Assembly: GCF_021389935.1 (NCBI RefSeq) | Contig: NZ_CP089979.1 | Location: 415,001 to 479,000, forward strand | DNA: 64,000 nucleotides | Direction: 5' to 3' | DNA from: Fulvivirga ligni | GTDB taxonomy: Bacteria; Bacteroidota; Bacteroidia; Cytophagales; Cyclobacteriaceae | In this document: one piece after another, positions 1 through 64,000 of the stretch | Layout of the letters: the number at the start of each line of letters is the position of its first letter | Numbering within the stretch: the first letter of the stretch is position 1 | Notes under the pieces: model-generated | What the model saw: only the letters and a program-made list of their open reading frames with translations | Database searches by the model: none | What the model was told of the DNA's origin: nothing | Position numbers and translations under genes: made by a program

Positions 1-64
1 TGTTATTATAAACGGCTACGGAGCAAATTGGAGTAGCTGTTTCTATACTAAGTATTAACGCCAT
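1..64 (-). CDS. tsaB: TsaB, tRNA threonylcarbamoyladenosine biosynthesis protein (N-terminal fragment, cut by window edge)
   Basis: Only the first 21 codons lie in the window; they read MALILSIETATPICSVAVYN, the typical start of TsaB/YeaZ, whose ASKHA-fold opening strand is a conserved LxIETAT. TsaB is the non-catalytic partner of TsaD in making the t6A37 modification on ANN-decoding tRNAs. The ATG at 62-64 overlaps the stop codon of the S41 protease by one base (TAATG), so translation is probably coupled and the gene is last of the visible rpmH-rnpA-S41 run. The identification rests on the N-terminal motif alone. Confidence 0.75.
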   Translation of the reverse strand, partial: MALILSIETATPICSVAVYNN

Positions 65-1725
65 TAATTAACTGCCAGAATCTTATTATAGGTTTCAGTA
101 TCGTTTAAAACTGAAATTGCTTTTTGAATATCAGTGTCTTTTCTAAAAGAAGCTTCTATGTCTCCTCTAACAAAGTAGTAGCGAGAGGCTATTTCAACTT
201 CTAAGGCCTGAACAATTTCTTCTTTAAAATTTTGCAAATCAAGTTCTTTATTGTGCTTAACCTTTTCTTTCAAAGCCAAAAGCTGCTTGTGAATATCTTC
301 GTAATACTTTTCTTTTTTAGACGACTCTTCCAACTCGTCAATCTCCTGCTCTACTCTGGTAGTATAATCATAGTTTTTACTCTGCAACCATTTTCCAAAG
401 GCTGCATATTCCTGATCAGTGAGTCTAAATTCCTTAGCAGCAGGAATGGTGGCGTGTTCACTTGCATACTTAGTCGCATAATTAAAAATCAATCCTTTGG
501 TGATTAGGCTCATGGTAATAGGAGCATAATACTCATGATCTACTTTTACGTCCGGATCAAGACCCTGCCCGTCATAAACCACTCTGCCACTAGTTGTTTT
601 AAATTCCGTTTTTAAAGAATCGGCAATCTTGTTGACAGATCCGTCTTCATTTTTATGAGTATAATCTAAGGCTTGAATACATCTGCCACTCGGTATATAG
701 TACTTTGCAGTGGTCACTTTAAGCTGGGCATTATAAGATAGTGGTCTGGTAGTTTGCACTAAGCCTTTTCCAAATGTCCTAGCACCTAGTAGAATTCCTC
801 TATCATAATCCTGAATTACACCGCTAACAATTTCAGATGCCGATGCACTGCCTCCATTAGTAAGGACAACCAAAGGGATCTCAGTATCTACCGGACTGTT
901 CAGTGTTTTATAAGTTTTGTTCCATTCAGTGACCTTTCCTTTGGTAGATACCACTTCACTATTTTTCGGGATAAAGACATTACTAACATTTACGGCCTCG
1001 CTTAAAAGCCCTCCAGGATTACCTCGCAGATCGAGAATGATTTTGGTGGCTCCTTGCTTTTTAAGTTCCTCCACTGCATTCGCCACTTCTTTTCCTGCTT
1101 CGGTGGTAAAATCTTCCAGCTTCACATACCCCACCTCTTTACCTACCATTCCGTAATACTGCACATTATCTATAGTGATTTTCTCTCTTTGGATATGGAA
1201 TTCTATCGGTTCACTTTTCCCAAAACGTTTCACAGTAACATCCACCTGAGTTCTGGCTTGACCTTTTAATAAAAGACTAATATCTGAAATCCCCTTTTCG
1301 TCATCTACTGTATGGCCATCTACCGATATAATTTCATCACCTATTTTCAGGCCAGCCTTTTGTGCAGCGAATCCTTCGTAAGGCATGGTGATTAAAATCT
1401 TACCGTCAACTTTTCCAATCAGTGCTCCGATACCTGCATACTGACCTGTAGTCATGGTGCGGAAACTCTCAATATCTTCTTCGGGAATGTAATTAGTGTA
1501 AGGATCTAGAGAGCCAAGCATTGCATCTATACCAGTCTCTATCATTTGATCAGGGTCTACCTCATCTACATAATAAGCATTCACCTCTTTAAAGAGGGTA
1601 GCGAATATGTCTAGGTTTTTGGCTATTTCGAAATAGCGCTCCGTAGGTTCGCGGAAAGCAAACAGGGTAATAACTACAAAAAGGGGGATTAGTATTTTAG
1701 CCTTTAGAACTCTCTTCATCTTCAT
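64..1725 (-). CDS. S41 family C-terminal processing peptidase (CtpA/Tsp type)
   Basis: A 553-residue exported serine protease that trims or degrades periplasmic proteins. An N-terminal hydrophobic segment (about residues 8-24) acts as signal or anchor. A PDZ domain (about 85-180) contains a GIGA-type carboxylate loop. The S41 core carries NGGSASASEI with the nucleophile at S295 and GARTFGKG with the general base K320; the Ser-Lys spacing of 25 equals that of E. coli Tsp. The C-terminal region (about 390-553) is helical and charged. The start overlaps the end of rnpA by 29 bases, so the two are probably co-transcribed. An alternative start is the ATG two codons later. The substrate is unknown. 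Confidence 0.93.
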   Translation of the reverse strand: MKMKRVLKAKILIPLFVVITLFAFREPTERYFEIAKNLDIFATLFKEVNAYYVDEVDPDQMIETGIDAMLGSLDPYTNYIPEEDIESFRTMTTGQYAGIGALIGKVDGKILITMPYEGFAAQKAGLKIGDEIISVDGHTVDDEKGISDISLLLKGQARTQVDVTVKRFGKSEPIEFHIQREKITIDNVQYYGMVGKEVGYVKLEDFTTEAGKEVANAVEELKKQGATKIILDLRGNPGGLLSEAVNVSNVFIPKNSEVVSTKGKVTEWNKTYKTLNSPVDTEIPLVVLTNGGSASASEIVSGVIQDYDRGILLGARTFGKGLVQTTRPLSYNAQLKVTTAKYYIPSGRCIQALDYTHKNEDGSVNKIADSLKTEFKTTSGRVVYDGQGLDPDVKVDHEYYAPITMSLITKGLIFNYATKYASEHATIPAAKEFRLTDQEYAAFGKWLQSKNYDYTTRVEQEIDELEESSKKEKYYEDIHKQLLALKEKVKHNKELDLQNFKEEIVQALEVEIASRYYFVRGDIEASFRKDTDIQKAISVLNDTETYNKILAVN

Positions 1726-2095
1726 TTTGCTTTGGGACTAATATTCTGTTTAAACGCTGTCCGACAGAAATCAGTTTCTTTTCTATAGTTTGATAAGGCA
1801 AAATTTCCTTAGCGGTATAAATATAAGCAATTTGAAGATTGCAAGGGCACTGATAATGCTCCTTGTTTAATCGGTAGGATTCTCGAACTCTTCGCTTGAT
1901 TTTATTTCTATCCACAGCCCTTTTAAATGACTTTTTAGACACAGCCACCAATACCTGATGGCTATCTATGTCCTCTTCAGCCATATAAAAGACTTTGAAC
2001 GGATATAAATAAAAAGAGGAACCCTTTGAAAAGAGTCCCTGAATATGTTTTTTTCTGGAAAGCCTTTCCGACTTTCCAAAGCTATTAGATTTCAT
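1697..2095 (-). CDS. rnpA: Ribonuclease P protein component
   Basis: This 132-residue basic protein is the subunit that helps the catalytic RNase P RNA bind and cleave precursor-tRNA 5' leaders. The family signature RNxxKRRxRE appears as RNKIKRRVRESYR in the second half, and the N-terminal part has the usual SRKKHIQGLFSKG opening. It lies 68 bases downstream of rpmH in the conserved rpmH-rnpA order and overlaps the start of the S41 protease by 29 bases. The C-terminal 15 or so residues are acidic and hydrophilic and probably disordered. Confidence 0.95.
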   Translation of the reverse strand: MKSNSFGKSERLSRKKHIQGLFSKGSSFYLYPFKVFYMAEEDIDSHQVLVAVSKKSFKRAVDRNKIKRRVRESYRLNKEHYQCPCNLQIAYIYTAKEILPYQTIEKKLISVGQRLNRILVPKQNEDEESSKG

Positions 2096-2163
2096 TCCAG
2101 CGGTTTTTTTCAGCCAATGAAAAAAACAACTTACACGGAAATATTATTGCCTCAGCAAAAATA

Positions 2164-2319
2164 TTATTTGTGAGTCTTCTCGTCAGAAACAGTAAGTTTC
2201 TTTCTTCCTTTAGCTCTTCTTCTAGCTAAAACGGCTCTACCATTAACAGACTCCATACGAGCTTTGAAACCGTGCTTGTTTTTTCTCTTTCTTTGCGATG
2301 GTTGAAATGTTCTTTTCAT
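2164..2319 (-). CDS. rpmH: 50S ribosomal protein L34
   Basis: A 51-residue, very basic protein beginning [20 protein letters not shown] and containing the L34 signature GFKARM followed by [16 protein letters not shown]. It is a small component of the large ribosomal subunit. It is preceded by a strong Bacteroidota promoter and followed at 68 bases by rnpA, the standard bacterial arrangement. The C-terminal tail, about seven residues beyond the conserved KL, is a lineage-specific extension. Confidence 0.98.
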
Positions 2320-2392
2320 TTTGTATATTCTTTATTCCCTCTCAGTAAAATAAGAAGGAGTGTTCACCTTCACTTTAATTTTTTCTGGGCTG

Positions 2393-2422
2393 CAAAGATA
2401 AGTAGCTTTTTTGTAATAACAA
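2393..2422 (-). promoter_or_regulatory. Promoter of rpmH-rnpA
   Basis: Read on the minus strand there is TTG (2420-2422), exactly 19 bases, then TATCTTTG (2393-2400). This matches the Bacteroidota primary-sigma consensus TTG-N19-21-TAnnTTTG. The leader to the rpmH ATG is about 65-70 bases. It is the best promoter match I found in the window. Confidence 0.75.
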
Positions 2423-2515
2423 ACTAGCTGCGAATAATTATTAAAGACTTTAAAATTACCCTTGCATCCTGCTAAGACTATTTTCTTTAGCGTTACTTTT
2501 ACAAAAAGTCAAAGT

Positions 2516-4240
2516 ATGCAATATAATATCTCATTCCCTAATCCTTTACAGCATTTTTTTGAAATATCAGTTTCAATAGATACCACCCACAAATCAGAGC
2601 TAGAAATATTTCTACCTATCTGGAGACCAGGGAGGTATGAGGCTGCTAATTTTTCTAAATATTTAAGAGATTTTAAGATTGAGTCTGAGGCCGGAGATAT
2701 AATTACGCATAGAAAGACCTCCTCCAGTTCCTGGAAAATAGATGCTTCTTCAGAGGATACTGTTATAGTAAAATATAAATATTGGGCATATAGAATGGAT
2801 GCAGGAAGCAGTTGGTTTGATGAGGATTTGATCTACATCAACTTTGTTAACTGCATGGTTTATGTAAAAGAACTGATGACAGAACCTTGTGAGATTGTGT
2901 TAGATCTGCCAGAGAATTTCAAGGTAGGATGTGGACTGAAAAGGCAAGGAAATAAATTTGAGGCCTCAGATTATTATGAGCTGGCAGACAGTCCATTAAT
3001 AGCTTCTGCCGAGTTAGAGCATTTGACATATACAGCGGGAGATACTGACTTCCACGTATGGATAAGCGGTAAGCATAGCGTTGACTCTGAAAAAATTGTG
3101 ACTGATTTTAAAAAGTTCAGTGAATCGCAAATACAGATCATGGGTGAGTTTCCAGAGCCAGATTATCATTTTATCCTGATCATGCTTCCGTTTAAATTCT
3201 ATCATGGAGTGGAGCATCATGACTCTACAGTAATTTGTCTTGGCCCCGGTATAGCGACAGACATAGATGAGCTTTATACTCAGCTAATAGGCGTAAGCTC
3301 TCATGAGCTTTTCCACTCCTGGAACATTCTAAAGATAAGGCCAAAAGAATTGATGCCTTATGAATATAATAAGGAAGCCTTTTTTCCAACGGGTTATGTA
3401 GCAGAAGGTTTTACTACTTACTATGGAGATCTATTCCTGGCAAAAAGTGGAGTATTTGATCAAGAAGCTTATTTCACTGAGCTCAATACATTATTTAAGA
3501 GACATTTTTACAACTTCGGAAGGCTCAACTATTCGGTGGCAGATTCTTCTGAAGATCTATGGATAGATGGCTATGCTTTGAATTTCCCAGATCGCAAAAG
3601 CTCCATTTATGTAGAAGGAGCTATGGTAGCTTTATGCCTTGATTTAATGATCAGAAAAAGTAGCAGTGACGAGAAATCATTGGATGATGTGCTCAAGAAA
3701 TTATATGTTGATTTCGGTAAAACAGGAAAAGGCTATACCTCTGACGATGTGCAACAAATCTGTGAGGAGCTATATGGAGATTCTTTATCAGACTTTTTCC
3801 AGAGGCATGTATTTGGGACGGATGATAAGGAGGAACTCATTAACGGTCTACTCTCTCATGTTGGGTGTATGCTATGGAAATCTGAAAACACAAATCCATT
3901 TGAAAATTACCTAGGCATAAGATTAAGTAGTGTAGGAGATAACAAGGGTGGACTGAAGGTATCCCACATAGCACCTGGAGCAATAGGAGAAGGATTTTTC
4001 TCTATTAATGATGAAATTGTAACTGTAAATAACCAACCTCTTACGATAGAGACCATTGAACAGTTTGATCCAGGAGAGTATACATTTTTAGTGAAAAGAA
4101 GCTTTGACAAAACGGTGACTTTCACTGTAAAGCCGGGAGAACAACGCTATTTCCCTCAATATAAAATTACTCCTTTACTTCACCCCACGCCGCAACAGAG
4201 AGATTCTTTTGAAAGCTGGACCGGGTTGAAATTAGCATAA
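2516..4240 (+). CDS. M61 family metallopeptidase (glycyl aminopeptidase-like) with C-terminal PDZ domain
   Basis: A 574-residue zinc peptidase. The N-terminal M61 beta domain begins MQYNISFPNP, the catalytic domain has SSHELFHSWN (H263, E264, H267) and the downstream YVAEGFTTYYGDL supplies the third ligand at E297. A PDZ domain fills about residues 460-550. Family members cleave N-terminal Gly or Ala or act as general aminopeptidases. There is no convincing signal peptide. An in-frame TTG at 2462 would add 18 residues, but a promoter-like TACCCTTG at 2457-2464 overlaps that codon and the family start matches the ATG at 2516. The gene converges on the M16 pair across a shared terminator. Confidence 0.92.
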   Translation: MQYNISFPNPLQHFFEISVSIDTTHKSELEIFLPIWRPGRYEAANFSKYLRDFKIESEAGDIITHRKTSSSSWKIDASSEDTVIVKYKYWAYRMDAGSSWFDEDLIYINFVNCMVYVKELMTEPCEIVLDLPENFKVGCGLKRQGNKFEASDYYELADSPLIASAELEHLTYTAGDTDFHVWISGKHSVDSEKIVTDFKKFSESQIQIMGEFPEPDYHFILIMLPFKFYHGVEHHDSTVICLGPGIATDIDELYTQLIGVSSHELFHSWNILKIRPKELMPYEYNKEAFFPTGYVAEGFTTYYGDLFLAKSGVFDQEAYFTELNTLFKRHFYNFGRLNYSVADSSEDLWIDGYALNFPDRKSSIYVEGAMVALCLDLMIRKSSSDEKSLDDVLKKLYVDFGKTGKGYTSDDVQQICEELYGDSLSDFFQRHVFGTDDKEELINGLLSHVGCMLWKSENTNPFENYLGIRLSSVGDNKGGLKVSHIAPGAIGEGFFSINDEIVTVNNQPLTIETIEQFDPGEYTFLVKRSFDKTVTFTVKPGEQRYFPQYKITPLLHPTPQQRDSFESWTGLKLA

Positions 4241-4243
4241 TAA

Positions 4244-4276
4244 AAAAGGCCAAAGGTGCATTAACTTTGGCCTTTT
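4244..4276. terminator. Bidirectional terminator between M61 and M16 genes
   Basis: A perfect 12-base stem (4244-4255 with 4265-4276) with a 9-base loop, A-rich on the left and T-rich on the right arm. It can therefore stop transcripts from both convergent genes. Confidence 0.85.
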
Positions 4277-4295
4277 CACTTTCCTAAAAGTCTAT

Positions 4296-6362
4296 TTATT
4301 TAAAAGTATCATCCCCTACTTTAGGATTTACTTCTATGCTATCAGTTTTGATATTTAACTTCATAGGGCCCATCGGTTGAATGATGGTATGCGGGAAGTA
4401 AATTCCTGAAACCTCCTTGTAGTCAGTAAAGTCGGTGGACACTACCATCTCACCTTGTGGTGTATTCACAGTTTTAGACTCTCTTACTTTGAAACCTGTT
4501 TTGGTATCGTAGTATTCTGTAGATTTCGTACCTGAAGGATAAACCACTTCTATAGCGTAAGCATCTTTTCCTTCCACCTTCTCTACACTTTTAAGCTCAG
4601 TCTTTACTCCTAACTCGTCATACTTTAATTCTACGAATGGATAAGCAGACATTTTTAGTTGCTCTTTGGTGTTATCATCAACCGGAAGATTATTTCCCAT
4701 TTGAGAAACAGAAGCCTGGTCACCGTTAATCATCTGCTTGCTTACAACATTTCCTCCCATACTTATTTCCATAACCATTTTACCGGGAACCTTCTTCACA
4801 GATTTTAAGCTAAGGGATCTTCCTCCCATATCCGCGCTCATGTTAGTAATCAAAGTGTTCACTTTATTAACAGCCTCTTCACCGCCAATAACCTGGATGT
4901 ATTTGTCAATCACCTTTTCGGCAGTAAGACCTTCAGGGATAGAAGCCACTGCAGGCTCATATTCTTCACCATAAATATCAAAGTACTTCACCTCACCGAA
5001 CGTGGTTAACTTATCAGCGATATCAGATGCTTTACCTACAATTACAATGTTAGAATGATCTGGTAAGATATACTTATCTGCCATAGCTTTAACATCTGCT
5101 AAAGATGTAGCTGAAACATTCTTTAGGTAATTCTGATAATAATCTTCAGGCAACTTGTAGATAGCGCTATTGATAGCAAAACGTGCAATGGTAGAAGGTT
5201 CTTCCAGTGATCTTGCGAAACTTCCAATAATAGAAGCTTTGGCAGCGTCTAATTCACCTTGCTCTACGTTTTCATCTCTCATTTTCTTTAGCTCATAAAG
5301 AAATTCGTAAACCGCACTATCAGTAACATCGTTTCTTACACTGGCAGATGCTGTGAAAGTACCGATAAGATCATCGCTAGAAATTGATGAGCGAGCGCCA
5401 TAGGTAAAGGCTTTATCCTCACGAAGATTTTGCATTAGTCTTGAAGAAAATCCTCCACCCAGTATCTCATTCATTACTCTAGACTTGATTACATCTGGGC
5501 TTCCCGGCTGCAATTCTACAGGGTAAGTAATATTAATTACAGACTGCACACTACTTGGTCTGTCTACTAAGGCAATGTAAGTACTCTCAGGCGCAGATGG
5601 TGAATCATAAGTTGGCTGAGTAATTTCACCTCTTTCCCAATCACTAAAGTACTTTTTAACCAATTTCTTGGCGTCTTTGAAGCTGATATCTCCCACAACA
5701 GCCAGATAGGCTACATTTGGTTTAAAATATTTACTGTAATATCCTTTTATATCCTCCACAGTAACATTTTTCACTGTTTCTTCAGTAGTAAGCTCTCCGT
5801 ATGGGTGATTCTTTCCATAGGCCATTATATCAGAAACATTAGATGCTATAGCGTTTGGATTCTCTTTACTAGCCGCAAGTCCAGATAACGTTTGCTTTCT
5901 GATCTTTTCCAGCTCGTCCTCAGGAAAGGCTGGATGGAAAAGGACATCAGTCATTAATTGCAATAACTTATCTGTATGCTTGGTTAGAGAAGAAGCGTAT
6001 ACGCTGCTAGAACTAGCGCTTAAAGAAGCCCCGATGAAATCAATTTCTTCATCAAGCTCAGCTTTAGTTCTACTAGTGGTTCCATTTCTAAGCAACTGAC
6101 CTGTCATTGAAACATATCCTGCCTTATCATTCTCCATGATAGGATCATTATCAAACATCAATGAAAAAGTAGTTCTTGGAATCTTGTGATTTTCAACTAC
6201 GTAAACCTTTAATCCATTTTTCAATTCGAAGGATTTGTATTCACCGATCTGAATCTTAGGGGCTGGGCCCGATTCTGGTGCTTTAGTACGATCTATTTGC
6301 GCAAACAAAGCTGATGAGGCAAATACGAACGTAAATAATAGTGATATATATTTGGTTTGCAT
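4296..6362 (-). CDS. M16 family peptidase-like protein, zinc motif absent, with C-terminal LolA-like beta domain
   Basis: A 688-residue exported protein (signal peptide MQTKYISLLFTFVFASSALFAQ). Residues about 25-480 have the paired M16 fold, but the position of HxxEH reads GYVSMTGQLLRNG, so it cannot bind catalytic zinc. Such inactive halves normally pair with an active M16 subunit, and one is encoded directly upstream with a single base between stop and start. Residues about 490-688 form an extra beta-rich domain starting EKVIDKYIQVIGGEEAVNKV and ending in a TDFTDYKEVSGIYFPHTI segment, resembling lipoprotein-carrier (LolA/LolB) folds. A longer start at 6389 would put extra residues before the signal peptide and is rejected. 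Confidence 0.88.
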   Translation of the reverse strand: MQTKYISLLFTFVFASSALFAQIDRTKAPESGPAPKIQIGEYKSFELKNGLKVYVVENHKIPRTTFSLMFDNDPIMENDKAGYVSMTGQLLRNGTTSRTKAELDEEIDFIGASLSASSSSVYASSLTKHTDKLLQLMTDVLFHPAFPEDELEKIRKQTLSGLAASKENPNAIASNVSDIMAYGKNHPYGELTTEETVKNVTVEDIKGYYSKYFKPNVAYLAVVGDISFKDAKKLVKKYFSDWERGEITQPTYDSPSAPESTYIALVDRPSSVQSVINITYPVELQPGSPDVIKSRVMNEILGGGFSSRLMQNLREDKAFTYGARSSISSDDLIGTFTASASVRNDVTDSAVYEFLYELKKMRDENVEQGELDAAKASIIGSFARSLEEPSTIARFAINSAIYKLPEDYYQNYLKNVSATSLADVKAMADKYILPDHSNIVIVGKASDIADKLTTFGEVKYFDIYGEEYEPAVASIPEGLTAEKVIDKYIQVIGGEEAVNKVNTLITNMSADMGGRSLSLKSVKKVPGKMVMEISMGGNVVSKQMINGDQASVSQMGNNLPVDDNTKEQLKMSAYPFVELKYDELGVKTELKSVEKVEGKDAYAIEVVYPSGTKSTEYYDTKTGFKVRESKTVNTPQGEMVVSTDFTDYKEVSGIYFPHTIIQPMGPMKLNIKTDSIEVNPKVGDDTFK

Positions 6363-6363
6363 T

Positions 6364-7722
6364 TTAGTTCTCAGTTTTAGTTTCAACACTCTCAGTTTGT
6401 TCTTTTGCAGATTCAGGAAGATAATAAAGCACTACTCTGTTTTCCTTTTTTAAGTACTTGTTAGCCACTCTTTTAATATCTTCTTTAGTTACCTTCATGT
6501 ATTTCTCTATCTCGGTGTTTATAAGATTAGCATCTCCAAAATACACATGGTAATTGGCCAGATTTTCTGCAATACCTGTTACACGGCTATTTTTGGTAAC
6601 AATATCATTCTCAACCTGATTTCTGATCTTTTGCAACTCCTTATCTGTAATTAGCTCAGTTTGGACCTTAGCAATTTGCTCATCCATGCCTTTTTCAAGA
6701 TCTGAAGCCTCTACACCCATATTCGCTAAACCAAAAACCAGGTATAAACCAGGGTCTTCAGAGCCGAAAGGAATAGCCACTACCTGCAACGCCTTTTGAT
6801 CTTCGTCTACTAATTTTTTATACATTCTGGAGCTCTGTCCATCTGAAAGTAAAGTACTTAAAAGGTTCAAAGCATAGTAATCGTCTGTACCTTGCGCAGG
6901 CATGTGATAAGCTTGGATTACTGCAGGAAGCTGAATTTTGTCGTATACAATATCACGAACCTCTTCTTTTTGCTCTGGCTCTACTTCTTTAGGGAAAGGA
7001 ATATTTTTGCCTCCTTTTGGGATATCAGCAAAATAGTCATTCACTAGTTTTTTTGTTTCCTCAATGTTTAAGTCTCCAGCGATAGAAAGAGTAGCATTTT
7101 CAGGAACATAAAATGTTTTATAGAAATCTCTGAACTCCTCAATAGTAGCAGCATTTAGATGATCTAGTGAACCTATGGTAGTCCATCTGTAAGGGTGAAC
7201 TTTATAGGCTCTTTTACTGATCTCAGCTAGAATAGAACCATAAGGCTGGTTATCTACTCGCTGTCTTTTTTCTTCTTTTACCACTTCGCGCTGAGTTTCA
7301 ACCCCTGTTTCGTCAATTTTAGCATGCATTAAACGCTCAGACTCTAACCATAAGCCTAACTTTAGCTCATTAGAAGGTAGTACTTCATAGTAAAAAGTAC
7401 GGTCATTAGTAGTATTAGCATTATTTACAGCACCAGCATTAGTAATGTATTTATCGAACTGTCCTCTTGGAATATTTTCAGACCCTTCAAAAAGTAAGTG
7501 CTCAAAAAAGTGAGCAAACCCAGTGCGGCTAGGATCTTCATTTTTAGAACCTACATGGTACATCATAGTAACCGCTACAATCGGCGTACTATTATCCTGA
7601 TGCAGAATAACATGCAGGCCATTGTCCAAATCATACTCGGTAAATTCAATCTTCTTCCCCTGACCATAAGCAGTAGCGCCTATAAGCAAGACAAAAAGCA
7701 AACCGATCATTGCTTTTTTCAT
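6364..7722 (-). CDS. M16 family zinc peptidase, catalytic subunit
   Basis: A 452-residue exported metallopeptidase. The signal peptide MKKAMIGLLFVLLIGATAYG is followed by the inverted zinc motif HFFEH (H71, E74, H75), with the distal glutamate in the QREVVKEEKR region about 75 residues later. M16 enzymes form clamshell chambers that degrade peptides; bacterial periplasmic forms work as active/inactive pairs, and the inactive partner follows after one base. The start is placed at 7722 because upstream in-frame codons lead into a non-signal sequence overlapping the neighbouring kinase gene. The substrate is unknown. Confidence 0.93.
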   Translation of the reverse strand: MKKAMIGLLFVLLIGATAYGQGKKIEFTEYDLDNGLHVILHQDNSTPIVAVTMMYHVGSKNEDPSRTGFAHFFEHLLFEGSENIPRGQFDKYITNAGAVNNANTTNDRTFYYEVLPSNELKLGLWLESERLMHAKIDETGVETQREVVKEEKRQRVDNQPYGSILAEISKRAYKVHPYRWTTIGSLDHLNAATIEEFRDFYKTFYVPENATLSIAGDLNIEETKKLVNDYFADIPKGGKNIPFPKEVEPEQKEEVRDIVYDKIQLPAVIQAYHMPAQGTDDYYALNLLSTLLSDGQSSRMYKKLVDEDQKALQVVAIPFGSEDPGLYLVFGLANMGVEASDLEKGMDEQIAKVQTELITDKELQKIRNQVENDIVTKNSRVTGIAENLANYHVYFGDANLINTEIEKYMKVTKEDIKRVANKYLKKENRVVLYYLPESAKEQTESVETKTEN

Positions 7723-7765
7723 ATTGATTAGGTTAAAGTTAAGTTTATAGATATTTAAAATTATT

Positions 7766-8764
7766 CTAGTTTGCAAGATGCTCAAGGATGGCCTTTGCCT
7801 CTGTTTTTTCCAACCTAGGACCAAACTGAGAAACTATTTTAGAAGAAGCCAGACTGGCTAATTTACCTGCTTCTGCGTAACTATGTCCATTTGTAATGGC
7901 ATACAAAAACGCCCCAGCAAACATATCTCCAGCTCCGTTAGAGTCAATGGCTTTCACCTGGTATGGTTCTATATCGATGAAAGTATCCCCATCAAAAATA
8001 ATTGCTCCGTTAGCACCTAAGGTGATGGCAAATTTCTTGGCCACTTTCTTCAATTCTTCTCGAGCTTCAATGATGGAATCCTTATCAGTAAAGAGCATAG
8101 CTTCTTCTTCATTACAAAATAAAAGATCTACGCCGTCTCCTACTACTGCCTGCATTGGTTCTTTGAAATACTTCACCATGCTTGGATCAGAAAAAGTAAG
8201 GGCAACTTTTGTACCAGCTTCTTCCGCCAATTTTTTCGCATGCTTCATGGCTTCCTGGCCATTTTCAGAAGTAATAAGATACCCTTCGATATACAAATAA
8301 GATGAGTCTTTAAGCTTAGCCTCGTCAATCTGACTTTTTGAAAAAGTAGCTGTAATTCCCAAGAACGTATTCATTGTACGGTTGGCATCAGGTGTGGTCA
8401 TTACCAGACATTTACCAGTAATGCCTTCTTCCATATTAGACTCCTCAAGGTTGGTGTCTACGCCATTAGCTTTAAGGTCTGAAAGATAGAATTTACCTAA
8501 CTCATCCTGAGCTACTTTACAATTATAGAATGTGCTGCCTCCAAACTGGCTCGCCGCTATGATTGAGTTGGCCGCTGAGCCTCCGCATTTCTTATCTGCC
8601 TCTGGAAGGTTGATAGCGTTCATTAATTGAGACTGTCTTTCTTCATCTACCAACGTCATGAAGTTTTTCTCAATGCCGTGAGTATCAAGGAAATCATCAC
8701 TTACTTCAGTAACAATATCTACTAAGGCATTGCCCATGCCATAAATGTCGTATGTTTTTTGCAT
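7766..8764 (-). CDS. PfkB-family carbohydrate kinase, adenosine kinase-like
   Basis: A 332-residue cytoplasmic ribokinase-fold kinase. It opens with DIYGMGNALVDI, has the GGSAANS substrate loop near residue 60 and the C-terminal anion-hole motif DSNGAGDMFAGA with catalytic D280. The length and the MGNALVD opening match bacterial and plant-like adenosine kinases, which phosphorylate adenosine to AMP; ribokinase or another sugar kinase activity cannot be excluded. It ends 43 bases before the M16 pair and may be co-transcribed with it. A TAAATTAG -7-like box lies at 8797-8804. Confidence 0.87.
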   Translation of the reverse strand: MQKTYDIYGMGNALVDIVTEVSDDFLDTHGIEKNFMTLVDEERQSQLMNAINLPEADKKCGGSAANSIIAASQFGGSTFYNCKVAQDELGKFYLSDLKANGVDTNLEESNMEEGITGKCLVMTTPDANRTMNTFLGITATFSKSQIDEAKLKDSSYLYIEGYLITSENGQEAMKHAKKLAEEAGTKVALTFSDPSMVKYFKEPMQAVVGDGVDLLFCNEEEAMLFTDKDSIIEAREELKKVAKKFAITLGANGAIIFDGDTFIDIEPYQVKAIDSNGAGDMFAGAFLYAITNGHSYAEAGKLASLASSKIVSQFGPRLEKTEAKAILEHLAN

Positions 8765-8917
8765 AAAATGTTCTTGGTAATTATTTGTTGCTAATTTAGT
8801 CTTTTATGTATTTAATTAAAATTTCAAAAAAGGCCTTATTTAGCCTTCTGAAATGATTGAGATTTTGAATAGGATCACATATAAAATTTTTAGTATATTG
8901 ATAGCTTAATTTTTTTT

Positions 8918-11900
8918 ATGTGGTTTAAGCGTTTTATAAGCCTCCTCCTTATTCTTACTACCTTTCAAGTAGTTCATGGGCAGCTTTATGTACCACAAGG
9001 ATACCATGAAAAAGATGGTTTACCTTCTAATATTGTTCCGGGAATAGCACAAGGCCCCAAGGGTCTTCTCTGGTTTTTAACAGATCAAGGCTTATGTAGT
9101 TATGATGGAATTTCATGGGAAATAATGCACAACCTTGCCACGCCAAAAGGTTGGAGTGCCCGACTACATAATTTCCCTGATCAATCAATGATCATTACAG
9201 GCTTCGAAAGAAAGAATTTCAAAATCCTGTTTTATGAAAAGGAATGGAAAGAAATTGATTTCAACCTATCTGATGAGTATAGAAAATGGTATGATTTAGC
9301 CCTCACACAAGGTTTCTCTAAAGATGGTAAATACAAGAAATTTGCTTTTAACACAAAAGGCTATATTCATGAATATGATCTTTTAAATAGTAAGTGGACT
9401 ACTTTTAAGATACCAGAAGAGGTAGACAATTTACAAACCATGAGCTATGTAAATGATACCCTTTACTTCACCACTAGCCATGTCATATATTATCACACCT
9501 CAGGAGAAAAAGAATTTAAGAAATTAAAGGTCTTCCCTCCAAAAACGCATTTTATTCATGTCTACAAAGTGGCCAACAGCCCTCGTGTATATATAGTTGG
9601 CAATGGCTGGATCGGCCTACTGGTAGATGATGAAATAAAAGTTATCGCCGACTTTTCTGATCCAACCTTCTTACAAACGAGCAATATCACAGATGATGGA
9701 ATGGGTAATTTATATTTTACCTCGTCAGACTGGTTCTATAGGTTTAATACAAAGACCCATGAATTTTTAAAGTTCAGACTTGAAGATTCTAATGCAGTAC
9801 CCTTACACTCCAGAATATTTTTTGACAATGAAAAGAATTTCTGGGTAAATAGCTACCGTGGTGCCTACAAGGTTAATAGTTTTAGCTTCACCAGTTATAA
9901 TAAGTTCTCAGGTCTGATAGAAAATGAAGGCACTTCCATTTTTGAAGTTGAGGAAGGAAAAATAATGGCTGGAGGAATTTCCGGTTACAGCATTATTGAC
10001 ACTAAAAATGACACAATTGAAGCATATGACCTCAGCCAACAAATTGACAGAAGATATATCCACAGGTTTTTTGACATTAAAAAGACTAAAAACAATGAAA
10101 CCTATGTAGTAGGAGGAGTTCTTGGGCTGGGAAAACTAAATTCTGATCATAAAATAACATGGCGAAAATTTCCAGAGATACCTGAAGTGGTAGCCATCTA
10201 CCCTTGGGGTGATTCTATGTATATTGCCAATCAGCACAGCCTGTTCCTTTTACATGAAAATAAATTAAGTAGGATAACTTCTATTCCGGCTTATACCAGG
10301 CAGATCACTACACTACCCGATGGCAGATTGTGCCTGCTTACTTCGGAAGGGTTGTTTACACTTGAGAAAGACCAGCTTAAGCCCTATTATTATAATCACG
10401 AGGCCAGCTCTAATTTTTATGTGCTAAAACAAATTGATGGACATTTGTATGTGGGCTCACATCTGGGGCTGCTTGAATTTAAGAATGACTCAATTATACA
10501 GGGTGAAATAAATGGCTTCAAAATAGATAGACCCATCTACGATATTTTAGAAACCCGCACTGGCCATGTATGGGTTGGAACTGACAACGGAGTTTCTCTG
10601 ATAAAAGATAATAGCATTACTCAGTACACTCCCGAGGAAGGCCTTATAGGTAATGAAATCAATAGGAATTCATTATTTGAAGACAGTAAAGGGCGTGTTT
10701 GGATAGGTAGTAATGATGGAGTATCATGCTTTGATCCTTTGATGGATTTGCCACCAATAAATCCTCAAAGTGTTGAGGTTCTAAAAATCTCAAATAAGAA
10801 CACCATTTTAGATCAGGATGATCTCTCAGACCTCAGTTATAAAAAGAATGATTTAGAGTTTCATTATAGGGCCATATCCTTCAGTGATGAAAAAAGTGTT
10901 AATTATCGAATACGATTAAAGGGACTGGAGTCAGAATGGCGTTATCTCAAGTATCCTCAAACTTCGGTTTTGTACACATTTCTTCCCTATGGACAAAAAT
11001 ATCAATTGGAGATACAGGCACGAGTGAAACAAGGTCCTTGGAGTCCTTCTGCATTTAGTACGGAAGTATCTATTAATCAGCCTTTCTACAGCAGCTGGTG
11101 GTTTATTGTAGCATGTCTTCTAGTGTCTATTGGAATTGGGTACCTTATCCAATATAATGTGAATCAGGTTCAAAACAACCTATTTCTTAAAAAGACCGTA
11201 GCCGAAAAAACAGCTGAAATTGCAGCATCGCGTGAAATACTAAGGGAGCAAAACAAAAAGCTACTGGAAGAGATTGAAGAACGAAAGAAGGCCGAAGCAG
11301 AAAGATCAAAACTTATTGAAGAGCTTACCAAGATCAATAAGGAACTTGACTGGTTTATTTACAGTGCTTCTCATGATTTAAGTGCCCCGATTAAAAGCCT
11401 GGATGGCCTGATGAACATTATGGCTCGTGAGCAAATTGAAGAACCTGGCGCGCAGTATTTATCGCTCATGAAAAAGAGTCTTAGCAAACTTGAAGTATTC
11501 ATTAATGAGCTGATAGACTTTTCACGAAATGCCAGGACCAAGGTAACTAAAGAGGAAATAGTGATTAAGCCTTTTGTGACTGAGATTATTGATAATTTTA
11601 AGTTTTATAAAAATTATCCTTCTATAACATTCAGTATTGAAACAGGAGAAGAAGCGGAAAGTATACTAAGCGACCCTTTTAGGATAAGAGTGATCATGAC
11701 AAACCTGATTTCTAATGCCATCAATTATCATGATACTAGCAAAGAAGCTCCTTTTGTAACCATCAAAACCAGTAAGGTTGAGAACAAAGTTTTAATCAAA
11801 GTAAGTGATAACGGGCACGGCATACCATCCAAGATGATTCCCAATATCTTTAACATGTTTTTTAGGGCCACAGATAAGTCTAAAGGCTCGGGTTTGGGGC

Positions 11901-12004
11901 TTTATATTGTAAAAGAAGCCATGGAAAAAATACACGGCAAAATACATGTGCAGTCTCAACTGGAAGAAGGCACCACCTTTACCCTGGAACTGCCTGTGGA
12001 TTAG
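8918..12004 (+). CDS. Two-component propeller sensor histidine kinase without receiver domain
   Basis: A 1028-residue membrane sensor. A signal peptide (to about residue 22) is followed by periplasmic two-component-regulator propeller repeats forming a beta-propeller pair (about 25-620), a Y_Y_Y domain (about 640-715), one membrane helix (about 726-746) and a coiled coil rich in Glu and Lys. The HisKA domain has SASHDLSAP with phospho-acceptor H819, and the HATPase has NLISNAINYHD, SDNGHGIP and GSGLGLYI. Unlike hybrid sensors of carbohydrate loci it has no receiver or helix-turn-helix domain, so it must signal through a separate regulator that is not nearby. Its kinase core closely resembles that of the protein at 56483-58198. 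Confidence 0.9.
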   Translation: MWFKRFISLLLILTTFQVVHGQLYVPQGYHEKDGLPSNIVPGIAQGPKGLLWFLTDQGLCSYDGISWEIMHNLATPKGWSARLHNFPDQSMIITGFERKNFKILFYEKEWKEIDFNLSDEYRKWYDLALTQGFSKDGKYKKFAFNTKGYIHEYDLLNSKWTTFKIPEEVDNLQTMSYVNDTLYFTTSHVIYYHTSGEKEFKKLKVFPPKTHFIHVYKVANSPRVYIVGNGWIGLLVDDEIKVIADFSDPTFLQTSNITDDGMGNLYFTSSDWFYRFNTKTHEFLKFRLEDSNAVPLHSRIFFDNEKNFWVNSYRGAYKVNSFSFTSYNKFSGLIENEGTSIFEVEEGKIMAGGISGYSIIDTKNDTIEAYDLSQQIDRRYIHRFFDIKKTKNNETYVVGGVLGLGKLNSDHKITWRKFPEIPEVVAIYPWGDSMYIANQHSLFLLHENKLSRITSIPAYTRQITTLPDGRLCLLTSEGLFTLEKDQLKPYYYNHEASSNFYVLKQIDGHLYVGSHLGLLEFKNDSIIQGEINGFKIDRPIYDILETRTGHVWVGTDNGVSLIKDNSITQYTPEEGLIGNEINRNSLFEDSKGRVWIGSNDGVSCFDPLMDLPPINPQSVEVLKISNKNTILDQDDLSDLSYKKNDLEFHYRAISFSDEKSVNYRIRLKGLESEWRYLKYPQTSVLYTFLPYGQKYQLEIQARVKQGPWSPSAFSTEVSINQPFYSSWWFIVACLLVSIGIGYLIQYNVNQVQNNLFLKKTVAEKTAEIAASREILREQNKKLLEEIEERKKAEAERSKLIEELTKINKELDWFIYSASHDLSAPIKSLDGLMNIMAREQIEEPGAQYLSLMKKSLSKLEVFINELIDFSRNARTKVTKEEIVIKPFVTEIIDNFKFYKNYPSITFSIETGEEAESILSDPFRIRVIMTNLISNAINYHDTSKEAPFVTIKTSKVENKVLIKVSDNGHGIPSKMIPNIFNMFFRATDKSKGSGLGLYIVKEAMEKIHGKIHVQSQLEEGTTFTLELPVD

Positions 12005-12909
12005 TGCGAACTATCTTGTTTCTTTATTTCTCTGGTAAGTCCTAACTGATGGGCTTTATTTGGAAAGTCAGTAATGATACCATCTACTTTCCATCTTACC
12101 AATTTCTTAAAATCACCTTCATCATTTACTGTCCATGGAATTACCTTAATATCCTTTTTGTGCAGATCCTCGACAGAGTTCTCAGTAATCAGCTTAAAAT
12201 AAGGACTATAAATAGTTGGCTTAAAGCCTAAATTAGCCAGATTAGTATCTATTGATCTGGTATTTTCAACCAGGGCGGCCAGTTTAACATCAGGATAGTG
12301 CTTATGCCAATACTGAAGAACTCTAAAATCAAAAGACTGAATTATCACCCTATCCCATGGTAAATATTGATCAATAAGGTCATATACCAGCTTGGAAAAC
12401 TCTTCTGGTTTTGGATGCCACTCTCCGTCCCCCTCGGGAGAACTTTTAATTTCTATATTATAATTTACTTCATAGTTGGTTTCGCTTTTCACATGCATCT
12501 CCGCAGCTTTTATCACCTCAGAAAGTAGCGGTTTATTGATAGTAATCTTCTGCTGCTCTGGAAACCGAGTGTTATTCAGGCTACCACAATCAAACTTATG
12601 CACCTGCTCATAGGTCATGTTATAGATATTAAACTTTTTATTATCCTGAATCTTTGAATTATCTACGTTCAGGCAAATACTGGGCGAAATATAAGGGTCG
12701 TGAGACACTACCACTTTTTTATCTTTGGTAATTACCACATCCATCTCCAGTGTGGTAACACCCTGATCTAAAGCATAAATAAATGCCGGAATAGTATTCT
12801 CAGGCATCATACCTCTGGCACCTCTATGTCCTTGGATATCTATTTTTTGGGCTTTCAAACTCAAAGTAATTGAAAGTGATATGAATGTGAACAGAAAAAA
12901 AATTCGCAT
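12001..12909 (-). CDS. Secreted glycerophosphodiester phosphodiesterase
   Basis: A 302-residue exported enzyme with signal peptide (residues 1-20) and the GDPD TIM-barrel signature GHRGARGMMPENT. The catalytic and metal residues are H28, R29, E37, E55, D57 and H70. It hydrolyses glycerophosphodiesters to glycerol-3-phosphate and an alcohol, in the periplasm or outside. Its stop codon overlaps the stop of the convergent sensor kinase by four bases. It lies just beyond the end of the polysaccharide locus on the same strand, separated by the DUF6515 gene, so a role in removing phosphoglycerol from glycans is possible but unproven. Confidence 0.9.
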   Translation of the reverse strand: MRIFFLFTFISLSITLSLKAQKIDIQGHRGARGMMPENTIPAFIYALDQGVTTLEMDVVITKDKKVVVSHDPYISPSICLNVDNSKIQDNKKFNIYNMTYEQVHKFDCGSLNNTRFPEQQKITINKPLLSEVIKAAEMHVKSETNYEVNYNIEIKSSPEGDGEWHPKPEEFSKLVYDLIDQYLPWDRVIIQSFDFRVLQYWHKHYPDVKLAALVENTRSIDTNLANLGFKPTIYSPYFKLITENSVEDLHKKDIKVIPWTVNDEGDFKKLVRWKVDGIITDFPNKAHQLGLTREIKKQDSSH

Positions 12910-12996
12910 GTGATTAAACCTTTGAAGTCAATTAATATCTAAAGCTAAAATACATTTTAAGTAACGTATAAGAAGACAATTAAATATTAAATCTAT

Positions 12997-13602
12997 ATGA
13001 AGAAGTTATTTGCGATAATAGGATTTATATTCATTCTAACGGCAGCTCCAGAAACCAATCACGAAGCTCAAGCTCAAACGAGGGAACAAGTAGAACGAAG
13101 ACATACACGAAGAGCCGTGAGAAGAAGAACCAGGAGACGCGTGAGAAGAAGGGTTTCCAGAAGAGCTCATTTAAGATACCATGGTATGCCAAGATATAGA
13201 GCAGTAGTAGCGGTAGCACCTCAAGGCGCGGTAGTGGTGAAGAGCAAAGGAGTGAGCTATCATTATCACAGCGGGGTATTTTATCAATCAAGAAATAATG
13301 ATTTTATAGTGGTGCGGCCCATAGTTGGTGTTCGAGTAAGAACATTGCCGGCAGCCAAGAGAGTGGTGGTGGTAAATAACAGAAACTACTATTACTATTA
13401 TGGCACCTTTTATCAAGAAAAAAGAGGAGAATATGAAGTGGTAGATGCACCAGAAGGAGCTTTAGTAGATGCACTGCCGGAAGGATATGAGGTAGAAACC
13501 AAAGATGACACAGAGTACTATGTATTAGACGGAGTGTATTATCAGGAAGTAGATACTGATGAATATGAGGACGGTGTTGGTTATGAGGTAGTGACGTTAT
13601 AA
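12997..13602 (+). CDS. DUF6515-type secreted protein with arginine-rich N-terminal segment
   Basis: A 201-residue exported protein of unknown function. The signal peptide ends near residue 26 (AQA). Residues 29-60 then contain 17 arginines out of 32. The remainder is a repeated beta unit: YYYYYGTFYQ-like strands occur three times (YHYHSGVFYQ, YYYYYGTFYQ, YYVLDGVYYQ), each followed by a VVxxPxGxxVxxLP-like strand, a pattern I associate with DUF6515. The C-terminal third is acidic. It is monocistronic, ending in a strong hairpin. The basic segment might bind a polyanion such as LPS, nucleic acid or polyphosphate; this is inference. Confidence 0.75.
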   Translation: MKKLFAIIGFIFILTAAPETNHEAQAQTREQVERRHTRRAVRRRTRRRVRRRVSRRAHLRYHGMPRYRAVVAVAPQGAVVVKSKGVSYHYHSGVFYQSRNNDFIVVRPIVGVRVRTLPAAKRVVVVNNRNYYYYYGTFYQEKRGEYEVVDAPEGALVDALPEGYEVETKDDTEYYVLDGVYYQEVDTDEYEDGVGYEVVTL

Positions 13603-13605
13603 ATG

Positions 13606-13632
13606 AAAAGAGACCGCAGGGCGGTCTCTTTT
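13606..13632. terminator. Bidirectional terminator between DUF6515 gene and polysaccharide locus
   Basis: A perfect 12-base stem (13606-13617 with 13621-13632), a 3-base loop and a T-run on the plus strand, with A's on the left arm giving T's on the minus strand. It ends both the DUF6515 transcript and the nine-gene minus-strand operon. Confidence 0.88.
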
Positions 13633-13638
13633 TTATTT

Positions 13639-14586
13639 CTATTTACATATTTCAGGAGCCTCATTCAATGTACAAGGCCTGGTGGATGGCACAATCTCAT
13701 GGATTTGTCTTTTACGGCCTTCGATAACGTCATATTGTATAAAGTCCAGAATATCAGGAATATACCTTTTCAGGGGAATGCTATTCCAACCATGATCTCC
13801 GTTACAGCCTGTAACCATATAATATCCCTTATTTAGCGATTCTAGTTTGTTGGCTATGGCTTTTCCACCATAAAGCTTCAGATATCCTGCATCCGCTTCC
13901 TGGCAGTAATGGTGAGAGGCAATGTCATAGGGTACCAGGTCATCACAGGTGCCATGAAAAATCTGAGTAGGTATGGCACTTTGTGCGGTAATATCATCCA
14001 TAGTGTAAAGTGCTCCTGCCATACTAATTACTCCTGCATATTTAACTTCTTTCGGGAGCGCACTTTTATTTTTGTCAATATAGGCAGCATGCAAAACGGC
14101 TTCTGCACCGGCACTGCTACCTGATAAAACAATCTTTCGGATATCAATTTTATATTCCATAGCATGATTAGACAAGTAAGCTACGGCAGCAGCTACCTCT
14201 GAACCAGACTGATCAAAGACAGCTATTTTATCTTCAGCCGGAATGTTACATCCAAAGCCTCTCCCTTTCATGGTAAGAGAATAAGACATACTCACTACAA
14301 CTATACCGTGAGAAGCTATTTGATTACAAACTTTTTGTATCCACTCTTCATCTCTGGCACCACCTGCAAAGCCTCCTCCATGTACATACACTAATACAGG
14401 TCTTTTTTTATTAGCGTCACCAAAGGGTTCATATATATCCATGGCCAGATCCTTTTCTCCAGTTGTGAGATAGGTAGCCTGACTTACAGAGATGCTATCA
14501 AAATGCTGGTTAATATATGAGAGTTTCTGGGCATTAGAATGTAAAAAAACAACGCTAGCGAATATTAGAAGTAGTATTTTCTTCAT
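13639..14586 (-). CDS. Secreted alpha/beta hydrolase (carboxylesterase type)
   Basis: A 315-residue exported esterase-like protein, last gene of the polysaccharide locus. Signal peptide residues 1-19. It has the oxyanion motif HGGGFAGG, the nucleophile elbow GSSAG, an acid in HGTCDDLVPY and the catalytic histidine in NGDHGWNS. The HGGG motif places it near the hormone-sensitive-lipase/carboxylesterase side of the superfamily. In this context it may remove acyl groups (acetyl, succinyl or similar) from a glycan, but no substrate can be read from the sequence. It starts three bases after the sulfatase stop. Confidence 0.83.
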   Translation of the reverse strand: MKKILLLIFASVVFLHSNAQKLSYINQHFDSISVSQATYLTTGEKDLAMDIYEPFGDANKKRPVLVYVHGGGFAGGARDEEWIQKVCNQIASHGIVVVSMSYSLTMKGRGFGCNIPAEDKIAVFDQSGSEVAAAVAYLSNHAMEYKIDIRKIVLSGSSAGAEAVLHAAYIDKNKSALPKEVKYAGVISMAGALYTMDDITAQSAIPTQIFHGTCDDLVPYDIASHHYCQEADAGYLKLYGGKAIANKLESLNKGYYMVTGCNGDHGWNSIPLKRYIPDILDFIQYDVIEGRKRQIHEIVPSTRPCTLNEAPEICK

Positions 14587-14589
14587 GAT

Positions 14590-16113
14590 TTAATAAGTTC
14601 CTTTGTAGTTATGATCAAAACGTGCGCCATGATCTTCCTTTAAAGGTATATTATCTCCTCCGGTTTCTTGCAACCAGTTGAAAAGATCTGCCCGTAGCTC
14701 CTCTGCCACCTCTTTATATTCTGGCATTCTAATCAGATTATGAGCTTCCATTGGATCATTCTTTATATCATAAAGCTCATTAATATCCCACAGACCATAA
14801 TATCTAATAAACTTATATTGATCAGTACGCACGGCATGAACCGTTGGGGTTTGCGGGAAAGGTCGCTCCCAGAAGTATTCGTAATATATTCTGTTTCTCC
14901 ACTCTGGATTTTCTCCTTTTAGTAGTGGCAGTATCGAATGGCCATCCATATTTTTTGGAGTTTCCAACCCTGCCATTTCCATAATAGTAGGACCAATATC
15001 AATATTCTGGACCAGTTGCTCCACGCTATCTCGAGCTAATAAGTTGCCCCCTCCATATACTAAAAGGGGCACACGCATAGATTCTTCATAGGCTTGCCTT
15101 TTATCTATGAGGCCATGTTCTCCGAATGAAAATCCGTTATCTCCCATGTAAAAAACCACAGTATTTTCCAGTAGTTTATTTTTTTCTAAATAACTAATTA
15201 CCTGCCCAATACTCTCATCTAAGGACAAAAGGGTTTCAGTATATCGGCGGTAAAAGTCATCAAATTTAATTTGCCCATGATACATATAATCGACCCCGTG
15301 CCAGCTATACCGCTGTTTTTTCACCCAATCAGGAACATCCTTATAATTATAGGTAGCTGAATCCACCTTATCCGGATACATGGTGATTGGATAGTTGGGT
15401 TTTTCATCTTTAAACTGATCGACATGTCGTTTTGCCGGTTGGAAGTCTGCATGAACACCTTTATGAGAGAGATACATAAAAAAGGGCTTTTCCTTATCTC
15501 TTTTATCAAGCCATTGAATGGCATAATCTGTAAGTAGATCCGTGATGTAAGTACTATCTGAAAATGATTTTTCTTCACCATCTATATTTAATGTGGGGTT
15601 ATAATACTGGCCTTGTCCTTTAAAACTTACCCATCTATCAAAGCCTTTTCTAGGGTTAGCATGGTGCTCGCCCATATGCCATTTACCAAAAAAAGAAGTT
15701 TGGTATCCTCCCTTTTGCAGATACTGAGGAAAAAAGGTAGATGTATCTGCTACAAGTGATTGATTATCTATCACTTGATGTCTGTGGGAAAATTGGCCTG
15801 TTAGAATGGATGCTCTACTAGGAGAACATAATGAAGTAGTGACAAAGGCATTAGTGATGTGAGTACCCTCTTTAGCCATTTTATCCATATTTGGCGTTTT
15901 GAGGAAAGGTACTTTTCCGGTAAAGCCCATGAAATCATACCGATGGTCATCACTTAGAATAAATATTACGTTCAGGGGCTCATCTGAACCTTTGATTTGG
16001 TTAACCCGGAGATCATCGTTGGTTTTAACTTCTTCTCTATTGTCAGGAGCATTATTAGTACAAGCAACTCCTAACAAAATGAAAAGCACGATCAGAACGT
16101 TGGATTTATTCAT
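14590..16113 (-). CDS. Formylglycine-dependent sulfatase (lipoprotein)
   Basis: A 507-residue arylsulfatase-superfamily enzyme. A lipoprotein signal ends at LLGVAC (Cys18). FILSDDHRYD supplies metal-binding D55-D56. LCSPSRASILTG is the CxPxR signature in which C96 becomes formylglycine, and FFGKWHMG and MGDNGFSFGEHG follow as expected. The KPFFMYLSHKGVHADF segment recalls sulfatases acting on N-acetylglucosamine-6-sulfate or related sugars, though this is from memory and not decisive. It sits between GH3 and an esterase, so it probably desulfates the locus substrate. The maturase needed for formylglycine is not in the window. Confidence 0.9.
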   Translation of the reverse strand: MNKSNVLIVLFILLGVACTNNAPDNREEVKTNDDLRVNQIKGSDEPLNVIFILSDDHRYDFMGFTGKVPFLKTPNMDKMAKEGTHITNAFVTTSLCSPSRASILTGQFSHRHQVIDNQSLVADTSTFFPQYLQKGGYQTSFFGKWHMGEHHANPRKGFDRWVSFKGQGQYYNPTLNIDGEEKSFSDSTYITDLLTDYAIQWLDKRDKEKPFFMYLSHKGVHADFQPAKRHVDQFKDEKPNYPITMYPDKVDSATYNYKDVPDWVKKQRYSWHGVDYMYHGQIKFDDFYRRYTETLLSLDESIGQVISYLEKNKLLENTVVFYMGDNGFSFGEHGLIDKRQAYEESMRVPLLVYGGGNLLARDSVEQLVQNIDIGPTIMEMAGLETPKNMDGHSILPLLKGENPEWRNRIYYEYFWERPFPQTPTVHAVRTDQYKFIRYYGLWDINELYDIKNDPMEAHNLIRMPEYKEVAEELRADLFNWLQETGGDNIPLKEDHGARFDHNYKGTY

Positions 16114-16138
16114 TTGATCCCCGGGTTATATTTTAAGA

Positions 16139-18421
16139 TTATTTCAAATAGAAGTCAGCCTCCTTACCTTCTGCAGAGCTCGGTCCTACAAAAACTTTGA
16201 AAGCACCAGGCTCAGCCTCAAAGCTCATATCCTGATGATAGAATGCTAAATCCTCTTTGCTTAAGGTAAAAGTCACTGTTTTAGACTCTCCCTTAGCGAG
16301 TTTTATTTTTTCGAAGCCTTTAAGCTCTTTTACTGGTCTGGTTATAGTACCTACCACATCTCTTACATACAGCTGCACCACTTCAGCACCATCATAATCA
16401 CCAGTGTTACTCACTTTTACCGAAACTGTAAGTTCATCATCCATCGTTAATGAATCTGTACTTAAGCTTAAGTCACCGTATTCAAAAGTAGTGTAGCTAA
16501 GTCCGTAGCCAAATGGATAAAGCGGAGCATTAGAAACATCTAAATAATTAGATCTGAATTTTTGGAACCAACCGCCTTCTGGCAATGGTCTACCAGTATT
16601 TTTGTGGTTATAATATAATGGCACCTGACCTACATTTTGTGGGAAAGTAGCGGTAAGTTTTCCTGAAGGATTCACATCTCCGAAAAGCACATCTGAAATA
16701 GCATTTCCAGCTTCAGATCCTGCAAACCACACATTTAAGATTGATGGAATATTCTCATTTTCCCAAGTCATAGCCAGTGGTCTACCAGTGAAAAGCACCA
16801 TTACTACCGGCTTTCCAGTTTTTAATAAAGCTTTCAATAAGTTTCTTTGGCTTTCAGGAATCTCTATGTCTGATCTACTAGCACTCTCACCACTCATCTC
16901 AGCAGACTCACCTACTGCAGCCACTATCACATCAGCACCTTGAGCAGCTTTAACCACTTCACTGATCATAGCTGATTCTGAGCGATTATCTCTGTAAGTA
17001 GGCTTACCGAAAATACTTACTCTTTTTTCTAATAATGAATCACTTGTAATGTTAGCTCCACGTGCATAAACCACATTTCCTTGCCCTACTACAGCCTCCA
17101 GACCTTCTCTTAAGGAAATCGACTTTTTAAAATCCCCGGCCACACTCCAGGTTCCAGCCATATTTTCTTTGTTATCAGCCATAGGGCCTACTAAGGCGAT
17201 TTTACTTTCTTTTTTCAATGGTAAAATCTGATCCTGGTTTTTCAATAAAACTAAAGTCTGTGCTGCAAGCTCTCTGGCCTTCGCTCTGTGCTCATCGTTA
17301 AAGATTTCAGTTTTTTGTCTTTGCTCATCGCAATATTTATAAGGATCTTCAAAAAGACCAAGCTTATATTTTGCCTTTAATATTCTTCTACAAGCAGCGT
17401 TAATCTGCGCTTCTGAAACTATACCATCTTCCATAGATTTTTTCAGCGTAGTTAAGAAGCCTTCTCCTACCATATCCATATCTACACCTGCATTTAAAGA
17501 TAGGCCTGAAACCGTAGCCAAGTCTCCAAGACCATGTGCTGACATTTCATTAATAGCGGTGTAGTCTGTAACTACAAAACCATTGAATCCCCATTGATCT
17601 CTCAAAAGGTCAGTCATTAACCATTTATTCGCACTTGCTGGTACACCATCCACTTCGTTAAATGAAGTCATCACGCTTCCTACACCTGCATCAACTGCTG
17701 CCTGGTAAGGAGCAAGGTATTCATTGAACATTCTCATTCGGCTCATATCCACCGTATTATAATCTCTACCTGCCTCTATAGCTCCATATAAAGCAAAGTG
17801 CTTCACACAAGCCATAATAGTATTGTTTTGAGTAAGGTCATCACCCTGATATCCTTTTACCATGGCCCTGGCGATAGCTGAACCCAGGAATGGATCTTCA
17901 CCATTACCTTCAGAAACACGGCCCCAACGAGGATCACGCGAGATATCTACCATGGGTGAGAAAGTCCAGCAGATACCATCTGCACTGGCTTCTACCGCAG
18001 CCACTCTGGCTGATTGTTCTATCAGGTCCATATCCCAGCTACAGCTAAGCCCTAATGGAATAGGAAAAAGTGTTTTATAGCCATGAATTACGTCCATACC
18101 AAATATCAAAGGGATTTTTAAACGGCTTTCTTCTACAGCCACTTTTTGTACCGCTTTAATTTTAGAGGCATTGATGTTAAAAAGGCCACCAACTTTACCT
18201 GCTCTAATTTTTTCTCCTATATCTGAACTAGCGGCAGTACCTGTTACAATATCACCGGAAGAGGGTAAGTTAAGCTGACCCAGCTTTTCTTCCAATGTCA
18301 TTTCGTTCATTAAAGAGTCTATAAAACTATTTTGACCATTATCAGAGGTCTCTTTCTTCTTCACCTCACATGCGGCAAAAGCCAGAGATGTTAATAAAAC
18401 AAGAAGTATTCTTTTTGTCAT
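16139..18421 (-). CDS. GH3 family beta-glucosidase (BglX type, lipoprotein or periplasmic)
   Basis: A 760-residue exported glycoside hydrolase with signal and lipobox (LAFAAC, Cys18). The N-terminal TIM barrel has KHFALYGA and GFVVTDYTAINEM, where D286 is the nucleophile. The alpha/beta sandwich carries the acid/base region with GESAEMSGESASRS, and a fibronectin-III-like domain occupies about 660-750. GH3 enzymes of this type release glucose from beta-linked oligosaccharides. Next to GH144-type proteins the expected substrates are sophoro-oligosaccharides (beta-1,2), as for GH3 partners in characterised beta-1,2-glucan loci. Gap of 25 bases to the sulfatase. Confidence 0.92.
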   Translation of the reverse strand: MTKRILLVLLTSLAFAACEVKKKETSDNGQNSFIDSLMNEMTLEEKLGQLNLPSSGDIVTGTAASSDIGEKIRAGKVGGLFNINASKIKAVQKVAVEESRLKIPLIFGMDVIHGYKTLFPIPLGLSCSWDMDLIEQSARVAAVEASADGICWTFSPMVDISRDPRWGRVSEGNGEDPFLGSAIARAMVKGYQGDDLTQNNTIMACVKHFALYGAIEAGRDYNTVDMSRMRMFNEYLAPYQAAVDAGVGSVMTSFNEVDGVPASANKWLMTDLLRDQWGFNGFVVTDYTAINEMSAHGLGDLATVSGLSLNAGVDMDMVGEGFLTTLKKSMEDGIVSEAQINAACRRILKAKYKLGLFEDPYKYCDEQRQKTEIFNDEHRAKARELAAQTLVLLKNQDQILPLKKESKIALVGPMADNKENMAGTWSVAGDFKKSISLREGLEAVVGQGNVVYARGANITSDSLLEKRVSIFGKPTYRDNRSESAMISEVVKAAQGADVIVAAVGESAEMSGESASRSDIEIPESQRNLLKALLKTGKPVVMVLFTGRPLAMTWENENIPSILNVWFAGSEAGNAISDVLFGDVNPSGKLTATFPQNVGQVPLYYNHKNTGRPLPEGGWFQKFRSNYLDVSNAPLYPFGYGLSYTTFEYGDLSLSTDSLTMDDELTVSVKVSNTGDYDGAEVVQLYVRDVVGTITRPVKELKGFEKIKLAKGESKTVTFTLSKEDLAFYHQDMSFEAEPGAFKVFVGPSSAEGKEADFYLK

Positions 18422-18430
18422 GATATATTA

Positions 18431-19216
18431 TTAATTGCGTTGTTTCGAAAATAACCAAGGTAAAAATTCAGGCTCTGCAAATGCACTATCCCAGCTATTA
18501 TGATTAGCCTCGGGGTAAATGGTAAGTTTAACCTCTCCTCCTGCCTGCTCAATGGCCTCTGCCATAATTTCAGAATTTTCAGGTGGTACTATATCATCTT
18601 TTCTACCATGAAAAATCCAGAATGGCACCTTGCCAGCATAGCTTTTAGCACTCACGGGATTATCTCCTCCGCAGATAGCTATGGCGGCGGCAAAAGTATC
18701 TGGCTTACGACTCACGAGCTCAAACGTGCCCATTCCGCCCATAGAAAGACCTGCTACATACACTCTTTGCTGATTTGTAAATTTCAGAGATACCATTGAA
18801 TCTAAAAGCTCCATTACCAGACTCAAAGATTTTGTAGGAGGTTCATTTCCTTCATCATCAAAGTGAAAGGTACGCTTTCCGTTTTCTGATTTTATATTCA
18901 CATTAGACCAATAACCTCCTGTAGGACATTGGGGGAAAACTACAATGGCCGGGAATTCATCCTGATAATCTATAAACAATTGTCCTCCATGAAAGAGTTG
19001 TTTTTGATTATGGTCTCCCCGCTCGCCGGCACCATGTAGGAACAAAACTAATGGGTATTCTTTATTTTCATCAAAATTTTCCGGGTAAAGTATTCTATAA
19101 TTCAAAGAATCATCCTCAGAATGATATGTTTTAGCCAGGTATTGGTCAAAACTTTCCTGCGCCAACACATTGAAACCAAGGCCTAGAAGGAAGATAAGCG
19201 ACAAAATTTTACTCAT
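18431..19216 (-). CDS. Secreted alpha/beta hydrolase (esterase/prolyl oligopeptidase-like)
   Basis: A 261-residue exported hydrolase with signal peptide (1-19). The nucleophile elbow is GLSMGG, the acid lies in HGRKDDIVP and the base in EANHNSWD. The YPLVLFLHGAGERG opening is typical of the phospholipase/carboxylesterase and PHB-depolymerase-like group often found in polysaccharide loci. It overlaps the upstream GH144 gene by eight bases, so translation is coupled. A role in removing ester substituents from the glycan fits the context. It is not closely similar to the other alpha/beta hydrolase of the locus (GSSAG, HGGGF). Confidence 0.82.
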   Translation of the reverse strand: MSKILSLIFLLGLGFNVLAQESFDQYLAKTYHSEDDSLNYRILYPENFDENKEYPLVLFLHGAGERGDHNQKQLFHGGQLFIDYQDEFPAIVVFPQCPTGGYWSNVNIKSENGKRTFHFDDEGNEPPTKSLSLVMELLDSMVSLKFTNQQRVYVAGLSMGGMGTFELVSRKPDTFAAAIAICGGDNPVSAKSYAGKVPFWIFHGRKDDIVPPENSEIMAEAIEQAGGEVKLTIYPEANHNSWDSAFAEPEFLPWLFSKQRN

Positions 19217-20606
19217 CCTCTTTCGCCTCCGTGGTAAAACCTAACTTTTCTAAACCAGCCTGTACTTCAGGAGCCTTCATGAACAAATCCCAAAGCATGC
19301 CACTTCTATAATTCTCTATCATTACAGGTATAGGTCCTTGATCTATAGCCAAATATCTTGGAGTATACCATTTATCTTTAAAGCTGAAGGCATCATATGG
19401 CCCTAGTTCACCTACCAGACTGTCGGCATCATTATAGATGTATCTTAAGAAATCCATACTTTGCTCTGGTGTGTAAGGAAAAGATGAAAGAGCTGCCGTT
19501 GGAGATATAACTCCAAGATCCTCATTACCAGGGTGATGACCGGCATATCCATTTACAGAATAGCTTGAGGTAAGGCCCCAGCAATTTTCACCATAACCTT
19601 CAAAACCCTTAGGGTTTTCTACACAATACTTATACTGGATCATAGCGTGATTAACATTAAGCTTCCAGTAATCCGCATATTGATCTTTCAAGTTTCTAGG
19701 ATCAAGGCCAAGGTAAGAGTAGTGAGCCCAGAAAAGTGGACCTACAGGATCATTGTTAGTTTCGTAATGATCCAGCTCCGTTTCCAGCCCCATGCAAGTA
19801 GTATCCATAGTGATAGAATCATTTCGAGCCCATCCTTTCTCGTAGACTTCCTTCGTAATAGGGTGAGTAGGAGAAGCGGCTGCCAGCACATACATGATTA
19901 AACATTCATTATATCCACCTACCGGAAAGTTCATTTCCCAGGCATATTCGGGAGACCAGTGCCAGTAAAGCACATCCTGACCATGAGTGTACCAATTCCA
20001 TTCTACCCCTTTCCATAACTCATCAATTTTCTCAGCCAATGCTTTTTCTGCTTCGTTTCCATCTTTGAAAAACTCACGTACAGTGATTAATCCCTGCACC
20101 ATGAATGCCGTTTCTACTAAATCTCCACCATTATCTTTCTGGCCAAAGGGCTGTACCTTTCCAGTTGGTCCTTTTATCCAATGTGGCCATGCTCCGTGAA
20201 AGCGATCGGCCTTGGCTAAATAATCAACAATTTTCTCATAACGATGTAATGCCTGTTCTCTGGTAATAAAGCCTCTTTTCACACCTACCAGAATAGCCAT
20301 CAACCCGAAGCCGGAACCACCAGTGGTGACAACATCTTTATCATTTTGCGGGTACACATTATCCATATGCGTACGCTCTGGAGCGAGCCCAGAAGTAGGC
20401 TCTGCATTCTCCCAGAAATACTGAAAGGTTTGATATTGTACCAAATTCAACAAAGAGTCATCTGAAAGGACAACGGCTGAATCCGTCGCTTCTTTTTCCT
20501 TCGTCACTTCCTTCTGTCCTGTGCAGGCTACCAACGCTGCTCCCATCAGTACCATGCTCGCTATTAGCTGATACCTGACCTTTTTTATATGGTTAAATAT
20601 TGTCAT
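19209..20606 (-). CDS. GH144-type glucoamylase-fold protein, probable endo-beta-1,2-glucanase
   Basis: A 465-residue lipoprotein (GAALVAC, Cys28). The glycoamylase (PF10091-like) (alpha/alpha)6-barrel runs from about residue 50 to the end. Diagnostic segments include QTFQYFWENAEPTSGLAPER, TTGGSGFGLMAILVGVKRGF, DNGGDLVETAFMVQGL and YWHWSPEYAWEMNFPVGGYNE. The family founder in GH144 is an endo-beta-1,2-glucanase from Chitinophaga that cuts linear beta-1,2-glucan to sophoro-oligosaccharides. Immediately downstream are an esterase and the GH3 enzyme. The barrel assignment is firm; the beta-1,2 specificity is inference from family and context. Confidence 0.87.
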   Translation of the reverse strand: MTIFNHIKKVRYQLIASMVLMGAALVACTGQKEVTKEKEATDSAVVLSDDSLLNLVQYQTFQYFWENAEPTSGLAPERTHMDNVYPQNDKDVVTTGGSGFGLMAILVGVKRGFITREQALHRYEKIVDYLAKADRFHGAWPHWIKGPTGKVQPFGQKDNGGDLVETAFMVQGLITVREFFKDGNEAEKALAEKIDELWKGVEWNWYTHGQDVLYWHWSPEYAWEMNFPVGGYNECLIMYVLAAASPTHPITKEVYEKGWARNDSITMDTTCMGLETELDHYETNNDPVGPLFWAHYSYLGLDPRNLKDQYADYWKLNVNHAMIQYKYCVENPKGFEGYGENCWGLTSSYSVNGYAGHHPGNEDLGVISPTAALSSFPYTPEQSMDFLRYIYNDADSLVGELGPYDAFSFKDKWYTPRYLAIDQGPIPVMIENYRSGMLWDLFMKAPEVQAGLEKLGFTTEAKEDE

Positions 20607-20619
20607 CTCTCTGTTTATT

Positions 20620-22575
20620 TTAGTAGCTGGTGAAATTTAATTTATCTAAGCCCGATGTGATTTCTTCATTTTGCATGAAAGTATCCCAGAGCAATCCTGT
20701 CCGGTGATTTTCAATCATGATAATGATAGGCCCCTGATCTATAGCCAGGTATGAGCTCGCATACCATGATTTATTAAGGCTGTAGGCATCATAAAAGCCA
20801 TAATCGCCCCACAGCTTATCTCCAAGCAGATAATAAAAACTTTTTAAGGCCTCCATAGATTCGTCAGGGCTGTATGGCATAGATGAGAGGGCTGCGGTAG
20901 GTGTAATTACACCTTTATCATTGGTGGGAGAATGTGCAGAATAACCTTCATAATTATCACTGGCGGTAAGCCCCCACATGCCCTCACCATAACCAAGGTT
21001 TCCTTGCGGATTTTGGATACAGTAAGCTCTGTTTATCATGGTGTGATTCACATTCTGGGTCCAATAGTTTGCATAGCCGTCTTCCAGGTTTCTGGGGTCC
21101 AGGCCTAAAAATGAATAATGAGCGAAGAACAATGGCCCGCCTTTTTCATAACCTAATGGCAAGTTATAGCCATAATAGCTATTACCATTTTCCATACCTC
21201 CACTGCTGGCCCAGCCGCTGAAATACACTGAAGCACTAATGCTGTGAGTAGGTGAAGATGCAGCTAAGACATAGACAATAAGTCCCTCGTTCCATCCTTT
21301 TATCTGGTGATTCATTTCCCAGGCATAGTTAGGAGACCAATGCCAATAAAGCACCTCTTCTCCTTGAGTATACCAGTCCCACTCTACTTCTTCCCAAAGA
21401 GTGGTAATGTTTTCTATAATAGCTTTTTCCTGGGCATTAGATTCATTCAGATATTCACGAACCGTAAGTAAACCCTGGATCATGAAGGCAGTTTCCACCA
21501 GATCTCCACCATCATCTTTGGTGCTGAAAGGAATAACTGCACCCGTTTCACCATTCATCCAGTGTGGCCATACACCGTGGAAACGATCGGCCTCTTGCAA
21601 GAAGTCAACTATCTGCTCTAATCTATCTACACCTTCCTGGCGGGTGATGAATCCTCTTTCTATTCCTACTAAAATGGTCATTACACCAAAGCCAGAGCCA
21701 CCAGTAGTAACTAAATCACCTGATGTATTTCTCTCTCTGGCCAAGCCACTTACAGGATGAGCAAAATCCCAGAAATATTTAAATGTCTGCTCTTGTACTT
21801 TGGTAAGTAGCGCTTCGTCTGAAATCTCAGGAAACTTATAAGTAGAGTCTATTTGGGTATAAAATTCCTTTTCGAAGCCCTCAAAAGTCTCTCCCTCATT
21901 ACCCAGAAGAGTATTTTTAATTTTTAAAGTATATTTTGTCAAAGGCTTAAGTTCTGAAGCTGTGCTAACATTAAAAGTAAGATTATCATCAGAACTGATT
22001 TCTAGATTGGGTGCGGCTGTACCTGTAATGGAAACGGCCGCTTTCAATGCATTAGCCTCCACCGGCACGGTAAAGGTCATGATCATATCAAGATCAAGGT
22101 ATGCATTTAATATCTTTTCACCGACTACTACCTCCTTACTTCCTATTTGCAGGTAAGAAAGGGCAAGGTCGCCAGCTATAGTTTTAAAACTAATTTCTGC
22201 AGGCACCGCACTCCCGCCATTGGTACTTTTTAGGGCTGTACTAATATTTAAAAGGTATGTGCTACTATTCTGTAATCCTCCACCAGGATAAATAATTACG
22301 GTTTTATTTTCTGAGGTGAGGGTGAAATCCAGATTAATAGAATTACCACCGAGAGTAAGGCTAATGCCATCATTCAGGCTGTTAGCATCTACGGCGCTGG
22401 AAAAGGATAAGGAGATGGATCTATCCGTAGGTAGGTTTTCAGTAATTGAGTTCTGGCTTAACTCCGTGGTGCCTACATAGGCCTGTACAAGAGTAAAATT
22501 ACTCTCACCTGGCTCATCGCTACCACAAGCTGCCAAAACAAAAATGAGTAATAAATAAAGAGAGTTTTTGATCAT
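20620..22575 (-). CDS. GH144-type glucoamylase-fold protein with N-terminal Ig-like domains (lipoprotein)
   Basis: A 651-residue lipoprotein (LIFVLAAC, Cys17). Two Ig-like domains (Big_5 type, about 30-130 and 135-245) precede a GH144-type barrel (about 260-650) clearly paralogous to the next gene: QTFKYFWDFAHPVSGLARER, TTGGSGFGVMTILVGIERGF, DDGGDLVETAFMIQGL, YWHWSPNYAWEMNHQIKGWNE. The Ig-like stalk suggests a surface-exposed enzyme held away from the outer membrane, doing the first cuts, while the shorter paralogue may act inside. The upstream ATG at 22623 would place residues before the signal peptide and is rejected. The 103-base gap ahead of this gene holds an inverted repeat. Confidence 0.86.
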   Translation of the reverse strand: MIKNSLYLLLIFVLAACGSDEPGESNFTLVQAYVGTTELSQNSITENLPTDRSISLSFSSAVDANSLNDGISLTLGGNSINLDFTLTSENKTVIIYPGGGLQNSSTYLLNISTALKSTNGGSAVPAEISFKTIAGDLALSYLQIGSKEVVVGEKILNAYLDLDMIMTFTVPVEANALKAAVSITGTAAPNLEISSDDNLTFNVSTASELKPLTKYTLKIKNTLLGNEGETFEGFEKEFYTQIDSTYKFPEISDEALLTKVQEQTFKYFWDFAHPVSGLARERNTSGDLVTTGGSGFGVMTILVGIERGFITRQEGVDRLEQIVDFLQEADRFHGVWPHWMNGETGAVIPFSTKDDGGDLVETAFMIQGLLTVREYLNESNAQEKAIIENITTLWEEVEWDWYTQGEEVLYWHWSPNYAWEMNHQIKGWNEGLIVYVLAASSPTHSISASVYFSGWASSGGMENGNSYYGYNLPLGYEKGGPLFFAHYSFLGLDPRNLEDGYANYWTQNVNHTMINRAYCIQNPQGNLGYGEGMWGLTASDNYEGYSAHSPTNDKGVITPTAALSSMPYSPDESMEALKSFYYLLGDKLWGDYGFYDAYSLNKSWYASSYLAIDQGPIIIMIENHRTGLLWDTFMQNEEITSGLDKLNFTSY

Positions 22576-22628
22576 AATTAGTTGTAAATAATGTGGACTT
22601 CGCCCGTATGACGAAGCCCACACTCACC

Positions 22629-22660
22629 TTAACATAAACTTAACTTAACCCTTATGTTAA
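22629..22660 (-). repeat. Inverted repeat in intercistronic gap of the polysaccharide locus
   Basis: TTAACATAA (22629-22637) and TTATGTTAA (22652-22660) form a perfect 9-base inverted repeat with a 14-base loop inside the only long gap of the operon (22576-22678). It lacks G/C pairs and a T-run, so it is not a classical terminator. It may be an mRNA processing or stability element or a protein site. Confidence 0.4.
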
Positions 22661-22678
22661 TTCTTAAGGCTTTAAAAA

Positions 22679-23788
22679 TTATTCCATCATTTTTTGAATC
22701 TCACTTTGTGGCAAAGCAACATCAAAAATTCTTAGTTCATCAATAAAACTTTCATCTGATAAATGACCCCATTCAATAAATCTAGGAGCTCCTGAACCAA
22801 TAGATAAGATATCACAAGTTGTCCAATCAATTCCTGAAAAAGCACCACTACTAGCCACTTCTCCATTTATATAGACAACACATTCTGTAGATGAGATTGT
22901 AAAAGCCACAAAAGTCCAGTCAGCATCCGTTGCTAAATGATATTCTTCTGCTGAATTAAACCAGCTATCAGCAGAACCATTGCCTGCATTCAATGTAATT
23001 CGTTGTTTCCCATTAGCATTTTCTCTAAAGAGTCTAAAACCTTTCGTTCTATTGTTAGCGGGGGGTGAATCGTCTGTTGGTCCCATAACTAAAATTCCCG
23101 CCCTGTCCGGAGTAGCATCTATCTTATACCAAAATGTAGCCGTAAACTCTGAATTGGCAAGATTATTAGTAGGGAATGTTAAATAAGAATCTGTAGCTCC
23201 TTGGTAGGCATTGGGACCACTTGCACTTTGTCCAGCAAAGCCGGGAGTTCCTTCAACGGTTGGCATTTCGCCACTCTCAACTTCATCGTAATCAAAATTA
23301 AATGGCCAGTAAGCCACTTGACCAGCTGGCACATAAGGTGGCTCTCCTACAGTATTTAAAGTGCGTGTAACATTGTTGAAGCTACCTTCTTCCGCCATCA
23401 AACCTCCATCTGTTGCTCTCAACACATTGGAAATTAGTAACTCATAAGTTGCATCATTATTTAACTCAACCTGTGGGGTTATAGTAACAATGTTATCTTT
23501 AACAGCAACATCTACCGGTATGGCGGAACCTCCCTGACTTAGAGAGATCGTATTTGAATTAACTGTGGATGCATCCACGGCTTTGGAAAAGGTCGCCATA
23601 AAAGCTACATCTACAGGGACCGAATTTGCATTGTTCGCAAGAGTGGCTGAATAAGTTACTCCTGATGAAAAGTCTACACCTTCATATTCCAAACTGGATA
23701 ATGATAATGGTCCAGTTGTCACATTAACATCCTCTTTATCACAGCTGATGAATGCAAAAACTATGAGTATAATTAATATTTTTTTCAT
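22679..23788 (-). CDS. LamG-domain lipoprotein of the polysaccharide locus (probable surface glycan-binding protein)
   Basis: A 369-residue lipoprotein (VFAFISC, Cys16). An Ig-like Big_5 domain (about 35-140) resembles those of the next gene product. A concanavalin A-like LamG/laminin-G-3 jelly roll (about 155-369) contains VAYWPFNFDYDEVESG, FTATFWYKID and SFIDELRIFDVALPQSEI. Its place right after SusCD is that normally taken by SusE/SusF-type or SGBP proteins, so it probably binds the glycan at the cell surface. A catalytic LamG enzyme is unlikely because no glycoside hydrolase signature is visible. Confidence 0.82.
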   Translation of the reverse strand: MKKILIILIVFAFISCDKEDVNVTTGPLSLSSLEYEGVDFSSGVTYSATLANNANSVPVDVAFMATFSKAVDASTVNSNTISLSQGGSAIPVDVAVKDNIVTITPQVELNNDATYELLISNVLRATDGGLMAEEGSFNNVTRTLNTVGEPPYVPAGQVAYWPFNFDYDEVESGEMPTVEGTPGFAGQSASGPNAYQGATDSYLTFPTNNLANSEFTATFWYKIDATPDRAGILVMGPTDDSPPANNRTKGFRLFRENANGKQRITLNAGNGSADSWFNSAEEYHLATDADWTFVAFTISSTECVVYINGEVASSGAFSGIDWTTCDILSIGSGAPRFIEWGHLSDESFIDELRIFDVALPQSEIQKMME

Positions 23789-23804
23789 ATCGTCAATAAT
23801 TGAA

Positions 23805-25301
23805 TTAATATCCCGGATTCTGTGTCAAAACATTGCCTGACAAATCTATTTGAGCTTGAGGAATAGGTAATAATTCATGCTTCCCTTGCGTATAATTAGT
23901 TTTCCCTGCAGCGTGTAGCACATCTGAAGCTATACCCCATCTTACAATATCATAGAAACGCTCATGTTCCATAGCCAATTCAATCCTTCTCTCATGCCTA
24001 ATGGCATCTCTCAACTCTGCCTGATCAGTTGTTGTTACTTCAGGAAGAACATTTAACTCACCTCTCGCCCTAGCTCTAACCATTTCAAGCTTCTCTAAAG
24101 ACTCTACCGTCTGACCTAATTCATTCGCAGCCTCAGCAGCCATTAGGACAACATCAGCATATCTTAAGATTCTGACATTAACCCACCATCCACCTTGGCC
24201 GGATGTAGCCTCTCTATATGCAGGATTCGTATAAACCTTTTGATTATATCTTGGGTTCGGAACACCAGTATCAAAATCTGGAACAGTTTCTCCGTATGGG
24301 GTGGTTTCACCCGCATATAAAATTGTTGCATCTCTTCGGGGGTCGCCATTTTCATACGCAGCATCCAGCTGATCAGAAGGCACATTAAACCCCCAACCTA
24401 AATTCCAATCTCCAGAACCTCTAACACCTTGTACAACAGCATATTGACATCCGAAATCATTGGTTTGGAAATCGCTATTTTTAAGAGCCTGAACTTCAAA
24501 TATTGAGCCTGAATTATTCTCTCCTTCCTCTGTGAAAATCTCGTCGTAAGATGTGTTCAGGTCATAACGACCAGAATTAATTACATTTTGAGACATTGCT
24601 AAAGCATCCGCCCACCGTTGCTGGTATAAATAAACCTTTGCCAAAATACCTTCTGCCACATATTTATTTACGCGACCTACATATTCATGTCCCCAGGTTT
24701 CAGGTAGAAATGATATTGCTTCAAGCAAATCTTCCTCAATCTGATCATAAACCTGACTAGCGGTAGACCGTGGTATAGACACTGTTTCCGTAACATTAGA
24801 CGTTACTAATGGAACTCCTCCAAACGCACGCACCATATTAAAATATAAATACGCTCTGATAAAAAGAGCTTCCGCTCTGGCTACATTGTAATCATATTCA
24901 GTAACAGATTCTCTCAAAGAATCTGCCTGTGCCAAAACATTATTTGCTTGAGAAATGCCATCAAAATGTCCCTGATAAAAGCCGTTTACCAATCCATTAC
25001 TAGGGGTCAATGTAAAATCATCAAATTCTCTTGTACTGGCACCATCAGAGGGAGTACTTCCTTTATCTGCATCTTCAGATCTCACATTAGTAGCTACTAC
25101 AAATGCAAAAGTATGCACATTGTAATCTCTAAGACTTGAATACATACCAAAAACATAAGAGGATAACCCTGACCCCACTGGATAATTATCTTCTGAATAT
25201 CTCGCCAGTGGCTCTCTTTCTAAATAGTCATCACATGACGTGAAGACTATCATTGCGATGCTTAATAGCACACAAAACTTTATATTTAAAATTTTTCTCA
25301 T
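23805..25301 (-). CDS. SusD/RagB family outer-membrane nutrient-binding lipoprotein
   Basis: A 498-residue lipoprotein (MIVFTSC, Cys23) with the SusD TPR-like helical fold. Typical segments are CDDYLEREPLARYSEDNY at the N-terminus, RAEALFIRAYLYFNMVRAFGGVPL in the helix bundle and the C-terminal AIRHERRIELAMEHERFYDIVRWG, followed by ELLPIPQAQI. It forms the lid over the SusC barrel and captures oligosaccharides. It follows SusC by 11 bases and precedes the LamG lipoprotein by 16. The substrate must be inferred from the enzymes of the locus. Confidence 0.96.
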   Translation of the reverse strand: MRKILNIKFCVLLSIAMIVFTSCDDYLEREPLARYSEDNYPVGSGLSSYVFGMYSSLRDYNVHTFAFVVATNVRSEDADKGSTPSDGASTREFDDFTLTPSNGLVNGFYQGHFDGISQANNVLAQADSLRESVTEYDYNVARAEALFIRAYLYFNMVRAFGGVPLVTSNVTETVSIPRSTASQVYDQIEEDLLEAISFLPETWGHEYVGRVNKYVAEGILAKVYLYQQRWADALAMSQNVINSGRYDLNTSYDEIFTEEGENNSGSIFEVQALKNSDFQTNDFGCQYAVVQGVRGSGDWNLGWGFNVPSDQLDAAYENGDPRRDATILYAGETTPYGETVPDFDTGVPNPRYNQKVYTNPAYREATSGQGGWWVNVRILRYADVVLMAAEAANELGQTVESLEKLEMVRARARGELNVLPEVTTTDQAELRDAIRHERRIELAMEHERFYDIVRWGIASDVLHAAGKTNYTQGKHELLPIPQAQIDLSGNVLTQNPGY

Positions 25302-25312
25302 TGTCTTATTTT

Positions 25313-28312
25313 TTAGAAATTAAGATTGATGCCAAGCGTATAAGTTGAAGGCATAGGATAAACGCCATTATCAACTCCGGCACGGAGTGCAGAGCCTCCT
25401 CCTATTTCCGGTGAATAGTTTCTAGCTTTATGCCAAGTAACAGGGTTCTGGGCATTAACATATATTTTAGCAGTGTTAATTCCTATTCTATTAATAAGTG
25501 TACTACTGAAATTATAAGCTAAAGAAACGTTTCTTATTCTGAAGTAATCTCCTGGATCAAGAAAATATGTAGAGTGTAAATAGTTATTAGTTCTACTGTT
25601 ATCCATTATCGGTTCAGTATTAGAAGTTCCTGGTCCTGTCCATCTTCCTAACCTCTCTTCTTCATAATTTAGGACAGCGAAATTTGATCGTGATCTTTCT
25701 CTATATATAGAGTTTCCACCAACGCCTTGAGCCTCAATACTAAAGTCAAAGTTTTTATACGATAGACCCAAGCTCATTCCATAATATACATCTGGATTAG
25801 GATTGCCTATAAATGTTCTATCAGCTGTTTGATCGAAAACACCGTCTCCATCTACATCCTTATATCTAATATCACCTGGTTTCGCCATTCCTGCTTGCGG
25901 TGAATTGGCGATCTCTTCTTCGGTCTGGAAAATCCCCTCCATCACTAAACCGTAGAATGAGCCCACAGGCTGACCAACCACAGTTCTTGAATTTTCCTGC
26001 ACAATAGAAAATTCTAAATCATCACCTATTGATGTTACTTCATTACTATTAGTGGTAATATTTCCACCAATAGTATACTTGAAATCTGAACTAATTTCAT
26101 CACTCCAGCTTAATGACAATTCAACCCCCTTATTTACCACACTACCTAAATTCACCCAATAAAATGGGCTGCCCACCGTTAATTCTGCAGGTAATTCTAT
26201 CTGTACTAATAAATCTGTAGATTCTCTGTTATAATAAGAGAAATCGGCTGATAACTTATCATTGATTAAAGCCGCTTCAAATCCAATATCATAACCAACA
26301 ACCGTTTCCCATTTTAAATCGGGATTCCTTCTATAATTTGGAGATGCAGAAAATATTACTTCCTCTCCAAACACGGCTGCTTCAGAAGTATTCAACGTAG
26401 GGTAATACAGGTAATTTGGTATTTTGTCATTTCCTAGGGCACCCCATGAAGCTTTTAATTTTAAGAAATTAACGAAGTTAACTCCACTCATAAAGTTTTC
26501 TTCCGAGATAATCCATCCTGCACCTACAGAACCAAAATTTCCCCATTTATTATTTGGACCAAACTTGGATGATCCATCTCTTCTATAAGTGAGGTTCAAT
26601 AAGTATTTATTGTTGTATGAATAATTAATTCTACTCAAGAAAGATAAAAATGCCTGTTCTTCTCCTCCGCCGGAAGCAGACTGGTTAGTGTTCTGCTGAC
26701 CTATATTGACATACCACAATTCTGGAATATCTGGAATATCTACAGGTGATTCACTATTCCTTGTGGCTCCAACATTCACATTATATAATTCTCTACTAAT
26801 TATTCCGCCTAGAACGGTTACATCATGAACATCATTAAAAACCTTATTGTAAGTAAGAATGTGGTCCATTTGATAAGTAGTGTACTTGGCCATACTTTGA
26901 GAAACTGAGGTAATATCATTGAATTGTGCACGGCTATCACCGGTACCAATTTCAAATAAAGGATTATAACTTCTGTCTTCATTAAAGCCCCAGTCTCCAT
27001 AAAGAGTAGACTTCCAATTAAAGTTTTTAAGAAAATTAACCTCAAACCATGCAGACCCGACAATTCTATAGCCTTCACTAAATGACTTACCTTCAAAAAT
27101 CTCCGTGTAGGCTACTGGATTAGTTACCTGTGCCCTTTGAAAAGATGGGGATGGATTCCAATTACCGTTCTCATCTTTTGGTGCAAAAACAGGTGCTGCA
27201 TAGAGAGACGTGGAGATACCTATATTAGTTGGATTTCTTTCCCATCTATAACCATTTATATCAGCCCCAACTTTAACATTTTTATTAATCTTTAATTCAT
27301 CTCTCAGTCGAACTGTATATCTTTTATATTCATCATATTTTTGCACCCCCTCCTGATCTAGGTAACTCACTGTCAGGTTGACATTATTAGTTTCAGTGGC
27401 AGATTTCACACTTAGACTAGTGTTAGTAATAAATCCGGTTCTTAAAATTTCATCTTGCCAGTCCGTATTTATACCATCGTATTGACTAAAATCAAATGGC
27501 TGATTTCCCAAATTAGCTAGCTGCTCGTTATAAAGCATCTTGAATTCATCTGCGTTAGTAAGGCCAATTCTATTATGAACTGTCTGAAAACCTGCATAAG
27601 AGTTTAAGTTCACAGATGTTTGTCCCTCTTTAGCCTTCTTGGTGGTAATAATTATGGCACCATTTGCGCCCTGAACTCCAAATACGGCTAAAGAAGATGG
27701 ATCTTTAAGCACTTCAACCGATTCAATATCTGCAGGGTTCACAAAATCAATATTATCTGTGAATATACCATCTACAATATATAAAGGAGCGATTCCATTA
27801 ACAGAACCAACACCTCTAATCCTGATTGTAGGAGCAGCACCTGCTCTACCGCTATTGGTTACTTGTATACCAGATGCCTTTCCTTGTAATGCATTTAATG
27901 CATTAGGTACTGGAGCCTCAGCGATTTGATCTCCATCTATGGAAGCTATAGAACCAGTTACATCACGCTTCTGCTGCGTACCATAACCTACCACAACAAC
28001 CTCTTGTAATTCACTTACATCACTGGATAGCGTTACGTTAATAATGCTTCTTCCACTTACGGCTTCTTTAACACTTGTAAACCCAATAAAAGAGAATACG
28101 AGCGTCTCACCGTCGCTTACCTGAATAGTATAATTACCGTCTACATCGGTAACAGCTCCCTGGGTGGTGCCTTCCACTACGATGTTTACGCCTGGAAGAG
28201 GCTCACCATCATCAGCGGATGTCACTTTACCCTGAACTGTGTTCTGCGCCTGCGCCTGAATGGCTATCACCGCCAAAAACAGCAGGCTAGTAATTCGTAA
28301 AAGTTTAATCAT
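25313..28312 (-). CDS. SusC/RagA family TonB-dependent outer-membrane transporter
   Basis: A 999-residue transporter, first gene of the locus. A signal peptide (to AQAQ, about residue 23) precedes a carboxypeptidase-regulatory-like beta domain (about 25-100, VTSADDGEPLPGVNIVVEGT). Then come the SusC TonB-region motif VVVGYGTQQKRDVTGSI, a plug with GRAGAAPTIRIRGVGS and a 22-strand barrel ending in TYTLGINLNF. It imports oligosaccharides using TonB energy with SusD as lid. An upstream in-frame ATG at 28465 would add 51 non-signal residues and is rejected. No extracytoplasmic sigma/anti-sigma pair or hybrid sensor is adjacent, so the regulator is elsewhere. Confidence 0.96.
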   Translation of the reverse strand: MIKLLRITSLLFLAVIAIQAQAQNTVQGKVTSADDGEPLPGVNIVVEGTTQGAVTDVDGNYTIQVSDGETLVFSFIGFTSVKEAVSGRSIINVTLSSDVSELQEVVVVGYGTQQKRDVTGSIASIDGDQIAEAPVPNALNALQGKASGIQVTNSGRAGAAPTIRIRGVGSVNGIAPLYIVDGIFTDNIDFVNPADIESVEVLKDPSSLAVFGVQGANGAIIITTKKAKEGQTSVNLNSYAGFQTVHNRIGLTNADEFKMLYNEQLANLGNQPFDFSQYDGINTDWQDEILRTGFITNTSLSVKSATETNNVNLTVSYLDQEGVQKYDEYKRYTVRLRDELKINKNVKVGADINGYRWERNPTNIGISTSLYAAPVFAPKDENGNWNPSPSFQRAQVTNPVAYTEIFEGKSFSEGYRIVGSAWFEVNFLKNFNWKSTLYGDWGFNEDRSYNPLFEIGTGDSRAQFNDITSVSQSMAKYTTYQMDHILTYNKVFNDVHDVTVLGGIISRELYNVNVGATRNSESPVDIPDIPELWYVNIGQQNTNQSASGGGEEQAFLSFLSRINYSYNNKYLLNLTYRRDGSSKFGPNNKWGNFGSVGAGWIISEENFMSGVNFVNFLKLKASWGALGNDKIPNYLYYPTLNTSEAAVFGEEVIFSASPNYRRNPDLKWETVVGYDIGFEAALINDKLSADFSYYNRESTDLLVQIELPAELTVGSPFYWVNLGSVVNKGVELSLSWSDEISSDFKYTIGGNITTNSNEVTSIGDDLEFSIVQENSRTVVGQPVGSFYGLVMEGIFQTEEEIANSPQAGMAKPGDIRYKDVDGDGVFDQTADRTFIGNPNPDVYYGMSLGLSYKNFDFSIEAQGVGGNSIYRERSRSNFAVLNYEEERLGRWTGPGTSNTEPIMDNSRTNNYLHSTYFLDPGDYFRIRNVSLAYNFSSTLINRIGINTAKIYVNAQNPVTWHKARNYSPEIGGGSALRAGVDNGVYPMPSTYTLGINLNF

Positions 28313-28581
28313 AAGGTTTAATAAAATTAGTTTTAGCAAACGATTGCAATTCTGGCGTAATGGTAATCTTATAGAGTAACTAAAACAAAAACGACCAAAT
28401 CTTTTCAATAAAAAACAACAAGAAACTAGAGAAAGAAGGGAAGCAATATTGCGCTTAAAAAACAATGATTATCATGCCTATCAGGGCGTTTTCATAGGAA
28501 AACCACAAAGGCATTGCACATAAATATCAATATGAATTTTGGAAGCCAAAGGAGCTAGATTTTGGTACTTATAGACATAAA
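28313..28581 (-). promoter_or_regulatory. Upstream region of the polysaccharide locus with short palindromes
   Basis: This gene-free stretch must hold the susC promoter, but I found no clean TAnnTTTG box. It contains the perfect palindromes GCAATATTGC (28443-28452) and ATTGCAAT (28343-28350) and a further ATTGC at 28513-28517, all sharing one half-site, plus a weak 5-base stem at 28477-28498. These could be operator half-sites; the evidence is only the repetition. Confidence 0.35.
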
Positions 28582-28611
28582 AAAATCCCAGAATTTTCAT
28601 CCTGGGATTTT
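28582..28611 (-). terminator. Terminator after the 61-residue protein gene
   Basis: A perfect 10-base stem (28582-28591 with 28602-28611) and 10-base loop, followed on the minus strand by a run of six T's. It lies 22 bases beyond the small gene's stop and insulates it from the SusC promoter region. Confidence 0.82.
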
Positions 28612-28633
28612 CTTGAATTTTTATGATTTGGAA

Positions 28634-28819
28634 TCATCCGATTACGAAACAGCGCTCTAAAACCTGTTGGTATCTGTTGTTGAATTTGGCATAGCACCAG
28701 TTTCTCAACTCATTTACTTCATCATCAATTAAAGATTGGATGGCCTTATTAAGCTCTTTTTCGAAAAGTCGTGCATCAAAACTCACCTTTGTGAGTATAG
28801 TTTTCACGTATTCTAACAT
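28634..28819 (-). CDS. Small uncharacterised cytoplasmic protein (61 residues)
   Basis: I do not recognise a named family. The protein is amphipathic and probably all-helical, with sequence MLEYVKTILTKVSFDARLFE at the start and two cysteines. It lacks a signal or membrane segment. Its reality is supported by a good terminator 22 bases downstream and by its own gene space between the divergent batD promoter and the polysaccharide locus. I have an impression of similar short proteins in other Bacteroidota, but cannot verify it here. Confidence 0.7.
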   Translation of the reverse strand: MLEYVKTILTKVSFDARLFEKELNKAIQSLIDDEVNELRNWCYAKFNNRYQQVLERCFVIG

Positions 28820-28887
28820 AGAGTTTGGATTTAAAAAGTGTTTTCTGTCCCCTCTTTCCTCCGACGCACCTTTAATATACTAAATCA

Positions 28888-28919
28888 TTGCCGTTTATTA
28901 AAGGATTCGTCTATTTTTG
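28888..28919 (+). promoter_or_regulatory. Promoter of batD-aroC
   Basis: TTG (28888-28890), 21 bases, then TATTTTTG (28912-28919) matches the Bacteroidota consensus. The leader to the batD ATG at 28952 is about 25 bases. Confidence 0.6.
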
Positions 28920-28951
28920 TATATAACGCAAGAATAAGTGAGTAAATTATT

Positions 28952-30415
28952 ATGGGTTGGATAAAAAGTAGATTTAGTGCAGTGCTTTTATGCTTAGTGG
29001 GTATCATGGGAGCTGGAAAAATCCAGGCTCAGGAGATCAGCATTAAGCTTGGGCCTGACGAGATTGGTGAAAACCAGGTGTGGACCATTACGCTTACTGC
29101 ATCCAACGAGCGCCTACAGAATTACAGTGACTTTCCAGATATTGATGGCTTTCAGAAAAGAGGTACATCATCTTCTTCCTCCACTCAGATCATTAACGGA
29201 CAAATTTCATCATCTCAGAGCGTTACTATGTCTTATCTGCCATCTGCTCAAGGCACCTATAGCTTGAAACCTTTTGTGATGCAGGTGAATGGAAAGTCTA
29301 TTAAATCAGAAGGCACTACCATTAAAGTAGGTGGGGCTGTAGCCAGAAATCAAAGGAATGATCCTTTCAAAAGCTTTTTCGATCATGACCCCATGGACAA
29401 CTTCTTCAACGACGATAGAAAAACGGAGTTTGTAGATATTAAAGAAGATGCTTTCTTATCCTTATCTACTGATAAAAAAGATGTGTATGTAGGTGAAGGA
29501 CTCACTGCCAGCTTATCATTTTATGTAGCTGATAATAACCGTGCTCCGTTACAGTTTCATGATTTAGGAAAGCAGCTTGGAGAAATCCTTAAAGAACTAC
29601 GCCCTGAAAACTGCTGGGAAGAGAATTTTAATATAGAAAACATTAACGGTGAGCCTATTGAGATTAATGGCAAGCGATATACTCAATACAAAATTTATCA
29701 GGCAGAACTTTACCCGCTCAACTCAGAACCAATTCAGTTTCCATCTGTGGGCCTTAAAATGATCAAGTACAAGGTAGCCAAAAACCCTTCTTTCTTCGGA
29801 AGAAACAAACAGGAAGACTTCAAAACGTTCTACAGCAAAGCTAAAACAGTAAAGGTGAAGCCATTACCAGCTCACCCTCTAAAAGACAGAGTGTCTGTGG
29901 GTGATTATAGTCTTAATGAGCGCCTTTCCGGCCAGCAGCTAGAAACCGGGCAAAGCTTCAGTTATGAGTTTAATATTTATGGCGAAGGCAACATCTCAGC
30001 TATTAATAAACCCATGGTAGATGGTGACGAAACCTTTGATTTCTATGATCCTAATGTGACTCAGAACATCAACCGAAGAAATAATAAAGTAACTGGCTCC
30101 AAGTCATTCAGCTATTTCGGCATACCTAAAGAGCCAGGAGATTATGAACTTACTGATTACTTTAAATGGATATTCTTTAATCCGAAAACCGAAAAATATG
30201 ACACGCTAACCTCAAATAAAGTGGTGCATGTAACCGGTGAAAGTAAAAAGAACGAATATATACAAGCCAATGACATGGGTACCTTCTATGATCGATTGTC
30301 GACCGAAAACAATACGCTTAGGAGCACCACAGGTTTTGAATGGACTAAAATCTTTGTCAACATCTTCATTTTGGCTATGTTAGCGATTACTGCAGTAATT
30401 ATTTTCAAAAAATAA
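28952..30415 (+). CDS. batD: BatD family protein
   Basis: A 487-residue exported membrane protein. A signal peptide (to about residue 26, KIQAQ) is followed by Ig-like repeats opening with EISIKLGPDEIGENQVWTIT, the low-complexity GTSSSSSTQIINGQISSSQS segment typical of BatD, and a single C-terminal membrane helix (about 463-484). BatD is linked to the Bat aerotolerance/MoxR-BatABCDE systems of Bacteroidota. Here it stands apart from batA/B/C genes and is followed by aroC after 18 bases, so it may be a stand-alone paralogue. Confidence 0.9.
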   Translation: MGWIKSRFSAVLLCLVGIMGAGKIQAQEISIKLGPDEIGENQVWTITLTASNERLQNYSDFPDIDGFQKRGTSSSSSTQIINGQISSSQSVTMSYLPSAQGTYSLKPFVMQVNGKSIKSEGTTIKVGGAVARNQRNDPFKSFFDHDPMDNFFNDDRKTEFVDIKEDAFLSLSTDKKDVYVGEGLTASLSFYVADNNRAPLQFHDLGKQLGEILKELRPENCWEENFNIENINGEPIEINGKRYTQYKIYQAELYPLNSEPIQFPSVGLKMIKYKVAKNPSFFGRNKQEDFKTFYSKAKTVKVKPLPAHPLKDRVSVGDYSLNERLSGQQLETGQSFSYEFNIYGEGNISAINKPMVDGDETFDFYDPNVTQNINRRNNKVTGSKSFSYFGIPKEPGDYELTDYFKWIFFNPKTEKYDTLTSNKVVHVTGESKKNEYIQANDMGTFYDRLSTENNTLRSTTGFEWTKIFVNIFILAMLAITAVIIFKK

Positions 30416-30433
30416 CCTACAACCTTAATACAA

Positions 30434-31513
30434 TTGGGAAATTCTTTTGGCACTTTATTTAAAATAACCACTTTCGGAGAGTCTCACGGAAGAGCATTAG
30501 GAGTTATTATAGACGGCTGTCCTGCCGGACTGGAAATTGATGAAAGCTTTATACAAGCTGAACTTACAAGGCGTAAACCAGGACAGTCAAAAATCACTAC
30601 CCAGAGAAAGGAAAACGACGAGTTTGAAATTCTTTCTGGCATCTTTGAGGGCAAAGCTACAGGCACACCTATTTGTCTGGTTATCCATAATCAAGACCAA
30701 AAAAGTAAAGATTATGCCCACATCGCTGAAAAATACAGACCTTCTCACGCAGACTACACTTATGATGTAAAATATGGTGTGAGGGACTATCGTGGTGGTG
30801 GCCGCAGCAGTGCCAGAGAAACTGCCGCCAGAGTAGCAGCAGGAGCTGTTGCCAAATTGTACTTAGAAAAAATTGGCGTTGACGTATCGGCTTATGTGTC
30901 TAAGGTGGGCAAAATAGAAGCCCCTGAACACCATAAGCTAGACTTAACCAAAACAGAAGACAACATAGTAAGATGCCCTGATGCGGAAACCGCAGAGAAG
31001 ATGATTACTCTGATTGATGAAACCAGAAAAAATCAGGATACCATTGGTGGCGTTGTTACCTGTGTTATTAAAAACACTCCGGCTGGCCTTGGTGAGCCCG
31101 TATTTGATAAACTTCACGCAGAATTAGGCAAGGCTATGCTTAGCATCAACGCTGTGAAAGGGTTTGAATATGGCAGTGGCTTTAAAGGCGTTGAAATGTT
31201 CGGCAGCGAGCATAATGACATTTTCTATAATGACGGCGATGCCATTCGTACCGAAACCAATCACTCGGGAGGTATTCAGGGTGGAATTTCAAACGGAGAA
31301 GATATTTATTTTAATGTAGCTTTTAAGCCTGTGGCCACTATCATGAAGGACCAACCTTCTGTAGATAGCTCAGGGGAAGACGCTACCGTAAGCGGTAAAG
31401 GTCGTCATGACCCTTGCGTAGTGCCGCGTGCCGTACCTATAGTAGAAGCCATGGCCGCTCTGGTTATAGCTGATTTCTATTTGATGAACCAAACCGCAAA
31501 ATTGTCTATTTAA
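30434..31513 (+). CDS. aroC: Chorismate synthase
   Basis: A 359-residue cytoplasmic enzyme that converts EPSP to chorismate with reduced FMN, the last common step to aromatic amino acids. Signatures are the N-terminal [48 protein letters not shown], and the C-terminal [20 protein letters not shown]. The start codon is TTG at 30434: the conserved N-terminus begins there and no ATG or GTG fits. The rare start and the location 18 bases after batD suggest a moderate, coupled expression level. Confidence 0.96.
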
Positions 31514-31527
31514 TTTTTTAAGCTTTT

Positions 31528-32955
31528 ATGAAGAAACTTCCATTACACGTTAAGATCATTATCGGCCTTGTAGTCGGGATTATTTATGCCTTTATTTCAA
31601 GTGCCCTGGGCTGGAATGAATTTACCATTAACTGGATAAACCCCTTCGGTACTATTTTCATCCGACTACTTAAGTTCATTGCAGTACCATTGGTTTTATT
31701 CTCAATAATAGGTGGAGTTTCTGGTTTAAGCGATGTCTCTAAACTGGGTAGACTTGGGGCTAAAACATTGGGTATTTATTTAGTGACAACGGTAATAGCA
31801 GTAGGCATAGGCTTGCTGTTAGTTAACTTAGTAAAGCCTGGTAACTTCATAGAAGATAGTCAGCGTGTTAAAAACAGAATTAGTTATGAGCTATGGGTGC
31901 AATCTACAGCTGGTGTTGAATCTGTAAAAGACAATAAGCACTTTCTTGCAGATCCTGAATATGCAGAAGAGGTAAAGGCTATGACTAGCATAGCGCAGCA
32001 AGAAGCTGCTGCCAACGCTGCAGATAATGAGAAAGTAGCGGAAAAAATGAAAGCTGCCGAAAGCACTAAGGGTGGATCTCCTCTACAATTTTTGGTGGAT
32101 ATGGTACCAGAAAATATTGTTCAGTCTATTAGCGATAATGGCTTAATGCTTCAGGTTATATTCTTTGCCATCTTCTTTGGCATATGCCTCGCCATTGTAC
32201 CTGCAGAAACTGGAAAACCGGTTATTGATTTCATCAACAGCATTAATGAAGTATTTCTTAAAATGGTAGACCTGGTAATGAAAGCCGCACCATTTTTCGT
32301 TTTTGCTCTATTGGCAGGAGTTATTGCTAAAATGGCAGACACACCGGCAGAAGTTTTTGAAATATTTAAAAGCTTAGGTTCTTATTCTATAACGCTTTTG
32401 ATAGGCTTAGCTTTTATGGTCTTTGTTTTCTATCCGGCTCTGCTTATGATCTTTGTTAAAAAACTGAGTTATAAAGAATTTTTCAAAAACATAAGTCCAG
32501 CACAGTTTCTGGCTTTTTCTACCAGCTCCAGTGCAGCCACCTTGCCTGTAACTATGGAGTGCGTGGAAGAAAATATGGGGGTATCTAAAAACATCAGCAG
32601 CTTTGTTTTACCTGTAGGAGCTACCGTAAATATGGACGGCACCAGCCTTTACCAGGCAGTTGCTGTGGTTTTCCTGGCCCAAATGCACATGGTAGACCTT
32701 ACTGTTGCTCAGCAACTTACGATCGTCCTTACCGCTACATTGGCCTCTATTGGTTCAGCTGCAGTACCAAGTGCAGGATTGGTAATGATGATCATAGTTC
32801 TACAATCAGTAGGACTGAATCCGGCATGGATAGCAATTATTTTCCCGGTAGACCGTATCCTTGACATGTGCAGAACCGTAGTAAATGTTACAGGCGATGC
32901 CAGCGTTTCAACATTAATTGCAAAATCAGAAGGCGAACTTCCTAAATATTCGTGA
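31528..32955 (+). CDS. Dicarboxylate/amino acid:cation symporter (DAACS, GltP/GltT-like)
   Basis: A 475-residue inner-membrane transporter with about eight helices and two re-entrant hairpins. The family motifs SSSAATLP (hairpin 1, in FSTSSSAATLPVTMECVEEN) and NMDGTSLYQA are present, as is the closing PVDRILDMCRTVVNVTGD. It imports glutamate, aspartate or C4-dicarboxylates with sodium or protons. A charged alanine-rich loop of about 50 residues (about 135-190) is longer than in the best-known members. It follows aroC by 14 bases. Confidence 0.93.
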   Translation: MKKLPLHVKIIIGLVVGIIYAFISSALGWNEFTINWINPFGTIFIRLLKFIAVPLVLFSIIGGVSGLSDVSKLGRLGAKTLGIYLVTTVIAVGIGLLLVNLVKPGNFIEDSQRVKNRISYELWVQSTAGVESVKDNKHFLADPEYAEEVKAMTSIAQQEAAANAADNEKVAEKMKAAESTKGGSPLQFLVDMVPENIVQSISDNGLMLQVIFFAIFFGICLAIVPAETGKPVIDFINSINEVFLKMVDLVMKAAPFFVFALLAGVIAKMADTPAEVFEIFKSLGSYSITLLIGLAFMVFVFYPALLMIFVKKLSYKEFFKNISPAQFLAFSTSSSAATLPVTMECVEENMGVSKNISSFVLPVGATVNMDGTSLYQAVAVVFLAQMHMVDLTVAQQLTIVLTATLASIGSAAVPSAGLVMMIIVLQSVGLNPAWIAIIFPVDRILDMCRTVVNVTGDASVSTLIAKSEGELPKYS

Positions 32956-33007
32956 GGGAACCTTTATAAATAAACATTGTTTGCTCAATTAAAGCATCTA
33001 ATAAAAA

Positions 33008-33598
33008 ATGGAGACACAAGTTAAGAATGGAAATCAGAAAGTAGTAAACCTCTATATGGAGGCTAACCCTAATCCGAACTCATTGAAGTTTGTGGCTAAC
33101 TATATGTTAGTGCCGGAAGGGTCTAGCTATGACTTTCCTGATATTGAGAGCACAGAAAATGCTCCATTAGCAAAAGAACTTTTCGGATATGAATATGTAG
33201 ACCGTGTATTTTACATGTCTAATTTCATCACTATCACTAAAAAAGAAGGTGTAGAGTGGGCTGAAATTAAAGATACTCTTAAAATACATATCAAAAACTT
33301 CATAGAGTCTGGTCAGGACATCATAAAACAAGTAGCTCCTGAGCCTCTATATGATGAAAATGATTCTGAAACTGTAAAGAAGATTAAAGGAATACTTGAT
33401 GAATATATAAAGCCAGCTGTTGAGCAGGATGGTGGGGCTATCTCATTTCATTCATATGAAAATGGCATAGTAAAGGTACTTCTACAAGGCTCTTGCAGTG
33501 GATGTCCTTCATCTACCGTAACCTTAAAGGCTGGTATAGAGAACCTTCTTAAAAGAATGCTTCCTGAAGTACAGGGAGTAGAGGCAGAAGGCATCTAA
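33008..33598 (+). CDS. Nfu-type iron-sulfur cluster carrier (Nfu_N plus NifU C-terminal domain)
   Basis: A 196-residue cytoplasmic scaffold or carrier. Residues about 10-105 are the Nfu N-terminal domain (EANPNPNSLKFVANYMLVPEG). Residues about 120-196 are the NifU C-terminal domain with GSCSGCPSSTVTL, where C163 and C166 bind a 4Fe-4S cluster at the dimer interface. It delivers clusters to apoproteins. It ends just before a strong bidirectional terminator. The cysteine desulfurase of this window is 28 kb away. Confidence 0.93.
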   Translation: METQVKNGNQKVVNLYMEANPNPNSLKFVANYMLVPEGSSYDFPDIESTENAPLAKELFGYEYVDRVFYMSNFITITKKEGVEWAEIKDTLKIHIKNFIESGQDIIKQVAPEPLYDENDSETVKKIKGILDEYIKPAVEQDGGAISFHSYENGIVKVLLQGSCSGCPSSTVTLKAGIENLLKRMLPEVQGVEAEGI

Positions 33599-33617
33599 AA
33601 TGTCGACATAAGCACAT

Positions 33618-33660
33618 ATGAAAAGAGGCTTTCTCAATTGATGAGAAAGCCTCTTTTCAT
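33618..33660. terminator. Bidirectional terminator between nfu and guaB
   Basis: A perfect 18-base stem (33618-33635 with 33643-33660) and 7-base loop, with A-rich left arm and T-rich right arm. It serves both convergent genes and is the longest perfect hairpin I found here. Confidence 0.9.
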
Positions 33661-33680
33661 TTTATCTATCGAGATTCTAA

Positions 33681-35150
33681 TTATCTGCTATAATTAGGAG
33701 CCTCTCTTGTAATGAAAATATCGTGCGGATGACTTTCCTGAACACCGGCAGCAGTAATTTTCACAAACTTAGCATCTTGAAGAGCCTCTATGGTACCTGC
33801 TCCGCAGTATCCCATACCAGCTTTTAATCCACCTACCAGTTGGTAAAGAACTTCAGCCACTAACCCTTTATAAGGCACACGACCAACAATTCCTTCTGGC
33901 ACCAGTTTTTTAATATCATCCTCAGCGTCTTGGAAATATCTGTCTTTAGAGCCTTCTTCCATAGCTTCCACAGATCCCATTCCTCTGTAAGATTTAAATT
34001 TACGTCCTTCGTAGATAATCACTTCACCAGGAGCTTCTTCTGTACCTGCTAATAGCGAACCAATCATAACACTGCTTGCACCACCTGCCAGAGCTTTTAC
34101 AACGTCTCCAGAGAAACGAATACCACCATCAGCTATGATTGGCACTCCTGTGCCCTTGGCAGCCTTAGCGCACTCGTATACAGCTGTAAGTTGAGGAACC
34201 CCCACACCTGCAATAATTCGAGTAGTACAAATACTACCTGGACCAACACCTACCTTAATGGCATCTGCACCTGCTTCTATTAAGGCTGTAGCTGCTGCGC
34301 CAGTAGCCACATTTCCCACTATAACATCTAGATCAGGAAAAGCCTTTTTAACAGCCTTACAAGCTTCAATTACACCTTTAGAATGTCCATGGGCAGTATC
34401 AATACTGATTACATCTACACCGGCGTTTTTTAGACCTTCTACACGCTCTAAAATATCCGGAGTAACGCCTACAGCGGCACCAACTCTTAGTCTGCCATAC
34501 TCATCTTTACAGGCATTTGGCTTGTTTCTATTTTTAAGAATATCCTTATAAGTGATAAGCCCGGTAAGGATACCATCTTTATTTACGATAGGAAGTTTTT
34601 CGATCTTATGCTCCTGCAAGATGTCTTCAGCCTTTTCAAGCCCTATATTCTCCTCTGCAGTGATTAAGTCCTTTTGGGTCATAATCTCAGCTATTGGTGT
34701 AGACATATCTTTGTGGAAACGAAGATCGCGGTTAGTGATAATACCGATTAGCTTTCTGTCCTTATCTACCACCGGAATACCACCGATCTTGTATTCTCTC
34801 ATGATTTTCTCAGCGTCCATCACATTAGAATTAATATCCAGCGTGATAGGATCGAGAATCATCCCGCTTTGAGATCTTTTTACTTTTCTCACCTGCTGAG
34901 CCTGGGCATCTTTAGACATATTTTTATGAATAAAACCCAGCCCACCTTCAAGAGCCATTGAAATTGCCAGATCAGCCTCTGAAACAGTGTCCATAGCTGC
35001 TGATACCAGAGGAATATTTAGTTTAATATTCTTAGTAAGTTGCGTAGTTGTAGTTGTTTCTCTTGGAAGAATCTCGGAATAACCCGGCTGAAGAAGCACA
35101 TCATCATAGGTAAGTGCCTCGAATAAAAATTTGGATTGGTCTAAAGACAT
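33681..35150 (-). CDS. guaB: IMP dehydrogenase
   Basis: A 489-residue enzyme oxidising IMP to XMP with NAD, the committed step to guanine nucleotides. The TIM barrel starts [20 protein letters not shown]. Two CBS domains (about 95-205) are inserted, and the catalytic loop [11 protein letters not shown] carries C308. The flap has the [11 protein letters not shown] segment. Full length with normal domain order. It is monocistronic between a strong terminator and a Bacteroidota -7 box. Confidence 0.97.
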
Positions 35151-35180
35151 GACAAATAAGCGTTAATGTTATTTGCCGGA

Positions 35181-35188
35181 CAAAACTA
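35181..35188 (-). promoter_or_regulatory. Candidate -7 box of guaB
   Basis: TAGTTTTG on the minus strand fits TAnnTTTG and lies about 30 bases before the guaB ATG. The expected -33 TTG is replaced by a T-run, so this is a partial match. Confidence 0.45.
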
Positions 35189-35272
35189 AAGAGATTCTAT
35201 AATATAAAAAACGAATCCGAGTTAATTAATTTTATGGTAATCTTACAACATTACAAGTTTAGCGTTTAAACG

Positions 35273-35923
35273 ATGAAATACTTAATTCTTACCTGTTTTC
35301 TTTTAGTTAACTCTTTCTTCTGTGTTGCTCAGTTTCAAAGTGGAAAAGCCTCTTACTATGCGGATAAATTTGAAGGAAGAAAAACTGCCAGTGGAGAAAT
35401 TTATCGCGGCAATGAGTTAACCGCAGCTCACCCTACCCTGCCATTTGGCACTACCGTGAAGGTAACTAATCAGCATAATCAAAAATTCATAAATGTTAGA
35501 ATCAATGACCGCGGTCCCTTCGTGAGCAGCAGAATTATCGATCTTTCTAAGTCAGCTGCTGAAGAACTAGATTTCATCAACCTGGGCGTGGTGGATGTCT
35601 CCATAGAAATAGTTCCTGATTCGGTACTTGAGGCAATGAGACCTAAATTTTACAGTGTAAATGTAAAGCAAATAGAACCAGTAGGCTTTGGGGTACAAAT
35701 TATGAGTCTGTCTAACCTGGACATGCTACTATCTATGAATCAAGACCTTATCAAACAAAAGGAAGGCTTTAAAGTCACTATCCAGCCCAAGGTAATCCAG
35801 GAAAAACAGGTTTTTGCCCTCATTCTAGGTGATTTCAATTCAAGAGAAGAGGCCGTTAATTTTAAGAATACACTTTCAATTAAATATGCTGATAGTTATA
35901 TTGTGGACTTTTCAAAGTTCTAA
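35273..35923 (+). CDS. RlpA-like septal ring lytic transglycosylase family protein with C-terminal SPOR-like region
   Basis: A 216-residue exported protein with signal peptide (to about residue 19). The double-psi beta-barrel (about 22-110) shows ASYYADKFEGRKTASGE, AAHPTLPFGTTVKVTN and VRINDRGPFVSSRIIDLS, including the catalytic-type Asp in NDRGPF. The C-terminal 75 residues resemble a SPOR peptidoglycan-binding fold. RlpA enzymes cleave denuded glycan strands during daughter-cell separation. It is followed after two bases by a transglutaminase-like/TPR protein, implying a shared envelope function. Confidence 0.87.
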   Translation: MKYLILTCFLLVNSFFCVAQFQSGKASYYADKFEGRKTASGEIYRGNELTAAHPTLPFGTTVKVTNQHNQKFINVRINDRGPFVSSRIIDLSKSAAEELDFINLGVVDVSIEIVPDSVLEAMRPKFYSVNVKQIEPVGFGVQIMSLSNLDMLLSMNQDLIKQKEGFKVTIQPKVIQEKQVFALILGDFNSREEAVNFKNTLSIKYADSYIVDFSKF

Positions 35924-35925
35924 AT

Positions 35926-37476
35926 ATGAGATCGGCTTTAATTACCTTTATTTTTTCTTTTATAACCCTTTTTGCGACCGCCCAAGATTCACTAGTCTAT
36001 TATCAGGAGTTAAGTTTTAGCTCTGAATTGGAAGAGAAGGCATTTTCAGATTTTTTTCTACATGGGCAGCAAAATTATCTTGAACTGTTTATGGCCACTT
36101 CGCCCTTGAGCACCACGGGGAATTACAATGTAGCCAACCAGAAAATTGAAACTGAAATAAACTCTATAGATAAGGAAAAGCTTTTTAAAAAGAAACCTGA
36201 AAAGCGCGTAAAAGCCTTATACGATCAAATTCACGCTGATTTTTTAAGTAAATATGAGCTTCAGAATAACTTTACTGAAATATTTACTAATGGTAATTAC
36301 AATTGTGTTTCAGCCTCTGCTCTTTATAGCTTGTTTTTCGAATCCTTCGAAATTCCTTATGCTATAAAGGAAAGTCCAACCCATGTATACGTTATCGCCT
36401 ACCCAAAAAGTGCTAGAATCTTGGTAGAATCTACCGATCCTGGTGGCAAGTTTATAGTTTTTGATGATAGATATAAATCCGATTTTGTAAATCGTATGAA
36501 AAGCGCCAAGTTGATAAGCGAGGCAGAATATAACTCAAAAACAGTTTCACAACTTTTTGATCAGTACTATTTCTCCGAAGAAGAAATTGGTTTAAAGGAA
36601 CTAGTGGGTATCCAATATTCCAATGAAGCGCTTTACAAATTGGAAAAAGAAAACTACTTAGGCGCTTATGAAGACCTAAAAAAATCCTACTTGCTGTATC
36701 CCTCTAAAAAAGTATCTTCCATGCTCATGATGGTAAACTCTATTTTATTGAGTAGAGCTGATTACTATGACAGCACTGCGGTACAGCAGCTCAATCAACT
36801 CAGCAGATTTAAAGAATATGGATTTACAAATGATGATATGCTGGCAGAGTTTGGCAGATTAACCAATGATATACTAATTAATCACACAGATTTTGACAGG
36901 TATGCTCAGGCCTATGTAACATTAACACCTTCATTTAAAGATGAAGAATTAAGGAAGGAAGTAGATTTTGTGTTTAACTATGAAAATGGACGTATTCTCT
37001 ATAACAGGCACAAATATTCTGAGGCACTATCCTACCTGGAAAAAGCTTATAATCTCAAGTCTGACAATGCCAATATAGAGGAGCTACTAGTGGCAAATAT
37101 TATACAGCAAACGAGATCTCAAAGCAACAACATAGCTACAATAGCCTTTCTCGAAAAAAGAAAAGAGACACATCCTGCTCTGACGGACAACATCTCCTTT
37201 AAAAGTTTATTGACTGTCTCGTATCTGGTAGAATCAGGCAATTCATTTGATCTGAACAGAATTCAAGATGGCTTGAAATATATGCATATGTTCGAGGAGC
37301 AATACTCTAAAGACCTTTCAATAGATACGGAGTATATAGGCAGATTCTACGCCATCGCTGCCACATATTATTTCAAAAAGGGAAACACGTCCAAGGCAAA
37401 ACAAACTATCGAAAAAGGGTTAGAATATGCTCCTGGCCATCATGAATTGCTGATAAGAAAGCGTATGATCCGTTAA
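35926..37476 (+). CDS. Exported transglutaminase-like protein with C-terminal TPR-type helices
   Basis: A 516-residue exported protein (signal peptide to about residue 20). Residues about 85-190 look like a papain/transglutaminase-like fold: NGNYNCVSASALYSLFFESF offers a Cys with helix, ESPTHVYVIAYP a His strand, and STDPGGK a nearby acid, the order seen in bacterial transglutaminase-core proteins. Residues about 225-516 are helical repeats, with TPR-like pairs (KYSEALSYLEKAYNLKSDNAN, GNTSKAKQTIEKGLEYAPGH). It is tightly coupled to the RlpA gene. I cannot name a characterised relative; the catalytic triad is inferred from motif order only. Confidence 0.75.
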   Translation: MRSALITFIFSFITLFATAQDSLVYYQELSFSSELEEKAFSDFFLHGQQNYLELFMATSPLSTTGNYNVANQKIETEINSIDKEKLFKKKPEKRVKALYDQIHADFLSKYELQNNFTEIFTNGNYNCVSASALYSLFFESFEIPYAIKESPTHVYVIAYPKSARILVESTDPGGKFIVFDDRYKSDFVNRMKSAKLISEAEYNSKTVSQLFDQYYFSEEEIGLKELVGIQYSNEALYKLEKENYLGAYEDLKKSYLLYPSKKVSSMLMMVNSILLSRADYYDSTAVQQLNQLSRFKEYGFTNDDMLAEFGRLTNDILINHTDFDRYAQAYVTLTPSFKDEELRKEVDFVFNYENGRILYNRHKYSEALSYLEKAYNLKSDNANIEELLVANIIQQTRSQSNNIATIAFLEKRKETHPALTDNISFKSLLTVSYLVESGNSFDLNRIQDGLKYMHMFEEQYSKDLSIDTEYIGRFYAIAATYYFKKGNTSKAKQTIEKGLEYAPGHHELLIRKRMIR

Positions 37477-38219
37477 CCTCTATTTTCCGCTGCCAGATTA
37501 AATTTCTTTGTAGTAATGTATATGTTTCCTAGCTTGGTTTTTACTAATGCTATAATATTCATCTCCTCCATCATAAAGGCTCCTGGAGGTAGATTATATT
37601 TAAGCTGCATGAGACCGGGCTTTTGCGGAACCAGCTTCATGGCGTCGCTAGCAATACATCCGCCATTATCTAATTTACCCATATAAAACATTACATCGTC
37701 ACTATGGTCAGACATATATAGTTCAACTATGTACTCATTGTTTTTCAATGTGTTATCTATCTCCCTAACCATAATTTTAGGATACTTCTTTTTAAGCGCT
37801 CCGTCTTTTAAATACTCTTTTAAGCCTGAGCAGGGTTTATCTTCTTTATAAGGTGCCTCAGTAGTAAGAGCTCCGTTCATCCTATATTTTTCTCGCACTC
37901 CGGTAATTTTACCATCTACGTAAGGTGTAACCTGAAATTTCTTTCCTGATTCATAATAGGTGATGGCCGTTCCATGCTTTATATTATCAACATATTCTAC
38001 TTGTTGACGCACCTTCCCATTCTCATAAAAGTTTTTAGAAACTCCGTTTTTCTTTCCGTTCTTATAAGTGATCAGCGTTTTAACAGAGCCGTCAGCACGG
38101 TATTGCTTCATTTCACCGTTTTCAGGTCTTTTCTGGCTCTTCGATTCTTTTTTAGTGGTAGGCTCGCAAGCCATTAACAATACAAATAGGGATAATAAGT
38201 AAGTTCTGTGGAATTTCAT
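37473..38219 (-). CDS. MORN_2-repeat (YwqK-like) lipoprotein
   Basis: A 248-residue lipoprotein (VLLMAC, Cys18). Four or five repeats of the form xGxxxxxxxYxNGKxxGxxxxYYxNGK cover about residues 35-135, e.g. KTLITYKNGKKNGVSKNFYE. The C-terminal 110 residues lack repeats and form a beta-rich domain with YIVELYMSDHSDDVMFYMG. YwqK-like proteins are sometimes labelled antitoxins by database inheritance, but nothing here supports a toxin-antitoxin role. It overlaps the amine oxidase stop by four bases (ATGA) and ends tail-to-tail with the transglutaminase-like gene. Confidence 0.82.
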   Translation of the reverse strand: MKFHRTYLLSLFVLLMACEPTTKKESKSQKRPENGEMKQYRADGSVKTLITYKNGKKNGVSKNFYENGKVRQQVEYVDNIKHGTAITYYESGKKFQVTPYVDGKITGVREKYRMNGALTTEAPYKEDKPCSGLKEYLKDGALKKKYPKIMVREIDNTLKNNEYIVELYMSDHSDDVMFYMGKLDNGGCIASDAMKLVPQKPGLMQLKYNLPPGAFMMEEMNIIALVKTKLGNIYITTKKFNLAAENRG

Positions 38220-39616
38220 AAAGTCTGAAGTATACTATCAATAATTTCGTTGGTCGCTCTATCGGCTGAGGCCGCTGCGCCATGGAGTGTACCGCTGTTT
38301 CCTTCGATATCAGTAGCCTCACCTGCGAAATATAGTCTCTTATTTACAGATTCTGAAAGAGCAACACGATCAGCGGTTGATCCTCCAACTAAAGGGTAAG
38401 AAAATCCACCTTGAATAAATTCATCGGCTCCCCAATCATATTTGGACCAATCTATCAAAGCATTATTGGCAGAAGCTTGCCCGTCAAATAAAAGATCAAG
38501 CTCCTCTATAATGGCTGCAAGCATTTGCTCATCTCCCATACTGGTGAGATTATCAGCATCTTCGCCATATACCTCTACAGTCAATACCCTATTGCTTTTG
38601 CTGGTTTTAATACCTGCATTTAAATAAGCGGGCACTACATCTCCTCCATAAATATATTTCACGTCCTGCCCCCAGAAGTTTCTATTGAACTTCAAAACCA
38701 CCTTTAAGGCAGAGGCCATTCCTATTTTCTGAAGGGCAAGTTGCTTATTTACCGGTAAAGCTGGAGAAAAAGTGATCTGTTCATTTTTAAGAATACTTAC
38801 AGGCACTGTGATTAAAACTTTATTGGCCGTAAATTCTCCATTATCAGTAGTTACTATTACTTCTGCACCACTATGATTAATTGCTGTAACTTTAGTGTTA
38901 AACTTCGTTATGTCAGAAAGTCCGGCAAATCTGGAGTAGATAACATCTTCCAGAGGATTATTGGAAAGAATAATTTCCTCATCACTACTGCCCGATAACT
39001 TTAAAGAATTAGCCAAAGCCTGAATTCCTATGTCATTATTATCAGCACCAAAAACCTCCCCGATCTGTGCTTCAAGAATTCGGTAAGTATCCGTTTCTAT
39101 TCCATCTGCTTGAATTGCCTCCAGCACAGTCTTACTTCCTGAATTGTAATTAGTTAGGCCATTTATGAAATTCTGAGCATCCTGAAACCCAGCAAAATTG
39201 GTAAAATCCTCGGCTTGCTTTAAGGTAGAGTTATAGTAGAACAATTCTTTTCCTTCCCCTGCCAAACTGCTGGTAGCCAGCCGCATTTCCTGAACCAGCC
39301 GATAAAAAGAATTGTCGGAACTTTTTATAACACCTCCTCCTAACTCTATTGGGTAATCTTCAAAACCACGAAGTGATTTCACTCTACCACCTACTCTACT
39401 ACTGGCCTCAAGGATAGTAACTGTAAGCCCCTGACTTACCAGCGCCTGAGCAGCAAATAGACCTGCTATACCGGCTCCAATAATAATAATGGATCCATCA
39501 TACTCAATGGTAGGTTTTGGTTCTTCCTCCTCTTTACAAGACTGAAAAAAATTGGGGAGCAACAATCCTGCTGCTGTAGTTAGCCCCATTGTTTTAATGG
39601 CCTTTCTCCTTTTCAC
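38216..39616 (-). CDS. Exported flavin-containing amine oxidase (Tat signal)
   Basis: A 466-residue FAD enzyme. The N-terminus KRRKAIKTMGLTTAAGLLLP is a Tat-like signal, followed by SCKEEEEP that could be a lipobox. The FAD Rossmann motif is IIIGAGIAGLFAAQAL, then VTILEASSRVGGRVKS, and the C-terminus has LYFAGEATDIEGNSGTLHGAAASADRA, standard for monoamine/polyamine oxidases. It oxidises an amine or amino acid; the substrate is unknown. The pairing with a MORN_2 lipoprotein through an ATGA overlap suggests they act together in the envelope. Confidence 0.88.
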   Translation of the reverse strand: MKRRKAIKTMGLTTAAGLLLPNFFQSCKEEEEPKPTIEYDGSIIIIGAGIAGLFAAQALVSQGLTVTILEASSRVGGRVKSLRGFEDYPIELGGGVIKSSDNSFYRLVQEMRLATSSLAGEGKELFYYNSTLKQAEDFTNFAGFQDAQNFINGLTNYNSGSKTVLEAIQADGIETDTYRILEAQIGEVFGADNNDIGIQALANSLKLSGSSDEEIILSNNPLEDVIYSRFAGLSDITKFNTKVTAINHSGAEVIVTTDNGEFTANKVLITVPVSILKNEQITFSPALPVNKQLALQKIGMASALKVVLKFNRNFWGQDVKYIYGGDVVPAYLNAGIKTSKSNRVLTVEVYGEDADNLTSMGDEQMLAAIIEELDLLFDGQASANNALIDWSKYDWGADEFIQGGFSYPLVGGSTADRVALSESVNKRLYFAGEATDIEGNSGTLHGAAASADRATNEIIDSILQTL

Positions 39617-39674
39617 AATGTCAGTTATCTAGTTCAAAAAATCCGTCACAATGTACAAAATAATAATTAAAAGA

Positions 39675-39682
39675 TATATTTG
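39675..39682 (+). promoter_or_regulatory. Candidate -7 box of pnuC-nadR operon
   Basis: TATATTTG fits TAnnTTTG and ends 11 bases before the pnuC ATG. A start point just downstream would give a nearly leaderless mRNA. No clear -33 TTG is seen. Confidence 0.5.
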
Positions 39683-39693
39683 CCCAACTGAAT

Positions 39694-40296
39694 ATGGAGC
39701 AGGTAATCGATTATCTAAGCAATATAGACATCTATGAGGCCCTCGGGCTTATCTTTGGCCTGCTGGCTGTAATATTTTTGATTAAAGAAAATATACTCAC
39801 CTGGCCCTTTGGCATACTCTACGTGCTGGTTTCTTTCGTAATATTCTGGGAGGCAAAGTTATATATGGATTTTGCTCTTAATGCCTTCTATCTGGTGCTC
39901 AACATTTATGGTTGGTGGTTCTGGATTTATGGTAAAAAGAAAGATGAAAAAGAAGTGCCTATCACCCACAGCTCCACCAGCACTCTTATTTACACTACTT
40001 TAATATCTGGTTTGGCTATTGTTCTTTGTGGTTATCTCTTAACCAAATACAAACCAGACGCAAGCTTGCCTTACTGGGATAGTACAACTACCATCCTGAG
40101 CATAGCAGGCATGTATCTTACCGCCATCAAGCGTATTGACAATTGGTATTATTGGTTTGTGGTAGATGTGCTGTGCACGGTCATTTACTTTTATAAAGAC
40201 CTCTACTTCTATAGTATTTTATATGGCGTATACATTGGTTTGGCCATAGCCGGATACATAGCCTGGAAGAAAAGTATGGAGGCGCAAACGGCTTGA
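39694..40296 (+). CDS. pnuC: Nicotinamide riboside transporter PnuC
   Basis: A 200-residue inner-membrane protein with about seven helices. The family pattern WPFGILYVLVSFVIFWEAKL followed by ALNAFYLVLNIYGWWFWIYG is present; the aromatic WWxW cluster lines the substrate site in Pnu transporters. PnuC moves nicotinamide riboside by facilitated diffusion, with trapping by phosphorylation. The next gene encodes the matching kinase and overlaps the pnuC stop. Thiamine-specific PnuT is an alternative in Bacteroidota, but the NadR-type partner argues for nicotinamide riboside. Confidence 0.9.
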   Translation: MEQVIDYLSNIDIYEALGLIFGLLAVIFLIKENILTWPFGILYVLVSFVIFWEAKLYMDFALNAFYLVLNIYGWWFWIYGKKKDEKEVPITHSSTSTLIYTTLISGLAIVLCGYLLTKYKPDASLPYWDSTTTILSIAGMYLTAIKRIDNWYYWFVVDVLCTVIYFYKDLYFYSILYGVYIGLAIAGYIAWKKSMEAQTA

Positions 40297-40808
40297 AGAA
40301 AGTAGCAGTAACCGGCCCCGAATCTACAGGAAAAAGTACTCTTTCTGCCCTTTTGGCTAAGCACTATGGCAGTGTGTGGGTGCCGGAATATGCAAGACAA
40401 TATATTGATGTATTAGAACGTGACTATGAAGAGCAGGATCTTTTAGCCATTGCTCGTGGCCAGATAGAGAGAGAAGATCAGATGGAGCACAAAGCGAAAC
40501 GCGTGCTCATTTGCGATACGGAGCTCATCGTGATCAAAATATGGTTTGAGCACAAATATGGTCACTGCCCAGAAGAAATTATCGCGAGCATAGAAAGCAA
40601 CCGATACGACCTTTATCTTCTAACTTATATCGATATACCTTGGGAAGAAGACCCACAGAGAGAACACCCTCATTTGAGAGCCCACTTTTACGACCTGTTT
40701 AAAAAGGAATTGGAAGGTTTTGGATTTCCTTATGTAGAAATAAAAGGAGGCTTTAGTGCGCGTATGAATACCGCCACTAAAGCCATTGATGCTATACTTA
40801 AGAAATAA
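40293..40808 (+). CDS. NadR-type nicotinamide riboside kinase (AAA_28 ATPase)
   Basis: A 171-residue P-loop kinase with Walker A GPESTGKST at residues 8-16, then VPEYARQYID, and the lid/motif EHPHLRAHFYDLF typical of the RNK domain of NadR. It phosphorylates nicotinamide riboside to NMN, trapping what PnuC brings in. The adenylyltransferase and regulatory domains of enterobacterial NadR are absent. The start is TTG at 40293, overlapping the pnuC TGA (TTGA), so translation is coupled. Its end overlaps convergent lspA by 11 bases. Confidence 0.87.
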   Translation: MKKVAVTGPESTGKSTLSALLAKHYGSVWVPEYARQYIDVLERDYEEQDLLAIARGQIEREDQMEHKAKRVLICDTELIVIKIWFEHKYGHCPEEIIASIESNRYDLYLLTYIDIPWEEDPQREHPHLRAHFYDLFKKELEGFGFPYVEIKGGFSARMNTATKAIDAILKK

Positions 40809-41451
40809 TTACTTCCTTGTGCTCATCCTCTGCCTCAGCGGCATTAGGTTGATTAATAGTGCTGGTATTATCCTTATTCTTGAAATATCTTTTCTGGAAT
40901 ATTAGAATTAACACCACACCAATAAATATAGAGGAGTCAGCAATATTAAATACAGGGCTAAAGAATAGGAAATAATTACCTCCTACTCCCGGCACCCAGC
41001 TTGGGTAATATCCATCAAATAATGGGAAGAAAAGCATATCTATCACCTGACCATGAAACCATGGGCTAGGTGATCCTGCCGGAGCATTATCCAGAAGCAC
41101 TCCGTAGAAGGTACTATCAATCACGTTACCTACGGCACCTCCCAGGATTAAGCCCATACACCATAGTAAACCAGCCTTAGCCTCTCTTTTGTAGAGGTAA
41201 TACATGTAATAACCGATTCCTACCATAGCACCTAACCTAAATAAGGTTAAAAGCAGCTTTCCATAATAATGGCTAGACTTTAAGCCAAAAGCCATACCCG
41301 GGTTAAGCAAATAATGAAGCTTAAACCAGTCTCCAATGACGTCAATTTCACCTGGTGTGCCCATTTCCATATTAAAGTGAACCAAGAGCTTTACTGCCTG
41401 ATCTAATGCAATAATACCAATGGCCAACAGGTAATACTTATATAACTTCAT
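40798..41451 (-). CDS. lspA: Lipoprotein signal peptidase (signal peptidase II)
   Basis: A 217-residue inner-membrane aspartyl protease with four helices, cleaving prolipoproteins before the lipidated Cys. The catalytic aspartates are in GGAVGNVIDSTFYG and FNIADSSIFIG. The stretch between the two motifs is about 40 residues longer than in E. coli, and the Arg that usually follows the first Asp is Ser here; I recall both features as common in Bacteroidota. A hydrophilic tail follows the last helix. Its ATG overlaps the ileS stop by one base, the classical ileS-lspA pairing. Confidence 0.93.
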   Translation of the reverse strand: MKLYKYYLLAIGIIALDQAVKLLVHFNMEMGTPGEIDVIGDWFKLHYLLNPGMAFGLKSSHYYGKLLLTLFRLGAMVGIGYYMYYLYKREAKAGLLWCMGLILGGAVGNVIDSTFYGVLLDNAPAGSPSPWFHGQVIDMLFFPLFDGYYPSWVPGVGGNYFLFFSPVFNIADSSIFIGVVLILIFQKRYFKNKDNTSTINQPNAAEAEDEHKEVIIS

Positions 41452-44400
41452 TATGCTTCTATTTTCACCTTAAGTTTATGCTCGTCCATTTCCAACTCAC
41501 TTCCTTCTGCCAGTGATTCGGTAATGTCTAAAGATAAGGCCTGAGTTTCATTACAGATATATTCTTTGTTGGCTTCCAACGCAGCATTTACCAAATCCGT
41601 ATTTTTTTCAATATGGATTTTGATTTTATCCTGCACCTCTAAGCCCATATCCTTTCTAAGGTTTTGAACCCTGTTTACAAGATCTCTGGCTATACCTTCT
41701 TTCTTTAAGTCTTCAGAAATAGTGATATCAAGCGCTACTGTAAGTCTGCCTTCACTAGCCACTGACCAGCCTGGAATATCCTGATAAGTGATTTCCACAT
41801 CCTCTAAAGTAAGCGTGATGTTTTCACCGTTAACATCTATTACCTTCTGATTATCAGACTCTAAGGCTGAAATATCATCTGCAGAGAACTGGTTGATTTG
41901 TCCAGCTATTGATTTCATCAATTTACCGTACTCCTTACCCAGCTTGCTGAAGTTAGGCTTAATGCTCTTTACAAGCACGCCAGACTCATCCCCTACAAAC
42001 TCTATCTCTTTGATATTCACCTCAGAAAGAATTAATTCTTCTACCGCTGATACCTGTCTCTTGAAAGTGTCATTTATTACAGGCAAAAGAATTTTTGATA
42101 AAGGCTGACGCACTTTTATCATATGTTTCTTACGAAGAGAGTGTACTAATGACGAAACTCTCTGAGCAAGGTCCATTCTCTGCTCTAAATCTGTATCTAT
42201 GATAGACTCATCTACCTTAGGGAAATCTGTAAGGTGTACAGATTCTGCGGTGTCTAATCCAGTTACCTCATTAAGATCCTGGAACAGCTGCTCCATGTAG
42301 AATGGCGCAATAGGAGATCCAAGCTTAGCGATGGTCATCAAACAAGTATAAAGTGTTTGATAAGCCGCTTTCTTATCCTCATTGTATTCACCTCTCCAGA
42401 AACGCTTCCTGTTCAACCTCACATACCAGTTACTCAAGTCATCTATAGTGAAATCCTGAATTAATCTGGCCGCTTTAGTTGGCTCATAGTCATTATAAGC
42501 AGCATCTACTTTAGTGATCAGGCTATTCAGTTTTGAAAGGATCCAACGATCACTCTCTGTTCTTGAAGTTGCTGACACCTCGCCATCCTGGAAGTTGAAA
42601 CCATCCAGGTTAGCATACAAAGCGAAGAATGAATATGTGTTTTGAAGAGTGCCGAAGAACCTTCTTTGCACTTCAACTACACCATCAATATTAAATTTAA
42701 GGTTATCCCATGGGTTAGCATTAGAAATCATATACCAACGAGTGGCATCTGGTCCATGCTCTGCCAATGTTTTGAATGGATCTACAGCATTGCCTAATCT
42801 CTTAGACATTTTGTTTCCATTCTTATCTAATACTAAGCCGTTAGCTATTACATTTTTAAAGGCAACTTTACCAAAAAGCATAACCGCGATGGCATGCAAT
42901 GTAAAGAACCAGCCACGAGTTTGATCTACACCCTCAGCAATAAAATCTGCAGGGTAGTTAGCATCAAATATTTCTTTATTCTCAAATGGATAATGCCACT
43001 GCGCATAAGGCATAGCTCCAGAATCGAACCATACATCTATAAGATCTGGCTCACGGAACATTTTCTTACCGCTGTCACTTACCAAAATGATATCATCTAC
43101 ATAAGGTCTGTGAAGATCGAAGTCATCACCGATATTTTCTGTCATGAAGCCTGCTTCGATAGATTTAGCTACCTCTGCCTTCAGTTCATCAAGTGTACCG
43201 ATACATTTCTCTTCTGTTCTATCCTCAGAAACCCAGATAGGAAGTGGCGTACCCCAGAATCTGGATCTGGAAAGGTTCCAGTCTACCAGGTTCTCCAGCC
43301 AGTTTCCGAATCTACCTGTACCTGTAGATTCCGGCTTCCAATTGATAGTTTTATTTAAATCAACCAGTTTATCCTTCATGGCGGTGGTTTTTATAAACCA
43401 CGAATCCAATGGATAATATAATACTGGCTTATCAGTTCTCCAGCAATGTGGATAAGAGTGTTCGTACTTGGCTACATTAAAAGCTCTGTTGTCTTCTTTC
43501 AGCTTTATAGCGATAAGCACATCAAGTGATTTCTCAGGAGCCTCACCATCAGCATAGTATTCGTTTTTCACGTACATACCAGCCCATTCGGTGATTTCCT
43601 TTACATATCTACCTTGCTTATCTACTATTGGCCCAATGTTTCCTTCTTCATCTTTTACCACGATAGCACCAATCCCAGCCAGCTTAGCCACTCTCTGGTC
43701 ATCCGCACCAAACGTAGGTGAGATGTGAACTATACCAGTACCATCAGCAGTAGTTACATAGTCTCCAGGTATTACTCTGAAAGCAGGACCATCTGGCTCT
43801 ATGAATGGCAATAATTGCTCATATTCACTACCAACCAGGTCTTTACCTTTATACTCAGCTACTATTTCGTAAGGGATAAGCTTATCGCCTTCGTTGTAAT
43901 CTGCCATGTTAAGGTCTGCCGCTTTACTACTGAAGTAAGCACCTACTCTATCCTTTGCCAGGATAACCTGAACAGGCTTGAATGTATACGGGTTAAAGGT
44001 TTTTACCTTTACATAATTTATATTTTCACCTACAGCTAAAGCTGTGTTACCCGCCAAAGTCCAAGGCGTGGTAGTCCAGGCTAGGAAGTAAGTTTCCTCC
44101 TCACCTTTCATTTTAAACTGAGCGGTGATGGTAGTATCCTTTACATCTCTATAAGTACCTGGCTGGTTTAGCTCATGCGAACTTAAACCTGTACCGGCAG
44201 CCGGAGAATACGGCTGAATAGTATATCCTTTATAAAGAAGGCCTTTGTCATACAGCTGCTTAAGCAGGTACCACAAAGTTTCCATATAATCTTTGTCAAA
44301 CGTAACGTAAGGATCATCAAGATCAACCCAATACCCCATTTTACGAGTAAGGTCATCCCACTGATTCTTAAATCTCATTACCGTTTCACGGCACTTCTGA

Positions 44401-44750
44401 TTGTATTCTTCTACGGAGATTTTTTTACCTATATCTTCTTTAGTGATACCAAGTTCTTTCTCCACCTGAAGTTCTACTGGCAAACCGTGGGTATCCCAGC
44501 CACCTTTTCTTTTTACCTGATAGCCTTTCAGCGTTTTATATCTACAGAAAATATCTTTTACTGCACGCGCCATCACGTGGTGAATACCCGGAGTACCATT
44601 CGCAGAGGGTGGTCCTTCAAAGAAGGTGAAGGTTTCATTGCCCTCACGACTATCTACGGATTTTTCAAATATCTTATTGTCTTGCCAATATTCTAGTATT
44701 CTATCAGCTACTTCGGCATAATTGAGCCCTTTATACTCTTTATATTTCAC
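41451..44750 (-). CDS. ileS: Isoleucyl-tRNA synthetase
   Basis: A 1099-residue class I synthetase. It has the HIGH-equivalent GTPGIHHVMARAV, the CP1 editing domain (about 200-400, with TTPWTLAGNTALAV), the WFDSGAMPYAQWHYPF region, and NKMSKRLGN. The anticodon-binding domain begins RTESDRWILSKLNSLI. The length and the C-terminal domain fit the long type (eukaryote-like, IleS2), which is often mupirocin-resistant. It follows the RND exporter gene after 19 bases and precedes lspA with a one-base overlap. Confidence 0.97.
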   Translation of the reverse strand: MKYKEYKGLNYAEVADRILEYWQDNKIFEKSVDSREGNETFTFFEGPPSANGTPGIHHVMARAVKDIFCRYKTLKGYQVKRKGGWDTHGLPVELQVEKELGITKEDIGKKISVEEYNQKCRETVMRFKNQWDDLTRKMGYWVDLDDPYVTFDKDYMETLWYLLKQLYDKGLLYKGYTIQPYSPAAGTGLSSHELNQPGTYRDVKDTTITAQFKMKGEEETYFLAWTTTPWTLAGNTALAVGENINYVKVKTFNPYTFKPVQVILAKDRVGAYFSSKAADLNMADYNEGDKLIPYEIVAEYKGKDLVGSEYEQLLPFIEPDGPAFRVIPGDYVTTADGTGIVHISPTFGADDQRVAKLAGIGAIVVKDEEGNIGPIVDKQGRYVKEITEWAGMYVKNEYYADGEAPEKSLDVLIAIKLKEDNRAFNVAKYEHSYPHCWRTDKPVLYYPLDSWFIKTTAMKDKLVDLNKTINWKPESTGTGRFGNWLENLVDWNLSRSRFWGTPLPIWVSEDRTEEKCIGTLDELKAEVAKSIEAGFMTENIGDDFDLHRPYVDDIILVSDSGKKMFREPDLIDVWFDSGAMPYAQWHYPFENKEIFDANYPADFIAEGVDQTRGWFFTLHAIAVMLFGKVAFKNVIANGLVLDKNGNKMSKRLGNAVDPFKTLAEHGPDATRWYMISNANPWDNLKFNIDGVVEVQRRFFGTLQNTYSFFALYANLDGFNFQDGEVSATSRTESDRWILSKLNSLITKVDAAYNDYEPTKAARLIQDFTIDDLSNWYVRLNRKRFWRGEYNEDKKAAYQTLYTCLMTIAKLGSPIAPFYMEQLFQDLNEVTGLDTAESVHLTDFPKVDESIIDTDLEQRMDLAQRVSSLVHSLRKKHMIKVRQPLSKILLPVINDTFKRQVSAVEELILSEVNIKEIEFVGDESGVLVKSIKPNFSKLGKEYGKLMKSIAGQINQFSADDISALESDNQKVIDVNGENITLTLEDVEITYQDIPGWSVASEGRLTVALDITISEDLKKEGIARDLVNRVQNLRKDMGLEVQDKIKIHIEKNTDLVNAALEANKEYICNETQALSLDITESLAEGSELEMDEHKLKVKIEA

Positions 44751-44769
44751 CGCTTGCGACTATTTAAAA

Positions 44770-47196
44770 TTATGAGTTTATTTCTTTTGATGTATCTTCT
44801 TTATCCACTCTGATCAGGTCCAGATCAATCTCCTCGTCCTCATCTTCCTGATAGAATCCATCATCATATTGTTCTATTAATGGGTGTGCATCCTTTCTAC
44901 GCTTACCATCATCGAAGGTAAGTAGTAGTGATGGAAGCAAGATTAGATTAGTAAACATAGCGATAAGCAATGTTACCGATGTTAGTATTCCTAATGCTAC
45001 TGTTCCTCCAAATTCTGAGCCTGCAAAAATTACAAAACCAAAGAACAGGATTATTGAAGTATACATCATACTTGCCCCTGTTTCTCTTAAGCTCTTGCTA
45101 ACTGCCAATGGTACAAAGAATTTATTACCAAAAAGCTCTTGCCTATACTTGGCCAAAAAGTGAATGGAATCATCTACAGAGATACCAAACACAATACTGA
45201 AAATAAGTGCCGTACTTGGCTTCAGAGGAATACCTGCAAAGCCCATAATACCGGCGGTAATCACCAGCGGAATTATATTAGGCACCAGAGAAATAACTAT
45301 CATCCTGAAGTTAGCGAACAGAATAGCCATGATCACGGCGATAATGATAAATGCCAGTATCAAGCTCATTCTCAGGTTCTTAATTAGGAAGTTATTTCCT
45401 TTAATGAACAAAGGAGTAGTACCTGTAATGTCCATTGTAATATCAGAATCAGCAAAAACAGAATCAATCTCTGGTTGAATTACCTGAGTTATTAATGAGT
45501 CCATTTTATGCGAACCAATATCAGCTACCTGCATGGAGATCCTCATTTTTTGAAGTGTAGAATCTACAAATGAACTAAAAAGGCCACTGTTATCGCTTTG
45601 TCCTTTCATGTAAGGGAGAATAAAGTTTCTTTCTCTCCTATCTGGCAGGCTGTATCTATCAGGGTTGTTATTATAAAAAGCTTGCTTAGATGCCTTTACA
45701 AAACTCACCAATGACACAGGCTCTGAAATATCTCTGTTAGAGGCTAGGAATTTCTCAAACCTTTCAATTTTTCTTAAATTCTTAAGATCAATAACCCCTC
45801 TTTTTTCCTTGGTATCCACCACTATTTCTAATGGCATAACGCCGCTGAAGTTTTCTTCAAAAAAGGCCAAATCCTTTATTACCTGGCTATCTTCAGGAAG
45901 GTCATCTACCATATAAGAAACCGCTCTGATCTTTAGGGTTCCATATACGGAAATAATTACGATCACCGTAGTAGCAATGTAAATGAACATTCTGTGCCTA
46001 TGGATAAGCAAATCCATCTGCGTAAGAATGAAATCCATCCCTTTGAACCTCAAATGCTTTAGTTGCTTATTTTTTGGAGGCGGCAACCAGCTAAATACAG
46101 CAGGTATAAGAATGATACTTACCAAGAAAGTAGCCATGATGTTTATACCAGCTACAATTCCAAATTCTTTAAGGATTACAATATCAGTAGAGGCGAGCAC
46201 CAAAAAGCCTATTGCTGTAGTGAAATTGGTAATTAGCGTAACTAAACCAATCTTTCTAACAACAGTGCTAACGGCTTTAAACTTGTTACCGTGCTTTTCA
46301 AACTCCTGATGATATTTATTGATCAGGTATACACAGTTAGGAATACCTATGACGACTATTACAGGCGGTATAAGCCCGGTAAGTAAAGTGATTTTATATC
46401 CAAACAGTGCTAAAGATCCCATTACCCACACCACGATAACAGCGATAATGGTCATTGGAAAAACCACGGCATCCCACGTTCTGAAGAACAGGAATAATAT
46501 TAAAGCCGTAACACCAATAGAAAGGTATAAAAAGAACTGCATCTCTTTGCTCACCTTTCCAGCTACTACCGAGCGTACGAAAGGTAAACCTGCATAGTGC
46601 AGTTGTATACCAGTATCTTCTTGAAATTTAGTACCAGCTTCTACAAGGTTATTGGTAAGATCCATCCTTTTGGACGAATTGTTCACCTCCTTATTGATAG
46701 AAACCAACATAAGTGTGGCTCCATTGGTATGATTCACCAGACGGCCACTATAAAATTTTTGATCTAATGCTAATTGGAAAAGGCTATCAAACTCGGCTTT
46801 AGATTTGGGTGCTCCCTGAAATATATATTCCAGTTCAAACTTCTTTTCTTTAGCGTTTTTCTTCAACCTCTGTATTTGAGGCAGAGAGATAACATTATTA
46901 ACACCTTCAAATTTTGAGATCTGCTGCCCTAGTTCTCTGAATCTTTCGAAGTTTTCAGCGCTATAAACAGCACTGTCTTTCAGCCCTATAGCTACCAGGT
47001 TTCCATCTTCACCGAACTCTTGCTTAAAGTTCTGAAAGATAACCATATCCGGATCGTCGGAAGGTACAGTTTTAGCGAAATCATAGCTCATTTCCACATC
47101 ACGAGCATGATAGCCCATGAATGCTGTTATAGCTACTAAAACTAATACCAGCCATAGCCGGTATTTTATTATTATATGCGCGAGTTTAGTCCACAT
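44770..47196 (-). CDS. RND superfamily exporter (MMPL type)
   Basis: An 808-residue inner-membrane protein with two repeats of one helix, a periplasmic loop and a five-helix bundle. Motifs include VIVVIGIPNCVYLINKYHQE and FSIVFGISVDDSIHFLAKYRQEL, where the charged residues in the fourth helix of each bundle serve proton relay. The C-terminal tail is acidic. MMPL/HAE3-type members move lipids, hopanoids or hydrophobic molecules. It is first in an operon with ileS and lspA. The substrate is unknown. Confidence 0.9.
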   Translation of the reverse strand: MWTKLAHIIIKYRLWLVLVLVAITAFMGYHARDVEMSYDFAKTVPSDDPDMVIFQNFKQEFGEDGNLVAIGLKDSAVYSAENFERFRELGQQISKFEGVNNVISLPQIQRLKKNAKEKKFELEYIFQGAPKSKAEFDSLFQLALDQKFYSGRLVNHTNGATLMLVSINKEVNNSSKRMDLTNNLVEAGTKFQEDTGIQLHYAGLPFVRSVVAGKVSKEMQFFLYLSIGVTALILFLFFRTWDAVVFPMTIIAVIVVWVMGSLALFGYKITLLTGLIPPVIVVIGIPNCVYLINKYHQEFEKHGNKFKAVSTVVRKIGLVTLITNFTTAIGFLVLASTDIVILKEFGIVAGINIMATFLVSIILIPAVFSWLPPPKNKQLKHLRFKGMDFILTQMDLLIHRHRMFIYIATTVIVIISVYGTLKIRAVSYMVDDLPEDSQVIKDLAFFEENFSGVMPLEIVVDTKEKRGVIDLKNLRKIERFEKFLASNRDISEPVSLVSFVKASKQAFYNNNPDRYSLPDRRERNFILPYMKGQSDNSGLFSSFVDSTLQKMRISMQVADIGSHKMDSLITQVIQPEIDSVFADSDITMDITGTTPLFIKGNNFLIKNLRMSLILAFIIIAVIMAILFANFRMIVISLVPNIIPLVITAGIMGFAGIPLKPSTALIFSIVFGISVDDSIHFLAKYRQELFGNKFFVPLAVSKSLRETGASMMYTSIILFFGFVIFAGSEFGGTVALGILTSVTLLIAMFTNLILLPSLLLTFDDGKRRKDAHPLIEQYDDGFYQEDEDEEIDLDLIRVDKEDTSKEINS

Positions 47197-47212
47197 GCTT
47201 GTAAAAGAGGCA

Positions 47213-47220
47213 CAAAGGTA
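47213..47220 (-). promoter_or_regulatory. Candidate -7 box of the RND-ileS-lspA operon
   Basis: TACCTTTG on the minus strand fits TAnnTTTG and is 16 bases before the ATG. A TTA about 20 bases further upstream may be the -33 element. Confidence 0.45.
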
Positions 47221-47346
47221 ATGATTTTGATTTTAAAGTATAATTTAAATCCATTGATGTTGGAAAATACCAACAGACTTACAATTACACGCTATTAGCA
47301 TAACCGAAATGAAGAGGTCATGTTTCACTATTTTTCATAAAAAAGG

Positions 47347-48669
47347 TTAAGAATTAGGCAAAGAGATACCTTTTAGCTTTCTGTATAAGGAAATGGCATG
47401 AGTATCTGTAAGTCCTGAAATAAAATCTATGCAGGCCATCAGTTTTTCGTATACCGTTTCAGCCCCTTGTACTTCCTCTTTTATCTCCGGCGGCATTAAC
47501 CCTGAAATAGCTTTAGATTTCTTAGAGCCATCATCTCCACACACTGCCTGCGTAAAAGTTTCTAATAACCCTGGCAACACCTCAAAGCCGGCCGTTTCAG
47601 TCTCCATAACTTGCCTGCACCTATATATTTGTTTAATAGAAATATCGGAAATATTATTTAGTACCGGGGTAGAAGGAATGGCATCAGCCAGAGCAACATC
47701 AAATTCTCCACACAAGATGTCTTTCTCATTATCAAGGAATAGATTTACTGCCTGCTCTATCAGAACTCCGATGGCCATGGCCCTTAGCGTACCTATTCTT
47801 TCATCTATGCTGGTAATAGATTCCAGCTTTTCTTTATTGAACCTGTCTTTAAGAATTCCAGCAAAAAGCTCTACCGTATCATCATAGCTTACCAGACCTA
47901 ATCGGCAACCGTCTTCAAGGTCAATCAGCTGGTAACAAATATCATCAGCAGCCTCCACTAAAAATGTAAGTGGATGGCGGCTCCAAACAGCATCGCCCCT
48001 AGAAATAAGGCCTACATTTTCAGCGATAGTTGAGAATACTTCTTTTTCAGATTGAAAAAACCCGTACTTCTTCTGGCTTCGCTTAGACTTATGCGCTTCT
48101 GGAAGCAAAGATTTTCTTGGGTATTTGCTAAATGCCGCCAGAGTGGCAAAGGTCAGCTTTAACCCTTGATATCTGTTTTTATTTAATATTCTGAAGCCTT
48201 GAGCATTACCTTCAAAGTTGGTCAGGTCTTGCCATTCCCAATCAGACACCTGAGTTTGGAAACTCTTACCAAAAGGATGAAACTTAAAAAACTCAGAGAT
48301 GGCATCTTCTCCAGAATGGCCAAAAGGTGGATTGCCTATGTCGTGCGCCAAAGAAGCCGCCGCCACAATGGCCCCGAAATCATGAAAGGAAAATTTATTA
48401 GCCAGCTCGGCATGTCTTTGCAGTATAACTTCACCCACTTTCTTTCCTAAAGAGCGACCTACACTGCTTACTTCTAAACTGTGGGTGAGCCTGTTATGCA
48501 CAAAATCATACTCAGGTAAAGGATGTACCTGTGTTTTGTCCTGTAGCCTTCTAAATGGGTGTGAAAAGATTATCCTATCATAGTCTTGCTCAAAGGCGCT
48601 TCTGCTCAGCTCATGCTCTATTGGTTTTTTACCCAGCCTTTGATTAGACAATAACTGTTCCCAGTTCAT
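47347..48669 (-). CDS. dgt: Deoxyguanosinetriphosphate triphosphohydrolase (dGTPase)
   Basis: A 440-residue HD-domain enzyme that releases triphosphate from dGTP or other dNTPs, tuning nucleotide pools. It opens with RSAFEQDYDRIIFSHPFRRLQDKTQV. NRLTHSLEVSSVGR (H63) and AHDIGNPPFGHSGE (H109, D110) provide the metal site. Length and motifs match the Bacteroidota dGTPase group. Dgt homologues can also act in phage defence by starving dNTPs, but nothing around this gene suggests that here. Confidence 0.94.
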   Translation of the reverse strand: MNWEQLLSNQRLGKKPIEHELSRSAFEQDYDRIIFSHPFRRLQDKTQVHPLPEYDFVHNRLTHSLEVSSVGRSLGKKVGEVILQRHAELANKFSFHDFGAIVAAASLAHDIGNPPFGHSGEDAISEFFKFHPFGKSFQTQVSDWEWQDLTNFEGNAQGFRILNKNRYQGLKLTFATLAAFSKYPRKSLLPEAHKSKRSQKKYGFFQSEKEVFSTIAENVGLISRGDAVWSRHPLTFLVEAADDICYQLIDLEDGCRLGLVSYDDTVELFAGILKDRFNKEKLESITSIDERIGTLRAMAIGVLIEQAVNLFLDNEKDILCGEFDVALADAIPSTPVLNNISDISIKQIYRCRQVMETETAGFEVLPGLLETFTQAVCGDDGSKKSKAISGLMPPEIKEEVQGAETVYEKLMACIDFISGLTDTHAISLYRKLKGISLPNS

Positions 48670-48768
48670 TCTTTTTGCCTTTTAAATAAAAAGCTAAGGT
48701 AAGCCAATTTGGCCAATGGTTAAACTTTAGTGATAGTTTTCCGGTAGGAATGGAAGAATAACAAAAAA

Positions 48769-48803
48769 GAAGCAGCTCATCTAATGATAAAATGAACTGC
48801 TTC
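48769..48803 (-). terminator. Terminator after ferritin-like gene pair
   Basis: A 12-base stem with one mismatch (48769-48780 with 48792-48803), followed on the minus strand by a T-run. It lies 17 bases past the stop of the gene starting at 49644. Confidence 0.8.
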
Positions 48804-48819
48804 AAAGTATTTGTTTTGT

Positions 48820-49644
48820 TTAGCTTACAATAAATAAACTAGCTATATCAGTGGCCTCAGCGCCGGTTAGTGGCTCATCATAAGCCTCAGTACCTGCATC
48901 TCCACCAAAAGCAGAAGCAGTATTAAAACCTGCCTGCATCGTTACATCTTCACCAGCATAAACAGCCGCCGTTGCCTCTGGCATACCGTCTCCCCTTTCA
49001 TCCTGCACTATCCATCCTTTTAGACCTCGTATTCTTCTCACTTCAGAGGCATGCCTAGCCTCTACCGAATGAATTTGCAAAGCCGCCGTTAATAGATCAG
49101 GAGTAGACATTAAGTTTGCCGCCTGTCCTTTATATGCTCTTACACCTGTATCTTCAAAAGCCTGAGCCAATGCAAGAAACTGCGCATACGAAGTAGCTTT
49201 ATCTACCTGACTGTCGTCATTGAATGGATCAAAACTGCCGCCAACTGTGAAATCAAAGGTGGGCTTATCAATGGAATTATCCCCTAAGCCGGCCTTTAAA
49301 AAGTCTACATGAGCAGATTCATGCTTGGATATCTGCATAAAAACTTTCTCCTCTCGCCCACCAGTGGGTATTACACCAGACTGAAGACCAAGCTCATAAA
49401 ATTCTGCCTCTAGATATTCTAGCGTAAGAGCTAGTTGCAATGCCTCGGTGGGTGTCTCCATTGTTTTAGCATAACTCTTCCTGCCTGCTACAGCCACCAG
49501 GCCGAGCGGTGCAGCTGCCAATGCTATATTTTTACCCATTCTAGCAAACTGATTAAAGGCCATCTTACGAGACATAATTCCATTGCCCTTAGAGTCCATC
49601 AGATTATCATTAGTAAACTGATCTAATATTTTAAATATATTCAT
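48820..49644 (-). CDS. Exported ferritin-like (Ferritin_2) domain protein
   Basis: A 274-residue protein. The N-terminus has a basic stretch SRKMAFNQFARMGKN and a hydrophobic run to about residue 55, probably a Tat-type signal although without a strict RR. The four-helix ferritin-like domain (about 65-215) has LTLEYLEAEFYELG, SKHESAHVDFLKAG, LAQAFEDTGVRAYKG and IHSVEARHASEVRR, supplying Glu and His ligands of a di-metal centre. The C-terminal 60 residues are extra. It is 39 bases downstream of a paralogue. The function (metal storage, oxidation or stress) is not known. Confidence 0.82.
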   Translation of the reverse strand: MNIFKILDQFTNDNLMDSKGNGIMSRKMAFNQFARMGKNIALAAAPLGLVAVAGRKSYAKTMETPTEALQLALTLEYLEAEFYELGLQSGVIPTGGREEKVFMQISKHESAHVDFLKAGLGDNSIDKPTFDFTVGGSFDPFNDDSQVDKATSYAQFLALAQAFEDTGVRAYKGQAANLMSTPDLLTAALQIHSVEARHASEVRRIRGLKGWIVQDERGDGMPEATAAVYAGEDVTMQAGFNTASAFGGDAGTEAYDEPLTGAEATDIASLFIVS

Positions 49645-49683
49645 GGTTATCGATTTAATGTGAAAAAATTGTAGAGAGATCCA

Positions 49684-50379
49684 TTAAGGCAAATTATTAG
49701 CCGTAAATTTAGTGGTGATGAACCCTGCTGCTATTGGTAGAATTTCTGAAGGTGCTTTAGAAGTATCTAAACCAGATGCATCTATAATATCGTCTCCAGC
49801 AAAATCTTTAGAGTCAGGATTAATAAGGCTACGTATAGCTGATGCATGCCTTGCCTCCACTGATACAATTTTTCCTGCAATGAGTAAATAATCAGGCGTT
49901 TCTAACAGCTTTCCTGCACCGTTATAAGCGGCAACACCTGTGTCTTCCAGAGCCTTAGCAGTAGCTAATACTGAATCTCTGTCATTAAAATCTAAATCAC
50001 CATAATCAAACTCCAGCGTAGGTAATATCTGACTTTCACTCGCCACACCAGATATGGCAGCTTTAAAGAAGTCTCTATGAATTACCTCATGATAATAAAT
50101 ATCTGTCAGAATAGCCTTCTCCTCAGTAGTAGCTCCAGCGTAAAAAGAGCTGAAAACCTTAGTATAGAAATCAGCCTCCAACTGTTCCAGAGCGTAAGCA
50201 TAGTTTAAAACCGCTAAATCTCCAGAACCCAAGTCAAATACTTCGGGATCTGCGTCTCCACCATCATCATCACCGCACCCTAAAAGCAACAAGCCTGCAG
50301 CAGCCAGGCCTGCGCCTCCTGCCTTTAAAAAGTTTCTTCTATCCTTATTGTACTTAGGATATACATTGATTTTTTCCAT
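49684..50379 (-). CDS. Tat-exported ferritin-like (Ferritin_2) lipoprotein
   Basis: A 231-residue protein. KDRRNFLKAGGAGLAAAGLLLLGC is a clear Tat signal (RRNFLK) ending in a lipobox Cys. The ferritin-like domain (about 50-200) has YALEQLEADFYTK, YYHEVIHRDFFKAA, ATAKALEDTGVAAYNG and VSVEARHASAIRS. It is paralogous to the following gene, and the two may form a heteromer. Tat export implies folding, possibly with metals loaded, in the cytoplasm before transport. Confidence 0.86.
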   Translation of the reverse strand: MEKINVYPKYNKDRRNFLKAGGAGLAAAGLLLLGCGDDDGGDADPEVFDLGSGDLAVLNYAYALEQLEADFYTKVFSSFYAGATTEEKAILTDIYYHEVIHRDFFKAAISGVASESQILPTLEFDYGDLDFNDRDSVLATAKALEDTGVAAYNGAGKLLETPDYLLIAGKIVSVEARHASAIRSLINPDSKDFAGDDIIDASGLDTSKAPSEILPIAAGFITTKFTANNLP

Positions 50380-50657
50380 AACACGTTGGTTTAAAATTTA
50401 ACTATTTACGTACTGGAATGCCCATTAAGATTTGGACATAGCAGATAAATTCAAAATAAATTTTTGCCGCTGAAATAAAGGACAGAAAATTTCTCTACTG
50501 CATCATAGAGTGACGACTCTCTATGAATTATTTAAAGGAAGATTAGCGGAGTGTAAAAGAAATACTCCGAAAAAGGGTTATACTTAAGTTAACCTTAATT
50601 ATTGAATTTAGCACCAAAAAACCCCCTTATCTGAGTATTTAAATCTTATAAAAAGAA
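50380..50657. other. Intergenic stretch upstream of ferritin-like pair
   Basis: The gene-free region between 50379 and 50706 holds the promoter of the ferritin-like pair and, at its right end, the terminator of the DUF3103-type gene. I see no coding frame, RNA gene or good consensus promoter in it. Confidence 0.5.
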
Positions 50658-50686
50658 AAAGGCCTCCTAATTATTAGAAGGCCTTT
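50658..50686 (-). terminator. Terminator after DUF3103-type gene
   Basis: A 13-base stem with one mismatch (50658-50670 with 50674-50686) and 3-base loop, followed on the minus strand by TTTTTCTTTTT. It is 19 bases beyond the stop of the lipoprotein gene. Confidence 0.82.
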
Positions 50687-50705
50687 AAAAAATCTTTGTA
50701 ATGTT

Positions 50706-51842
50706 TTAATTAGCAGGTATAAAATAAGGCCTTAAATTCACCTTAGCATTTCCCCCTGCTCCGTAGTAATTCGTGTAAGTTTTATTTTTCTCAATAGTAT
50801 AAAACGAATCCACATAATCATCATCATTAGTCCAGAAGCTATCTGGTAAAGCTTCTACTATAGCTGAACCAATGGTGCCTACGGCTGTGATCCATGGCTG
50901 GCCACTAATGGTGCCTGCCAGCTTGCTAATCTCAGAAATAAGGATGGACACCAAGTCCTGATAGTTATGATTATCATCTTTTTCGAATAACTGAATATTA
51001 GCCGCCTGATAGGCATAATCATCCCAGAAAAGCATGATTTGGTTAGGGTAATAATCCTTATCCTCTTTATCCAGGTAGTACATAGGAATTACCGCCACTT
51101 CTGCATCTTTATCGGCGTTTCTAATACCTGATGTTACGGCATATATCTCCGCAGCACCACTGATCCACGGCTCCTGATCATCATTAAGACGTATTTTATC
51201 AAGAATGGTAGTTTCGGCACCATTGGCAGCAGTTCTTGCTGATTTATCAATTTGAGGAAGGTTTTCCTGAAGACCTGCCTCCTGCAGTTTCTTATTCATA
51301 AAGCTCACCTCCACTTTGAAAGCTTCAAAACCATGCTTTTCAAGTACAATCACAGGCACATTTGGTTCCTGCTTAGCATCCAGGTAAACCACTTCTCCCT
51401 GTAGGGTGTAAGCTCTTACTTTAGTCCACTCCGCCTCATCTCCAGCTGGAGGATAAGCTACTAATACATTTTCTGCATTCACAGCTACACCATTAGGCTC
51501 ATGTAACCAAAGCTCAGGAATGGCCACCTCCTCAGGAGCCTCACCTTTCAGTTGCTCATCATAGAAGTTAGCTGATTCATTAAGTCTGGCTCCCACTTCA
51601 GAGGATTTAGGAGTCACTTTAGAAATTACCTCACTTAGTTTTACCCCCACAGGCTGAGTTTTGAGCAAGGCTGTAGTCGCCTCCAGATTATTACCTTCTT
51701 TCAGGAAGCTGGTCATATCCAGCGCCATTTGGTCAAGGTCAGAATTATCAGATTTTTCGGAAGGTTTTACCTGGCTATCATTACAGCTAGCCAATAAAAC
51801 AGCGGAGGCCATAGCCATGGCCGCTAGTGTTTTTTTAATCAT
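50706..51842 (-). CDS. DUF3103-like lipoprotein
   Basis: A 378-residue lipoprotein (SAVLLASC, Cys19). The body resembles DUF3103 proteins by the N-terminal helical part (DQMALDMTSFLKEG), the PELWLHEP segment, the VIVLEKHGFEA strand and the ELYAVTSGI-like IYAVTSGIRNADKDAEVAVIPMYYLDKED region. Residues near 220-250 and 265-300 resemble a calcium-binding/C2-like beta sandwich, but that is weak. It has its own terminator and no operon partner. The function is unknown. Confidence 0.7.
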   Translation of the reverse strand: MIKKTLAAMAMASAVLLASCNDSQVKPSEKSDNSDLDQMALDMTSFLKEGNNLEATTALLKTQPVGVKLSEVISKVTPKSSEVGARLNESANFYDEQLKGEAPEEVAIPELWLHEPNGVAVNAENVLVAYPPAGDEAEWTKVRAYTLQGEVVYLDAKQEPNVPVIVLEKHGFEAFKVEVSFMNKKLQEAGLQENLPQIDKSARTAANGAETTILDKIRLNDDQEPWISGAAEIYAVTSGIRNADKDAEVAVIPMYYLDKEDKDYYPNQIMLFWDDYAYQAANIQLFEKDDNHNYQDLVSILISEISKLAGTISGQPWITAVGTIGSAIVEALPDSFWTNDDDYVDSFYTIEKNKTYTNYYGAGGNAKVNLRPYFIPAN

Positions 51843-52098
51843 CGGATTTAGGTTTAAGGTTTAAAATATATCAATTCGAAGAATTAATATTTATCCTATT
51901 AATTTAAGTAGGAATCAGATGAATGAAAAATCTGTATGGTTAATTCTTTGTGAAGAGTGACAAGGTTATGCTCTATCAAATGTATAAGCCAGAAAATGCA
52001 ACTAATTAATACTTGAATTATTCAGCACCATTCTTTGTTTCCACCAAGGTTACTTTTATATAGGCTAGATCATAAAAGTCAATAAACTAGACCCCAAA

Positions 52099-53271
52099 AT
52101 GAAAGCAGGAATTAATATATTCATAAATACAATTCTTATAACCCTATTCATATCATGCTCCGAGGATGATGCCATAAAGTCAAATATTTCATCCGTGGAA
52201 CCTGCATCAGGTGATATAGGGTCAACTATCACTATAAATGGAAGTAATTTCTCTAATGACGGAGGAAGTATAAAGGTGTTCTTCAATGATACAGAGGCCG
52301 AAGTGATTTCCAGCTCTACAGAAGAACTAACTGTTAAAGTCCCATACACTTCTGATAAGCAGGTAACTTTAACAGTTATCAATAACGGGCAATCAACAGA
52401 CTCTCCAAACAAGTTTGTAATCACCTCTGGCACATGGACAAGAATTTCGACTAACAATCCATTGACCATCTCAGGGTCTTCTAGTTTATTTTATAATATA
52501 AACAACAAATTATATCTGCATCATAGTGACGGATGGTTAAATGGTGAACCTTATCCTGCTACATTTCATGAATACAATGTTTCTGCATCTAGCTGGGATG
52601 AGTTAACACCACTGAAAGAAGATTTATCCGTCTCCTCATATGATTTTCAATGGACCATCAGTGGCAAAGGATATTATTACAGTGAATCCGATAAAACTAT
52701 TTCTGTATTTAACTCCCAAACAAAGGATTGGACTACCTTAACAAGCAATCCATATGGCTCTACCATTTACAGAGCCTTTTATATAGCATCAACTAATACC
52801 ACATATTTCATAATTAATAATGGAGATTTCATCAGTTACAATTTTAATACTGATACATGGAAGGAAGAAATATCTAATGGGTTTAATGAGACAATGAACT
52901 ACCTCGGGGGTTATGCTGGATCAGATTCTTTCGGATTTATAGCGACGGAACTAGGAGGTGTTTGGAAATTTGACCCAACAGATAACCAATGGATCAAGTT
53001 GCCATCTTTTACAGGCTTTTATACTGATAATATCAATGGTGGCATCTTTCTAACCGTTAATGATGTACTATATGTTGGATCAAGCATATCCGACGAGAAC
53101 AGCCTATGGTATTTCAACACAAATGATAATGCATGGTATCAAAAACTATCTTTCCCAAGAGAAGGCAAAGAATCACTTTTTATCCCAACAGAAAGTGGCT
53201 TTTATTGGGGATTTGGCATAGGTGAAAATGAATCTTATTCAAAGGACTTGTACCTATTTGAGGAAGATTAA
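52099..53271 (+). CDS. IPT/TIG-domain lipoprotein with kelch-like beta-propeller
   Basis: A 390-residue lipoprotein (ITLFISC, Cys20). One IPT/TIG immunoglobulin-like domain (about 28-108) has SVEPASGDIGSTITINGSNFS. It is followed by about five kelch-like repeats (about 110-385) with FHEYNVSASSWDELTPL, ISVFNSQTKDWTTLTSNPY, FISYNFNTDTWKEEI and VWKFDPTDNQWIKLPSF. Such cell-surface propellers bind proteins or glycans; no ligand can be named. It is monocistronic and ends 27 bases before a hairpin terminator. Confidence 0.82.
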   Translation: MKAGINIFINTILITLFISCSEDDAIKSNISSVEPASGDIGSTITINGSNFSNDGGSIKVFFNDTEAEVISSSTEELTVKVPYTSDKQVTLTVINNGQSTDSPNKFVITSGTWTRISTNNPLTISGSSSLFYNINNKLYLHHSDGWLNGEPYPATFHEYNVSASSWDELTPLKEDLSVSSYDFQWTISGKGYYYSESDKTISVFNSQTKDWTTLTSNPYGSTIYRAFYIASTNTTYFIINNGDFISYNFNTDTWKEEISNGFNETMNYLGGYAGSDSFGFIATELGGVWKFDPTDNQWIKLPSFTGFYTDNINGGIFLTVNDVLYVGSSISDENSLWYFNTNDNAWYQKLSFPREGKESLFIPTESGFYWGFGIGENESYSKDLYLFEED

Positions 53272-53297
53272 ATAGGAATAAGCTGAGTTACATCATC

Positions 53298-53325
53298 AAA
53301 GGGCCGCTTTAACGCGGCCTTTTTT
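53298..53325 (+). terminator. Terminator of the IPT/kelch gene
   Basis: A GC-rich stem GGCCGC/GCGGCC (53302-53307 with 53314-53319), 6-base loop and a run of six T's, with flanking A's extending the pairing. Confidence 0.85.
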
Positions 53326-53540
53326 AATATAATATATCGGCAAATCTCAAGAACTAAGACCACTGGCAACATAACCATTGGAATCACCAATATATACAAC
53401 CCATCATGAGATGAGCTGCCCCAACTAAAAGCATCAAGCAATACGATATTAAATAAGCAGTATAAATAAAAACAGCTGACAAAGCGAGGTATACAAACCT
53501 GGTAAGGAGGGGTTTTGTCATTTGAGATTGTTTTTTAAAA

Positions 53541-53927
53541 TCAATCAGAATCCATTTCATCCAAAAGCTCTTCGGCTAAAACGGCTGATGGCACGCACAT
53601 GGCATCCTGGTCTTTCACAAAAAACACTCCGATTAAGATGTTCTTCTCATCAAAATCGGGAAGGATGTATTCCCACAGCTCGTCCATGTCTACGAAGCCG
53701 TGATAGTATTCATCGCCGGAGAATTGCTCAAATGGGCAGAGTTCCGCTGCTTCTTTGTGAGGCCAAATAGGAAAGACCTCATCCCCATCCGAATCTGTAT
53801 AAGTCGCGATTCCATCATCTTTTTGAATGCACCATAACCCCTCATGTTTAACTATTTCTCTTATAGTATACTCAAACCTATCCTGGATATTGAGCTTGAT
53901 GATATTCTTTATTTTATCTGGATGCAT
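53541..53927 (-). CDS. DUF2750 domain protein
   Basis: A 128-residue acidic cytoplasmic protein. DUF2750 features are RFEYTIREIVKHEGLWCIQ, the FPIWPHKEAAELC segment and DMDELWEYILPDFDEKNILIGVFF, all as in proteins annotated with this domain. The function is unknown; members often sit near immunity-type or SUKH-like genes, but no toxin is seen here. The gene is flanked by short gene-free stretches. Confidence 0.8.
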   Translation of the reverse strand: MHPDKIKNIIKLNIQDRFEYTIREIVKHEGLWCIQKDDGIATYTDSDGDEVFPIWPHKEAAELCPFEQFSGDEYYHGFVDMDELWEYILPDFDEKNILIGVFFVKDQDAMCVPSAVLAEELLDEMDSD

Positions 53928-54059
53928 TTTAATAAATTAATAATTCAGGCTTTTGAATAGATATACTCCCTCTCTCCTATAACGTTAAGTTCAAATTACA
54001 AACTTCAAGTGAATTCCATCCATTTGCCTTCTTATAAACACCTAAATATGTTCGGAATT

Positions 54060-54869
54060 TTAAGAATAAAGCGACATCAAATCCTGTCTTAGCAAACGTA
54101 CTAGTGCATCATACAAATCCGGCAGGGCAGCTTTGAAGCCCACGGGATTTTCAAAGAAGTATTCTAGCGCCACAGCAAAGAACTCATATTGGTTTGTGCC
54201 CGCGTAGCTTCTAAAGAAGTGTGGTTCACCACTTTGTATTTTAGGTAGCTCACGTGCTGTAATCAATTCTAATTGGTAAAGCGCTCTTCTATCCAGAAAA
54301 TCGTACTCTTCATTCCTTATCCTATTCTCAAAGTGAATGGCATGAGCCATCTCATGAAGGCCTACATTAAAACTATCCGTTAAGTCAGCATAGCCATCTA
54401 CAAAAGCTTTCCAGGACAATACAATTACCCCCATTCTTGGATTAACTTCTCCAGCATGATACAGCTTTGTAATCCTTGAATAATAGGAATCCGGATAAAT
54501 AAGTATTCTATTGAAGTTAGCCAGGTATAAGAATGGTAAGCCAAAAGTGAGTTGTATGGCAGAAGCAGAGATCAGCACTTTCATTTCATCTGTAACCTCA
54601 GCAAACCCTCTGGGAATAAAGGTTTTGCTATACATAAACTTTTGCAGTCTCTTTTTAAAGATTTCTCTGTCTGCCACCCCTAAAGAGTTATAGTAAGCAG
54701 AATATTTACCTAAAATCTCTTCATGAGACACACTGAGCCTGGCCTGGCGCTTTACAAACTGCTTTCCATTATCATACATGTAAGAAAATACATCATGAGA
54801 AATGGAGTATACACCAAATATAAGTACCAGCAGTAACACTACTACTGGTACAATGACAATTGCGTTCAA
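54060..54869 (-). CDS. MtfA-like zinc-dependent peptidase with N-terminal membrane helix
   Basis: A 269-residue protein with an N-terminal membrane helix (about residues 3-23) and an M90/MtfA-like catalytic domain. The zinc motif is HEMAH (H172, E173, H176) in NVGLHEMAHAIHFE, and the downstream YEFFAVALEYFFENP gives the third ligand glutamate. E. coli MtfA is a cytosolic aminopeptidase that binds the Mlc repressor; this anchored form may act at the membrane. One base separates it from the glyS stop, so it is co-transcribed with glyS. Confidence 0.85.
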   Translation of the reverse strand: MNAIVIVPVVVLLLVLIFGVYSISHDVFSYMYDNGKQFVKRQARLSVSHEEILGKYSAYYNSLGVADREIFKKRLQKFMYSKTFIPRGFAEVTDEMKVLISASAIQLTFGLPFLYLANFNRILIYPDSYYSRITKLYHAGEVNPRMGVIVLSWKAFVDGYADLTDSFNVGLHEMAHAIHFENRIRNEEYDFLDRRALYQLELITARELPKIQSGEPHFFRSYAGTNQYEFFAVALEYFFENPVGFKAALPDLYDALVRLLRQDLMSLYS

Positions 54870-54870
54870 A

Positions 54871-56427
54871 TTACTTTACTTGTTTGAGGAGACTGGTTAA
54901 GGAAACTAAATCTTCAACTCTTCCCTTCAAATCTGCGATGGCAATTCTCTCTTGCTTAGCAGTGTCTCTATCTCTAAGCGTTACAGTATTATCTTCTAAT
55001 GTCTGATGATCTACAGTGATACAATATGGAGTACCTACGGCATCCTGTCTTCTGTATCTTTTACCTATAGCATCTTTTTCGTCATACTGACAAGTGAAGT
55101 TATACTTTAGCTCATCTATTATTTCTCTGGCTTTCTCTGGCAAACCATCTTTCTTCAATAATGGCAGTATGGCCACTTTCGAAGGTGCTAATGGAGCAGG
55201 TATTTTAAGCACTACTCTTTCGCTACCGTCCTCTAAAGTTTCTTCAGTATATGCCGCCGACATAATAGCCAGGAACATACGATCAAGACCTATTGATGTT
55301 TCGATAACATATGGCACATAACTCTTATTCTCCTGAGGATCAAAGAATTGTAATTTCTTACCAGAATGCTCCTCATGAGCTTTCAAGTCGAAATCTGTAC
55401 GGCTGTGAATACCTTCAAGTTCTTTAAAGCCCATAGGGAAGTTAAATTCGATATCACAGGCGGCATTAGCATAATGAGCCAAATTCAAATGATCGTGAAA
55501 ACGGTAATAGTCTTCTCCCAGACCTAAGGCTTTATGCCAATTAATACGAGTTTGTTTCCAGTTATCGTACCATGCCATTTCATCACCTGGCTTAACGAAA
55601 AACTGCATCTCCATTTGCTCAAATTCACGCATACGGAATATGAACTGACGGGCGATGATCTCATTTCTGAAAGCCTTACCTATCTGAGCTATACCAAATG
55701 GGATTTTCATCCTTCCGGTCTTTTGCACATTTAGAAAGTTTACAAAAATACCCTGCGCTGTTTCCGGTCTTAAATATATTTTGTTGGCACCCTCGGCTAA
55801 TGAGCCAAGTTCAGTAGCAAACATTAGGTTAAACTGGCGTACATCAGTCCAGTTTTTAGATCCTGAAACAGGATCAGCAATACCTAGATCTTCAATAAGA
55901 GTTTTCAGCTGGCTAAGATCTCCACTCTCCATCCCGGCTTTCATTCTGCTGTTGATAGAATCTATCTCTTCATTGTATTTCACCACCCTTGGGTTAGTGC
56001 TTACAAACTGATCCTTATCAAAGCTATCTCCAAACCTTTTGGCAGCCTTATCAACTTCTTTATCTATTTTGCCCTCTATCTTGGCAATGTGATCTTCTAT
56101 CAGAACATCAGCACGATACCTCTTTTTAGAATCCTTATTATCGATCATAGGATCATTAAAAGCATCTACGTGCCCTGAAGCTTTCCAGGTGGTAGGGTGC
56201 ATGAATATGGAAGCATCGAGCCCCACAATATTCTCGTTCATTTGCACCATGGATTTCCACCAGTAGCTTTTAATATTATTTTTAAGCTCTACACCATTCT
56301 GACCGTAGTCATAAGCGGCTCCTAAGCCATCGTATATTTCACTAGAAGGAAAAACAAACCCATACTCTTTAGCATGAGCTACTATCTTTTTTAACAGGTT
56401 TTCGTCTTGATTTGCCATAGAGGGCAA
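54871..56427 (-). CDS. glyS: Glycyl-tRNA synthetase (alpha2 type)
   Basis: A 518-residue class II synthetase of the homodimeric (eukaryote/archaea-like) type, attaching glycine to tRNA-Gly. Motifs are GFVFPSSEIYDGLGAAYDYG at the N-terminus, LRPETAQGIFVNF, FRNEIIARQFIFRMREFEQMEMQFF in motif 2, and SIGLDRMFLAIM in motif 3. The anticodon-binding domain occupies the last 110 or so residues. The gene symbol follows common annotation use; the subunit type differs from E. coli GlyQ/GlyS. Confidence 0.96.
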   Translation of the reverse strand: MPSMANQDENLLKKIVAHAKEYGFVFPSSEIYDGLGAAYDYGQNGVELKNNIKSYWWKSMVQMNENIVGLDASIFMHPTTWKASGHVDAFNDPMIDNKDSKKRYRADVLIEDHIAKIEGKIDKEVDKAAKRFGDSFDKDQFVSTNPRVVKYNEEIDSINSRMKAGMESGDLSQLKTLIEDLGIADPVSGSKNWTDVRQFNLMFATELGSLAEGANKIYLRPETAQGIFVNFLNVQKTGRMKIPFGIAQIGKAFRNEIIARQFIFRMREFEQMEMQFFVKPGDEMAWYDNWKQTRINWHKALGLGEDYYRFHDHLNLAHYANAACDIEFNFPMGFKELEGIHSRTDFDLKAHEEHSGKKLQFFDPQENKSYVPYVIETSIGLDRMFLAIMSAAYTEETLEDGSERVVLKIPAPLAPSKVAILPLLKKDGLPEKAREIIDELKYNFTCQYDEKDAIGKRYRRQDAVGTPYCITVDHQTLEDNTVTLRDRDTAKQERIAIADLKGRVEDLVSLTSLLKQVK

Positions 56428-56482
56428 AGATAATAAAATGATCTTTATGCAATAACGAATTGCACGTTACTAATCTGTTTAA

Positions 56483-58198
56483 TCAAATTTTGGGAATAGA
56501 AATAGTGAATGCGGTGCCTTCACCCATGGTTGAATGCACTGATATACTGCCATCTAACTTATCGGCCATCTCCTTGGCTATATATAACCCCAGACCGGAC
56601 CCTTCTGAGTCTTCACTGGCTCTGAAGAACATGTTGAAGATATCCTGCTGCAGATCTTCCTTAATACCGCGGCCATTATCAGCAATAGTTATAACAATTT
56701 GATCATCAATCATTTCACCCTTAATAATCACATAGGGATCATCTTTAATTATATCATGATACTTGATGGCATTTGCCAAAATGTTATTAACTATGATTTT
56801 AAGCCTGCTACGATCAGCCAGAAATTCAAGGTCCAAATTCTCCTTTACTATCCTTATCTCCTGAGAGTGCTCAAAGTATTGCAAATTAAGAATAGCGTCA
56901 GACACCAGTTGATTTAAATTAATGGAGTCTTTTTCAACAGAAAGCCTTGAGTTTCTAGAGTAATCAATTATATCAGCAATGAAACCGTTGAGCGTATCTA
57001 TCCGCTCACGCATCATATTGAGGCAATTTTTCTTTTCCTCATCATCATCTGTGAGTTCAAATATTCTTATGAGCCCTAAAATAGAACTTAGTGGAGCTTT
57101 AAGATCATGAGAGGTACTATATACAAAGCGATCCAGCTCGGCATTAGTCTTTTCGAGCATTTTATTTTGCTCATTTATTTTTTCCGCGGCTCGCTTGCGT
57201 TCGGTTATATCTATGATTGACCCTACCATGCGTACAGGATTTCCGTTCTCATCCCATTCTGCCTGGCCAGTATCTAATACCCAGATATATTCCCCACGCG
57301 TTTTCATCATGCGCACCTCCACTTTGAAGGGCGTTCTGTTTTTCAGGTGAGAACGCATTTTTTGAGCGAATAGCTTTTGATCATCTCGGTGAATAGTGGC
57401 CTCAAACACCTGCTTATAAGCTTGATTGATAGTATCTCCATAGCGGTAATCGAGCATTTCAGCTAACAGCGGCGATATATATATAGAATCATTTAGAATG
57501 TCCCAGTCCCAAATGCCGGCACTATTACCATGAATGGCTAACTCAAATCTATTTTTGCTTTGAGTAAGTTCTTCGGTTAAGGCTCTCAAGCTTTTTTCAT
57601 TCTTTCTTAAGTTGTCTTCAGACTTTCTGTTTATCCGAAGTAGGAATGAAATGATAAAAATCGAGGTGATGGAGGCTATTATAAAATTGACCAAAAAGTT
57701 ATTGGCTACATCTTCAACTGGAAAATCTGTTTTAGGAATAAAATCAAATTCATTATAGAAGCCCGCTAAAAATAAAGCAAGTGCGAACGCCGAAGATATA
57801 TAGCCTTTTAGCCTTTCCTTATACCCAAAAAGTGTAAAAGACCCAATTATGCATATAATGAAGAAAAGGTATGACCCCGTGCCGGGTAGCTCCATTTCAT
57901 AAAGCACAAAAACAGTAAGATTGGCTCCAAAAAGAAGTATAAGTCTGGCCAGTGTATAAAGCCCAATGCGGTTATTGATCAGACTAAGTATGGAGGTAAA
58001 ACCCAGGCCCAAGTAAACCCATAACCCGGACATAGAGCCGTGGAAAAAATCGAAAAGGAAATAAAATATTGCCACAAAAAGGGCTATCAGACTAAACTGA
58101 CTGGTAAGCATTACCCTTTTATAGAGGGTCCAGGATTCTATATAGATATCCTTACCAATAAAATAATTACGAAGTTTAAACCTCTTTTTCCCTTTCAT
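56483..58198 (-). CDS. Membrane PAS-domain sensor histidine kinase
   Basis: A 571-residue kinase. An N-terminal block of about six membrane helices (about 30-190) is followed by a PAS_3 domain with PAC (about 205-330, ending GSIIDITERKRA) and a short coiled coil. The HisKA domain has STSHDLKAPLSS with phospho-acceptor H364. The HATPase has NNILANAIKYHD, ADNGRGIKED and GSGLGLYIAKEM. No receiver domain or adjacent regulator exists. The membrane block may sense a hydrophobic or membrane signal. The kinase core is close to that of the propeller sensor at 8918-12004, including the NMFFRA box before GSGLGLYI. Confidence 0.9.
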   Translation of the reverse strand: MKGKKRFKLRNYFIGKDIYIESWTLYKRVMLTSQFSLIALFVAIFYFLFDFFHGSMSGLWVYLGLGFTSILSLINNRIGLYTLARLILLFGANLTVFVLYEMELPGTGSYLFFIICIIGSFTLFGYKERLKGYISSAFALALFLAGFYNEFDFIPKTDFPVEDVANNFLVNFIIASITSIFIISFLLRINRKSEDNLRKNEKSLRALTEELTQSKNRFELAIHGNSAGIWDWDILNDSIYISPLLAEMLDYRYGDTINQAYKQVFEATIHRDDQKLFAQKMRSHLKNRTPFKVEVRMMKTRGEYIWVLDTGQAEWDENGNPVRMVGSIIDITERKRAAEKINEQNKMLEKTNAELDRFVYSTSHDLKAPLSSILGLIRIFELTDDDEEKKNCLNMMRERIDTLNGFIADIIDYSRNSRLSVEKDSINLNQLVSDAILNLQYFEHSQEIRIVKENLDLEFLADRSRLKIIVNNILANAIKYHDIIKDDPYVIIKGEMIDDQIVITIADNGRGIKEDLQQDIFNMFFRASEDSEGSGLGLYIAKEMADKLDGSISVHSTMGEGTAFTISIPKI

Positions 58199-58312
58199 TA
58201 AGCCAAATAAATGGCCTGAATTTAAGTTAAATGCTCAAATTTCAAAATTTTATGGCGGAGTTAATAATAAAATTAGTTGCATCCTTCAGTTAATTCAGTG
58301 AATAGTGCTAGT

Positions 58313-59131
58313 TCATAAAGATTTAGCTCTTTCCCAATATTCGTCCATTTCATCCAGGGTCATTTCAGTAATATCCTTACCATCCTTGGCGGACTCGGTC
58401 TCTAAAAATTGAAACCTTTTGATGAACTTTTTATTAGTTCGCTCCAGCGCTTCTTCCGGATTTATATCGATGAAACGCGCATAGTTGATAAGTGAAAAAA
58501 GCAAATCACCAAACTCACTCTGGGCCTTTTCCTGATCTATGTTTCCTGACTCTGGGTTGAACTCTGTTCTGAACTCACCCATTTCTTCTTCCACCTTATC
58601 CCAAACCTGCTGAGGCTCATCCCAATCGAACCCTACTCCACGAGCTTTCTCCTGAATTCGCATGGCTTTAACCAATGCCGGTAATGACTTAGGCACGCCA
58701 CCCAAAACAGACTTCTTCTTATTCCCTTTCTCTCTAAGCTTTATCTTCTCCCAGTTTTCCTTCACCGCTTTTTCATCTTCCGCATCTACATCTCCATAAA
58801 TATGCGGGTGACGCTCTACCAGCTTATCACAAACACTATGTAGGACGTCTGAGACATCAAAATCTTTAGTTTCTGACGCAATTCTGGCATAAAAAACATT
58901 GTGTAACATAAGGTCGCCCAGTTCCTTTTTTATCTCGTCCACATCGGCCTCAATAATAGCATCACTAAGCTCATAAGTTTCCTCAATGGTCAGGTGCCTT
59001 AATGACTCTAATGTTTGTTTCTTATCCCACGGGCAGTTTTCCCTTAACTCATCCATAATGGTGAGAAGACGATCGAAGGCTTCTAGTTTACTGGCTCTGT
59101 TAAGGTCTGGTGTTTTCTTAATTTCTTTCAT
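58313..59131 (-). CDS. mazG: Nucleoside triphosphate pyrophosphohydrolase MazG
   Basis: A 272-residue cytoplasmic all-alpha NTPase that hydrolyses (d)NTPs to monophosphate and pyrophosphate. Tandem MazG domains are visible. The first has ENCPWDKKQTLESLRHLTIEETYEL and ELGDLMLHNVFYARI. The second has VEEEMGEFRTEF and EFGDLLFSLINYARF. The EExxE and ExxD metal sites are intact in both halves. Length is normal. It is monocistronic. Confidence 0.94.
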   Translation of the reverse strand: MKEIKKTPDLNRASKLEAFDRLLTIMDELRENCPWDKKQTLESLRHLTIEETYELSDAIIEADVDEIKKELGDLMLHNVFYARIASETKDFDVSDVLHSVCDKLVERHPHIYGDVDAEDEKAVKENWEKIKLREKGNKKKSVLGGVPKSLPALVKAMRIQEKARGVGFDWDEPQQVWDKVEEEMGEFRTEFNPESGNIDQEKAQSEFGDLLFSLINYARFIDINPEEALERTNKKFIKRFQFLETESAKDGKDITEMTLDEMDEYWERAKSL

Positions 59132-59190
59132 GCGAACTATTGGGATTTAAGAAACTTAAAGTTAATGGTGTACGTTTAGCAACTGATGGC

Positions 59191-59198
59191 TAAATTTG
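59191..59198 (+). promoter_or_regulatory. Candidate -7 box of the NqrM-like gene
   Basis: TAAATTTG fits TAnnTTTG and ends 17 bases before the ATG at 59216. No clear -33 TTG is present. Confidence 0.5.
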
Positions 59199-59215
59199 CA
59201 CAAAAATAGACAATC

Positions 59216-59446
59216 ATGGGTACTACTTTATTATTGACAATCGGATTTATAGGGGTGTTTTTTATACTTATGTCTGTGAGACTTATTTTTATAAAAGACG
59301 GGCAGTTTAAAGGTACTTGTGCTTCTCAGAACCCATACCTAAATAAAGAAGGTGCTACTTGTGGCTTCTGTGGAAAGAAAGTAGGTGAAGGTGAAGCTTG
59401 TGGCAACCCAGAAAATGAAGTAGACAAAGTAATGTCTAAATTTTAA
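59216..59446 (+). CDS. Small membrane protein with four cysteines, NqrM-like
   Basis: A 76-residue protein with one membrane helix (about residues 4-26) followed by a short domain with C35, C49, C52 and C62. The arrangement helix, GxC, CxxC, C recalls NqrM (DUF539), needed to insert the membrane iron centre of Na+-translocating NADH:quinone reductase, but the cysteine spacing is wider and the match is weak. An alternative is a zinc- or iron-binding envelope protein of unknown role. Its own -7 box and its four-base overlap with the exchanger stop support a real gene. Confidence 0.7.
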   Translation: MGTTLLLTIGFIGVFFILMSVRLIFIKDGQFKGTCASQNPYLNKEGATCGFCGKKVGEGEACGNPENEVDKVMSKF

Positions 59447-60408
59447 CCTCTCTGTACCAGGTAATAGATATATCCTAAATACACCAGTACAAACAGGGCT
59501 CCTTCCCATCTTACTATTTTTGCACCCTTGCCCACTGCTACCGCAAAAAGAAGCAGTGCACTGGCAAATATTATCATTACAATATCCGTATTGCTGGCCA
59601 CATCAAATGGCAACGGTCTTACCACAGCACTAATTCCTAAAATCCATAGCAGGTTGAAAATGTTAGATCCTACCACGTTACCCACAGCTATATCTGTATT
59701 ATTCTTGTAAGCTGCCACGGCAGAAGTAAAGAGCTCAGGTAAAGATGTGCCAATGGCTATTACTGTAAGGCCTATAAAAGTTTCACTTAATCCAAAATCC
59801 TGGGCTATTTTCACAGCTCCATTCACTACCCATTCTCCACCAAAATATAGCCCCACCAGGCCGCCTAAGATATACAGCACCGATTTCTTCTTACTTAACA
59901 GCTCGCTGGTATTTATGGTAACATCTTGTGGCGTTTCATTAGAGCGATGCACTACATAGATATACCCTAAAAAAAGGCAGAAAAACACTAGCAATATACT
60001 GCCGTCTAACCGACTCAAAGTCAGCACCCTGTGATCTGAAAGCAAGGCAGCATTAGCCAGAAAACCTACAAGTAGTGTAGCTATGAGCGAAAATGGTATT
60101 TCAGAAAAATATATGTTTTTTGTGATAGGAAGAGCTCTTATAATGGAACTCACACCTAGAATAAGGAGAATATTAGCAATGTTACTTCCAAAAATATTTC
60201 CAATAGCTATCTCAGAACTACCCTTAAAGCTTGCTGTAAGGTTTACCAGCAATTCCGGTAAAGAAGTACCAAATGACACAATGGTGAGACCGATAATCAT
60301 CTCAGAAACATTAAACCTTTTGGCTATACTAGAAGAGCCAAGTACCAGCAGATCTGCTCCTTTAATAAGTACTACAAATCCAAGCCCAAACAGAATGTAT
60401 ATTAACAT
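59443..60408 (-). CDS. Calcium/sodium antiporter (CaCA family, YrbG-like)
   Basis: A 321-residue inner-membrane exchanger with ten helices in two inverted repeats. The alpha-1 motif SFGTSLPELLVNL with GNIFGSNIANILLILG and the alpha-2 motif AIGTSLPELFTSA with GNVVGSNIFNLLWILG are both intact, including the ion-binding Glu in each. It probably exports Ca2+ in exchange for Na+ or H+. Its stop overlaps that of the convergent NqrM-like gene by four bases. Confidence 0.94.
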   Translation of the reverse strand: MLIYILFGLGFVVLIKGADLLVLGSSSIAKRFNVSEMIIGLTIVSFGTSLPELLVNLTASFKGSSEIAIGNIFGSNIANILLILGVSSIIRALPITKNIYFSEIPFSLIATLLVGFLANAALLSDHRVLTLSRLDGSILLVFFCLFLGYIYVVHRSNETPQDVTINTSELLSKKKSVLYILGGLVGLYFGGEWVVNGAVKIAQDFGLSETFIGLTVIAIGTSLPELFTSAVAAYKNNTDIAVGNVVGSNIFNLLWILGISAVVRPLPFDVASNTDIVMIIFASALLLFAVAVGKGAKIVRWEGALFVLVYLGYIYYLVQRG

Positions 60409-60530
60409 ATAAAAAATTTAGCACAGATAACCGGCAATTTAGATGAAAATAATAGTTTAAGTCACTCGATTTAAATAATTTTTATGAACAATGTTTATTT
60501 ATCTCGAACGTATTAACTTTTTAAAATTCA

Positions 60531-60538
60531 TACATTTG
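60531..60538 (+). promoter_or_regulatory. Candidate -7 box of glmM operon
   Basis: TACATTTG fits TAnnTTTG, 27 bases before the GTG start of glmM, leaving room for an A-rich ribosome-binding region (AAAAAGAAAAAA). The -33 element is poor. Confidence 0.5.
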
Positions 60539-60565
60539 TAACGATTAAAAAGAAAAAATTATACT

Positions 60566-61957
60566 GTGACATTAATCAAATCAATTTCTGGAATACGAGG
60601 AACTATAGGTGGTAAAGCAGGCGAGGGACTGTCTCCTATAGACATAGTAAAATATACAGCCGCTTTCGGGTCATGGGCCTCAGAAAAATCAGGCAACAAA
60701 AAGATTGTGATAGGCAGAGACGCCAGAATTTCTGGTGAGATGGTAAGTGGCCTGGTAACGAACACATTGATAAGCCTTGGCTTAGATGTGGTAGACCTGG
60801 GACTTTCCACTACTCCTACCGTAGAGATAGCTGTACCTGAAGAGGGCGCCGCGGGAGGGATAATCCTTACAGCAAGCCATAATCCTACTCAGTGGAATGC
60901 ACTAAAGCTTCTTAACGATAAAGGGGAGTTTATATCTGCTGATGACGGTGCAGAAGTGCTAAAGATCGCTGATGAAGATAATTATGAGTTTGCAGAGGTG
61001 CTTCACCTGGGCTCTTACAGACAGGATGCCACCTACATTGACAAGCATATAGAGAAGATTCTGGCTTTACCATTGGTAGATAAAGATGCTATTGCCTCTA
61101 AAAACTTCAGTGTAGCTATTGACTGTGTTAACTCTACAGGTGGTATTGCTGTACCAAAATTATTGGAAGCCTTAGGTGTACAAAATGTAAAGAAATTTTA
61201 CTGCGAACCTACCGGGCACTTCCCACATAACCCTGAGCCCTTACCTGAAAATATCGCTCACATATGTAGTGAAATGGAAAAAGGCAGGTTTGACCTGGGT
61301 ATAGTGGTAGATCCGGATGTAGACAGGTTGGCTCTTATACAAGAAGATGGTACTCCTTTCGGAGAAGAATACACATTGGTGGCTATATCAGATTATATTC
61401 TATCTGAAACCAAAGGAAATACAGTTTCTAACCTATCTTCTACCATGGCTCTTCGCAAGGTAACAGAGAAGCGTGGTGGACAATATACTGCTTCTGCTGT
61501 AGGCGAAGTGAATGTGGTGACTGAGATGAAAAACACTAACGCCATCATTGGTGGTGAAGGTAATGGCGGTATCATTTACCCTGAGCTTCATTATGGTAGA
61601 GATGCATTGGTAGGTATAGCATTATTCTTAACTTATATGGCAAAAACAGATTTGCATGTATCAAGAATAAGAGCTTCGTTCCCTAACTATCATATTTCAA
61701 AAAATAAAATTGAATTAACCCCACAGATAGATGTAGATGGCATTTTGGAGCAAATTAAAACCAAATATGCTAATCAAAAAGTAAACACTATCGACGGTGT
61801 TAAAATAGAATTTGAAAATGAATGGGTACATTTGCGAAAGTCTAATACTGAGCCAATCATTCGAATCTATTCGGAGTCAGATTCAGAATCTACCGCTGAG
61901 TATTTAGCCAACAAAATCATTTCCGACATAAGAGATATTATTACTACGCAAGCATAA
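60566..61957 (+). CDS. glmM: Phosphoglucosamine mutase (alpha-D-phosphohexomutase)
   Basis: A 463-residue enzyme interconverting glucosamine-6-phosphate and glucosamine-1-phosphate for peptidoglycan and LPS. It begins LIKSISGIRGTIGG. The active-site serine S104 is in LTASHNP, the Mg2+ loop is DPDVDRLAL, and the sugar loop is GGEGNGGIIYPE. In Bacteroidota this form is usually called GlmM; a phosphomannomutase or phosphoglucomutase role cannot be ruled out since the sugar loop differs from the E. coli GlmM GEQSGH. The start is GTG at 60566. The cysteine desulfurase starts five bases after its stop. Confidence 0.88.
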   Translation: MTLIKSISGIRGTIGGKAGEGLSPIDIVKYTAAFGSWASEKSGNKKIVIGRDARISGEMVSGLVTNTLISLGLDVVDLGLSTTPTVEIAVPEEGAAGGIILTASHNPTQWNALKLLNDKGEFISADDGAEVLKIADEDNYEFAEVLHLGSYRQDATYIDKHIEKILALPLVDKDAIASKNFSVAIDCVNSTGGIAVPKLLEALGVQNVKKFYCEPTGHFPHNPEPLPENIAHICSEMEKGRFDLGIVVDPDVDRLALIQEDGTPFGEEYTLVAISDYILSETKGNTVSNLSSTMALRKVTEKRGGQYTASAVGEVNVVTEMKNTNAIIGGEGNGGIIYPELHYGRDALVGIALFLTYMAKTDLHVSRIRASFPNYHISKNKIELTPQIDVDGILEQIKTKYANQKVNTIDGVKIEFENEWVHLRKSNTEPIIRIYSESDSESTAEYLANKIISDIRDIITTQA

Positions 61958-61962
61958 GTGTG

Positions 61963-63105
61963 ATGGAGGTTTATTTAGATAATGCAGCTACCACCCCGGT
62001 AGATCCTGATGTTTTTGAGGCGATGAAGCCATATTTTCTTTCTGATTTTGGAAACCCCTCTTCTACTCATGCACATGGTAGAAAGGTGAGATCAGCCATA
62101 GAATATGCGCGAAAGCAGGTAGCTCAACTTCTAAACGCCACCCCAGGTGAGATTTTCTTTACCAGTGGAGGTACCGAAGCAGATAACACTTTGATCTGCT
62201 CCATTATTGATACTTATGAGTTAAAACATGCCATTACTTCAGAGATAGAGCATCACGCTGTGCTCAACACACTTGAAAATTTGGCAAAAAGCGAAAAAAT
62301 AAAATTGAGCTACGTGGCCTTAGATGAAAAAGGCCATGTAGACCTCAAAGATTTAGAGAGACTTCTTTCTGAAAATGAAAGATCACTAGTGTCTCTGATG
62401 CATGCTAATAATGAAATAGGCAACATCACCGATTTAGATGAAGTAGGTGTAATATGTGCAAAACATAAAGCCATTTTTCATTCTGACACCGTGCAGACTG
62501 TAGGGCATTATCAGCATAACTTAAAAAACCTGAACATTCATTGCATAACAGGTGCTGCACACAAATTCCACGGTCCGAAAGGAATTGGCTTCATGTATAT
62601 CAATAAGAATACGAAGATCAATCCATTCATTCATGGAGGAGCGCAGGAGCGCAACATGCGTGGCGGAACTGAGAATGTAGCCGGTATTATAGGCTTAGCC
62701 AAAGCTTTGGAAATTGCTTATAATGAGATGGAAAGCCATCAAAATTATATTCAGGGACTGAAAGACAGAATGATAGCCAAACTACAAGAAAAGATAGATG
62801 GCGTTTCCTTTAATGGTAATTCAGCTGATCCTGATCATAGCTTATACACGGTATTAAATGTATGTCTCCCAGAATCTGCGGATAATGATATGCTTCTATT
62901 CACTTTAGATATCAATGGCATTTCTGCTTCTGGTGGTAGTGCGTGCTCCAGCGGTGCTTCTACCGGTTCGCATGTGCTAGCAGGCATAAAAGCAGATCCG
63001 AGCCGTGGTGCCGTGAGATTTTCGTTTAGCAAATACAATACTGCTGAAGAAATAGATTATACCGTAGAGAAATTAGCTGAGTTTTATAATAAAGTGGAAG
63101 CCTAA
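61963..63105 (+). CDS. Cysteine desulfurase (IscS/NifS family)
   Basis: A 380-residue PLP enzyme that takes sulfur from cysteine for Fe-S clusters or tRNA thiolation. MEVYLDNAATTP is the usual start; a GTG one codon earlier (61960) is possible. The PLP lysine K201 is in GAAHKFHGPKG and the persulfide C328 in SGGSACSSGAS. The loop carrying SACSSG is of the class I (IscS-like) type. It follows glmM after five bases, and a deacetylase gene starts 13 bases downstream, so all three may be one transcript. Confidence 0.94.
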   Translation: MEVYLDNAATTPVDPDVFEAMKPYFLSDFGNPSSTHAHGRKVRSAIEYARKQVAQLLNATPGEIFFTSGGTEADNTLICSIIDTYELKHAITSEIEHHAVLNTLENLAKSEKIKLSYVALDEKGHVDLKDLERLLSENERSLVSLMHANNEIGNITDLDEVGVICAKHKAIFHSDTVQTVGHYQHNLKNLNIHCITGAAHKFHGPKGIGFMYINKNTKINPFIHGGAQERNMRGGTENVAGIIGLAKALEIAYNEMESHQNYIQGLKDRMIAKLQEKIDGVSFNGNSADPDHSLYTVLNVCLPESADNDMLLFTLDINGISASGGSACSSGASTGSHVLAGIKADPSRGAVRFSFSKYNTAEEIDYTVEKLAEFYNKVEA

Positions 63106-63118
63106 TCGTAATTCATTT

Positions 63119-64000
63119 ATGATTAAGCAGGCTATAATACTTTTCCTCATCTGCTGTTCGGCCACATCTTTCGCCCAAAAGAAGATGTGCGTTACCATTG
63201 ATGATCTTACCGATATGTCTGTTGGCAAAGAAACTCAACTAAGAAAATGGGTAAATGAGGAGATCGTAAAAGTTTGCGTAGCTCACGCTGTACCTGCCAT
63301 TGGCTTTGTCAATGAAAACAAAGTTTATAAAAATGAACAGGTAGATTCAGCATCTGTGAACATGCTTAAGTTTTGGCTAGACAACGGCCTGGAACTAGGA
63401 AATCACACTTATAGCCACCTGGATTATAATAAAGCTACTTCAGAAGAATTCTTTAAAGAAATTGAAAAAGGCCAGATTGTAACTAATCAACTCCTGGGCC
63501 CTGATGAGCAGGTAAAATATTTCAGACACCCTTTTTTACACCGTGGAGACACAAAAGAAAAAGTAGAGGCCTTAGAAAATTATCTTGAGCAACATGATTT
63601 AATTGAGGCCCCCGTTACCATAGATAACTCAGAGTGGATTTATGCTGCTGCGTACAAAAAAGCCTTCGATCAGGAAGATAAACTAATGAAAGACAGCATA
63701 GGCCAAAGCTACATATCATATATGATGCAAAAAGTAAAGTATTACGAAAAGGCCTCAAACACGCTTTTTGGCAGGACTATAGCTCACACCTTACTTATTC
63801 ATGATAATCTACTTAATGCCGAATATCTTGACGGTTTGTTAGCAGCCCTTGAGAAAGAAGGTTATGACTTCATCTCACTCGAAGAAGCGCTCTCAGATCC
63901 TGCATATAGCAGTGATGACCAAGTAGCTGCTTCTTGGGGCATTAGCTGGATACAGCGATGGGCTATTACCCAGAAAAGGCCTAAAGAGTTTTATGTAGGA
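63119..64000 (+). CDS. Exported polysaccharide deacetylase family protein (C-terminus beyond the window)
   Basis: 294 codons are visible from ATG 63119, open to the window end. A signal peptide (to SFAQ, about residue 19) precedes a NodB-like domain: VTIDDLTDM with the metal-binding Asp pair, GNHTYSHLDY for the His ligands (HxxxH), FRHPFLHRG as motif 3 and HTLLIHDNLLN as the C-terminal motif with His. Such enzymes remove acetyl groups from chitin, peptidoglycan or other GlcNAc polymers. The Gly after TIDD is replaced by Leu. The last 30 codons run into a segment outside the catalytic core. Confidence 0.85.
   Translation, partial: MIKQAIILFLICCSATSFAQKKMCVTIDDLTDMSVGKETQLRKWVNEEIVKVCVAHAVPAIGFVNENKVYKNEQVDSASVNMLKFWLDNGLELGNHTYSHLDYNKATSEEFFKEIEKGQIVTNQLLGPDEQVKYFRHPFLHRGDTKEKVEALENYLEQHDLIEAPVTIDNSEWIYAAAYKKAFDQEDKLMKDSIGQSYISYMMQKVKYYEKASNTLFGRTIAHTLLIHDNLLNAEYLDGLLAALEKEGYDFISLEEALSDPAYSSDDQVAASWGISWIQRWAITQKRPKEFYVG

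Follow-up and report, generated by a model that had tools for sequence, protein, structure and literature searches.

The locus

The window, that is, the whole stretch of 64,000 nucleotides of Fulvivirga ligni DNA analysed here, belongs to a genome consisting of one contig of 6.52 Mb. Using the list of open reading frames and profile searches, a run of nine genes was found at 13639-28312, all on the minus strand and all with family matches far above chance. The first-pass annotation had described the same nine genes in the same order, and all of them were recovered. Starting from SusC, the run reads:

25313..28312, minus strand: SusC-type TonB-linked outer-membrane transporter (TIGR04056, 858 bits; plug and CarboxypepD_reg domains)
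23805..25301, minus strand: SusD-type glycan-binding lipoprotein (SusD_RagB, 128 bits, and SusD-like_3; lipobox ...FTSC-DD)
22679..23788, minus strand: Big_5 and LamG lipoprotein, likely a surface glycan-binding protein (Laminin_G_3, 80 bits; Big_5, 40 bits)
20620..22575, minus strand: GH144 B, lipoprotein (C-GSDE) with an N-terminal Big_5 domain (PF10091, 254 bits)
19209..20606, minus strand: GH144 A, CpSGL-like lipoprotein (Glycoamylase PF10091, 273 bits)
18431..19216, minus strand: estA, secreted alpha/beta-hydrolase esterase (Peptidase_S9, Abhydrolase_2, DLH and PHB-depolymerase-like matches)
16139..18421, minus strand: GH3 beta-glucosidase lipoprotein (BglX model, 946 bits; two GH3 domains, 263 and 206 bits)
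14590..16113, minus strand: S1 formylglycine sulfatase lipoprotein (Sulfatase PF00884, 206 bits; CSPSR)
13639..14586, minus strand: estB, secreted BD-FAE-like alpha/beta-hydrolase esterase (BD-FAE, 69.5 bits; GSSAGA and HGGGF motifs)

The SusC gene starts with the ATG at 28312, and a longer TTG open reading frame to 28465 is a mechanical call. The listed start of GH144 B is a GTG at 22623, whereas the ATG at 22575 is where its lipoprotein signal begins. The intergenic gaps are 3, 25, 9, -8, 13, about 55-103, 16 and 11 bases. Because of these short gaps and the common strand, the nine genes may form one transcription unit and would then be co-regulated. A search for the Bacteroidetes promoter pattern upstream of SusC gave no match. 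With SusCD, GH144 and GH3 in one run, the locus has the composition of a beta-1,2-glucan PUL.

A lipoprotein-type cysteine was observed near the N terminus of SusD, the LamG protein, both GH144 proteins, GH3 and the sulfatase, and plain signal peptides were recognised by eye in SusC and both esterases. In Bacteroidetes lipoproteins, acidic residues behind the cysteine are known as a signal for surface export. Such residues closely follow the cysteine in SusD, the LamG protein and GH144 B, and less so in the sulfatase and GH3, which suggests that the first three are exported to the surface.

Backbone specificity

Both GH144-type proteins were compared with CpSGL. GH144 A matches it with 640 bits (5gzk), and GH144 B matches 4gl3 with 580 bits and CpSGL with 533 bits (5gzh). 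The first-pass annotation had named a profile placement outside GH144 as grounds for giving up its proposal of beta-1,2-glucan; by these scores and those for PF10091, both proteins lie within the family, and the genome encodes no further PF10091 protein. GH144 A carries the motifs KDNGGDLVET and YNEC, and GH144 B carries KDDGGDLVET and WNEG. D135, D139, E142 and E211 of CpSGL are identical in both proteins, and we take E211 to be the general acid. The numbering of the 5gzh chain fits that of the published work, so that the residues could be read off directly. In CpSGL, changes of D135, D139 and E142 sharply cut activity, and the E142 position is the likeliest general base (PMC12102758). GH144 B is likely a surface endo-beta-1,2-glucanase.

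The GH3 protein matches 3u48 with 1179 bits and 5xxl of Bacteroides thetaiotaomicron, which we take to be BT_3567, with 1094 bits over residues 27-760. By similarity to 5xxl, it is predicted to be a sophoro-oligosaccharide beta-glucosidase. A beta-glucosidase from the beta-1,2-glucanase gene cluster of B. thetaiotaomicron is described as preferring longer sophoro-oligosaccharides (PMC8861115). In its GH144-type enzyme and closely related GH3, that cluster resembles the locus, whereas in the part of its description drawn on here it is not reported to hold a sulfatase or esterases.

Few GH144 enzymes have been characterised, and the loci of some relatives contain GH2 and GH43 genes, which suggest that other sugars occur in certain versions. 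The two enzymes could thus act on another backbone, the polymer being some other sulfated, acylated glycan. The high similarity to CpSGL, the four conserved acids and the 5xxl-type GH3 make this decidedly improbable. Because of the same three features, beta-1,2-glucan is very probably the backbone, and the proposal of the first-pass annotation is strongly supported on this point.

Properties of the sulfatase

The sulfatase carries the full S1 set of D55, D56, C96, R100, K144, H146, H217, D325, D337, K338 and R339, invariant among 44 aligned sequences. The formylglycine motif C-x-P-S-R, here CSPSR, places it in S1, and FGE-family genes are present in the host genome. Its best sequence matches are S1_11 enzymes, with BT3177 at the top; this top score is 316 bits, compared with 542 for a clear S1_11 relative from another GH144 locus (L103). 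The predicted structure has a mean pLDDT of 84.8, with values below 50 at 331-338, a segment that holds part of the active site. Its nearest folds are BT3177, BT4656, an Akkermansia sulfatase, BuS1_11 and Bacple_01701, and those with known activity remove 6-O-sulfate. In all 44 aligned sequences Lys338 is flanked by Asp337 and Arg339, whose counterparts in the BT4656 chain are D361 and R363; we take these to be the reported S1_11 Asp/Arg pair.

S1_11 enzymes acting on mucin are exo-acting; in S1_11, a His and the Asp/Arg pair recognise a gluco-configured sugar by its O3 and O4 (PMC10154612). A 6-O-sulfated glucose would fit this mode of recognition, since O3, O4 and O6 are free in beta-1,2-glucan. 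On its sequence and fold matches, the window sulfatase is predicted to be an exo-6-O-sulfatase. BT3177, BT4656 and BuS1_11 share with it the Asp-Lys-Arg motif and the catalytic set, but they act on other substrates (6S-GlcNAc, 6S-L-galactose). The identity of the window sulfatase to characterised sulfatases is only about 30-35%, so that both the sulfated position, presumably O6, and the sugar are extrapolated. Its base composition (GC 0.386, compared with 0.390 for the window) gave no signal of recent foreign origin.

A different reading starts from osmoregulated periplasmic glucans. In that case the polymer attacked would be a beta-1,2-glucan substituted with succinyl and phosphoglycerol; succinyl would be split off by the esterases, and the enzyme of sulfatase fold would serve as a phosphodiesterase. 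The glucans of Escherichia coli carry phosphoglycerol, phosphoethanolamine and succinyl (PMC3818809). A GDPD gene lies near the locus, and among 60 surveyed loci EEP-family proteins were found in 8 and calcineurin-like phosphoesterases in 3, together with one alkaline phosphatase. However, a neighbouring GDPD gene is confined to Fulvivirga loci (L005, L006), and the sulfatase set (DD, CSPSR, K144, H146, DN) is kept. The protein is also closer to BT3177 than to phosphonate monoester hydrolase (147 bits), and a phosphodiesterase is disfavoured by residues and scores alike. Genes next to the sulfatase in relatives likewise point to sulfate. In Fulvivirga imtechensis a formylglycine-generating enzyme gene directly follows it (L005:11678-12628; a homologue is found in L006), and in several Roseivirga and Fulvivirga loci a TauE/SafE-family transporter follows directly or one gene on (L011:12541-13296, L014:12369-13121 and others); these loci were found via the sulfatase, are closely related and count as few events. 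We consider a periplasmic glucan rather unlikely as the target, and a sulfated polymer remains the preferred reading.

Esterases

estA has a GLSMGG motif as well as its signal peptide, and its nearest solved relative is the 3doh esterase. For both esterases the family matches are generic (alpha/beta hydrolase) and name no acyl group. That they remove acyl groups, and which groups these would be, we infer. Esterases tend to accompany sulfatases: an esterase was found in 9 of 13 sulfatase loci, compared with 16 of 53 loci overall.

Related loci and linkage of the sulfatase

GH144 was found in 119 of 198 sampled genomes of the host family. We compared 91 GH144 loci, 60 of which had been drawn via GH144 and not via the sulfatase; modules were counted in the 53 of these 60 that have SusC or SusD. 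The first-pass annotation had proposed a search for the same gene order in other genomes, and the core indeed recurs in most of the 53 loci (GH144 A in 47, GH144 B in 47, GH3 in 41, LamG in 33). The other genes vary: GH43 was found in 16, estA in 11, estB in 7, EEP in 7, the window-type sulfatase in 6 and second sulfatase types in 7. Sulfatase, esterases and GH43 are thus swappable modules on a fixed common core. In two sister species (G108, G167) the locus likewise lies next to the BatD gene. It comprises GH144 A, estA, GH3 and estB but no sulfatase, no separate GH144 B and no LamG protein, and its SusC and SusD differ from those of the window. These species offer a natural control.

A GH43 gene (e.g. 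L085:1-1179), absent from the window, occurs in 30-odd other GH144 loci. It is commoner in sulfatase-bearing loci, with p=0.009 in a partly biased sample and 0.09 in the survey. A secreted endonuclease/exonuclease/phosphatase-family protein is encoded at L135:1188-2081 and in about 14 other GH144 loci. EEP-family genes showed no association with the sulfatase.

The core genes suffice for plain beta-1,2-glucan, and 40 of the 53 loci have no sulfatase. The system might therefore degrade plain linear or cyclic beta-1,2-glucan, with the sulfatase and esterases as passengers acting on other scavenged compounds. This was weighed against a chance model using the sulfatase counts of each of 52 related GH144 genomes and a 20-kb same-strand stretch. 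A same-strand sulfatase was found in the locus of 15 of the 52 genomes, with 2.2 expected by chance, and none of 200,000 simulations reached 15. For genomes with at least about 35 sulfatases, candidate counts were used instead, which overstates the chance expectation. The model treats related genomes as independent, so that the direction is clear and the exact probability is not to be trusted. Among genomes with at most three sulfatases, 7 of 16 keep one at the GH144 locus (0.05 expected), and in three (G013, G079, G117) it is the genome's only one, which makes such genomes simple test systems. The linkage of sulfatase and GH144 locus is non-random.

The clade of the window sulfatase comprises 34 rows, 27 of them GH144-linked, and the remaining seven are mostly from contigs that are short or cut. 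A second sulfatase type (L102, L103, L107, L112, L130, L138) is about 35% identical to that of the window and is S1_11-like, because the L103 protein matches BT4656 with the 542 bits given above. GH144 loci have acquired sulfatases of several lineages. GH144-linked sulfatases were also found in Parapedobacter, Chitinophaga, Niastella, Terrimonas and Pedobacter. These genera are known mainly from compost, sludge and soil, so that the pattern is not only marine. Linkage far above chance, its origin in several lineages, its retention in sulfatase-poor genomes and the packing of the genes in one run make plain glucan with passenger enzymes an improbable explanation.

Proposed substrate and pathway

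We regard it as reasonably probable that the nine genes form a complete polysaccharide utilization locus by which a beta-1,2-glucan with 6-O-sulfate and acyl groups is taken up and degraded. The LamG and SusD lipoproteins would hold the polymer at the surface, where GH144 B would cut it, and SusC would import the decorated oligosaccharides. In the periplasm, GH144 A would shorten these, the two esterases would take off acyl groups and the sulfatase would strip 6-O-sulfate off the glucose at the non-reducing end. Glucose could then be released by GH3, an exo-acting enzyme that would probably be blocked by a 6-sulfate. We infer where each protein acts, in what order, and what the polymer is.

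GH144 PULs with an added sulfatase have been described in marine Bacteroidetes, and a sulfated beta-1,2-glucan-type polymer was deduced from them (Lapebie et al. 2019, PMC6499787). The combination and the deduction are the same as here, but those loci were described as marine, whereas the relatives found here include compost and soil genera, and the passages of that paper used here do not discuss the esterases or the sulfatase type. A cluster of Maribacter dokdonensis 62-1 with GH3, two GH144, susCD and a sulfatase (PMC8072126) shares the core enzymes and the sulfatase with the window; this organism is a flavobacterium and no Fulvivirga relative, and the portion of the report considered here does not mention esterases. 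The first-pass annotation knew of no described locus with GH144 and a sulfatase; such loci were published in 2019 and 2021, in marine Bacteroidetes (PMC6499787, PMC8072126). Its suggestion of a decorated polymer thus loses its novelty, but still accounts best for the sulfatase and esterases, with stronger linkage evidence than it had. New here are the sulfatase type, the linkage statistics, the several sulfatase lineages including compost and soil genera, and the swapping of modules on a fixed core.

Our search found no report identifying the polymer of GH144-sulfatase loci. We know of no matching sulfated beta-1,2-glucan. More tentatively, and with some doubt, natural beta-1,2-glucans with acyl groups, sulfate (probably at O6) and, in some cases, GH43-cleavable branches may be widespread on land and in the sea, and Bacteroidota may follow these decorations by exchanging sulfatase, esterase and GH43 modules on a fixed SusCD-GH144-GH3 core. 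If such a polymer exists, many Bacteroidota would have in it a carbon source whose chemistry has apparently not been described so far.

Neighbouring genes

Two genes outside the run were considered and rejected as parts of the system. The GDPD gene (12001-12909, minus strand), which is also found beside the locus, together with PfkB, in F. imtechensis (L005), was set aside for its restriction to Fulvivirga loci. A propeller-type sensor histidine kinase (8918-12004, plus strand), in which no receiver or DNA-binding domain was detected, was rejected as regulator; no close relative of it lies at other GH144 loci, and it is separated from the run by the GDPD and DUF6515 genes. Upstream of SusC, a 61-codon open reading frame (28634-28819, minus strand) shares 79% identity with its counterparts in two sister genomes that have the same BatD neighbour (L083, L084) and is probably a real small gene.
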